Source: Lachnospiraceae bacterium (lineage in GTDB: Bacteria; Bacillota; Clostridia; Lachnospirales; Lachnospiraceae). Taken from it: a stretch of 37,217 nucleotides of DNA. A program made the position numbers and the translations under genes. The DNA is taken from NCBI GenBank assembly GCA_022799755.1, contig JAAWOU010000030.1:1-37217 (forward strand). Reading direction: 5' to 3'. Every line of letters begins with the position of its first letter. Position 1 is the stretch's first letter. Positions 1 through 37,217 of the stretch are shown here, in pieces. The notes beneath the pieces were generated by a model. The model was not told the origin of the DNA. It searched no databases and was given only the letters and a program-made list of their open reading frames with translations.

Positions 1-2
1 GC

Positions 3-80
3 TCCGACACCGTGGAGCAGCGGGAGAAGGCCCTGAATAAGCTGGAGCCCATGCAGCAGTCCGACTTTGAGGGCATCTAC
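3..80 (+). pseudogene. Fragment of pyruvate,phosphate dikinase
   Basis: The frame starting at base 3 reads SDTVEQREKALNKLEPMQQS followed by DFEGIY. From memory this matches the PpdK segment that normally reads LxPMQxxDFxGIYxAL. The match stops at about base 80, after which the frame runs through unrelated sequence to a stop near 129. Only about 26 residues of a protein of roughly 870 are present. The gene is therefore cut both by the window edge and by the junction at 80. The piece has no function by itself. It could be the tail of a rearranged gene or the product of a contig-end misjoin. The family assignment rests on recall of the motif, not on a search. Confidence 0.5.
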
Positions 81-199
81 GCGTACTTATGGATGGTCTC
101 CATGCCCTCGTCCCGCAGCAGTCGGGTATAGGCACGGGTCTCGATCTGCTCCATGGCTTCGCGGCAGGCTGCGTCAAAGGCACGGAACCTGCGGCTTTT
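77..199 (-). pseudogene. C-terminal scrap of an AAA-ATPase-like/PD-(D/E)XK nuclease family protein
   Basis: The minus strand reads FRAFDAACREAMEQIETRAY, then TRLLRDEGMETIHKYA, then a TAG stop at 77-79. The DAACxxAMEQIExRxY...GMETIHKY pattern is typical of the C-terminus of the abundant clostridial AAA-ATPase-like/PD-(D/E)XK nuclease (DUF1703) proteins. Those usually continue as KYGIAxYxKxC, which is lost here. The piece lies head to head with the dikinase scrap, and the junction falls in TACGCGTAC at about 78-86. A stop lies immediately upstream at about 200. It is a remnant, not a gene. The family call is from recalled motifs. Confidence 0.5.
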
Positions 200-211
200 C
201 TATAGTACTTG

Positions 212-1534
212 TTATTTGTAGTCTTTCATATAATCCCCATGCGCCTCGATCAGATCATCGCACATAGCCACAATCTCGTCCACGGAAAGCTCTGCCGCGG
301 TATGAGGATCCAGCAGGGCGGCCTGATAGATGGCCTCTCTTTTCTTTGTGACCGCGGCCTCGATGGTCATCAGCTGGGCATTGATGTTGGTCATGTTCAT
401 GGCGGCCAGCTGTACCGGCAGGCGGCCTACCTTACAGGGATGCACGCCCATGTTGTCGATGAGGCAGGGCACCTCCACGCAGGCGTCCGCAGGCAGATTG
501 GTGATCAGGCCCTCATTGAGCACGTTTCCGCCGATCTTGTAGGGAACGCCGGTGACCACGGCCTCCATAATATAGGAAGCGTACTCTCTGGAGCGCTCAT
601 GGGTGACATTGCCGTCGGCCAGGATGTCGTTCTTCTCTTTCTCCCAGCCCTCGATCTGATTCACACAGCGGCGGGGATACTCGTCCAGAGGAATGTTGTA
701 CTTGTCGATGAGCTCCGGACAGCGGCTCTTGATGAACCAGGGATTGTACTCCGCATTGTGCTCGCTGGATTCCGTGCAGTAATAGCCTAGGCGGCGTATG
801 TACTCGAAGCGCACCATGTCGCCGTGCTTCTCCGCTGCGTTCTTTTCCGCGGCGCGTCTCTTGATCTCCGGATACAGGTCGTTGCCGTCCTTGTCGTAGA
901 TCTCAAGCAGCCATGCCATATGGTTGATGCCTGCGATGAGCTCCTTTCGGCCCTCCAGCTTGTCCTCCATGCCCAGGCTGTTCAACAGATGCTCGGAGCA
1001 GACCTGCACGCTGTGGCAGAGGCCTACGGTCTTGACATTGGTGTAGCGCTGCATATAGCCGGAAAGCATGGACATGGGATTGGTGTAGTTCAAGAACAAG
1101 GCATTGGGACAGACCTCCTCCATATCCGCAGCGAAGTCCCGCAGCACGGGGATGGTGCGCAGGGCCCGCATGATGCCGCCGATGCCGAGGGTGTCAGCGA
1201 TGGTCTGGCGCAGGCCGTACTTCTTGGGAATCTCAAAGTCCGTGATGGTGCAGGGGTCGTATCCGCCCACCTGGATGGCATCCACCACGAAATCAGCGCC
1301 CCGCAGGGCCTCTTTGCGGTTTTCCACCCCTAAGTAGGTGCGGATTCTGGCACGGCCCTCATTGGTGTTTTTGTTGATTGCGCTTAAGATGATCTCGGAC
1401 TCCTCCAGTCTCTTGGGGTCGATGTCGTAGAGGGCGATGTCGCTGTCCCGTAAGGCGGGAGTGCACATGCAGTCACCCAGTACATTTCTGGCAAATACGG
1501 TGCTGCCGGCTCCCATGAAAGTAATTTTAGGCAT
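212..1534 (-). CDS. melA: GH4 alpha-galactosidase (MelA type)
   Basis: This is a 440-residue family 4 glycoside hydrolase. GH4 enzymes use NAD+ and a divalent metal to cleave alpha-galactosides (melibiose, raffinose-type sugars) in the cytoplasm by a redox-assisted mechanism. The Rossmann nucleotide loop ITFMGAGS is at residues 4-11. LNYTNPM is at about 148-154, the metal-binding CHSVQ at 173-177 and GINHMAW at about 202-208. The CHSVQ version, rather than CNxP, points to the alpha-galactosidase/glucuronidase branch and not to 6-phosphoglycosidases. The length is normal for the family. The ATG follows AAAGGAG by five bases. It is divergent from an AraC regulator that probably controls it. Substrate specificity within GH4 (galactoside versus galacturonide or glucuronide) cannot be settled by eye. 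Confidence 0.88.
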   Translation of the reverse strand: MPKITFMGAGSTVFARNVLGDCMCTPALRDSDIALYDIDPKRLEESEIILSAINKNTNEGRARIRTYLGVENRKEALRGADFVVDAIQVGGYDPCTITDFEIPKKYGLRQTIADTLGIGGIMRALRTIPVLRDFAADMEEVCPNALFLNYTNPMSMLSGYMQRYTNVKTVGLCHSVQVCSEHLLNSLGMEDKLEGRKELIAGINHMAWLLEIYDKDGNDLYPEIKRRAAEKNAAEKHGDMVRFEYIRRLGYYCTESSEHNAEYNPWFIKSRCPELIDKYNIPLDEYPRRCVNQIEGWEKEKNDILADGNVTHERSREYASYIMEAVVTGVPYKIGGNVLNEGLITNLPADACVEVPCLIDNMGVHPCKVGRLPVQLAAMNMTNINAQLMTIEAAVTKKREAIYQAALLDPHTAAELSVDEIVAMCDDLIEAHGDYMKDYK

Positions 1535-1606
1535 ATTTGCTCCTTTCGCCGCCGGACGGGCGGCATTTGTATTCCCTCTTGCCGAGAGTATTGATAAGTA
1601 CTTTTT

Positions 1607-1612
1607 ATTATA
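1607..1612 (-). promoter_or_regulatory. Candidate -10 box of the melA promoter
   Basis: The minus strand shows a perfect TATAAT about 75 bases before the melA start. The hexamer 17 bases upstream of it is a poor -35, as often found at promoters needing an AraC-type activator. A small inverted repeat, TACAA-ATG-TTGTA at 1658-1670, lies about 50 bases upstream and is a possible binding site for the divergent regulator. This is inferred from sequence only. Confidence 0.35.
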
Positions 1613-1688
1613 TGGGACTTGGGCGGAATAAGATAGGGATTATGTTTCTAAAAATTGTACAAATGTTGTATCTGTTTTCGGAAAAGGA

Positions 1689-1717
1689 TTGAAAAGGGAG
1701 GCAGGGAGGACTATACT
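1689..1717 (+). promoter_or_regulatory. Promoter of the araC-type gene
   Basis: TTGAAA (1689-1694), a 17-base spacer and TATACT (1712-1717) form a near-consensus sigma-A promoter directed at the regulator, leaving a leader of about 150 bases. The 341-base gap between the two divergent genes holds this promoter, the melA -10 box and the inverted repeat at 1658-1670. Nothing else was recognised in it. Confidence 0.5.
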
Positions 1718-1876
1718 GGAAGTGGAACATATGCATGGACAATGGGACGAAGCCATTGGGGCCGGGAACGGTGTGTATGAGGCCGGATGGCGGCAGTTCC
1801 ATGGATCAAGGCCGAGGAGGGTTTCTAAGTCTGGGACAGCAGAAAGCCCGGGGAGAATCAAAACAGGAGGCGGCAG

Positions 1877-2689
1877 ATGGCAGAGGCGAAAGAATATTTT
1901 CTGAAGACCGGGTCAGACAATGCACTGGCATTCTATTTCTGCGGGTGGGAGAAATGTGAGCCGGGACATTACTTCGGTCCGGCGGTGCGGCCCCATTTCC
2001 TGTTCCACTTCATCCTTGGGGGGAGGGGATGTTACGAGAGGGCGGGGCAGCGGCATGAGATAGGGCCGGGGCAGGGTTTTCTGATTTTCCCCGGAGAATC
2101 CACCCGCTATCAGGCAGACCAGGCAGATCCCTGGGAATATTGCTGGATCGGGTTCGGCGGCACAGAGGCGGAGAGTATCTTAAGGGAATGCGGCCTGGGG
2201 CAGGAAAACGTGGTCTTTCAGGACAGGAGCGGAGGGAGGCTGCGCAGGGAGATGATGCAGCTGGTGGATTCCTTTGGACATGGAGATGTGAACAGCTATA
2301 TGCTGTTAGGCAGGCTTTATATGACCCTGTCCTATATGATGCTCAAGCAGTCTGTGAGCGCCTCCGTGGTTCAGGACTATGTGAACCGCGCCCTGGACTT
2401 TATCCACAATAATTTCGGCTATGAAATCGGCGTGGCGGAGATTGCCCGGACAGTGGGAATCGACAGAACGTACCTGTACCGTATTTTCAGGCAGCAGGTG
2501 GGGGAGTCGCCCAAGAAATACCTGACGGCTTTCCGCCTGCGCATGGCGGCGGGCATGCTGGTGGAGACGGGACTTTCAGTGACAGAGGTGGCATTGTCCT
2601 GTGGATTTAGGGAAGCGTCCCTGTTCGACAGGCAGTTCGGGGCGGCTTACGGCTGTACCCCTCTGCAGTACCGCCGTCATGGGCAGTAA
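1877..2689 (+). CDS. AraC-family transcriptional regulator
   Basis: This is a 270-residue AraC-type sugar-responsive regulator. The N-terminal half (about 1-120) is a cupin-like ligand domain, with RPHFLFHFILGGRG and the GPGQGFLIFPGEST loop typical of the arabinose-binding fold. The C-terminal part (about 165-265) carries two helix-turn-helix units, IGVAEIARTVGIDRTYLYRI and VTEVALSCGFREASLFDRQF, and ends in GCTPLQYRR. The ATG follows AGGAGG by six bases. It is divergent from the GH4 gene, so control of melA and probably of itself is the natural inference. The TACAA-n3-TTGTA repeat in the shared gap is a candidate site. It is complete and shows nothing unusual. Confidence 0.9.
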   Translation: MAEAKEYFLKTGSDNALAFYFCGWEKCEPGHYFGPAVRPHFLFHFILGGRGCYERAGQRHEIGPGQGFLIFPGESTRYQADQADPWEYCWIGFGGTEAESILRECGLGQENVVFQDRSGGRLRREMMQLVDSFGHGDVNSYMLLGRLYMTLSYMMLKQSVSASVVQDYVNRALDFIHNNFGYEIGVAEIARTVGIDRTYLYRIFRQQVGESPKKYLTAFRLRMAAGMLVETGLSVTEVALSCGFREASLFDRQFGAAYGCTPLQYRRHGQ

Positions 2690-2793
2690 CAGCGTCAGAA
2701 ATAATTTGCACCGCCCAATGCCTATAAGCTGGCGGCGGGGAATGTAGGAGTCACCCGGAAGAGAAAAATATAAGCGTAAGGAGAAATTTGGAC

Positions 2794-3651
2794 ATGAATA
2801 TAAAAGAATTACTTGCAGAAATGGACTTTGGCGAACAAGCCGTTGCAACAGCGTTTCAATGTGAGGAAGACGGTACGGATTATAACGTGTGGAAAGTCGA
2901 AGAGGATACTGCCAGCTATGTCCTGAAAAAGACAAGTAAGCGGGAACTATCTGTTTACGATACATTTTTGCAATCTGCCGGATACAGGGCGCCCCGTTTT
3001 TATAAGAGCCTGAGCTATTGCGGAGAACTGTTTCTTCTTATAGAATATATTGAGGGAGACAATCTGCGTAAATGTAATCGGAAGTCATTGACTGCTGTTC
3101 TGGATGCATTGATTTATCTGCAAAATATGTATTGGGAAAAAAGGGAACTTCAAGGGGTGGGCTATGGTTTTGAGGAAAGCCTGCAGGATCGGCAAAAGCG
3201 CGGCAGCTATTTGAACGATCCGGATTTGGAACAAGCCTACAAAACGTTCCTGCAGATATATTCCAATATCCCGCGGACGCTGTGCCATGACGATTTCCTG
3301 CCTTTTAATGTCCTGACCGCGAATGGAAAGGCGACTCTCATTGACTGGGAATACGCCGGAATCTTACCTTATCCTGCCTCGCTTGCCCGCCTGATTGCGC
3401 ATGGGGAAGAGGAGGAAGAGGCCTTTTTCCATATGAGACAAGAGGATAAAGACTACGCTGTCGAATATTATTTTGAGCATTTCATAAAAGAGAAAGGGAT
3501 TCATTACAACGATTACCGCAGGACGCTGGATTATTTTCTGCTCTACGAGTACTGTGAGTGGATTATGCTTGGCATAAAATATGAGGATACAAAGAACCAG
3601 CGATTTCAAAAATATTTTGCAATGGCGAAAGAGCATATTAAGAGATTATAG
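2794..3651 (+). CDS. APH/choline kinase-family phosphotransferase
   Basis: This is a protein of about 285 residues with the aminoglycoside/choline kinase fold. The catalytic loop LCHDDFLPFNVL is at about 162-173, with the general-base Asp after His and the Mg-binding Asn. LIDWEYAG follows at about 181-188 and supplies the second metal-binding Asp. The N-terminal lobe has VWKVEEDTASYVLKK, a likely nucleotide-binding strand. Members phosphorylate small hydroxyl substrates such as choline, ethanolamine or sugars, and some inactivate aminoglycosides. Nothing here identifies the substrate. AAGGAG lies ten bases before this ATG. A TTG two codons upstream (2788) is an alternative start, with four-base spacing. 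It is about 100 bases after the araC gene on the same strand, with no clear functional link. Confidence 0.75.
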   Translation: MNIKELLAEMDFGEQAVATAFQCEEDGTDYNVWKVEEDTASYVLKKTSKRELSVYDTFLQSAGYRAPRFYKSLSYCGELFLLIEYIEGDNLRKCNRKSLTAVLDALIYLQNMYWEKRELQGVGYGFEESLQDRQKRGSYLNDPDLEQAYKTFLQIYSNIPRTLCHDDFLPFNVLTANGKATLIDWEYAGILPYPASLARLIAHGEEEEEAFFHMRQEDKDYAVEYYFEHFIKEKGIHYNDYRRTLDYFLLYEYCEWIMLGIKYEDTKNQRFQKYFAMAKEHIKRL

Positions 3652-3729
3652 GAAGCAGGTTTGCGAATTTTATTCCCGTCGGAAGTAGCTTTTCATCCGA
3701 AAAGGAGATTGTGCCGAGACACGATACAA

Positions 3730-4239
3730 CTATCTCCCAGGGTGCCGGATGATGTCCGCGAATTCTGCTCCCGCCGCCCTGGCCAAGTCTTCCGGGGCCA
3801 GCTCCAGCTGGGAGCCTATGCGCCCGCCGCTGACGATGATCTTCTCAAGGCTCTGGGCGGAGCTGTGGATGCGGGTGACATACTGCTTCTTCATGCCCAC
3901 GGCGGTACAGCCGCCCCGGATGTAGCCGGTGATCTGCTGTATGTCCTTTACATGAATCATCTCCACGCTTTTTACGCCTACACTTCTGGCGGCCGCTTTT
4001 AAGTCCAGCTCCTCCGCCACGGGTATTACGAACACGAAATAATCTCTGGAATGCTTTTCGCCTGCGCCTCCGGTGGTGACCAAAGTCTTATATACCTTTT
4101 CGTAGGGCAGGGCAAGCATGTCCGCAATCTGGAGCCCGTCGGTGAACTCGCTGCATTCGTAGGTCAGATGGGTATAGGGAATCTTCATGGATTCCAGTAT
4201 GCGCATAGCATTTGTCTTGATATCCTTTTGCCTGGCCAT
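3730..4239 (-). CDS. ybaK: YbaK/EbsC-type Cys-tRNA(Pro) deacylase
   Basis: This is a protein of about 169 residues of the YbaK/ProX editing family, which hydrolyses mischarged Cys-tRNA(Pro). Recognised segments are KTNAMRILESMKIPYTHLTY, then YEKVYKTLVTTG with the conserved lysine. Later come KSVEMIHVKDIQQITGYIRGG and GMKKQYVTRIHSSAQ. The C-terminal SGGRIGSQLELAPEDLA is typical of the family. The chosen ATG lies nine bases after AAGGAGG. An ATG three codons upstream touches the Shine-Dalgarno directly and is unlikely. It is convergent with the phosphotransferase gene and divergent from the metallophosphoesterase. The length is normal. Confidence 0.88.
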   Translation of the reverse strand: MARQKDIKTNAMRILESMKIPYTHLTYECSEFTDGLQIADMLALPYEKVYKTLVTTGGAGEKHSRDYFVFVIPVAEELDLKAAARSVGVKSVEMIHVKDIQQITGYIRGGCTAVGMKKQYVTRIHSSAQSLEKIIVSGGRIGSQLELAPEDLARAAGAEFADIIRHPGR

Positions 4240-4277
4240 TTCCGGCATCCTCCTTCTGACATAAAGGTAATGATTAT

Positions 4278-4306
4278 ATTGTACACGGTGAGCTTCCGGA
4301 TTTCAA
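4278..4306 (-). promoter_or_regulatory. Promoter of ybaK
   Basis: On the minus strand TTGAAA (4301-4306) is followed after 17 bases by TACAAT (4278-4283). A TATAAT lies five bases further on. It is about 40 bases upstream of the ybaK start and back to back with the promoter at 4328-4356. Confidence 0.5.
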
Positions 4307-4327
4307 GAGGGGCGAAAACATTTCGCC

Positions 4328-4356
4328 TTGCCTGGACGGGAAGATTGGTTTATACT
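4328..4356 (+). promoter_or_regulatory. Promoter of the metallophosphoesterase operon
   Basis: TTGCCT, a 17-base spacer and TATACT, about 85 bases before the metallophosphoesterase start. The two divergent promoters are only about 20 bases apart. Confidence 0.45.
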
Positions 4357-4441
4357 GAAAACAAGCTATATCAGTACCGTTTCAGACAGGTCACGGAAGG
4401 GTTATCTATCTCATAAAAAGAAAGCAAAAGGAGAATGAAAG

Positions 4442-5605
4442 ATGTGGACATTTATTTTTGGCGCATTGGCTTTTGGCTCTGTTCTGGGCATTCTGTATCT
4501 GATCAGCAGGTTCGCTAAGTTTCGAGTCATACAAAGAATCGCCGGGGAAAAGAAGCTTGTGGCTTTTCTCCTGGGAATCGTCCCGGTTCTGGCGCTGGCG
4601 ATTGGCATCCGGGCAGGCCTTGGCACAATCAACGCGGCCATCAGCATCCTGCATCTTATGGCTGTGTGGCTGGTGTGCGACGGAGTCAGTAAGGTTATGG
4701 AAAAGAAGCGCGGGAAGAAATTTACAAAGTATTACGCAGGGATCTTCGCACTCGGCATCACGGCAGCATATCTGATCTGCGGATGGTATCTGGCGAATCA
4801 TGTTTGGCGGAAAGCGTACATAGTGGAGACGGAGAAGCCGGTGGGGAGTCTGCGCATCGTACAGTTTGCGGATTCCCATGTGGGCAATACTTTCAGCGGG
4901 GAGGGCTTTCAGAGATGGGTGGACGACATGCAGGCGGAGCATCCGGATATTGTGGTGGTGACAGGGGATTTCGTGGACGATGACACTTCCAAAGAGGACA
5001 TGGAAGCCGCCTGCGCGGCGCTGGGAAGCCTGCAGACCACCTATGGGGTTTACTATGTCTTCGGAAACCATGACAAGGGGTATTATGGTCCGGCATACCG
5101 GGGATACAGCGGCGCCGACCTGGTGGCGGAGTTGGAGAAGAACGGCGTGAGGGTATTGCAGGATGAAATCGTGCTGCTGGGGGAGCAGTTTTACCTGATC
5201 GGGCGGCAGGATCGCTCTCAGGATCAGATGGGCAGGCCCAGGGCTACCATGGAGGAACTGACCGCCGGCCTGGATCCGGACAAGTACAGCATTGTTTTGG
5301 ACCATCAGCCGTATGACTATGATGCCCAGGAGGCATCCGGCGTGGACCTGGTGCTGTCCGGCCATACCCACGGCGGCCAGCTGCTGCCCTTTAACTTTAT
5401 GGGGGAATGGCTGGAGCTGGACGACAAGAGGTACGGTCTGGAGAGGCGGGGAAACACGGACTTCATCGTGACCTCCGGCATTTCCGACTGGGCCATTCAG
5501 TTCAAGACCGGGTGCAGGTCCGAGTATGTGGTGATTGACGTGAACACTGACGTCGGGCACAGCTCCGTGGCGGGGGAATCCCTTTCGGCGGCCGTGACTC
5601 CATGA
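4442..5605 (+). CDS. Membrane-anchored calcineurin-like metallophosphoesterase
   Basis: This is a 387-residue protein with an N-terminal membrane part: hydrophobic stretches at about 1-25, 36-58, 60-80 and 97-118. A metallophosphoesterase domain follows from about 135. The metal-binding signatures are complete and in order: FADSH (about 142-146), GDFVDD (about 174-179), GNHD (about 206-209), an HQP segment and GHTHGGQ (about 307-313). The architecture resembles YkuE/YaeI-type enzymes, some of which act on lipid pyrophosphates. The substrate here is unknown. The ATG lies nine bases after AAGGAG. Its stop overlaps the start of a small membrane protein, so the two are probably translationally coupled. 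Confidence 0.85.
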   Translation: MWTFIFGALAFGSVLGILYLISRFAKFRVIQRIAGEKKLVAFLLGIVPVLALAIGIRAGLGTINAAISILHLMAVWLVCDGVSKVMEKKRGKKFTKYYAGIFALGITAAYLICGWYLANHVWRKAYIVETEKPVGSLRIVQFADSHVGNTFSGEGFQRWVDDMQAEHPDIVVVTGDFVDDDTSKEDMEAACAALGSLQTTYGVYYVFGNHDKGYYGPAYRGYSGADLVAELEKNGVRVLQDEIVLLGEQFYLIGRQDRSQDQMGRPRATMEELTAGLDPDKYSIVLDHQPYDYDAQEASGVDLVLSGHTHGGQLLPFNFMGEWLELDDKRYGLERRGNTDFIVTSGISDWAIQFKTGCRSEYVVIDVNTDVGHSSVAGESLSAAVTP

Positions 5606-5814
5606 CCGGGCACAGGCTGGTGTTTTTGGCCGTGGAGTCCAGGAAGAGGTACGGTGCGCTGGTGTCGGTGGCCGGGGCCACGCTTCCGGTGGCGGCGTTC
5701 TTCCTGTTGGCGGTTTATGGCAGGAATCCTCTGTTGGGCGCTGCCGTGATCGTCCTGGGCATCGGGCATATTGGCATCCATTGGATGCACAGAAAGGAAT
5801 TAACTGTGAACTGA
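5602..5814 (+). CDS. Small membrane protein coupled to the phosphoesterase
   Basis: A 70-residue protein of no recognised family. It has two hydrophobic segments (about 19-40 and 45-60) separated by YGRNPLLG, and a His/Lys-rich tail, HWMHRKELTVN. The ATG overlaps the phosphoesterase stop as ATGA, and the gene has no strong Shine-Dalgarno of its own, so translation by re-initiation is likely. It ends about 45 bases before a strong terminator, which makes it the last gene of a two-gene operon. A role as a partner or anchor of the phosphoesterase is an inference from position. It could also be a non-conserved frame. Confidence 0.55.
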   Translation: MTGHRLVFLAVESRKRYGALVSVAGATLPVAAFFLLAVYGRNPLLGAAVIVLGIGHIGIHWMHRKELTVN

Positions 5815-5860
5815 ACGCATGACTGGCTGTACGGCTATTCATACAGCCCCTGTAAAAAGC

Positions 5861-5923
5861 AGCCGAAACAGCCGCACTGTCTGCCCAAAATCCGGCGAAA
5901 GTGCGGCTGCATCGGCTCTTTTT
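5861..5923. terminator. Bidirectional rho-independent terminator
   Basis: The arms at 5861-5878 and 5900-5917 pair at 16 of 18 positions. CTTTTT follows on the plus strand. On the minus strand the T-run is supplied by the complement of AAAAA at 5854-5858. It sits between the convergent small membrane gene and esterase gene and serves both. A smaller hairpin (GGCTGTA/TACAGCC, 5825-5848) lies just before it. Confidence 0.75.
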
Positions 5924-5955
5924 GTCCGGCAGGAATGCAGCCGGGCAAGGATGCG

Positions 5956-6747
5956 TCATGCAAACATCCATTTGACGATTTTCTCTGTGTATTCGCTCCA
6001 GAACTGCATATCATGAGTTCCCTTGCTCTCAAAATATTCGTGGGAAACGCCGCGGCTTACCAGGAAGCGATGGAATTCCCGGTTGTTCTCAAGGAGGAAA
6101 TCCTCCGTGCCGCAGCACATATAGATTTCCGGTATCTTTTTCTTTTCTGACAGAAGTCTGTCCACAAGTGTCTCCGGATTGTTATCGCTTTTCAGCACCT
6201 GATCCGGCTGGCCGAAGCACTCCCGGTAATATTCGTAGTTTGCCACTGCGTTTCCCTGGCCGTCTTTCATCCCAGCCACCTCATGGACAATGAGCGCGGA
6301 GGACATGGCTCCGATCTTGCCGAACTGACCGGGGTAGGCAAGTCCTGTATGCAGCGCGCCGAATCCGCCCATGGACAGGCCTAAGATGTAAGTGTCTTCA
6401 GCACTTTTCGCCAGTCCGAAAGTCTTGCGCACATATCCCGGAATCTCTTCGCCCAGCAGGGTACAGAATTTATGCCCTGTGGAAATGCCGTCAAGCCAGA
6501 AGCCGTTCTCTCCATTGGGAGCGATCACTGCGAAATTGTACTGCTCGGAAAGATATTCCGGAACGTAATTGTCCGCGCTTCCCGTATAGCCGTGCAGTAA
6601 AAACAGCGTCTTGATGGGGCGTTTCCTGTAGGGGTCGTCTCCCTGTGCCCAGGGTACATTCGTGCGCACGTCATTGGGCAGATACATTTCGAATGTGACA
6701 GGCCTTACCAGGCATTCAGAAAAATACTTGACTGTTAATTTTGCCAT
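5956..6747 (-). CDS. Alpha/beta-hydrolase esterase (EstA/esterase D-like)
   Basis: This is a protein of about 263 residues of the esterase D/CE1-like serine hydrolase group, which often deacetylates sugars or cleaves short-chain esters. The oxyanion-side LLHGYTG is at about 50-56. The nucleophile elbow GLSMGG (Ser about 125) and a C-terminal GTHDMQFW with the likely catalytic His (about 245) are present. CGTEDFL probably supplies the Asp. There is no signal peptide, so it is cytoplasmic. The chosen ATG follows AGGAGG by seven bases. An in-frame ATG at 6789 also has AGGAGG, but the predicted transcription start (about 6797) would fall inside that site, so the downstream start is preferred. The nearby glycan genes suggest a sugar-ester substrate, which is unproven. 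Confidence 0.85.
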   Translation of the reverse strand: MAKLTVKYFSECLVRPVTFEMYLPNDVRTNVPWAQGDDPYRKRPIKTLFLLHGYTGSADNYVPEYLSEQYNFAVIAPNGENGFWLDGISTGHKFCTLLGEEIPGYVRKTFGLAKSAEDTYILGLSMGGFGALHTGLAYPGQFGKIGAMSSALIVHEVAGMKDGQGNAVANYEYYRECFGQPDQVLKSDNNPETLVDRLLSEKKKIPEIYMCCGTEDFLLENNREFHRFLVSRGVSHEYFESKGTHDMQFWSEYTEKIVKWMFA

Positions 6748-6803
6748 AACGTTTCCTCCTGATGTTGAATTTATGGGATTTTTGGGCATATATCCTCCTG
6801 TCT

Positions 6804-6832
6804 ATCATATCATGGCGGTTTGCCTGTGACAA
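6804..6832 (-). promoter_or_regulatory. Promoter of the esterase gene
   Basis: On the minus strand TTGTCA (6827-6832), a 17-base spacer and TATGAT (6804-6809). It lies about 57 bases before the chosen start. Confidence 0.55.
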
Positions 6833-6966
6833 GGTCTTTGGAAAGCCGATTTGAAAGGTGGATAAAACGAAAATATATTCTTTATAACGAATTTGAAAAT
6901 TGTTGCGGGAGACTAAAAATTCAAAAAAACTTTAGAAACATCCCGCTTTTTTAATCACAGGAATCA

Positions 6967-6995
6967 TTGACATCCCTACTATCCCATGCTAAAAT
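6967..6995 (+). promoter_or_regulatory. Promoter of the marR-type gene
   Basis: TTGACA (6967-6972), exactly 17 bases, then TAAAAT (6990-6995): near consensus. The predicted start of transcription falls in the inverted-repeat cluster at 6998-7017. Confidence 0.65.
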
Positions 6996-6997
6996 AC

Positions 6998-7017
6998 TTC
7001 AAAATTGAACAATTCAA
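6998..7017 (+). promoter_or_regulatory. Candidate MarR operator overlapping its own transcription start
   Basis: TTCAA-AA-TTGAA is followed directly by TTGAA-CAA-TTCAA sharing the middle half-site (6998-7017). The second arrangement is the same inverted repeat seen after marR at 7487-7498. Its position just downstream of a -10 box fits autorepression. Binding by this regulator is an inference. Confidence 0.45.
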
Positions 7018-7044
7018 ATGTGGAATACCCAAAAGGAGGTGCCA

Positions 7045-7485
7045 ATGGTAAGAAAACCAAACATAGCATTCGTAAGGAATCTCTACCAGGCCTACTGCAT
7101 CTGCTGCAAATCCCTGTGCCGGGAGCTGCGCATGCCCCAGACCGCTTTCGATATCCTGATGTTTCTGGCCAACAACCCTGACTACAATACGGCCAAAGAT
7201 ATTGTGGAGCTGCGGGGGTTTAAGGCCAATCTGGTATCCGTGAACGTGGATCGGCTGGTGCAGGAGGGATACCTGGACAGAAGCGACTTTCCCGGAGACC
7301 GGCGCAAGACCGTCCTGGCCTGTACCCCCAAAGCACATCCCATCATTGAGCGGGGCTGGCAGCTCCAGGAAAGCTTCTTCCAGGATATCTTTCAGGACGT
7401 GGACGAGGCCTCCCGGGAGAACTTCCACCGGGTGATGGAGCAGGTAGACCGCAACCTGAACAGAATCATGAAAGAAAACGAATAG
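7045..7485 (+). CDS. MarR-family transcriptional regulator
   Basis: This is a 146-residue winged-helix regulator. MPQTAFDILMFLANNP, then NTAKDIVELRGFKANLVSVN, forms the recognition helix region (about 33-70). VDRLVQEGYLDRSDFPGDRR (about 70-89) is the beta wing with the conserved D-RR. RKTVLACTPKA and long helices at each end form the dimer interface. The ATG follows AAGGAGG by five bases, and an upstream in-frame ATG at 7018 lies before the Shine-Dalgarno and was rejected. Inverted repeats at its promoter and again directly after its stop suggest control of itself and of the ftsH-DUF308 pair. The ligand is unknown. Confidence 0.88.
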   Translation: MVRKPNIAFVRNLYQAYCICCKSLCRELRMPQTAFDILMFLANNPDYNTAKDIVELRGFKANLVSVNVDRLVQEGYLDRSDFPGDRRKTVLACTPKAHPIIERGWQLQESFFQDIFQDVDEASRENFHRVMEQVDRNLNRIMKENE

Positions 7486-7486
7486 G

Positions 7487-7498
7487 TTGAAAATTCAA
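7487..7498 (+). promoter_or_regulatory. Second candidate MarR operator, before ftsH
   Basis: TTGAA-AA-TTCAA, a 12-base inverted repeat, begins just after the marR stop and matches the repeat at the marR promoter. It opens the 304-base gap before ftsH, in which no clear promoter was identified. Confidence 0.4.
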
Positions 7499-7579
7499 AG
7501 GAACAGTATGCGTGCAGGAGCACGCCAGAGGTTCCCGCGGTCCTTGCCAATGACGCTGCGCCCAGGACATTGAATCGGG

Positions 7580-7600
7580 CCGCCGGAATCATTCCGGCGG
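7580..7600. repeat. Perfect 21-base palindrome in the marR-ftsH gap
   Basis: Ten-base arms CCGCCGGAAT and ATTCCGGCGG flank one central base. No T-run follows, so it is not a standard terminator. It may be an attenuator or processing hairpin in a marR-ftsH transcript. Apart from this and the operator-like site at 7487, the 304-base gap holds nothing I recognise. A 98-residue open frame across it has a hydrophobic patch but no ribosome site. Confidence 0.45.
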
Positions 7601-7789
7601 TATTGGGAATAGTAATTATGCTGTTTACGTTCCTGAAGCAAGCTGACTGCGTATGGGCAGTGAAAGCGCCTGTTTCAGAAGCCATGGAGCATTACACTGG
7701 ATTGCGGAACTCGAAGCAGGTCTTTCCGGCAAAATGCTTCCTGCAAGAAACAGCAACACAAAGGATTGCATATACGAAAGGAGTCCCCC

Positions 7790-9778
7790 ATGAAAGAAGT
7801 AAAATCACCCAAAAAACCGTTGATTTATTACTACGGAATCGCGCTTCTCATCATCTTCCTCTTTAACATGATCGTCTCCCCGCTGCTCATGCAGGGGCAG
7901 ATCATGGAGGTGGATTACGGCACTTTCATGAAGATGACAGAGGAAAAAAATATCGGCAGAGTCCAGATGGACAGTTCCGAAATCATCTTCACAGACAAGG
8001 AAAATACCCAGATCTACAGTACGGGTATCATGTACGATCCTGAACTGACCCAGAGGCTCTACGATGCCGAAGCTGTCTTCGCAAAGGACATAGAGCGGCC
8101 CACCTCGCCGCTCCTTAGCATCTTCCTCTCCGCCGTTCTGCCCATGCTCATCTTTATCCTGTTAGGACAGTATCTGAGCCGGAAGCTGACGGAGAAAGCC
8201 GGCGGCCCCAACGCCATGATGTTCGGCATGGGCAAAAGCAATGCAAAAGTCTATGTCCAGTCCACCGAGGGCATCCACTTTGACGATGTGGCCGGAGAGG
8301 ACGAGGCAAAGGAGAGCCTGGCGGAAATTGTGGACTATCTGCACAATCCCCAGAAATACACGGACGTAGGCGCTTCCATGCCCAAAGGCCTGCTGTTAGT
8401 GGGCCCTCCCGGCACCGGCAAGACCATGCTGGCCAAAGCCGTGGCCGGTGAGGCGAATGTGCCTTTCTTCTCTATGTCCGGCTCCGAATTCGTGGAGATG
8501 TTCGTGGGCATGGGCGCTTCCAAGGTTCGCGACCTGTTTAAGCAGGCCAAGGAGAAAGCCCCCTGTATCGTCTTTATCGATGAGATAGACGCCATCGGCA
8601 AAAAGCGTGACGGCCAGATCGGCGGCAACGATGAAAGAGAGCAGACATTAAACCAGCTCCTTACGGAGATGGACGGCTTCGAGGGCAATAACGGCGTCAT
8701 CATCCTGGCGGCCACCAACCGCCCCGAATCCCTGGATCCCGCCCTTACCAGACCCGGGCGCTTCGACAGGCGGGTGCCCGTGGAGCTCCCTGACCTGGCG
8801 GGCAGGGAGGCCATCCTGAAAGTCCATGCCAGGAAGATCAGACTGGCAGACGATGTGGATTTCCGCACCATAGCCCGCATGGCTTCCGGCACCTCGGGAG
8901 CAGAGCTTGCCAATATCGTCAACGAAGCCGCCCTCCGGGCCGTGCGTAGCGACCGCACCGTGGTCTGTCAGGCGGATCTGGAGGAGAGCATAGAGGTGGT
9001 CATCGCCGGATACCAGAAGAAGAACGCCATTCTCTCGGACGGGGAGAAAAAGAAAGTGGCCTACCACGAAATCGGCCACGCTTTGGTGGCGGCCATGCAA
9101 AGCCACTCCGCTCCGGTGCAGAAGATTACCATCATCCCCCGAACCTCCGGCGCCCTGGGCTACACCATGCAGGTGGAGCAGAACGACAAAGTGCTCATGA
9201 CCAAGCAGGAGATAGAAAACAAGATCGCCACTTTCACCGGAGGCCGTGCCGCGGAGGAAATCGCTTTCGGAGAGATTACCACCGGAGCCTCCAATGACAT
9301 CGAGCAGGCCACCAAGCTTGCCCGGGCCATGATCACCCGATACGGTATGAGCGAGAAATTCGACATGGTGGCCATGGAGACCGTCACCAACCAGTACCTG
9401 GGCGGGGACACCGCTCTAGCCTGCTCCGCGGACACCCAGAAAGACATCGACAGGCAGGTGGTGGAGCTGGTGAAGAGCCAGCATGAAAAGGCCAGGAAGA
9501 TATTGTCGGAAAACCGCACAAAGCTGGACGAGCTGGCCGCGTTCCTCTATGAAAAGGAGACCATCACCGGGGAGGAGTTCATGGATATCCTGGGCAGGAA
9601 TGGGACTGGATCCCATGGGGATTCCGGCCAAAGAGCAGGAACCATGGAAAATGCCATGCAACCCCGGCAAAACAGGGAGAGGGGAGCAGATGCAGAAGCG
9701 TATTCCCACAGGGAGAATGCTCCCGGAAATATGGGGACACAGGAGGCATATCAGGGAAAGGACGGTGCTGACAAATGA
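7790..9778 (+). CDS. ftsH: ATP-dependent zinc metalloprotease FtsH
   Basis: This is a 662-residue membrane AAA+ protease that degrades misfolded membrane proteins and some regulators. The first transmembrane helix is at about 11-32, the extracytoplasmic part runs to about 103, and the second helix is at about 104-126. The AAA domain has Walker A GPPGTGKT (about 204-211), Walker [10 protein letters not shown] (about 258-266) and the second region of homology [20 protein letters not shown]. The zinc site HEIGH is at about 425-429, and the third ligand is probably the Asp in [13 protein letters not shown]. The ATG follows AAAGGAG by six bases; a TTG eight codons upstream is weaker. The tail after about 600 is low-complexity and hydrophilic. 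Its linkage to marR and a DUF308 gene suggests a stress-induced extra copy rather than the housekeeping one. Confidence 0.93.
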
Positions 9779-10323
9779 AGAAATATTCCGGATTCGTATG
9801 GATGGAGCTGGCCGTGGGAGCGCTGTTGATATTGCTGGGCATCTTTACTTTCCTGCGCCCCGGCAGCCTGCTAACGGGAATCGTGGCGGTCTACGGCCTC
9901 ATCGCGGTCATCACGGGAGTGGAGGACATTCTGATTTTCATCAGACTGGAAAAATATACCGGCTTCGGGCCTTTCGTATCCCTGATTTCCGGTATCTTGA
10001 GCGTAATGTGCGGTTGTATGCTTCTGCTCTACCCCGGCGCGGGCAAGTGGATCATGTCCCTGTTGTTCCCTGTCTGGTTCATGGCCCACTGTATCTCCAG
10101 ACTGAGCCATGCGTACATAATACGTATGGCGGGACAGAAATTTTTCTACTATTTTTCGCTGACTGTGAACATTGCCGGGCTGGTGTTGGGCTTCTTGATG
10201 TTTTTTAACCCAATGCTCACCTTTATGACCATGCGGTTCATGGGCTATGTGGTGGCTGTGTACCTGATTCTGCTGGGAATCGACAGCATTGCCGCGGCGA
10301 TTGGCAGGAGGGATTCCAGGTAA
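9775..10323 (+). CDS. DUF308/HdeD-like six-helix membrane protein
   Basis: This is a 182-residue integral membrane protein with about six hydrophobic helices arranged as three hairpins, for example WMELAVGALLILLGIFTFL, LTGIVAVYGLIAVITGVEDI and FVSLISGILSVMCGCMLLLY. The helix-pair pattern with xRPGxxL turns is that of the DUF308/HdeD family, linked in enterobacteria to acid resistance. Its biochemical function is not known. The ATG overlaps the ftsH stop (ATGA), so the two are co-translated. This supports an envelope-stress role for the operon, and the protein may be an FtsH partner or substrate. The family call is good; the role is inferred. Confidence 0.8.
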   Translation: MKKYSGFVWMELAVGALLILLGIFTFLRPGSLLTGIVAVYGLIAVITGVEDILIFIRLEKYTGFGPFVSLISGILSVMCGCMLLLYPGAGKWIMSLLFPVWFMAHCISRLSHAYIIRMAGQKFFYYFSLTVNIAGLVLGFLMFFNPMLTFMTMRFMGYVVAVYLILLGIDSIAAAIGRRDSR

Positions 10324-10549
10324 AGTCAGGAGGATTCGGAGATTCAGGAAAAACCGAAAAGGAATACTGTTACTTGTTCATGCCATTTTGTTTATACAAT
10401 GGCGCGGAAATGTTCCTGTCGGATTTGTGGTAGTTTCAGGCGGATTCTTGGGAGAAGCCAGACTCTAAATGTGCTATACTTGCCTCAGAATTGTTGCAGA
10501 AAGCAGATGTCCGGAAACGGACAGCCTGGACTGTGGGAATTTTCCGAAG

Positions 10550-10645
10550 AGCAACCAGGCTTCCGGGCAACCAGGCAGTCGGGCAGCCAGGCAGCCAGGC
10601 AGTCGGGCAACCAGGCAACCAGGCAACCAGGCAACTCGGCAATGG
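10550..10645. repeat. Degenerate octanucleotide tandem repeat, 12 units
   Basis: Twelve consecutive 8-base units run from 10550 to 10645. Most read GGCAACCA, GGCAGCCA or GGCAGTCG, with three exact GGCAACCA copies in a row near 10606-10629. Further decayed units continue to about 10675. The unit is not a multiple of three, so all frames on both strands stay open and produce spurious reading frames. It lies in the 426-base gap between the DUF308 gene and a truncated gene. No promoter was recognised in this gap. Confidence 0.85.
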
Positions 10646-10749
10646 GTCTGCCAGGCAGCCCATCCAGCCAGGCAGCCCGCGGCATGGCATGCGGAATGCT
10701 CCAAATGCTCCGGCGGACGTCTGCAATACCAGAATCAGGAGGATTTCCA

Positions 10750-11145
10750 ATGAGTGAGAAGCTGATCTATGACGCAAAAAAAGATCCCCGCTACGCAAAG
10801 CCGTTCATTGATGCGGACGAACTGAGGCAGCGGGATATGCCGGACGGCAGCAAGGCACCTTTCCGCTATGTCCACGGCGGCTTTGCGGGGACTGACGCCA
10901 AATTTGTCTTCTGCTTTCCTATGAAAGAGAAATTCAGGGGGCGGTTCTACCAGTATATGTGCCCGTTCCCGGGTCCGGACGAGGAGGTGGCTTCTCTGGC
11001 CAGAAGCGACGAGGACGACACCATCGCGTTCTGCCTGGCAAACGGAGCCTATTTCATCGAGACCAACATGGAGTCCGCCAGCGCTTTCGGCGGCCATCCC
11101 CATCCCCACAGAATCTGGCAGTTCAGAGGGCCAGGATCATTGTAG
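10750..11145 (+). pseudogene. N-terminal fragment of an unidentified enzyme-like protein
   Basis: The frame starts at an ATG after CAGGAGGATTTCCA and reads MSEKLIYDAKKDPRYAKPFI. It continues with RYVHGGFAGTDAKFVFCFP and FRGRFYQYMCPFPG and reaches about residue 115 (SASAFGG). The last roughly 15 residues (HPHPHRIWQ...) look unrelated, and the frame then stops. I have a recollection of RYVHGGFxGTD...YFP...GRFxQ at the start of larger uncharacterised proteins, possibly alpha/beta hydrolases, but I cannot name the family. The break near 11096 suggests the rest was lost by deletion or rearrangement. The start and ribosome site are intact, so a short peptide could still be made. Confidence 0.5.
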
Positions 11146-11168
11146 AATAGGCTCCTTTGCCGCTTCAT

Positions 11169-11198
11169 ACAGCCGCCGGTAGGCTTGCCGGCGGCTGT
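11169..11198. repeat. Inverted repeat with 11-base arms, terminator-like
   Basis: ACAGCCGCCGG (11169-11179) pairs perfectly with CCGGCGGCTGT (11188-11198) over an 8-base loop, and CTTTG follows. On the plus strand it could end transcription of the truncated gene just upstream. The T-run is short. Confidence 0.45.
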
Positions 11199-11241
11199 CT
11201 TTGAAAACGCCTTCCAGCTTTTCGGACAGGGATTTGTCCAT

Positions 11242-11360
11242 AAGCCGGCGCCCTCTTTACTCTCTATCTCTATCCGGCCGTCCATGGGGTCCGTAAGGCT
11301 TTTTACGATGGACACGCTCAGGCCCGTGCCCCCTGCAGTATCGCCGCCGGACACAGGTTC
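11242..11360 (-). pseudogene. Scrap of a sensor histidine kinase ATPase domain
   Basis: The minus strand reads GGDTAGGTGLSVSIVKSLTD, then PMDGRIEIESKEGAG. This is the G2 box and following strands of a HATPase_c domain, normally GGTGLGLSIVKSLxxxMGGxIxVxSxxGxG. The usual GLGLSI is altered to GLSVSI. The next expected strand (SxFxVxLP) is missing, replaced by unrelated sequence near 11240. The scrap is about 40 residues of a kinase that would have several hundred. It faces the truncated gene at 10750, so two unrelated broken genes lie tail to tail here. Confidence 0.6.
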
Positions 11361-11509
11361 TGCCCGTGAACTAACCCCAAATACTACTGCCTGCAGCCTC
11401 AACGAATTCTAATGCCAAGCCCTGCGTTAATGTGCGCGAAAACACCTGGCGGAATTACCTGTAAAGAATCCTAAATACCGAAAATTAAAAAACGAAAAAC
11501 AGAAAAAGC

Positions 11510-11537
11510 TTGAAAAGAAATAAAGATATGATATAAT
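11510..11537 (+). promoter_or_regulatory. Promoter of the first alpha-mannosidase gene
   Basis: TTGAAA (11510-11515), a 16-base spacer and a perfect TATAAT (11532-11537), about 50 bases before the GH38 start. The surrounding sequence is AT-rich. Confidence 0.6.
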
Positions 11538-11587
11538 AAGGGCTAATTCAGCATGTCAAACAATGCAAAATTGTAAAGGAGGCTGTT

Positions 11588-14437
11588 ATGGCAGGTATTG
11601 TGGAAAAATTTGTGAAACTGAAGACATCCATCGGCGGGAACCGGGAGAAGACGGGATATGAGGACACTTTCGGTATGCCAAAGGAAGAGCAGGCGTACAT
11701 TACGCGTCCCAACAGGGCCAACAACAGGATCGTCAGCGAGCTGGATTTTGCCCTGCATCTCTCACAGGAGCAGCAGGGATGCTATGACGGGGTTCTGGAG
11801 CAGGCGCTGGACTTTTTGCTGGAGAAGATCAGCAGCCAGGGCGTCCTCACCAACCAGGACTGCGAAGCGGCGGAAGAGATCCTGTCGCCCATGGCCCGGG
11901 AGGCGAAGAGCTACCAGCTGATTCTGGCCGCCCATGCCCACATCGACATGAACTGGATGTGGAGCTTTAACGAAACCGTGGCCATAACGCTGGCCACATT
12001 CCGCTCCATACTCAACATCATGGACCAGTACCCCCAGTTCAAGTATTCCCAGTCCCAGGGGTCGGTGTACAAAATCGTGGAAGAGTACGACCCGGAGCTG
12101 ATGGAGGAGATCAAGGAGAGGATTGCCCAGGGACGCTGGGAAGTGACCGCCTCCGCCTGGGTGGAGACGGACAAGAACATGCCCACGGGGGAATCCCTGC
12201 TGCGCCATATCCAGTACACAAAGGAATACATGGAAAAGGTATGGGGTGCGGACAATCTGGAGGTGGATTTCTCGCCCGATACTTTCGGGCACAGCGCCAA
12301 TGTGCCGGAGATCAACCGGTTCGGGGAAGTAAAATATTATTACCATTGCCGGGGGAACGGCGGAAAGGAAATCCTCTACCGCTACAAGGCGCCCTCGGGC
12401 AGGGAGGTTCTGACCTACCGTGAGCCTAACTGGTACAACGGGGCCGTCACGCCCCACATGGCCGCGGGCTTCCCGGAGATCAGCAGGCGCTGCTGCGGAC
12501 TGCGCACGGGCCTGGTGGTCTACGGCGTGGGCGATCACGGCGGCGGCCCTACCAGGAGGGATGTGGAGCGGGCGCTGGAGATGATGGAGTGGCCGATCTA
12601 TCCCAGGATTAAGTTCGGAACGTTCCGCGAGTTCTTCAAAGAGGCGGAGAGCCTGTGGGAGAAGCTGCCCGTGGTGGACCATGAGCTGAACTATTTCGCA
12701 CCGGGCTGCTACACCACCCAGAGCCGGATCAAGAGGGGCAACCGCCGTCTGGAGGCGTCTTTGCTGGACGCGGAGGCCATGTCCGCCATGTCCGGAAAGC
12801 TCACCGGATTCAAGTTCGCGAAAGAGAAGATGGAGAACGCATGGCGGGACGTGCTGTTCACCCATTTCCATGACATCCTCACCGGTTCCTGCGTACAGGA
12901 TTCAAGAGAGCATGCCATGGGTCTGTTCCAGACCTCCATGGCCACGGCAAACACCCAGATTCAGAATGCCATGGCTTCCATCAGCCGCAATATCGACACC
13001 TCGTCCATAAAAGTGGACGTGGATCCCTATTACAGCCAGTCGGAGGGCGCGGGAGCGGGCTACGGCATCGAGAATTTCGTGGGCGTGCCCAGCACCGAGC
13101 GGGGCAGCGGGCGCACCAGGATCTTCCACGTCTTCAATACCCTTGCCTGGGAGCGCAGCCAGGTGGCGGAGCTCACCGTCTGGGACTGGACAGGGGATAT
13201 GCGCAGGCTCCATGTGACGGACAGCCAGGGCAAGGAGATCGAATTCCAGCTGGTGGATCAGCAGATGCAGCAGTACTGGGACCATAAATATATCCGCGTG
13301 CTGGTGGACGTGACGGTTCCGGCTCTTGGATATACCACGGTGGTGCTCTCCGAGAGAGAGGCCGAAATCTATCCGGTCTATCTGCAGGAGCGGGAGCATG
13401 TGGCCAAAATGTTTGACGATTACACGCTTGAAAATGAGCGGATAGCCGTGACGATTTCGGCCGTCTCCGGGCGCGTCACATCCCTGCGCCACAAGGACAG
13501 CGCCGTGGAGATGGTGAGATCGGAGGAAAGCGCGGGCTTTACCTATATCGAGACGGAGACCGCCACTTCCAGCGCGTGGAACATCGGCAGATATATCCGC
13601 CAGATTCCCGTGGACCGCTGCATGCGCATAGAGCGCATAGCGAACGGCTCTCTGCGTGACAGCGTGAAAGTGACCTGGAAAGTGGCGAATTCCGGCATAG
13701 AGGCAGTCTACAGCCTGGATAAGTACCAGACGGCAGTGAGGATGGACGTGAAAGTGGACTGGAACGAGGCCGGAAGCGACATCATCCCGGTTCTGGATTA
13801 CCGCATCCCCCTGGCCTACCGGCCGGTGGATTACCAGTATGACATCCCCGCAGGCTTCATCCGCAGGAGCGCCCTGAACAACGACGTGCCCGGACTGCAG
13901 TACGGCCTGGCAAGGCGGGAGGAGGACCCCTGCGCCATCCTGATCAGCGACAGCAAGTACGGCTACAGGGCGGCAGGGCAGAACCTGGCCCTGACCCTGA
14001 TCAACAGCTCCACCAGCCCGGATCCTTATCCGGAGCGGGGGATCCACAGCATCACGCTGTGGCTGGGCTCCTGCAGCGCAGATGCCAGGGAGGCGGAGCA
14101 GACGGCCACGGCCTGCAACCACGGCCTCTTCTATCAGCCCTCCAATGCCCATCACGGAACGCTGCCCATGGAGCACAGCCTGCTTGAGGCAGAGACCGGG
14201 CATGCGGTGATTTCCGCCGTACTGCCCGGGGAGGACGGAAAAATTTTGGTTCGCGCCTACGGGACGGCGGGAGAGAGGGAGAACATCACTCTGAACTTCG
14301 CCGCCGGCGTGACGGAGGCGCGAGCGGTGAACTTGTTCGGAAGAGAGCAGACAGCGGCAGTGGCGGTCTCCGGGAACCGGGTCACGCTGGAGGTAGAGCC
14401 TTATGCGCTGGCTGAAGTGGAGGTCAGGCTGGGCTAA
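11588..14437 (+). CDS. GH38 alpha-mannosidase (first copy)
   Basis: This is a 949-residue retaining alpha-mannosidase of family 38, acting on alpha-mannosides such as those trimmed from N-glycans. The zinc-site segment AAHAHIDMNWMW is at about 114-125. The nucleophile loop FSPDTFGHSANVPE has its catalytic Asp at about 231. The middle-domain HFHDILTGSCVQDSRE is at about 425-440, and the long beta-rich C-terminal half follows. There is no signal peptide, so it is cytoplasmic and would act on imported oligosaccharides. The ATG follows AAAGGAGG by five bases. The gene is alone between its own promoter and a strong terminator, and is convergent with the GntR/LacI-type regulator gene. It differs clearly from the second GH38 copy in length and motif wording, so it is not a recent duplicate. 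Confidence 0.93.
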   Translation: MAGIVEKFVKLKTSIGGNREKTGYEDTFGMPKEEQAYITRPNRANNRIVSELDFALHLSQEQQGCYDGVLEQALDFLLEKISSQGVLTNQDCEAAEEILSPMAREAKSYQLILAAHAHIDMNWMWSFNETVAITLATFRSILNIMDQYPQFKYSQSQGSVYKIVEEYDPELMEEIKERIAQGRWEVTASAWVETDKNMPTGESLLRHIQYTKEYMEKVWGADNLEVDFSPDTFGHSANVPEINRFGEVKYYYHCRGNGGKEILYRYKAPSGREVLTYREPNWYNGAVTPHMAAGFPEISRRCCGLRTGLVVYGVGDHGGGPTRRDVERALEMMEWPIYPRIKFGTFREFFKEAESLWEKLPVVDHELNYFAPGCYTTQSRIKRGNRRLEASLLDAEAMSAMSGKLTGFKFAKEKMENAWRDVLFTHFHDILTGSCVQDSREHAMGLFQTSMATANTQIQNAMASISRNIDTSSIKVDVDPYYSQSEGAGAGYGIENFVGVPSTERGSGRTRIFHVFNTLAWERSQVAELTVWDWTGDMRRLHVTDSQGKEIEFQLVDQQMQQYWDHKYIRVLVDVTVPALGYTTVVLSEREAEIYPVYLQEREHVAKMFDDYTLENERIAVTISAVSGRVTSLRHKDSAVEMVRSEESAGFTYIETETATSSAWNIGRYIRQIPVDRCMRIERIANGSLRDSVKVTWKVANSGIEAVYSLDKYQTAVRMDVKVDWNEAGSDIIPVLDYRIPLAYRPVDYQYDIPAGFIRRSALNNDVPGLQYGLARREEDPCAILISDSKYGYRAAGQNLALTLINSSTSPDPYPERGIHSITLWLGSCSADAREAEQTATACNHGLFYQPSNAHHGTLPMEHSLLEAETGHAVISAVLPGEDGKILVRAYGTAGERENITLNFAAGVTEARAVNLFGREQTAAVAVSGNRVTLEVEPYALAEVEVRLG

Positions 14438-14492
14438 GGGCGGAATGCCTGCCCGGATCAGGAGACGGGATATACGGACGGCATGACGGAAG

Positions 14493-14534
14493 AAAAAGAG
14501 AGGAAACCGATGCGGAAAGGTTTCCTCTCTTTTT
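14493..14534. terminator. Perfect bidirectional terminator
   Basis: Sixteen-base perfect arms (14493-14508 and 14519-14534) flank a 10-base loop. They include A5 on the left and T5 on the right, so each strand ends in a T-run. It separates the convergent alpha-mannosidase and repressor genes. Confidence 0.9.
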
Positions 14535-14580
14535 GGTGTCACAGTCGTTTGGGCAGTGGGCCTGCAGGGCAGAAACCCGC

Positions 14581-15696
14581 TCAGAGCACCACAGATGCGG
14601 TGGAGTGATGAATGTCTAGGGACGGGGTGATGACCTTGTGGTAGACATTCATGTCGTTCTGCTCCAGCCGCTTTCGCAGCAGGAGTCCCGCCTCCTGCCC
14701 CATAAGCTGTTCGGACTGGTTGATATGGGTGAAGAAATCCGGGTTCCTGACCATGGACATGGGCAGGTCAAAGGAAATCAGGGATACGGCTTCCGGGATG
14801 TGGAGATTCAGGGAAGAGCACAGCTCGTCCAGGTAAATACAGGTATTGCACTCAGCGGCTATGAAAGCAGTGATTTTCTCTTCCCGGACCAGTCTGCTGA
14901 TGGTCTCCTGGTTGATGCTCATGCGCTCGATCACCCGTATGGAACTCTCCGGCATGTTCAGGCTTTCGGCGGTGGCCAGAATCCCCCCAAGCCTGTGCTT
15001 GATGGAAAATGTGTTCCTGTCCGAAGCGGTCACAAAAGCAATGCGCCGGTGTCCGAGACCGTAGAGATGCTTTACGCACAGCTCCCCTGCCTTTTGATTG
15101 TCTGCGATGACATGGCTGGTGTTGAGACGGGGCAGGTAGCGGTCCAGAAGCACCAGGGGGTATTTCTGCAGATTCATCAGCAGAAGCTCATTGCTGAAGA
15201 AAGGTTGATCCCGGGGGAACAGGATAATGCCCGCAATGCCCGTCTCCATACAGCGCTTCAGCAGATAGTTTTCCATCTGCGGATTCTGGCTCTGGAAAAA
15301 ATGGCAGATATATTCGTTTTGCGGGAAAGCCGACAGGACGCCGTTCATCATGGACAGGGAGAATATATCCCTGACGGTAGGCATGATGCAGGCGACTTCC
15401 GGCAGAAGATCAATATTCTGTGCGCTCTCCTCCGGCAGCTTTATCTCATTGGACAGGGGAGGCGCCGAAAGCCGCCCGGATACAAAGCTCCCTCTGTTGG
15501 GGAAACGCTCTATGAACCCTTCGCTTTTCAGTTCGCTCAGGGCCTTGGATACCGTGATGCGGCTCACCTGATAATGCTGCATGAGCTCATGCTCCGTGGG
15601 AAGCCTGTCTCCCGGAGCCAGGAGGTTCGTCTTGATCTGATGCAGGATGTCTTCTTTTATTTTCTGATACATGGGCTGATTCATGAAATGCGCCAT
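14581..15696 (-). CDS. GntR-LacI hybrid transcriptional repressor (AraR-like)
   Basis: This is a 371-residue regulator. A GntR winged helix (about 1-72) includes YQKIKEDILHQIKTNLLAPG, LPTEHELMQHYQVSRITVSK and a GFIERFPNRGSFV wing. It is fused to a LacI/periplasmic-binding-like sensor (about 95-371) with GIAGIILFPRDQ, VLLDRYLP, HVIADNQKAGELCVKHL and GHRRIAFVT. This layout is that of AraR-type sugar repressors. The ATG follows AGGAGG by eight bases. It is divergent from the ABC importer genes, and repeated palindrome-like sites lie in the shared 372-base gap. The natural inference is that it represses the importer and downstream hydrolases until a sugar binds. The ligand, presumably a mannoside breakdown product, is not visible in the sequence. 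Confidence 0.9.
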   Translation of the reverse strand: MAHFMNQPMYQKIKEDILHQIKTNLLAPGDRLPTEHELMQHYQVSRITVSKALSELKSEGFIERFPNRGSFVSGRLSAPPLSNEIKLPEESAQNIDLLPEVACIMPTVRDIFSLSMMNGVLSAFPQNEYICHFFQSQNPQMENYLLKRCMETGIAGIILFPRDQPFFSNELLLMNLQKYPLVLLDRYLPRLNTSHVIADNQKAGELCVKHLYGLGHRRIAFVTASDRNTFSIKHRLGGILATAESLNMPESSIRVIERMSINQETISRLVREEKITAFIAAECNTCIYLDELCSSLNLHIPEAVSLISFDLPMSMVRNPDFFTHINQSEQLMGQEAGLLLRKRLEQNDMNVYHKVITPSLDIHHSTASVVL

Positions 15697-15771
15697 GATG
15701 CAGTCCTCCTTTTCGGTTCAAAACAGTTCGGACAGTCTGAAACCATCCGGATACAGAATATTTCTGTCTAA

Positions 15772-15801
15772 ATAATACCCTATTTTCATGGGCTGTGTCA
15801 A
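15772..15801 (-). promoter_or_regulatory. Promoter of the GntR-LacI-type repressor
   Basis: On the minus strand a perfect TTGACA (15796-15801), an 18-base spacer and TATTAT (15772-15777), about 75 bases before the repressor start. Confidence 0.55.
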
Positions 15802-15918
15802 GACGGCGCTCCTATTAAGTCAAGAGGTTTGATATTTTTGACATATACAATCTGCCACAAAAACGAGTGCGGAAAATGTGCAATATAACTAAAAATAGCT
15901 CGGGGGGGTAAAATCATG

Positions 15919-15947
15919 TTGCATGATGTATATCAATGTGCTAATAT
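15919..15947 (+). promoter_or_regulatory. Importer operon promoter with operator in its spacer
   Basis: TTGCAT (15919-15924), 17 bases and TAATAT (15942-15947) form a good promoter. The spacer carries TGATGTATATCA (15924-15935), a palindrome at 10 of 12 positions. A repressor bound there would block RNA polymerase. The same 10-base core, TGTATATCAA, recurs downstream at 15990. The assignment to the divergent GntR-LacI-type protein is inferred from position. Confidence 0.55.
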
Positions 15948-15985
15948 GTAACAAGAACGGCATGACAAATGGCAAAACTGAGAAA

Positions 15986-15999
15986 GATATGTATATCAA
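15986..15999 (+). promoter_or_regulatory. Second candidate repressor operator
   Basis: GATAT-GT-ATATC at 15986-15997 overlaps the second copy of TGTATATCAA (15990-15999). It starts exactly 63 bases after the first copy (15927), about six helical turns, and lies downstream of the predicted transcription start. Such phasing suits DNA looping. Confidence 0.45.
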
Positions 16000-16068
16000 A
16001 TAATACATAGTTAGTCATGTCAAATTTTCGTGCGCCAAATTATCTATGAGGAAAGGGAAGGTGTGTGT

Positions 16069-17028
16069 ATGGCAGGGAAAACGGCAAGGGCTGCGCTCAG
16101 CCCGGAACAGAAAGCCTACAACAAAAAGAGGTTGTGGGTGGAGATCAAGAAGCACTGGTTATTGTATGTATTTATGTTGCCTTGTTTGATCTCGATTATC
16201 GTGTTCTCTTATATACCGATGGGAGGCATTGTGCTGGCCTTTAAGAACTATCGGTTCGACTTAGGAATCTATGGAAGCGAATGGGCGGGGCTGAAGCATT
16301 TCAAAGCTTTCATGACATCCCCCGAGTTCTGGATAACGACGAAGAATACTTTGATCATCAGCATCATGAAGATCGTCATCTGTTTCCCGGCGCCTATCAT
16401 CCTGGCCCTGCTGCTGAATGAGGTGCGGGCGAAGAAGTACAAGAGCACCATACAGACCATGAGCTATCTGCCCAACTTCGTATCCTGGGCCGTGGTCGTG
16501 ACGATCCTGACGGCAATCTTCTCCCCCTACGGCGGCATCTTCAACGATATCCGCAAGTCCATGGGCCTGGATCCCATCTTCGTGCTGGGTGAGAAAGGAG
16601 CGTTCTACCCGCTGGTCATCCTGACGGATATCTGGAAGAACGTAGGATGGGGCTCCATCGTATATCTGTCCGCCATCACCGGGGTGGATCAGGGGCTCTA
16701 TGAGGCGGCCACCATCGACGGCGCAAACCGCTTGCAGTGCACCTGGCATGTGACCATCCCGGGCATCGCCACCACGATAGGCATCATGTTCATCATGAGG
16801 ATGGGCGGCATCCTGAGCGCGGACATGGATCAGCTCCTGCTCCTGCAGCAGCCCGCTAACATGGAACTTTCCCAGGTCCTGGACACTTACATCCTGCAGA
16901 CAGGTATCCGGTACGGCAAGTTCGAGTACGCCTCGGCCATCACCCTTGTCCGCTCGATAATCTCCCTGGGATTTGTGGCGATAACGAACCATCTGACGAA
17001 CAAGTACGCCGAAGTCGGTTTGTGGTAA
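16069..17028 (+). CDS. Sugar ABC transporter permease (LplB/YteP type)
   Basis: This is an inner-membrane permease of about 319 residues of an oligosaccharide importer (CUT1 group). About six hydrophobic helices are visible, beginning with HWLLYVFMLPCLISIIVFSY and the PMGGIVLAFKNY turn typical of the LplB branch. The cytoplasmic EAA loop, YEAATIDGANRLQCTWHVTI, is at about 211-231 and docks on the ATPase. The ATG is preceded by a modest GGGAAGG. An in-frame GTG at 16030 is an alternative but lies far from any ribosome site. It is followed after 15 bases by the partner permease. No ATPase gene is present in the window, so a shared MsmX-type ATPase elsewhere is expected. Confidence 0.9.
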   Translation: MAGKTARAALSPEQKAYNKKRLWVEIKKHWLLYVFMLPCLISIIVFSYIPMGGIVLAFKNYRFDLGIYGSEWAGLKHFKAFMTSPEFWITTKNTLIISIMKIVICFPAPIILALLLNEVRAKKYKSTIQTMSYLPNFVSWAVVVTILTAIFSPYGGIFNDIRKSMGLDPIFVLGEKGAFYPLVILTDIWKNVGWGSIVYLSAITGVDQGLYEAATIDGANRLQCTWHVTIPGIATTIGIMFIMRMGGILSADMDQLLLLQQPANMELSQVLDTYILQTGIRYGKFEYASAITLVRSIISLGFVAITNHLTNKYAEVGLW

Positions 17029-17043
17029 AGGAGGAGAGTGAAG

Positions 17044-17931
17044 ATGAAAGAGACCAGAGGTCAGAAGATATTTAAGATATTCAATTATACATTCCTTGGG
17101 TTCCTGGGACTGGCCACATTCTATCCTTTCTGGTATGTGCTGGTGGCATCCCTGAACGAGGGCCGCGATTTCATGCGGGGCGGCGTATGGTTCTTCCCCA
17201 GAGCTTTCACCTGGGAGAACTACGCCAAGGCATTCAATGATGACAGAATCGCTCCCTCCCTGAAGATTTCCGTGTCGGCCACCCTGATTGTGGTGGTGGC
17301 CAGCCTCCTGCTGACGGCGCTGGTGGCTTACGCTCTGACGGTGAAGACCCTGCCGGGGAGGAACATATTCAGCTTTTTCTGGTACTTTACGACGATTTTC
17401 GGCGGCGGTATGATTCCCTACTATCTGCTGCTGAGAGACCTGAAACTGACTTCCAGCTTCTGGCTGTATGTCATACCCAGTCTGTTCAGCTTTACGAATT
17501 TCATACTGATGCGGGCGAACTTCTCCGGGATACCCTATGAGCTGCGGGAATCGGCGCAGCTGGACGGGGCGGGAGAGTGGACCATCCTGAGCAGAATTTA
17601 TCTGCCTCTGTCCAAACCGATTCTGGCCACCCTGGCATTGTTCATAGGCGTGGGCAAATGGAATGACTGGTTCACCGCCGCTTACTATCAGAGTCAGGCA
17701 AAGCTCTACCCCGCAGCCACGGTGCTGCAGAGGCTCCTGGCGGAGGCTTCCGCAGGCAGCCAGGTCAAGGTGGGACAGGAGACGGCGGCCGCAGGCGGCA
17801 TGACTACATACACCTCCCAGTCCCTGCAGATGGCATTCGTTATGATTCTGACGATGCCCATCGTAGTCGTATATCCTTTCCTGCAGAAGTATTATGTGAA
17901 AGGTGTCATGGTCGGTTCTGTAAAGGGATGA
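17044..17931 (+). CDS. Sugar ABC transporter permease (YtcP/LplC type)
   Basis: This is the second importer permease, of about 295 residues. It has about six transmembrane helices and the EAA loop LRESAQLDGAGEWTILSRIY at about 166-186. NYTFLGFLGLATFYPFWYVL starts the membrane part, and the C-terminal FLQKYYVKGVMVGSVKG is a signature ending of this COG0395 branch. AGGAGG lies nine bases before the ATG; a GTG at 17038 is too close to it. It forms the heterodimeric channel with the preceding permease and is followed after 62 bases by the binding lipoprotein. Confidence 0.9.
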   Translation: MKETRGQKIFKIFNYTFLGFLGLATFYPFWYVLVASLNEGRDFMRGGVWFFPRAFTWENYAKAFNDDRIAPSLKISVSATLIVVVASLLLTALVAYALTVKTLPGRNIFSFFWYFTTIFGGGMIPYYLLLRDLKLTSSFWLYVIPSLFSFTNFILMRANFSGIPYELRESAQLDGAGEWTILSRIYLPLSKPILATLALFIGVGKWNDWFTAAYYQSQAKLYPAATVLQRLLAEASAGSQVKVGQETAAAGGMTTYTSQSLQMAFVMILTMPIVVVYPFLQKYYVKGVMVGSVKG

Positions 17932-17993
17932 TCTGAAATCCCTTTACCCGAAATATATGGTGAAAAACCAAAATAGAAGGAGGAAACAAAGTT

Positions 17994-19808
17994 ATGAAGA
18001 AAAAGGCAATGGCATTGCTGCTGTCAGCGGCGATGGCTGCAAGTGTTCTCACTGGCTGCGGTGGCGGCGACAGCGGGAGCAGCCAGTCTTCCGAGTCCCA
18101 GGGGGGACAGAAAGAGTCCGGTGCAGCGGAGGAGTCCAAGGCTGGGGGAGAGGAATCTACAGACGACGGGCAGGCGGCAGCCGATGACGGAGAGTATTAT
18201 GTGGACGAGGACGGAAACAAGTACAAGAAGTTCGACGACGTCCAGCTGAAGATGCTGATCTGCTGGAACGGCGGATTTAAGACCGCCGCCGACCAGTACA
18301 ACAACGACGTGGCCAAGGCCATCCGCGAGAAGATCGGTGTCACCGTAGAGTTCGAGGGCATCAACATGTCCGAGACAGAGAAGCTGAACCAGATGTTCTC
18401 CTCCGGCGATATGCCTGACATGATCAATGCACCTTACTGGGGCGGCACGGCAGGCGAGACCGGCGTTATCAAGAAAGGCGGAAATGAAGGCCGTCTGATC
18501 GACATCAAGGATCTGGTTCCCAATTACCCTAATATTGCGGACGCTTACGACATCGGCGTCATCAGCACAAAGTATCTGGAGAACGACATCGAACAGGAGA
18601 ACGGCGCCAGATACGTGCTGCCCACCGAGGTGGCAGGCAGCAAGGAAGATATCGCTCTGTGGGGATACGGCGTATTCGTAAGAGGCGATGTGCCTGAGGC
18701 TCTTGGCGTGGACGTCTCCACCATCAAGACCTCTGAGCAATTGATGGATTTCATGAAGCAGGCAAGGGATTACGGATTCAAGGATATCAACGGCAATGAC
18801 TGTATCGTGGCTACCACCTATCACAATGGCTGGAGCTATGACGATTACGCCCAGAGCTTCAGCGAGAAGAAGCTGACCTCATACGCGCTGGATGAGAACG
18901 GCAAAGTGACACATTTCAACCTGACAGAGGACTATGTGAACAAGCAGCTGTTTATCTGGGAGATGGTACATGAGGGCATTCTGGACAAAGAGTGCTTCAC
19001 CCAGAGCGATGACCGCGGCAAAGAGAAAGTCGGCAACGGCACGGCTCTGTTCTCCTGTGCACAGTATGGTATAACTGTGGATGCCACCAAGATGACAGGC
19101 CTGTATGACACCCATCCCGAGATGAGATATATCCCTGTAGGACCTTTGAACTACAAGGACGGCTCTTCTCTGGTACAGATTGAGTCCGAGGGAAGAAGCG
19201 GCTCTCCTGCCATCGTATTCCCTACCACCTGCTCCAACATCGACGCTGCCCTGACCTGGCTGGACTATCTGAACAGCAAAGAGGGCACGAAGCTGATCTG
19301 CTACGGCTTTGAGGGCGACACCTATGAGATGAACGATCAGGGACAGCCCAGGATGAACGCTGACCTCACCGCAAGGTATGCCGAGAACGCCGAGGCCGTA
19401 AAGGAAGAGCTGCGCGAGAGAGGCATCATGTACATGGCAAGCAGAACCTATGTGGCCAAGAAGAACAACCTGTGGTTCGGCGAGCCCGGACCTTTCGAGG
19501 CGGACGCACTGGATCCTTATGTGGCCGACTATCGGAAGCAGAGACCTGCGGAAGTGCTTCCCGGCTATGCGATCGATGCACTGGCTCCTGGCTTTGAGGG
19601 ATATAACGAGTTTTCCGAGTGGGCATTCGACGGCGAGAAAGAGAAATCGTACAAAGAGCGCGCGTTCTTTGCTGAGACCGAAGAGGAAGCAAGGTCCATC
19701 CTGGAGGATTATCAGGAGTACCTGAGAACCAACGACGGCGGCAAGATGCAGGAGTTCCTGGACTACATGACCGAGGTGTCCACCAGCAGAGATGATATTG
19801 TGTATTAA
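17994..19808 (+). CDS. Extracellular sugar-binding lipoprotein of the ABC importer
   Basis: This is a 604-residue solute-binding protein. The signal peptide MKKKAMALLLSAAMAASVLT leads to a lipobox with the lipidated Cys at about 22 (LTGC). A Gly/Ser/Glu-rich linker follows to about 75. The binding domain then includes GVTVEFEGINMSETEKLNQM and SSGDMPDMINAPYWGG, typical of the large YtcQ/LipO-type binding proteins paired with LplB/YtcP permeases. The ATG follows AAGGAGG by ten bases. The ligand is probably an oligosaccharide carrying alpha-mannose, judging from the two mannosidases nearby, but this is an inference. The gene ends before a strong hairpin, beyond which the exporter cassette starts. 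Confidence 0.92.
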   Translation: MKKKAMALLLSAAMAASVLTGCGGGDSGSSQSSESQGGQKESGAAEESKAGGEESTDDGQAAADDGEYYVDEDGNKYKKFDDVQLKMLICWNGGFKTAADQYNNDVAKAIREKIGVTVEFEGINMSETEKLNQMFSSGDMPDMINAPYWGGTAGETGVIKKGGNEGRLIDIKDLVPNYPNIADAYDIGVISTKYLENDIEQENGARYVLPTEVAGSKEDIALWGYGVFVRGDVPEALGVDVSTIKTSEQLMDFMKQARDYGFKDINGNDCIVATTYHNGWSYDDYAQSFSEKKLTSYALDENGKVTHFNLTEDYVNKQLFIWEMVHEGILDKECFTQSDDRGKEKVGNGTALFSCAQYGITVDATKMTGLYDTHPEMRYIPVGPLNYKDGSSLVQIESEGRSGSPAIVFPTTCSNIDAALTWLDYLNSKEGTKLICYGFEGDTYEMNDQGQPRMNADLTARYAENAEAVKEELRERGIMYMASRTYVAKKNNLWFGEPGPFEADALDPYVADYRKQRPAEVLPGYAIDALAPGFEGYNEFSEWAFDGEKEKSYKERAFFAETEEEARSILEDYQEYLRTNDGGKMQEFLDYMTEVSTSRDDIVY

Positions 19809-19846
19809 TTTATCTCGTGCACAAATAGTTTTTAGAAAAAAATAAT

Positions 19847-19897
19847 ATAAGGGAGTGCAACTTAATAGAAATATATGATTAAGTTGCACTCCCTTAT
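19847..19897. terminator. Long perfect hairpin after the importer operon
   Basis: Twenty-base perfect arms (19847-19866 and 19878-19897) enclose an 11-base loop. The right arm ends in CCCTTAT followed by TCT, and the left arm is preceded by an A-rich run. It probably terminates the importer mRNA. Its length and its position at the edge of the foreign-looking segment also allow a mobile-element end. Confidence 0.65.
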
Positions 19898-19960
19898 TCT
19901 ATGAAATCAGAGGGTATTTATTGTTGAATGTCTATTTAGTGTTCGGGAGATATAACGGAG

Positions 19961-20257
19961 ATGGGAGCCAGGAAACTGAAAATTAAGGAACCAATTATAT
20001 ATAGTTATGGGCATCAATGTGCGGTTTATAGTATATTATCGGCGTATCCAGAGACAGAAGCGTGGTTGAACGTTTAGGGACTATAGATAGAATTTGAACG
20101 GGCTTCGAATATTCCAGAAGAAGAATTTGGTATAGGAGATCATATGGGCCAGACAGATGGTGTGTATTTTTTTACAGTAGTAGTGGATCAGAATAAGCAT
20201 GCGTGTGGAACAAATCATTTCATGCAGATTGGGAAACTTTATTGCATCCTATACTGA
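19961..20257 (+). pseudogene. Broken gene with GHQCA motif, copy 1
   Basis: From the ATG the frame reads MGARKLKIKEPIIYSYGHQC, then AVYSILSAYPETEAWLNV, then a TAG. After a second TAG the same frame continues as IEFERASNIPEEEFGIGDHM and GVYFFTVVVDQNKHACGTNH to a TGA at 20255. This looks like a degraded gene with internal stops and probably a deletion. The first 33 residues match the broken gene at 26688 almost exactly. I do not recognise the family with confidence. The HxC spacing near the start is reminiscent of BtrH-like or papain-like proteins in peptide biosynthesis clusters, but this is unverified. It lies directly upstream of an exporter pair. Confidence 0.55.
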
Positions 20258-20505
20258 AAGATAGTTATGTTAAGGGAAAGACATTAAAGTTTATTGATGG
20301 AAAATTAATTATTTATAATGATATATATGATGATGATAATGGGCATGGAACTGCTATAACAGGGATTATTGTAAAAGAAACTGAAAAATGTAATATTTTA
20401 AGGGAAAAATTTCTTATGAATGAATACCGCGTGGGGCAAATTGGTTCGGAACCACAGTCGCTGTTATTTGGAATATTATTGACTAGTTTGCTGAGCCTTA
20501 AATGA
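20203..20505 (+). pseudogene. Fragment with subtilisin-like (S8) NGHGT motif
   Basis: A 100-residue frame contains LLHPILKDSYVKGKTLKF and YDDDNGHGTAITGIIVKETE (motif bases about 20325-20370). NGHGTxxxGII is the catalytic-His segment of S8 subtilases. The preceding Asp motif (DTGI-like) is absent, the Ser motif is absent, and the C-terminal part (SLLFGILLTSLLSLK) is unrelated. A full subtilase would have 250 or more residues. It overlaps the previous pseudogene in another frame, so at least two broken genes have been compressed here. S8 proteases often serve as leader peptidases in peptide maturation clusters, which would suit the exporter genes that follow. That link is inference. Confidence 0.5.
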
Positions 20506-20509
20506 ACAG

Positions 20510-22333
20510 GTGTTAAGGCTGCTGTGGAAAGGGGAGAAAAGGGGATTGGTGTCTAAAGTATTATCTCACTACTTATATCTTTTTAAAAAGCTACATCACG
20601 AGGACAGGAAATTAATTTTGATATGTCTTGCCATGGCAGGAGTACAGATCGGGATTCCGCTGTCCAATGTAATGTTTCCGAAAGCAGTAGTATGGGCTGT
20701 GTCTGGGAAAGCGGATTCGATGACTTTTTTGATGGCAATATTGATATTCTTTTTTTTTGTGAGCGGGGTGTGCAACGCGGCGAAGTCGTATTTTGACAGG
20801 CGAAATGGATTTTATCTAAGCAATTTCACTTTTAAGCTGCGGGAGGATATTCAGGAGATATCCATGCGGATGCCGTTTCCCATGACAGAGGATGGGAAAA
20901 CGTTGGATCAGATCCGGCTGGCAAAGGAGGGCTCCGGACGTGTGCAGCAGATGATTGAAGCTTGTGTGAGCTGTTTAACGTCCTTTGTTCTGTTAGCTGT
21001 CTATACCATGTTGCTGATACTGCTGGACTGGAAACTTCTGCTGGTCTTCATGTTGTGCACGATGCTGGATATTATTGTCATGAAGAAAACGAAAGACTAT
21101 GAGGCGGGATGCAGAGGGAAACTGGCTGCGGTGGGGCGGAGAAAGGGTTATTTATTCCAGATTATGTCTGATTACCGTTTTGGAAAAGAGCTGCGAATTT
21201 TTGGCATGGAGGGAATTTTGCAGCAGAAATATCAGGGGCAGTGCCGGAAAGGGCTGGAGGTAAGAATGCAGATAGAGCAGCACCGAACCGGAGGGGAAAT
21301 GATGGGGGCATTTCTGGATTTTGTGGCACAACTGGCGATTTATGTCATGCTATTTCTTCTGTATTTGCGGAAAGGGCTGACTGCGGATGATTTTGTTATG
21401 TATATAGGGATTGCAGCATCTTTTCACACAGTCTCAAGGACTTTTGTGGAAACCGGCACCAATATGATTTTGTTGAGTAGTTCTATTGTTGATTATCGCT
21501 GTTTTGTAGAGGGGAACAGATATGTTCTGGAAGAGGGAGAGAGTGATGCTTTTCATACCGTTTCTAGGAACTGCACGGTCGTGTTTGAAGATGTCAGTTT
21601 TACATATCCCGGAAACGATAGAAAAACGCTGGATCATGTGAGCTTTACGCTGGAGCCGGGCAGACAGATATCTCTTGTAGGGGAGAACGGAGCAGGAAAA
21701 TCCACCATTGTTAGGCTGCTCTGTGGCTTTTATGAGCCGGATGAGGGTCGCATTCTTTTAAATGGAAAGGATATTAAGGATTATGATAAAGAGGAATACC
21801 TAGCCCAGATATCAGCGGTGTTTCAGGAAAGTACTTTATATTCCGGTACATTAGAGGAGAATATCTGCCTTGGGCGCGAAGCGAACCAGACGCATATGCG
21901 GGAGGCCTTTCGCATGGTGGGAATGGAGGAGAAAATAAGGAAACTTCCCATGCAGGAAAAAAGTAATGTGTTGAAATATATCCATGATGACGGCATTGAG
22001 TTTTCCGGTGGGGAAAAGCAACGTCTTTGCATTGCGAGGGCCGTCTATAAAGACAGTGGTCTTCTTCTGCTGGATGAGCCTACGGCAGCACTGGATGCAC
22101 TGGCGGAAAAAGAGATTTATGAGAGCTTTAGCAGAATATCCAGCGGTCGGACGGTGCTGTTTATCTCTCACAGACTAAACTCTAACCGTCTTTGTGATAA
22201 GGTGATTTTCATGGAAAAGGGACATGTCTGTGCGCAGGGAAGCCATGAGGAGCTGATTGATAGTTGTGAGGCTTATCGGGATATGTATAATCTGCAGGCC
22301 CAGTATTATGTTAAGAGGGAAATGGTGTTATGA
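20510..22333 (+). CDS. ABC exporter half-transporter, cassette 1 subunit A
   Basis: This is a half-transporter of about 595-607 residues: five or six membrane helices (about 35-320), then an ATPase domain. Walker A is VGENGAGKST (about 390), the signature FSGGEKQ (about 497), Walker B LLLLDEPTAALD (about 518-529) and the switch His in FISHRLN. There is no N-terminal C39 peptidase domain. The start is uncertain: GTG at 20510 has no ribosome site, while TTG 20546 or GTG 20549 follow AAAGGGGAG. The protein ends in QAQYYVKREMVL. The sequence is visibly AT-richer than the flanking sugar genes. It overlaps subunit B by ATGA, so the two form a heterodimer. The substrate is unknown; a peptide is suggested by the neighbouring broken genes. 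Confidence 0.85.
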   Translation: MLRLLWKGEKRGLVSKVLSHYLYLFKKLHHEDRKLILICLAMAGVQIGIPLSNVMFPKAVVWAVSGKADSMTFLMAILIFFFFVSGVCNAAKSYFDRRNGFYLSNFTFKLREDIQEISMRMPFPMTEDGKTLDQIRLAKEGSGRVQQMIEACVSCLTSFVLLAVYTMLLILLDWKLLLVFMLCTMLDIIVMKKTKDYEAGCRGKLAAVGRRKGYLFQIMSDYRFGKELRIFGMEGILQQKYQGQCRKGLEVRMQIEQHRTGGEMMGAFLDFVAQLAIYVMLFLLYLRKGLTADDFVMYIGIAASFHTVSRTFVETGTNMILLSSSIVDYRCFVEGNRYVLEEGESDAFHTVSRNCTVVFEDVSFTYPGNDRKTLDHVSFTLEPGRQISLVGENGAGKSTIVRLLCGFYEPDEGRILLNGKDIKDYDKEEYLAQISAVFQESTLYSGTLEENICLGREANQTHMREAFRMVGMEEKIRKLPMQEKSNVLKYIHDDGIEFSGGEKQRLCIARAVYKDSGLLLLDEPTAALDALAEKEIYESFSRISSGRTVLFISHRLNSNRLCDKVIFMEKGHVCAQGSHEELIDSCEAYRDMYNLQAQYYVKREMVL

Positions 22334-24078
22334 AGAAGTGGAAATCGCTTTTTTACTTTTTGAAAACAGCATATGCTACTTCATGGAAAGCATTGGTATA
22401 TAGCCTTGCATTGACGGCATTAAAAGCAGCATTGCCGATCGTTACTGCTATCTTGTCGTCAAAACTGTTGGGACAGCTGACTATGGGTGTACCATCAGAT
22501 GAAATCGTGAGGGTGATCTTTCTGATTCTTGCAGTCCAGCTGACGGCAGGCATGATTCAGCCATTCTTGGCGAATCGTTTCTTGACATTGACAGAGAAAA
22601 TGAAAGATGATTTCCGTCTTCGTATTGGAATTAGGATGATGCGAATGGAGTATGGAAAAGTGGAGTCGTCCAAGGTGCAGGATATCAAGCAGCAGGCGTT
22701 GCTTCCAATTGTGGAATGGAATGCCTTTGAATTCATTCTAAATGAATTTGTGCCTGCTGTTTTGGGGGGCATCATGACGATAGTGGCGACTTTTTTTCTG
22801 GTATTGGACTTTGGCATATTGCTGCTTTTTCCGGTATTGCTGTTAGTGGCAGTGCAGTTTGGTCTGACTGGGATGAAGAACAAAAAATTTCAGACGGTGA
22901 TGTCTAACGTGGGCATGGTGGAACGCAGACTGGATTATTACAATATGGTGACAGATGATTTTTCCATGGGAAAGGACATCCGGATTTTCAGGGCGGACAG
23001 GATGCTGATGAAAAAGATTAAGGATTTGAACGATAGGGAGGTAGGGGAATTCTCAGAGTTGTTCTACAAGGCATCTTTTCTGGACTTCTGGGAAACATGG
23101 GTGACGCAGATACAGGTCTACATGATTTATTTTGCGCAAGCCATTGCCTTATTCAGGCGGATGATCGATATTGAAGCTTTTTTCAGAATCACGGGCCTGT
23201 TCATAAATTTTGCAGGCGCAGTATTCCAGACATTGAATGCCTTTTCAAATCTGCGTGTACAGATGAGATTTCTAGAGGGCTTTATGAATTTTGAGCAGTT
23301 GCCCATGCAGGACATTCAGATGGAAGATGTCTGCCAAACTGCTAAAGAGATTGAATTCAGGAATGTTTCTTTCCACTATGAGGGGGCAGATACGAATGTG
23401 TTGGAGGATGTCAACTTTTCCGTTCCTCAGGGGACGAGCGTGGCGCTAGTCGGAGTGAATGGCAGCGGAAAAACGACAGTGGCAAAACTTGTAACAGGAC
23501 TTCTGTCCCCTACTGATGGGCAGATATTAGTAGATGGGATGTCCCTTTCCGGAAATGCAAGAAGAAACGCTTCGGCGGTCTATCAGGATTTCCAGCTATT
23601 TGCGTTTACCATTCGAGAAAATATTGAGACTGGTTTTTCCGGACGGGGTGATGCGGAAAAGACTTTGAGGACGGTGGGGCTTGATGGTCTATTAGACAAT
23701 GCGGGATGTAATCTGGAGACCTATTTGTATCAGGCATGGAATGAAGGCGGCATTACGCTCTCTGGCGGACAGGGCCAAAAATTAGCCATGGCCAGGGCAT
23801 TATATAAAGACGCAGGCTTGGTTGTTCTGGATGAACCTACCTCTGCATATGACGCGAAAGCGGAGGAAGAGATTTTCCGCAATTTCAGGAAACTTACGGA
23901 GGGAAAAACGGCCCTTTTGATTTCACATCGGTTAGCAAGCTGCCGTTTTTGCGATAAGATTATCGTGCTTGATGGAGGCAGGATTGTGGAAGAGGGCTCG
24001 CATGAGCAGCTTATGCGACATGAGCACGGAAAGTATCGTGAAATGTTTCTGGCACAGGCAGAATATTATCAAAAATAA
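22330..24078 (+). CDS. ABC exporter half-transporter, cassette 1 subunit B
   Basis: This is a 582-residue half-transporter. The membrane domain runs over about 15-310, then comes Walker A VGVNGSGKTT (about 374-383), the signature LSGGQGQ (about 477-483), Walker B VVLDEPTSAYD and LISHRLA. The D-loop is SAYD instead of the usual SALD or AALD. The protein ends in QAEYYQK, matching the endings of the other three exporters here. Its ATG overlaps the stop of subunit A. A weak hairpin (24093-24112) follows. It is likely an export ATPase acting as a heterodimer with subunit A at the plasma membrane. The substrate is not determinable. Confidence 0.87.
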   Translation: MKKWKSLFYFLKTAYATSWKALVYSLALTALKAALPIVTAILSSKLLGQLTMGVPSDEIVRVIFLILAVQLTAGMIQPFLANRFLTLTEKMKDDFRLRIGIRMMRMEYGKVESSKVQDIKQQALLPIVEWNAFEFILNEFVPAVLGGIMTIVATFFLVLDFGILLLFPVLLLVAVQFGLTGMKNKKFQTVMSNVGMVERRLDYYNMVTDDFSMGKDIRIFRADRMLMKKIKDLNDREVGEFSELFYKASFLDFWETWVTQIQVYMIYFAQAIALFRRMIDIEAFFRITGLFINFAGAVFQTLNAFSNLRVQMRFLEGFMNFEQLPMQDIQMEDVCQTAKEIEFRNVSFHYEGADTNVLEDVNFSVPQGTSVALVGVNGSGKTTVAKLVTGLLSPTDGQILVDGMSLSGNARRNASAVYQDFQLFAFTIRENIETGFSGRGDAEKTLRTVGLDGLLDNAGCNLETYLYQAWNEGGITLSGGQGQKLAMARALYKDAGLVVLDEPTSAYDAKAEEEIFRNFRKLTEGKTALLISHRLASCRFCDKIIVLDGGRIVEEGSHEQLMRHEHGKYREMFLAQAEYYQK

Positions 24079-24092
24079 GCTATTGAACCTCA

Positions 24093-24112
24093 AAGAATAT
24101 TTGAGTATTCTT
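24093..24112 (+). terminator. Weak hairpin after exporter cassette 1
   Basis: AAGAATA and TATTCTT, perfect seven-base arms with a six-base loop, are followed by an AT-rich stretch with five T's (ATTTTT) six bases on. It is a weak terminator candidate in the 122-base gap. Confidence 0.35.
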
Positions 24113-24165
24113 ATAAAGATTTTTAACATGAGGCTTGGAAATCATGTTGATTAGAAGACAGAGAT

Positions 24166-24184
24166 TTTGAGAGTACATCTCAAA
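24166..24184 (+). promoter_or_regulatory. Inverted repeat just before the ribosome site of the 24201 gene
   Basis: TTTGAGA-GTACA-TCTCAAA, seven-base perfect arms, ends a few bases before AAGGGAGG of the putative hydrolase. It could be an operator or an mRNA hairpin affecting translation. No promoter was recognised in this gap. Confidence 0.35.
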
Positions 24185-24200
24185 GAAAGGGAGGCATATT

Positions 24201-26468
24201 ATGGCATACATTCGAGAGAAGACAGAAGAGCTGACCGGTTATCAGGCAGGCGGGGAGTTTCGGCCCTCCGTGGACTTAGGCTGTGATTTCGTCATGGTGT
24301 ACGGCATCGACGATACCATGCCGGAGCGCATTCGCCAGTACAGGGAGAAAGGGTATGTGATTCACCTGATGACAGGCATCGCCTGGGGCGAGTACCAGGA
24401 TTACCTGGACGGCAAATGGGACGGCAGGAAACACTGGGACGAGGGCCAGGTGGAGAGGAGCGGTGCGGGGGTAAACCACAATCCCACGGTTCCCTATATG
24501 GTTCCCACAGTGTCCTTTTCCGAGTATCTCACCGAGCGGATGAAGATCGCCGTGGATGCCGGGGTGGAGGCCATCCATGTGGAGGAGCCGGAGTTCTGGG
24601 ACAAGAGCGGCTATTCCGAGGCGTTCAAGCGGGAGTATGAGATTCATTACAAGGAGCCCTGGAGGCCCCAGCACCAGGATCTGGATGTCCGCTATAAGTC
24701 TGCAAAGCTGAAAGCGTACCTGTACTGCCGTACCATCGACAGGGTCAGCGCCTCGCTGAAAGAATACGCCAAGGTGAAGCACGGGAAAGACCTGAGATTC
24801 TATGTGCCCACCCACAGTCTGCTGAACTATACCCAGTGGAAGATCATGAGCCCGGAGGCAGCGCTGATCGGAATCCCCTCCGTGGACGGGTACATCGCCC
24901 AGATCTGGACGGGCACCAGCAGGGAAGCCAATGTCTATGAGGGTGTGTATAAAGAACGTACGTTCGAGACGGCTTACCTGGAGTACGGCGTGATGCAGGA
25001 GCTGGTGAAAGGCACCGGGCGCAGGATGTGGTTCCTGAACGACCCCATCGAGGATCTGCCCAGCTACACCTGGGAGAATTACCGCTATAATTACGTGAAG
25101 ACAGCAACGGCTTCACTCCTGCATCCCTATATCTGGCATTATGAGATATGCCCCTGGCCCCACAGGGTATTCGAGGGGTGCTATCCCAGGGTGCAGCCCA
25201 GGATCGCGGAGAAGATTGAGACCAGCTTCGCCACGGAGGAATCAAAGCCGATTCCTTTAGGCTATGCTACATTGCTGTCAGGCATGTTCCAGCTGTTCGG
25301 GGACATGGAGCAGGAGGACATCTTCTTTGAGGGGGACTTGCCGGGAGTGGGCCTCTTCATGTCGGACAGCGGACTGTTCCAGCGCACTTTCCCGGATGGA
25401 ATCGTCACCGGGGAGCCCATAGAGGAGCGTTTCAGGAAAGCCCTGCACAAAAATTCCGGCAATGCGGTGGACGAGGAGCAGGCGGCGGCCCTGATGAAGG
25501 AAATCGAGGCGGATGATTCCATGATGAAGGACTTCATCCAGAGCCCTGCGTTTCCTCAGTTCTTCGGCATGGCCCTGCCTCTGGTGAAATACGGGCTGCC
25601 CCTGAAGCCAGTGCAGCTGGACAATGTGCGGCGGTTTGCGGGCTACCTGGATGATTGCCGTTTCCTGATTTTAAGCTACGAGTACATCAAGCCGGAGGCG
25701 CCGGATGTGAACGCCTCTCTGGTGTCCTGGGTGAGATCGGGCGGGACGCTCATGTACATCGGGGACGGGAGCGATCCTTTCCACGGAATCTCCTCCTGGT
25801 GGAGGCAGTCTGGCTATGAGAACCCGGCAAGACACCTCTTCGAGATGGCAGGGCTGGAGCAGAACCCGGCAGACGGACACTACCCTGTGGGCAAGGGCCG
25901 GATCATCGTCTGGAACATGCTGCCCGCAAGGCTCTGCCTGTCAAAGGAGCTCACCGGGGCGTACAGGGAGCTGGTGAAAGAGGGGCTTAAGGAATGCGGC
26001 GCGGACTGGCGGTACCGCAATGACCTTACCCTGCACAGAGGGCCGTACATCATCTCGGCCGTGATGGACGAGAGCGTGAGCGACGCAACCAAGCGGTTCG
26101 AGGGATTGTTCGCCGACATGCTGGAGAATGATTATCGGATTATCGACAGGAAAGAAATCGGCCCGGACGAAAACGCCATCCTGTTCGACTTCTCCAAGAT
26201 TGAACAGGACCAGTTCCGGATTGTGGGTACTTCCGCCAGAGTGGAGAAAGTGGAGCCTACGGCGGAGGGAATCGCTTTCCGGCTGAAGACGGCAGACAAG
26301 ATCAAAGCGTTCCTGAGAGTGCGCCTGCCCCGTCCGGTGAGCACTGCCTCGGGGGTGGACGAGGACGGCAACAGTGTACCCGTCTCCATGGAGTGGGACG
26401 ACAGGACGCGCACTCTGCTGGTGTCCTATGACAGCCATGGGAAAGCGGTGGACGTGACAGCGGTTTAG
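24201..26468 (+). CDS. Putative TIM-barrel glycoside hydrolase of unrecognised family
   Basis: This is a 755-residue protein that I do not recognise. The first roughly 330 residues have strand-helix periodicity like a TIM barrel: DFVMVYGIDDT, YVIHLMTGIAWGEYQDYLDG, AIHVEEPEFWD (about 124-134) and DLRFYVPTHS. Adjacent acids in HVEEPEFW are candidate catalytic residues. A middle part with CRFLILSYEYIKPEAP and SLVSWVRSGGTLMYIGDGSD (about 483-525) resembles the flavodoxin-like trimerisation domain of GH42 beta-galactosidases. The C-terminus is beta-rich. There is no signal peptide. The ATG follows AAGGGAGG by seven bases. Base composition matches the sugar genes rather than the flanking exporters. 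Its place between the importer and a GH38 enzyme suggests a role in the same glycan pathway; specificity is unknown. Confidence 0.6.
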   Translation: MAYIREKTEELTGYQAGGEFRPSVDLGCDFVMVYGIDDTMPERIRQYREKGYVIHLMTGIAWGEYQDYLDGKWDGRKHWDEGQVERSGAGVNHNPTVPYMVPTVSFSEYLTERMKIAVDAGVEAIHVEEPEFWDKSGYSEAFKREYEIHYKEPWRPQHQDLDVRYKSAKLKAYLYCRTIDRVSASLKEYAKVKHGKDLRFYVPTHSLLNYTQWKIMSPEAALIGIPSVDGYIAQIWTGTSREANVYEGVYKERTFETAYLEYGVMQELVKGTGRRMWFLNDPIEDLPSYTWENYRYNYVKTATASLLHPYIWHYEICPWPHRVFEGCYPRVQPRIAEKIETSFATEESKPIPLGYATLLSGMFQLFGDMEQEDIFFEGDLPGVGLFMSDSGLFQRTFPDGIVTGEPIEERFRKALHKNSGNAVDEEQAAALMKEIEADDSMMKDFIQSPAFPQFFGMALPLVKYGLPLKPVQLDNVRRFAGYLDDCRFLILSYEYIKPEAPDVNASLVSWVRSGGTLMYIGDGSDPFHGISSWWRQSGYENPARHLFEMAGLEQNPADGHYPVGKGRIIVWNMLPARLCLSKELTGAYRELVKEGLKECGADWRYRNDLTLHRGPYIISAVMDESVSDATKRFEGLFADMLENDYRIIDRKEIGPDENAILFDFSKIEQDQFRIVGTSARVEKVEPTAEGIAFRLKTADKIKAFLRVRLPRPVSTASGVDEDGNSVPVSMEWDDRTRTLLVSYDSHGKAVDVTAV

Positions 26469-26687
26469 GCATCTGCTGATGGTTTAGACATTTGGATTTG
26501 CTTTTGATAGCATAGGCGAGCAGTAATATAACCTGCAGTGTAGTGAAAAGCTGTCAGACCGTCAATCTGCACAGAAAATTGTTGCGTTTGACGGTTTGCA
26601 GCTGAACTCAATTATAGGAAGCAGAGAGCTTTTGCAAGTCGCTGAATATTTATGAATTGTTGGTATCCTATGCTGGCGAAAGGGGTG

Positions 26688-26888
26688 ATGATACAGGTGG
26701 GAGCTGTGAAACTGAAAATAAAAGAACCAATTATACATAGTTATGGGCATCAATGTGCGATTTATAGCATATTATCGGCATACCCGGAAATAGAGCCGAG
26801 GTTGTACTGTAATTATACTCAAATTTTTACACTGCGAAATCTGCATACTGCTGTCAAACTGGCTAAAGTTTATGAGTATACCGATTGA
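26688..26888 (+). pseudogene. Broken gene with GHQCA motif, copy 2
   Basis: From an ATG behind AAAGGGG the frame reads MIQVGAVKLKIKEPIIHSYG, then HQCAIYSILSAYPEIEPRLY, CNYTQIFTLRNLH and an AVKLAKVYEYTD tail to a stop. The stretch KLKIKEPII to SAYPE is nearly identical to copy 1 at 19961, in DNA as well as protein. The copies diverge after about residue 35. This copy carries about 15 extra residues that copy 1 lacks, so each preserves a different remnant of a longer gene. It lies about 130 bases upstream of exporter cassette 2, just as copy 1 precedes cassette 1. The rest of the 547-base gap (26469-27015) holds only AT-rich sequence and a lone TTGACA at 26886 without a clear -10. Confidence 0.55.
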
Positions 26889-27015
26889 CATGGTAAAAAG
26901 TTTCGGTTCAGTCAAATGAGGGATATACTTCGCTTACTTTTCCCTGCGGCTATGACATGCACATATATCCTTTTCGGGGAAGCAAAATAACGTATTATTT
27001 TAAGGAGATAGAACT

Positions 27016-28821
27016 ATGAAGAGTTTTTTTCAGAACATCCGTTACTATATCCGAATTGTCTGGCAGAGCGAAAAAAGTTACTTTGCTGTTTTTATCGTCC
27101 TGACCTTGGTGATGGCTGCGGGGCCTATTTCAGGGGTTTTATTGCCAAAGATTGTTATTCAGGATATTTTGGCACAGGATTTGGCAAGGTTTGCCGTTCA
27201 TATCGTAATACTGGCAATCGTATCCATTGCTTCTTCCTTTTTTGTTTCATATTACAGCCTGAAAAACGATGCCCTTTTTCTGCGCTTGGGTTTCAAATTG
27301 AAAGAAAAGCTACAGAAGAAAGCGATGGAGATGCCTTTTGCTGATACCGAGAATCCGACTGTGCTGAATAGTCTGAATAATGCCACATTCAGCGTAGACC
27401 GATTTGTCATGGCACTGCACAAAATAGGAACAGTTTTTTTCTCTAACGGCATCATCCTTTTGTTCTATATTGTTTTGGCGGTAAAGCTGCAACCGCTTTT
27501 GCTTTTGCTTCCTTTCTTGAATATTGCATTGAATCTCTTTTATGAAGACAGGGTAAAAAAATATGAATACGAAAGAATGGATGAGAGGGCAGATATCCTT
27601 AGAAAACGTGATTACACTTTCTCTCTTATGTATGACTATGGATATGGCAAGGAAGTTCGTCTTTTTACCATAAAAGACTGGATTATCGGCATCTACCGTC
27701 AGTACCAGCATCAATACGAAATGTTCCTGAAGCGGATTGCTGGTAAGAAAAAGACAGCAGCGGCAGTGGATCTCTTTTTCACTTTTTTTCGTGAGGCATT
27801 CGTCTATTTTTATCTGGTGGATATTTTTCTAAAAGGTGAGCTGACGGTGGGCTCTTTTGTCTTGTATACAGGCATCTTTGCGTCTTTTGCGGCAGTGGGT
27901 CTGGACCTTGCGAAGATGGGGGCAGAGATGGTTGATACGGCCAGGCAGGTTCGGACATATCAGGACTTTGCAGAGGACAAGGAAAAAATGGATGGAGGCA
28001 CTGTTCAAATCCCCTGGGCGGAAGCTTATGGATTCGAATTCTGTCATGTCTCATTTCGGTATCCTGGAAGCGAACAGTATGTTTTGAAAGATTTTTCCTG
28101 TAAGGTCAATCCGGGTGCCCATGTAGCATTGGTGGGGCGGAATGGGGCAGGAAAATCGACTATTGTTAAGCTGCTGTGTGGCCTTTATACTGATTACGAG
28201 GGGATCATTCGTGTGTGTGGCATTGACTTGCGCACTTTGGATTTGCGGAAGTACCAGGATCGTATTGCCCCAGTCTTTCAAGAATCCCGGGTAATTCCTG
28301 CTACTTTGCTTGAAAATATCACGCTGAAAGAGAAAAATACCCCGGAAGAGGTCTGTAGGGCACAAGATACATTGCGTATGATGGGGTTGTATGATAAGGT
28401 AGAAAGTCTGCCGAAAAAGCTGGAAACTCCAGTTGGCAAGGCTATTGACCCGGATGGAGTGGAGCTTTCCGGCGGGGAGCGCCAGAAGCTGGTGATTTGT
28501 CGTGCTCTTTACCGAGGTGGAGGCATTTTGCTGCTGGATGAGCCCACAGCTGCGCTGGACGCCCTGGCTGAGCATGAGGTGTACAATCATTTCCATGATA
28601 TTTCCCGGAATCGTACTACCTTTTTTATTTCCCACCGATTGAACTCCACACGTTTCTGCGATGAAATCTGGCTCCTGGATCAGGGAAAGATTACAGAGCG
28701 CGGTAGTCATGAGGAATTGTACAAGAAAGGTGGGAGCTATTACCAGATGTTCCACACTCAGGCTCAATATTATAGAAAGCAAGGATATCTGGAAAGGGAG
28801 GATGAATATGACGAAGCATGA
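27016..28821 (+). CDS. ABC exporter half-transporter, cassette 2 subunit A
   Basis: This is a 601-residue half-transporter without a peptidase domain. The membrane part is at about 20-310, then Walker A VGRNGAGKST (about 373-382), the signature LSGGERQ (about 485-491), Walker B ILLLDEPTAALD and FISHRLN. It ends in MFHTQAQYYRKQGYLERE. The ATG follows AAGGAG by eight bases. It resembles subunit A of cassette 1 in layout (LLP or MFPK near the first helices, EMPF/RMPF, YGYGKEVRLF versus YRFGKELRIF) but is clearly diverged. The sequence is AT-rich compared with the flanking sugar genes. It is paired with the next gene as a probable heterodimeric exporter. The substrate is unknown. Confidence 0.87.
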   Translation: MKSFFQNIRYYIRIVWQSEKSYFAVFIVLTLVMAAGPISGVLLPKIVIQDILAQDLARFAVHIVILAIVSIASSFFVSYYSLKNDALFLRLGFKLKEKLQKKAMEMPFADTENPTVLNSLNNATFSVDRFVMALHKIGTVFFSNGIILLFYIVLAVKLQPLLLLLPFLNIALNLFYEDRVKKYEYERMDERADILRKRDYTFSLMYDYGYGKEVRLFTIKDWIIGIYRQYQHQYEMFLKRIAGKKKTAAAVDLFFTFFREAFVYFYLVDIFLKGELTVGSFVLYTGIFASFAAVGLDLAKMGAEMVDTARQVRTYQDFAEDKEKMDGGTVQIPWAEAYGFEFCHVSFRYPGSEQYVLKDFSCKVNPGAHVALVGRNGAGKSTIVKLLCGLYTDYEGIIRVCGIDLRTLDLRKYQDRIAPVFQESRVIPATLLENITLKEKNTPEEVCRAQDTLRMMGLYDKVESLPKKLETPVGKAIDPDGVELSGGERQKLVICRALYRGGGILLLDEPTAALDALAEHEVYNHFHDISRNRTTFFISHRLNSTRFCDEIWLLDQGKITERGSHEELYKKGGSYYQMFHTQAQYYRKQGYLEREDEYDEA

Positions 28822-30610
28822 GAAAGGACTCAAAGAAACCGGGCGGAAGTTCATGCTGCCTTTTTACGTCATGAAGCTGACCCTTAAGGTATCTCCGGCC
28901 TACTTGGCGGTGACAGCTGGGATTGCGGTGGTATCTGCTGTGAGCCCAATTCTGAATGTATGGCTGACTCAGCAGATCCTGGCAGGGCTGTTGTCTGGGG
29001 AGGGAAATCGAAAGCTGTTCTTTTTGGTGGTATGTTTAGTAGCCGCTAATTTCTTTTGCATGGGAGCCAACCGATATCTGACTGTAAAGCAGGGGGTTTT
29101 TTCTGAGCGGTTTCGAGATGATTTTAAATGTTATGTGGGACAGAGGATTATGTGCATGGATTACTCCCAGTTGGAGGACTCGCGAGTTATGGATTTAAAA
29201 GACCGCGCACTTCGTCCGATCATCGATTATGGCGTGCTGGATTTGATGCTGCGAGAGACTATTCCAACTATACTGAGCAGCCTGTTTCTTATGATGGGGA
29301 CAGCGGCGATTGCCGCAGCAGGCTATCCTGTGCTGCTGTTGGCTCTGTTTGTGATGGCGGGTATTAATCTGCACTTTGTGAACCAAACCAGGAAAACCAA
29401 GGATGAGACATATCAGGTGATTCTGCCAGTGGAGAGGAAGATTGGCGCATACAATGGGATGACTGCAGATTTCTCCATCGGGAAAGATATACGCCTCTAT
29501 GATATGGGCGGTATTCTCATGGATAAGATTCGCCGATTGAACCGGACAGATTTAAAAGCGCTTTCTGCCCAGTTCGGACGTATCAGCCGTAGTGCAGGCC
29601 TGTCATCGCTTCTGTCCCAGCTACAGCTATTCGCTATTTATGGGTTATTGGCGGTCTGGGCCATGCAGGGAAAGCTGGGGATTGCGGAGTATGCTTTCTA
29701 TACGGGGATTTTCCTGAATCTGGGGACGGCTCTTTTCCGTATCAGTGACAAGATGTCGGATCTCTTTTATACCGGGAAGTTTTTTTCTGCCTTTCGTGAG
29801 TTCGAGGAGCTATCCATGCGGAAAGATGGGAAAGCGAAGTCATTTGCCGATGCGCCCCAGGTGGAAGTTCGGGATATTTCTTTTTCTTATCCGGGAGTCA
29901 GCGAACCTGTGCTGAAAAATCTTTCTTTGACAATTTCAAAAGGAGAGCGATTGGCGATTGTGGGACGCAATGGCGCAGGTAAGACCACATTGGTGAAGTT
30001 GCTCTGTGGGCTATATCGACCTGACAGCGGCCAGATTCTGTTCGATGGAGAGCAGATTGGCGGCATGGAGGGGCTTAGTGCAGCTGTTTTTCAGGATTTC
30101 AAGCTTTTTGCTTATACACTGTATGACAATGTAGTAATGGGGAGAGATGAGGACGCAGAGTTGATGCCGATTTTTGAGCGTGTGGGACTAGAAAGCACAG
30201 TGGAGGGTCTGCCGGAGAGAGAGCATAGCTACCTCTATAAGCTCTTTGAGCCGACTGGGGTAGAGCTGTCTGGTGGGAATGAACAGAGGCTCGCTATTGC
30301 CCGGGCACTGTACAGGGATGCACCGGTGCTGATACTGGATGAGCCGACGGCTGCTTTGGATCCGGTATCGGAGGAGGAAATTTTTCACAGTTTCAGGGAA
30401 ATCAGCCATGGGAAGACATCGGTTATGATTTCCCACAGACTTTCCGCGACTCGGCTCTGTGACCGGATTGTAGTACTGCAGGACGGCTGCATCGTGGAGG
30501 AAGGGAGCCATGAGGAACTAATGGGGGTGGAAAACGGAATCTATCGGAACATGTTCGAGACCCAGGCTCAGTACTATCAGGAACAGCAGGAGCGGGAGGT
30601 ATGCCATTAG
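28808..30610 (+). CDS. ABC exporter half-transporter, cassette 2 subunit B
   Basis: This is a 600-residue half-transporter. The membrane part is at about 20-320, then Walker A VGRNGAGKTT (about 384-393), the signature LSGGNEQ (about 487-493), Walker B LILDEPTAALD and ISHRLS. It ends in MFETQAQYYQEQQEREVCH. The chosen ATG lies six bases after AGGGAGG and overlaps the upstream gene by 14 bases; an ATG two codons earlier touches the Shine-Dalgarno. LSGGNEQ replaces the usual LSGGQ/LSGGE, a small change in the signature loop. Together with the preceding gene it would form an export complex. The gene ends about 60 bases before the second alpha-mannosidase. Confidence 0.87.
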   Translation: MTKHEKGLKETGRKFMLPFYVMKLTLKVSPAYLAVTAGIAVVSAVSPILNVWLTQQILAGLLSGEGNRKLFFLVVCLVAANFFCMGANRYLTVKQGVFSERFRDDFKCYVGQRIMCMDYSQLEDSRVMDLKDRALRPIIDYGVLDLMLRETIPTILSSLFLMMGTAAIAAAGYPVLLLALFVMAGINLHFVNQTRKTKDETYQVILPVERKIGAYNGMTADFSIGKDIRLYDMGGILMDKIRRLNRTDLKALSAQFGRISRSAGLSSLLSQLQLFAIYGLLAVWAMQGKLGIAEYAFYTGIFLNLGTALFRISDKMSDLFYTGKFFSAFREFEELSMRKDGKAKSFADAPQVEVRDISFSYPGVSEPVLKNLSLTISKGERLAIVGRNGAGKTTLVKLLCGLYRPDSGQILFDGEQIGGMEGLSAAVFQDFKLFAYTLYDNVVMGRDEDAELMPIFERVGLESTVEGLPEREHSYLYKLFEPTGVELSGGNEQRLAIARALYRDAPVLILDEPTAALDPVSEEEIFHSFREISHGKTSVMISHRLSATRLCDRIVVLQDGCIVEEGSHEELMGVENGIYRNMFETQAQYYQEQQEREVCH

Positions 30611-30669
30611 GTCTGAGCGTAAGGGTATAATATCAAGATATTATAAATAAAAGAAGGAGGAATATGGAA

Positions 30670-33600
30670 ATGAAATTAGTACATTCTGAGTGGAAAGGCA
30701 GAGTAAAGCACTGGATGCGCACCCTGAAAGACGACCTGTACGAGCCTCTGGGAGAGATTTCCTGGGAGGCGTTTCCCACGGAGGAGTACCTGACGCCGGA
30801 GGAGGCCGGGAAAGGGCCTTTCAAGCCAGTGACTCCGGGATTCACCTGGGGGCATGAGTGGGAGTATTGCTGGTTTCGGGGGAGCATCACCCTGCCGGGA
30901 CAGGCGAAAGGCCAGCGCATCGTGATGGACTTAAAGCCCCAGGGAGAGTCCACCCTGTTCGTGAACGGGAAGTCCTTTGGAACTTACCGGGCGTCCTGGG
31001 TGAATGAGCCCCATCATTTCATTGAGGACAATGTGCTCAGCACCTGTGCCCAGGGCGGGGAGAGTTATGACATCCTGATGGAGACCTACGCGGGACATTT
31101 CATGCCCGAGGCTCCTACGGGCGGCTGCGCTACCGGCCCTGTGCTGCCCGGCGCCTATGAGGACACCGCGGTGGAGGGAAAGCGGCGCACACTGGAGAAA
31201 TGCACCTACGGCATCTGGAATGAGGACGCCTATCAGCTGTATATGGACGTGGCCACGCTGAGCGCCCTATTGACGACCTTGGACGAGAAGTCCCTGCGGG
31301 CGGCGAAGATCGCAAAGGCCCTGGAGCAGTTCACGCTCATCGTGGATTTCGAGCAGCCCAGGGAGCAGCGCATCGCCTCCTACAGAGAGGCCAGGGAGGC
31401 CCTCCGCCCCGTGATGGAGGCGAAGAACGGTTCCACGGCTCCTGTATTCTACGCCGTGGGCAATGCCCATCTGGATCTGGCATGGCTCTGGCCCATGGCG
31501 GAGACCTACCGCAAGACCGAGAGGACTTTCGCGGCCCAGCTGCGCCTGATCGAGGAGTATCCGGAGTACAAGTTCATCCAGAGCCAGCCGGCCTCCTACG
31601 AGATGTGCAAAAAGAACTACCCCGAGCTGTTCGCCAGGATCAAGGAGGCGGTGAAAGGCGGCCAGTGGATCGCCGACGGCGCCATGTGGGTGGAGCCGGA
31701 TACCAACATGGCAGGCGGAGAAGCGCTTGTCCGTCAATTGATACACGGCAAACGGTACTATAAAGAAGAGTTCGATGTGGACAGCAAGGTGCTCTGGCTT
31801 CCGGATACGTTCGGATACACGGCGGCCCTGCCCCAGATTCTGAAAGGCTGCGGCGTGGACTACCTGGTGACCCAGAAGATCTTCTGGTCCTACAATGAGG
31901 GGGATCAGTTCCCCTATCATTACTTCACATGGGAAGGCATGGACGGCAGCCAGGTGGTGTCTTTCCTGCCTACCAGCTATACTTACCGCACGGACCCTAT
32001 TGAGGCCAACAATATCTGGAAGAACCGGACCCAGATGCAGGATCTGGACGCATTCCTGATGCCCTATGGATACGGCGACGGCGGCGGAGGCCCGGCCAGG
32101 GACTACATCGAGTACGCAAAGCGCCAGGAGGATCTGGAGGGCAGCGTGAAAGTGAAGATGGCAGGCCCCATGGAGTTCTTCCGTGACATGGAGGAAAAGG
32201 GCGGTCCTGTGAACACTTACGTGGGAGAACTGTATTTCAGCGCCCACAGAGGGACCTACACCTCCCAGGCGGCCGTGAAGAAGAACAATCGCCGCTGCGA
32301 GCTGGGGCTCAGGGAAGTGGAATTCTGGAGCAGCCTGGCGCTTGGGCGGGGCCTGAACTACGATCTGGAGAAAGCGGACGCGCTGTGGAAAGAGCTTCTG
32401 CTGCATCAGTTTCATGACATTCTTCCCGGCTCCAGCATCGGGCGCGTCTATGTGGAGGCGAAAAAGGCCCATGAGGCCATCCTTAAGGGAGCGGAGGAGC
32501 TGCTGGATCAGGCCATCCACACCCTGACGGAGCAGAGAGAGGAGAACGCCGTGACGGTGTGGAACTCCTTGAGCTTTGACAGAAAAGCTCTGGTGGAGCT
32601 GCCGGAGGCCTTTGCGGCAGGCGCACAGACTCTTGAGGGCGAGGCAGTGCCCGTACAGAGGACGGAAGAGGGCGTGAAAGCCATTGTGGACATTCCCTCC
32701 TGCGGCGCGGTGTCGCTGGTGCCCGCGGAAGACAAGGATACGGCAGAGCGCGCGGCAGTGTCCGTGGAGAGCGACGGGGACGGCTATGTGCTGGAGAACA
32801 GCCGCATTAAGGCCGTCGTCAATGCCAGGGGCGAGGTGGTGTCCTATGTGCTGAAAGAGTCCGGCAGAGAGTACGCGGCGGAGCCCATGAACAGATTCCG
32901 CCTGTATAAGGACGTGCCCCGTATGTTCGACGCCTGGGATATCGATTCCAACTATATCCTGCAGGAGGTGGAGGCCGTCACCGAAGTTACGGTGGAGAAA
33001 GTGGCGGAAGGCCTGGAGGGCGTGCTGAAAGTCACCGGAAAATTAAGCGAATCCGGCTTCATGCAGCATATCCGCCTGGCGGCAGACAGCACAAGGCTTG
33101 TGTTCGAGACCCAGGTGGACTGGAAAGAGCTCCACAGGCTGCTGAAAGCCTCTTTCCCTGTGGACGTATATGCGGAGAACGGCATCAACGAAATGCAGTT
33201 CGGCTATGTGGAACGTCCCGCACACCGCTCCAGACTCTACGACAAGGACAGATTCGAGGTGTGCAACCATCGCTACAGCGCCCTCTGCGACGGCTCCCAC
33301 GGCGCGGCGGTGCTTAACGACTGTAAGTACGGCATCAGCATGAACGGCAACGCGCTGGAGCTGACGCTTCTGCGTGCCGCCTCCTGTCCGGAGATGCGGG
33401 CGGACAACGAACGGCATTCGTTCACCTATGCGTTCACGGCATGGGAGGGAACATTTGCCGATAGCGACGTAGTCAGACAGGGCTATGAGCTGAACGTGAA
33501 GCCCGTGGTGAGCCCGGGGGCCGTAAAGCGCTTCAGCGCCGTGACCGTGGACAAGGCCAATGTGATCCTGGATACCATGAAGCCGGCGGAGGACGGAAGC

Positions 33601-33813
33601 GGGGACATTGTCCTGCGTCTGTACGAGGCCAAGAAGGCGGCTGTGAAAGCGGAAGTGAATCTGCAGTTCGGCGCGGAGAAAGTCTACCTCTGCGACATGC
33701 TGGAAAATATCACGGAAGAGCTGACTGTGACGGACGGAAAGGTCACTTTGCCTTTCAGGGCCTTTGAGATCAAGACCATCCGGGTAAAGGTTTCGTCCTT
33801 GTGCAGAGGGTAG
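30670..33813 (+). CDS. GH38 alpha-mannosidase (second copy)
   Basis: This is an enzyme of about 1047 residues of family 38 with an N-terminal beta domain, as in the cytosolic MAN2C1-like group. FTWGHEWEYCWFRGSITLPG lies in the leading domain (about 60-80). VGNAHLDLAWLWP is at about 261-273. The nucleophile loop WLPDTFGYTAALPQI has its Asp at about 377, and QFHDILPGSSIG is at about 579-590. There is no signal peptide. AGGAGG lies nine bases before the chosen ATG; an ATG two codons earlier has only three-base spacing. TATAAT at 30626-30631 lies upstream but lacks a good -35. It is longer than the first GH38 and has the extra N-terminal domain, so the two enzymes probably cleave different alpha-mannose linkages. 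It is the last sugar gene of the locus. Confidence 0.93.
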   Translation: MKLVHSEWKGRVKHWMRTLKDDLYEPLGEISWEAFPTEEYLTPEEAGKGPFKPVTPGFTWGHEWEYCWFRGSITLPGQAKGQRIVMDLKPQGESTLFVNGKSFGTYRASWVNEPHHFIEDNVLSTCAQGGESYDILMETYAGHFMPEAPTGGCATGPVLPGAYEDTAVEGKRRTLEKCTYGIWNEDAYQLYMDVATLSALLTTLDEKSLRAAKIAKALEQFTLIVDFEQPREQRIASYREAREALRPVMEAKNGSTAPVFYAVGNAHLDLAWLWPMAETYRKTERTFAAQLRLIEEYPEYKFIQSQPASYEMCKKNYPELFARIKEAVKGGQWIADGAMWVEPDTNMAGGEALVRQLIHGKRYYKEEFDVDSKVLWLPDTFGYTAALPQILKGCGVDYLVTQKIFWSYNEGDQFPYHYFTWEGMDGSQVVSFLPTSYTYRTDPIEANNIWKNRTQMQDLDAFLMPYGYGDGGGGPARDYIEYAKRQEDLEGSVKVKMAGPMEFFRDMEEKGGPVNTYVGELYFSAHRGTYTSQAAVKKNNRRCELGLREVEFWSSLALGRGLNYDLEKADALWKELLLHQFHDILPGSSIGRVYVEAKKAHEAILKGAEELLDQAIHTLTEQREENAVTVWNSLSFDRKALVELPEAFAAGAQTLEGEAVPVQRTEEGVKAIVDIPSCGAVSLVPAEDKDTAERAAVSVESDGDGYVLENSRIKAVVNARGEVVSYVLKESGREYAAEPMNRFRLYKDVPRMFDAWDIDSNYILQEVEAVTEVTVEKVAEGLEGVLKVTGKLSESGFMQHIRLAADSTRLVFETQVDWKELHRLLKASFPVDVYAENGINEMQFGYVERPAHRSRLYDKDRFEVCNHRYSALCDGSHGAAVLNDCKYGISMNGNALELTLLRAASCPEMRADNERHSFTYAFTAWEGTFADSDVVRQGYELNVKPVVSPGAVKRFSAVTVDKANVILDTMKPAEDGSGDIVLRLYEAKKAAVKAEVNLQFGAEKVYLCDMLENITEELTVTDGKVTLPFRAFEIKTIRVKVSSLCRG

Positions 33814-33888
33814 AGCTGCCGCTGCCGAAAGCCTCGTTTGGCGCTTTCTTCGACAGGCAGCCATGCTCCACAAACTGCTCCGATACAA

Positions 33889-33943
33889 ATTGCCTTGCAA
33901 GAGCGACGTTTTCCTACAAAGAAAATTCGTTCTGCAAGGCAAT
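33889..33943. repeat. Long imperfect hairpin after the second mannosidase
   Basis: ATTGCCTTGCA (33889-33899) pairs perfectly with TGCAAGGCAAT (33933-33943). The inner part pairs again imperfectly (GTTTTC with GAAAAT), giving a roughly 55-base hairpin. No T-run follows. It may be an mRNA 3' structure or a remnant of a small mobile element. It opens the 595-base gap before the 34409 gene. Confidence 0.5.
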
Positions 33944-33985
33944 ATTAATGTTATATCCAAGCCGGACTTTCTCATCGCGCTTCGT

Positions 33986-34015
33986 TTGACTTAGGGGATT
34001 TTCATATGATATGGG
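33986..34015 (+). promoter_or_regulatory. Promoter-like site with 17-base sequence shared with 37120
   Basis: TTGACT (33986-33991), an 18-base spacer and TATGGG (34010-34015). The spacer and -10 region contain GATTTTCATATGATATG (33997-34013), which recurs exactly at 37120-37136, also across a promoter-like -10. A 35-codon frame (34011-34118) starts inside it but has no ribosome site. Confidence 0.35.
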
Positions 34016-34286
34016 GGACTTTTTTGCCTGCCTTGTTCGTGACCCGGACGGACTGGACCAGGCGGAGATAGGGTTTTTGTTATATCATAAGACAATAAAA
34101 AAGCAAGGAAAACCTTGAAGTGGCAAACTCGGGGGATAGCACAGCCGGGGGACTTAGGCGCGACGATTTTGAGGAAAATCTTTATTCCCGCGAGCAATGA
34201 GTCAAGTGGGCATGCGACGAATGCCGCGAGGGTCAAATACCAAAGTGTCCGAAGGATACTTTCTGCTCTGCAGCGCTGCAAGATTG

Positions 34287-34312
34287 ATACCCCGTTGCTT
34301 GCAGCGGGGTAT
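34287..34312 (+). terminator. Terminator-like hairpin before the 34409 operon
   Basis: ATACCCCGTTGC and GCAGCGGGGTAT pair over 12 positions with one G-T and a two-base turn; TTGATTTG follows. The stretch just upstream (34190-34240, with GAGTCAAGTGGGCATGCGAC) resembles, from memory, a recurrent Lachnospiraceae intergenic element. That resemblance is unverified. Transcription from 33986 would give an RNA of about 290 bases ending here. Confidence 0.45.
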
Positions 34313-34408
34313 TTGATTTGTGAAAGCTTTTATGGTATTCTGTATAGCAGAAAGGCTAAGAACGGATAACAAAAATCCGCGGAGCGGGAAAGAGATGGAG
34401 GGAGACGC

Positions 34409-35494
34409 ATGAAGAATTTACAGGACGGCTTCTGCTGGTACGAGGCGGAGGAAAACGCCGGGGGCGGGAGTCCGGAGGAAAGGTATCAGCGCATAGTGGA
34501 CTGGGCGAGCCGGGCCAGGGGGACGAACCCGGACGCTTTTGACGCGGTGACGGCATGGCTTCTGACGGCAGACCAGTGGAGCCAGGCGGAGCTGGACGAG
34601 AACAGGACGATTCTCATGGAGGGAATCATCGGCAGATTTGAGAGACAGTGCAGACAGCTGCGGGCGCAGCTGACCGGTCTGGAGCCCTCGGGCCTGGTGA
34701 ACCCGGCCGTATTCGACACCCTGGACAGATTCGAGGAAGAGCTGACCGGGGACACCCGCGCCGTTAAGCTGAAAGAGGCGGTGGAAAAAGTGTTCCACGA
34801 TTTTTCGTCTATAAAGAATCGGGAGACAAGAGAGCTTTTTGCGGGAGGCATTACAGGCCATGCTGGGACGGATACGGTGGAGGTTTTCGGATACATCAAT
34901 TTCCTGAAAGACTGCGACGCCGGTGTGCAGTGGACCCTGTTCATGCCGGATGTGGTTAAGCGGCAGCAGGACGGTTTCCGGATGGAGCGCTTTGAGTACA
35001 GAAAGCTTCCCGCCATGCGCTTTATCGGTATGGAGAAAGATCTCTCCGGGGAGATCCGGGGACTGGAGGAAGTGCAGCGCATGCTGGATGCTATGGAGGG
35101 ATACCGCAGCGGTTTTGACTGGGACGTGCTTCTGCTGCACCACTATGGCAGAGGCGTGGACGTGGAACATTGCCACGGCCTGTGGGGGAGGTTTATGGCG
35201 GCCGGCGCGCCGGTTCCCCAGGGATATGCCTATGTGGATTTCGTTCCGGACAATGACGGAGAAGCCGGGATGCCCTATCTGTCCCAGTTCGCCTATGCGG
35301 AGTTTGCAGGGGAGCCGGATGCCATGCACGAGCGGGAGGGCTTCGACTGCGATGCCATGTATGACGTGACCAGGAACACGATCCTGGCCCAGAATGTGAT
35401 GATTCCATATCCCTCTAAATACTGGACGGCGGAGGTCTATCCCCAGGGATTCGGGAAAGGGAGCACTGTGTATCTGTTCAGCGTGGACAAGTAG
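34409..35494 (+). CDS. Unknown protein with GyrI-like C-terminal part
   Basis: This is a 361-residue soluble protein I cannot name. The N-terminal part (about 1-140) is predicted mostly helical and acidic, with ERYQRIVDWASRARGTNPDA and ILMEGIIGRFERQCRQLRAQ. A middle part (GYINFLKDCDAGVQWTLFMP) has no recognised match. The C-terminal roughly 170 residues begin FRMERFEYRKLPAMRFIGME and continue with a DFVP segment. This wording is like the GyrI/AraC effector-binding fold (SOUL-like), which binds small molecules. The ATG follows GGAGGGAG by four bases. It heads an operon with an alpha/beta hydrolase (28 bases downstream), a small protein and a truncated MBL protein. A sensing or binding role is possible but speculative. 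Confidence 0.65.
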   Translation: MKNLQDGFCWYEAEENAGGGSPEERYQRIVDWASRARGTNPDAFDAVTAWLLTADQWSQAELDENRTILMEGIIGRFERQCRQLRAQLTGLEPSGLVNPAVFDTLDRFEEELTGDTRAVKLKEAVEKVFHDFSSIKNRETRELFAGGITGHAGTDTVEVFGYINFLKDCDAGVQWTLFMPDVVKRQQDGFRMERFEYRKLPAMRFIGMEKDLSGEIRGLEEVQRMLDAMEGYRSGFDWDVLLLHHYGRGVDVEHCHGLWGRFMAAGAPVPQGYAYVDFVPDNDGEAGMPYLSQFAYAEFAGEPDAMHEREGFDCDAMYDVTRNTILAQNVMIPYPSKYWTAEVYPQGFGKGSTVYLFSVDK

Positions 35495-35522
35495 CGCCCT
35501 CAGGGGGATAGGAGCGGCAGAG

Positions 35523-36272
35523 ATGATAGAAGAAATGACATTTGGCAAGAAAGACGGAAAAGTCATCCGAGGGCGTATCTACCGGCCGGAAAAGAAAGGA
35601 CATAAGCTTCCGGTGGTGATATTCTGCCATGGTTTCGGGAGCAATTACCGGGAGCTGATGCATCATGGGGAGGGCTTCGCCGGGGCGGGCATCTGCTGCC
35701 TGTTCTTCGACTTTTGCGGCGGCGGGCTCCAGTCTCTCAGCGACGGGACGATGGAAGGGATGACTGTGGGCACGGAGTGCGAGGATCTGGAGACGGTCAT
35801 CGACTGCGTGAAAGGCCTGGAGTATGTGGATCCGGAACGGATATTCCTCCAGGGGGAGAGCATGGGAGGCCTGGTCTCGGCTCTGGTGGCGGCGCGGCGC
35901 CCGGAGGAAATCAGGGCCCAGGTGCTGTGGTATCCGGCGTTCGGGATTCCGGAGGATGCCGGAAAGCGGTATGAGGCGGGGGAGCGGGAAGTCTTCGGCC
36001 TGCTTCTGGGGGAGAATTTTGACCGGGAGGCCAGGGACATTGACGTATATGCAGGCATTTCGGCCTACGGAGGCCCCGTGCTGATCGTCCACGGGGACCA
36101 GGACCCGATCGTGCCCCTTTGCAGTTCGCAGAGGGCCCTGTCCGTCTACGGGAATGCCGGGCTCATCGTCATTCCCGGCGCGGGGCATGGCTACGAGGGC
36201 GCGGACAGCGCAGCCGCCAGGGAACATTCCATCGATTTTCTCAAAGCATGCATGGGACAGGGAGAGGGTTGA
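35523..36272 (+). CDS. Alpha/beta-hydrolase (serine esterase/peptidase S9-like)
   Basis: This is a 249-residue cytoplasmic serine hydrolase. VVIFCHGFGSNYRE (about 31-44) is the oxyanion loop. The nucleophile elbow GESMGG is at about 118-123. VHGDQDPIVP supplies the likely acid (about 187-196), and PGAGHGYEG carries the catalytic His (about 222). The wording fits cinnamoyl/feruloyl esterase-like and dienelactone hydrolase-like enzymes. The substrate is unknown. AGGAG lies nine bases before the ATG. It is in line with the 34409 gene upstream and a small gene 36 bases downstream. It is complete, with nothing missing. Confidence 0.85.
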   Translation: MIEEMTFGKKDGKVIRGRIYRPEKKGHKLPVVIFCHGFGSNYRELMHHGEGFAGAGICCLFFDFCGGGLQSLSDGTMEGMTVGTECEDLETVIDCVKGLEYVDPERIFLQGESMGGLVSALVAARRPEEIRAQVLWYPAFGIPEDAGKRYEAGEREVFGLLLGENFDREARDIDVYAGISAYGGPVLIVHGDQDPIVPLCSSQRALSVYGNAGLIVIPGAGHGYEGADSAAAREHSIDFLKACMGQGEG

Positions 36273-36307
36273 GGAAAAACAGTAAAGAACCTGCCCGGGG
36301 AGAAGCC

Positions 36308-36586
36308 ATGGACCAACACAACGAAATCATTTCATCCCTTGCCGGCGAAATCATGGGGCCGTCCCGCGACGACATCCTGATGCATCTGCGGTTTTCCGAC
36401 AGAGCATTGACGGCGCTGCACCTGGCGGAAAAGCCGGGGACGGAAGAGTCTGCCACGGACGGCTATGGCGTCTACCCGGAGAGGCCGCCGGACTATCAGG
36501 TCATCTTCGCGTTTCTGGAGGAGGACGAGAACCGCAGCCCGGTGCTGTCCTGGAGCATGAAAGTGGTGCTGGACAGCTGCATCTGA
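36308..36586 (+). CDS. Small uncharacterised protein
   Basis: A 92-residue soluble protein without a recognised family. It reads MDQHNEIISSLAGEIMGPSR and DDILMHLRFSDRALTALHLA, then a Pro/Asp-rich middle (YPERPPDYQVIFAFLEEDEN), and ends SWSMKVVLDSCI. GGGGAGA lies five bases before the ATG. It lies between the hydrolase and the truncated MBL gene in the same direction with short gaps. No catalytic or binding motif is evident. Confidence 0.5.
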   Translation: MDQHNEIISSLAGEIMGPSRDDILMHLRFSDRALTALHLAEKPGTEESATDGYGVYPERPPDYQVIFAFLEEDENRSPVLSWSMKVVLDSCI

Positions 36587-36655
36587 CCTGGGGGCGAAAG
36601 GGAGGATGTGGGGGGCGCGACAGCGGAAACCGGGCGGCGCGGCAGGAGGAGATGA

Positions 36656-37051
36656 ATGAGGATCGTAAATCTGATCGAGAATACACAGGGGGCAGAGGGT
36701 TGCCTGTGGGAGCACGGACTGAGCTTCTACATCGAGACGGGAAACCATAAAATCCTGGCGGACACGGGAGCCTCCGATGCCTTTGCGCGGAATGCGGACA
36801 AGCTGGGCATCGACCTGGGGCAGGTGGACACGGCGGTGATCAGCCACGGGCATTATGACCATGCGGGAGGGCTTCTGGCCTTTGCGGCGCGCAACCGAAA
36901 AGCCCGGATCTGGATACAGCGCCTGGCGGGGGAACCGTATTATCACAAGAGCGCAGTCGAAGAAAGGTACATCGGCATTGACCCGCGAATCATGGAACTG
37001 CCCCGGATAGAGTGGTTGGAGCAGTACCTGGTTCTGGAGGAAGACGGGTAA
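36656..37051 (+). pseudogene. Truncated metallo-beta-lactamase-fold hydrolase
   Basis: This is a 131-residue frame with the start of an MBL-fold protein of the group annotated as beta-ribofuranosylaminobenzene 5'-phosphate synthase-like. It reads LIENTQG, then LSFYIETGNHKILADTGASD, then the metal motif ISHGHYDHAGG (about 61-71, HxHxDH form), then a lid region. The family is normally about 250-280 residues. Here a TAA follows LVLEEDG, and the remaining metal ligands (later His and Asp) are lost. The ATG follows AGGAGGA by five bases, so translation is intact, but the product should be inactive. No continuation was found in other frames up to the window end, so the gene looks truncated by deletion or insertion. 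Confidence 0.65.
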
Positions 37052-37109
37052 CTGCCCGTGAACAGCGGCCTGCGATCTATGGGCAGCCATCGGCAAGTCC
37101 AAAAATGTA

Positions 37110-37138
37110 TTGCAATTGCGATTTTCATATGATATGAT
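37110..37138 (+). promoter_or_regulatory. Promoter at the right edge, sharing a 17-base sequence
   Basis: TTGCAA, a 17-base spacer and TATGAT. GATTTTCATATGATATG (37120-37136) is an exact copy of 33997-34013. A hairpin, AAGCTGT/ACAGCTT (37176-37194), follows in the leader. The gene it would serve lies outside the window. Confidence 0.45.
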
Positions 37139-37217
37139 GAAACCACTTCAAAAAATCTATTTTTCATAGCGGCATAAGCTGTCAGTTACAGCTTTCTGCC
37201 ATGTACTATCCGGCTTC

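Follow-up and report, generated by a model that had tools for sequence, protein, structure and literature searches.

How did two pairs of ABC exporters, each preceded by the debris of a broken gene, come to stand among the genes of a sugar operon, and what has kept them there? The locus lies in a window of 37,217 nucleotides, the whole of contig C66 in a fragmented Lachnospiraceae assembly (3.74 Mb, 146 contigs, 86% complete). Below, G numbers denote genomes of relatives, and L numbers other loci.

A sugar operon interrupted by two exporter cassettes

The genes run in the order mannosidase a, regulator, two permeases, solute-binding protein, remnant 1, exporters 1A/1B, a 755-aa protein, remnant 2, exporters 2A/2B and mannosidase b (Table 1), which from the importer onward is the order that an earlier note, made from the sequence alone, had claimed. 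The importer, the putative hydrolase and the GH38 mannosidase probably form a mannose-glycan operon. Mannosidase a belongs to the upstream part of the locus. Pfam and NCBIfam searches with the 755-aa protein gave zero matches, and its predicted structure was too poor a model (pLDDT 47). The hairpin behind the solute-binding gene also folds in G061 and G130 (MFE -21.8 and -25.5; z -5.2 and -5.6, respectively). A promoter scan returned 25 sites, little above the 18.9 (s.d. 4.5) found in shuffled sequence. The exporter blocks are AT-richer than the sugar genes, again as the note had it: GC content is 0.44-0.50 in the exporters against 0.53-0.60 in the sugar genes (GC3 0.48-0.56 against 0.71-0.80), and falls to 0.35-0.39 in the remnant regions.

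Table 1. Positions of genes, gene remnants and inserts in the window.
Feature	Position	Strand	Evidence
GH38 alpha-mannosidase a, 949 aa	11588-14437	+	Pfam Glyco_hydro_38N/C, Alpha-mann_mid; 84.5% identity in G061
GntR/LacI-type regulator	14581-15696	-	Pfam GntR and Peripla_BP_3; 79% identity in G061; divergent from importer genes
Sugar importer	16030-19808	+	83-96% identity in G061/G130
Importer permeases (two)	16030-17028, 17038-17931	+	Pfam BPD_transp_1, both
Importer solute-binding protein	17994-19808	+	SBP_bac_1 match under its cut-off
Intercistronic hairpin 3' of solute-binding gene	19851-19893	+	MFE -30.8 kcal/mol, z -9.0
Insert 1 (cassette 1)	19909-24179	+	blastn and junction letters by eye; ends placed within some bases
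GHQCA gene remnant 1	19961-20242	+	tblastn of P0133-P0135; genome searches with P0135 and P0133
Subtilase-TIGR04066 fusion remnant	20203-20505	+	Pfam Peptidase_S8 E 0.033; TIGR04066 E 0.018
ABC half-transporter 1A, 607 aa, intact	20510-22333	+	ABC_tran E 3e-35
ABC half-transporter 1B, 582 aa, intact	22330-24078	+	few close relatives, best 76-77%
Conserved 755-aa protein, putative glycoside hydrolase	24201-26468	+	87-93% identity in G061, G130, G131
Insert 2 (cassette 2)	26461-30646	+	missing in G130, G113; ends placed within some bases
GHQCA gene remnant 2	26688-26921	+	tblastn, genome search; residues 1-53 and 79-92 (other frame)
ABC half-transporter 2A, 601 aa, intact	27016-28821	+	sister of 1A, tree 100/99
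ABC half-transporter 2B, 600 aa, intact	28808-30610	+	clade sister to that of 1B, tree 100/100
GH38 alpha-mannosidase b, 1049 aa	30664-33813	+	Pfam; 89% identity in G061, G130, G131

The 755-aa protein is present in five of the 137 other genomes of the genus (E <= 1e-40), and we compared the surroundings in all five. G130 carries the permeases, the solute-binding protein, the 755-aa protein and mannosidase b consecutively, at 85-87% nucleotide identity, and G113 has the same uninterrupted order at about 70%, with mannosidase b cut by the contig end. In G019 the solute-binding protein adjoins the beginning of the 755-aa protein on one contig; a second contig shows other genes behind the 755-aa protein, and no mannosidase b was seen there. 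In G061 the junction between solute-binding and 755-aa genes is likewise empty, an exporter pair (p/q) stands between the 755-aa protein and mannosidase b, and a second pair (x/y) lies between mannosidase a and the regulator. G131 has an exporter with 83% identity to p immediately 5' of the 755-aa protein, with the contig ending behind it, and a glycyl-radical enzyme with its activase (both by Pfam) precedes mannosidase b. Thus insert 1, which begins directly 3' of the hairpin, is missing from its junction in all four relatives in which both sides are seen (G061, G130, G113 and G019), and junction 2 is empty in two of four, with other genes there in G061 and G131. Since the uninterrupted importer-hydrolase-mannosidase order occurs within the genus, both cassettes are insertions, at two points of one sugar operon as the earlier note had proposed. 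That note had set against its own proposal the case of relatives with exporters of matching base composition between these genes. Such genes do occur in G061 and G131 (three of five), but they are other exporters, in part at different junctions, and the visible stretches of G130 and G113 are free of exporters.

Insert 1 ends near the next ribosome-binding site and insert 2 near that of mannosidase b, and insert 2 has altered the C-terminus of the 755-aa protein (VTAV against VTGHYRD/VTGRYGKG). As the exporters follow operon genes and end at the next ribosome-binding sites, they are probably read with the operon, which would place them under the sugar promoter. We found neither terminal repeats nor target duplications, the longest shared words being 5-7 bases within 70-90 bases of the insert ends. 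Lacking these and any recombinase-sized plus-strand reading frame other than the exporters, the inserts do not qualify as mobile elements, and we rejected that origin. Exporter 2B had no match among viral contigs, nor insert 1 among plasmids.

Remnants of two assembly genes

The broken gene in front of each exporter pair has whole relatives: a profile search using related sequences found proteins with the same opening words, P0133 (361 aa), P0134 (372 aa) and P0135 (368 aa), and their existence identifies the remnants as pieces of a broken gene. Remnant 1, which starts with the ATG at 19961, retains residues 1-37, 51-60 (in another frame) and 163-212 of P0133, from a parent of about 361 aa, and has a stop codon and internal losses. 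Remnant 2 starts with the GTG at 26697, with an in-frame ATG at 26688. Genome searches with P0135 and P0133 located the main pieces of both at the same positions as tblastn. The reading frame at 26652-26888 corresponds to protein P0136, which has three member sequences on four contigs, a recurrence that makes an error of one assembly less likely in that part of remnant 2. A 48-aa remnant piece, sought in 60 relatives, was absent outside the window.

Over 36 codons the two remnants share 20 identical codons and differ by nine synonymous and seven non-synonymous changes (84% nucleotide identity), so neither is a fresh copy of the other. Their local alignment scores 136, whereas 200 dinucleotide shuffles averaged 22 and reached 31 at most; the two are truly homologous. 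The earlier description of them as nearly identical was thus slightly strong, and the claim that the same broken gene leads both pairs holds with an addition: remnant 1 also contains parts of another gene, in which a subtilase is fused to TIGR04066.

In the fusion remnant, a part near residues 27-60 (numbered as in the whole fusion of L068), which carries the GHGT motif, is joined to a part near residues 412-437, although the two lie about 350 residues apart in the whole protein. The pieces match the whole fusion at 69% over 26 residues and 41% over 34. The subtilase catalytic triad includes Asp and Ser, and the regions expected to hold both are missing; only GHGT is kept. The TIGR04066 piece scores 14.1 bits against a cut-off of 200 and is a fragment only. 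Judged by these losses, the cassette 1 subtilase is a relic and no working cluster member. Together with the GHQCA pieces, it indicates that at least two assembly genes were once part of cassette 1. Besides the exporters, neither insert has a plus-strand reading frame longer than 100 aa, and hence neither contains a radical SAM gene. No candidate for a precursor peptide or carrier with a ribosome-binding-like sequence was seen in the gaps beyond the remnant reading frames, where the short frames were domain-searched in part.

Four intact exporters from two old lineages

All four exporters keep Walker A, signature, Walker B and H-loop. Pfam searches matched no peptidase C39 domain in any of them, and PF00664 (ABC_membrane) matched none of the four; MsbA-type NCBIfam models cover most of each, under cut-off. 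The pairs are strongly diverged, as had been noted before, with 35.0% identity between 1A and 2A and 35.9-36.1% between 1B and 2B. In a tree of 42 rows, for which the program warns of long branches and in which many forks stay open, the sister grouping of 1A with 2A and of the 1B clade with the 2B clade, together with these distant identities, indicates that the two pairs represent two old lineages of one exporter type. In this tree the exporters of maturation clusters fall into more than one clade (seven changes, a number as low in 85 of 500 shuffles).

1B has close relatives at 45-77% identity and 2B more of them, at 50-90%. Searches for 1B found it in none of the 137 other genus genomes at E <= 1e-120 and in none of 396 other family genomes at 1e-95. 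2A had four matches (32-36% identity, E <= 1e-95) among 249 other family genomes, and a contig scan with 1A gave two distant loci.

Whole clusters and the chemistry of the lost genes

An intact cluster of the same general kind is present in the same genome, where contig C47 (L053) carries an exporter pair, two radical SAM proteins, a carrier-like protein, a subtilase-TIGR04066 fusion and a GHQ-type gene. The C47 fusion matches the QhpE and TIGR04066 profiles, both under cut-off. Further whole clusters are found at L135 and L162. In G211 and G247, too, GHQ-type genes immediately precede exporter genes. The expectation that intact clusters exist is thereby borne out in kind, but a whole GHQCA gene beside close relatives of the window's own exporters was not seen.

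In the available parts of their descriptions, a Roseburia cluster combines radical SAM TIGR04068, TIGR04066, carrier-like TIGR04069, a subtilase and an ABC transporter (PMC4573289), and the Paenibacillus SacP23 cluster combines TIGR04068, TIGR04066, TIGR04069 and an ABC transporter (PMC10731318). As far as that description of the Roseburia cluster reaches, the whole C47 cluster is a variant of the same kind (PMC4573289). Cassette 1 resembles such sactipeptide-like clusters in that subtilase and TIGR04066 pieces precede an ABC exporter pair. It differs in that subtilase and TIGR04066 are fused in one gene, a BtrH/CcbD-like gene is added, and the cassettes sit within a sugar operon. Of the TIGR04066-type components, the window has the ABC exporter, and only the exporters are intact; beyond the pieces described it lacks a TIGR04066 protein and a subtilase, and neither a radical SAM maturase nor a precursor was seen.

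The predicted product of the GHQCA gene suggests a different chemistry. The fold of P0133 matches the condensing enzymes BtrH, CcbD, CtaG and AziU3 over its full length, at only 9-10% sequence identity. Phytochelatin synthase, AvrRpt2-like, C39 and staphopain protease folds rank below CcbD, AziU and CtaG and match the N-terminal half only, and we rejected them. Pfam BtrH_N gives 18.9 bits for P0133 and 19.5 bits for the C47 protein, both below the gathering score of 29.7, and zero match for P0135. As candidates for a Cys-His-Asp triad, P0133 has Cys20, and His129 and Asp147 are invariant in 15 of 15 aligned sequences (by sequence alignment rather than residue-level superposition). BtrH (PMC10318531), CcbD, CtaG and AziU3 are papain-like, carrier-protein-dependent enzymes; the CcbD system is the subject of PMC4351081. 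Unlike these, several members of the GHQ family (P0135, HHAH type) lack the Cys, and the window's own gene is dead.

The closest relative of P0133 among 90 other genus genomes (66% identity, E 7e-169) lies on contig C13 of G061, beside another GHQ-type gene, an AMP-ligase with a tail that resembles, on our reading of its sequence, a carrier domain, PanD, an IS110 transposase, an exporter pair and a LytTR regulator. Comparison of these surroundings with subtilase and radical SAM reference proteins gave zero matches. The C13 exporters share 23-36% identity with those of the window in the aligned parts and fall into other clades, so one type of condensing enzyme goes with very different pumps. 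Exchange at the GHQCA leader gene, as once suggested, gains no more than indirect support here, the gene being 66% conserved and its adjoining exporters different. Among 17 GHQ-type stretches (L122-L138), at least nine show by eye a trio of carrier-like small protein, GHQ-type protein and third protein. Several of these trios are near ribosomal protein genes.

For the substrate, the peptide export proposed earlier fits the subtilase and TIGR04066 pieces of cassette 1. The GHQCA gene, in contrast, resembles carrier-protein condensing enzymes, and its closest relative stands beside an AMP-ligase and PanD, so that we hold a non-peptide or hybrid product to be as likely as a peptide.

Origin and retention of the exporters

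The reading we consider fairly probable is that two modular exporter cassettes inserted into the glycan operon, lost their assembly genes to decay and kept their pumps as stand-alone exporters. Two cassettes, each a GHQCA condensing enzyme with an ABC exporter pair, would have entered neighboring operon junctions, cassette 1 also carrying the subtilase-TIGR04066 gene, which suggests descent from a peptide or hybrid natural-product cluster. That each GHQCA gene arrived with its own pair is suggested by their adjacency. The assembly genes would then have decayed, presumably after insertion, with all four exporter genes left whole. The coding sequence of the exporters, about 7.2 kb, shows no damage, against at least six separate losses (our own count) in the adjoining assembly genes, a pattern that favors selection on the pumps, though the decay may predate the insertion. 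Intact reading frames suggest that the exporters have retained a function, most likely that of removing, as immunity or efflux, some compound of peptide-like or small amphiphilic nature during glycan use.

The operon has been occupied repeatedly. The window aside, relatives hold at its junctions two exporter pairs, one single p-like exporter (G131) and one non-exporter block. Such repetition by chance is unlikely, exporters being less than 1% of genes by a rough figure, with the qualification that the numbers are small and the genomes not independently chosen. The operon is a repeated landing place for exporter genes in the genus. A stronger version, in which it is a preferred docking place where natural-product exporters are plugged in, shed their assembly genes and provide glycan-switched immunity or efflux, we put forward tentatively.

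The exporters could instead serve glycan use itself, each species recruiting its own pump to export a harmful aglycone, glycopeptide or intermediate, with the GHQCA remnants hitch-hiking, which we regard as conceivable and rather doubtful. Across the window, G061 and G131, this one operon contains different exporters. Exporters of the p type, found in only two of the 138 genus genomes (E <= 1e-110), adjoin the 755-aa protein both times, on opposite sides (q is found in G061 only), and p, q and the G131 gene match the operon in base composition. Against this, the exporters come from several clades, making one shared substrate doubtful; G130 and G113 do without exporters in the same stretch (both contigs short); and the remnants before both of the window's pairs point to a natural-product origin.

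Neutral recent insertion, with junctions that tolerate foreign DNA and exporters too young to have decayed, is improbable. In its favor stand the non-exporter cargo of G131 and the base composition of the window's exporters, which is still unlike that of the operon. It fits poorly with the deletions, stops and frame changes that mark the assembly genes and spare the exporters, unless that decay preceded insertion, and with the five operon exporter genes of G061 and G131, all open frames, three of them with the operon's composition. That exporters always stood in the operon and were lost from G130 and G113 is very improbable: a peptide-maturation cluster of the distant family member G211 does place two exporter pairs in tandem between a GH38-like and a GH43 gene, but other exporters stand closer to those of the window in the tree, and the nearest relative, G061 (hydrolase 93% identical), keeps the hairpin at an empty first junction and has different exporters elsewhere. 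Local duplication, a single cassette copied to the next junction and then diverged, would explain why one cassette type flanks one gene with N-terminal remnant pieces this similar, but we rejected it because the exporter tree places 1B and 2B in separate, strongly supported clades with relatives from other assemblies (at 45-77% and 40-90% identity, respectively), a split that predates insertion.

A general tie of this exporter and maturation type to sugar loci was not supported: in the stretches surveyed, exporter or GHQ-type clusters lie mostly outside sugar loci. The survey covered the surroundings of 18 of 28 TIGR04066 places, where neighbors were labeled by visual inspection and by BLAST comparison with a small set of references, and a few by Pfam. 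Among the 18, the G211 cluster lies amid GH38-like, GH43 and permease genes (the GH38-like gene is 39% identical to mannosidase a by BLAST; GH43 by Pfam), and L070 adjoins a BNR-repeat protein. In the window's own genome, and apart from the window's pairs, only the C75 exporter pair is within 5 kb of a permease match (E <= 1e-30, by eye).

Implications

Horizontal transporter gain inside operons and exporter-bearing carbohydrate loci are general notions, and the present case resembles them in that acquired transporter genes stand between co-directional genes. It differs in that different exporters came repeatedly to several junctions of one operon in one genus. In the literature searched we found no description of exporters inserted in such glycan operons, which is no proof of absence. 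Within a single genus, the empty-site comparison places what appear to be natural-product exporter modules between carbohydrate operon genes, in an operon used several times with different pumps, where the assembly genes have decayed and the pumps survive. The linkage of fused subtilase-TIGR04066 genes with BtrH/CcbD-like condensing enzymes is a combination of interest for new products. If expression is shared with the operon, glycans would control resistance-like or secretion functions, and partnerless exporters in sugar loci would gain an origin. If the operon is indeed a docking place, self-immunity exporters would have been turned into diet-controlled defense pumps.

Operon genes and the intercistronic hairpin

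The 755-aa operon protein encoded at window positions 24201-26468 is conserved, being found in 6 of 138 genomes of the genus, its own included. It gave no match in Pfam or NCBIfam, and possibly represents an undescribed glycoside hydrolase family. Two sister species retain the window hairpin at 19851-19893; by visual comparison, letters have changed in both arms.

Features in the window and in related stretches
Feature	Location	Context
Strong intercistronic hairpin	window 19851-19893	3' of the solute-binding gene
Whole maturation/export cluster	L053 (G000:C47:27000-46298), 8366-18573	same genome as the window
Glycyl-radical enzyme and activase	L086 4404-7562 (G131)	755-aa protein on one side, GH38 mannosidase b on the other
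Whole maturation cluster	L064/L066/L067 (G211:C116)	
PanD/AMP-ligase cluster	L160 (G061:C13:85000-104900), 3133-13916	

Maturation and export clusters

The L053 cluster comprises radical SAM, carrier-like, subtilase-TIGR04066 fusion, GHQ-type (condensing-enzyme-like) and exporter genes. The three assembly genes measured there have a GC content of 0.29-0.34, and the exporters 0.50. The cluster of G211, a distant family member, holds two tandem exporter pairs and a GNAT acetyltransferase fused to the GHQ-type gene, and is flanked by GH38-like/permease genes on one side and GH43 on the other.

By eye, a small gene trio recurs in at least nine stretches among L123-L134, encoding a protein of ~84 aa that looks carrier-protein-like, a GHQ-type protein of ~350 aa and a ~240-aa protein resembling a phosphopantetheinyl transferase; ribosomal protein genes lie close to several trios.

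The L160 cluster, from a genome of the same genus, encodes an aspartate decarboxylase (PanD), an AMP-ligase with a carrier-like tail and two CcbD/CtaG/BtrH-like proteins, alongside an exporter pair, a LytTR regulator and an IS110 element. It looks like a beta-alanine-using assembly line, perhaps a closthioamide-like one.
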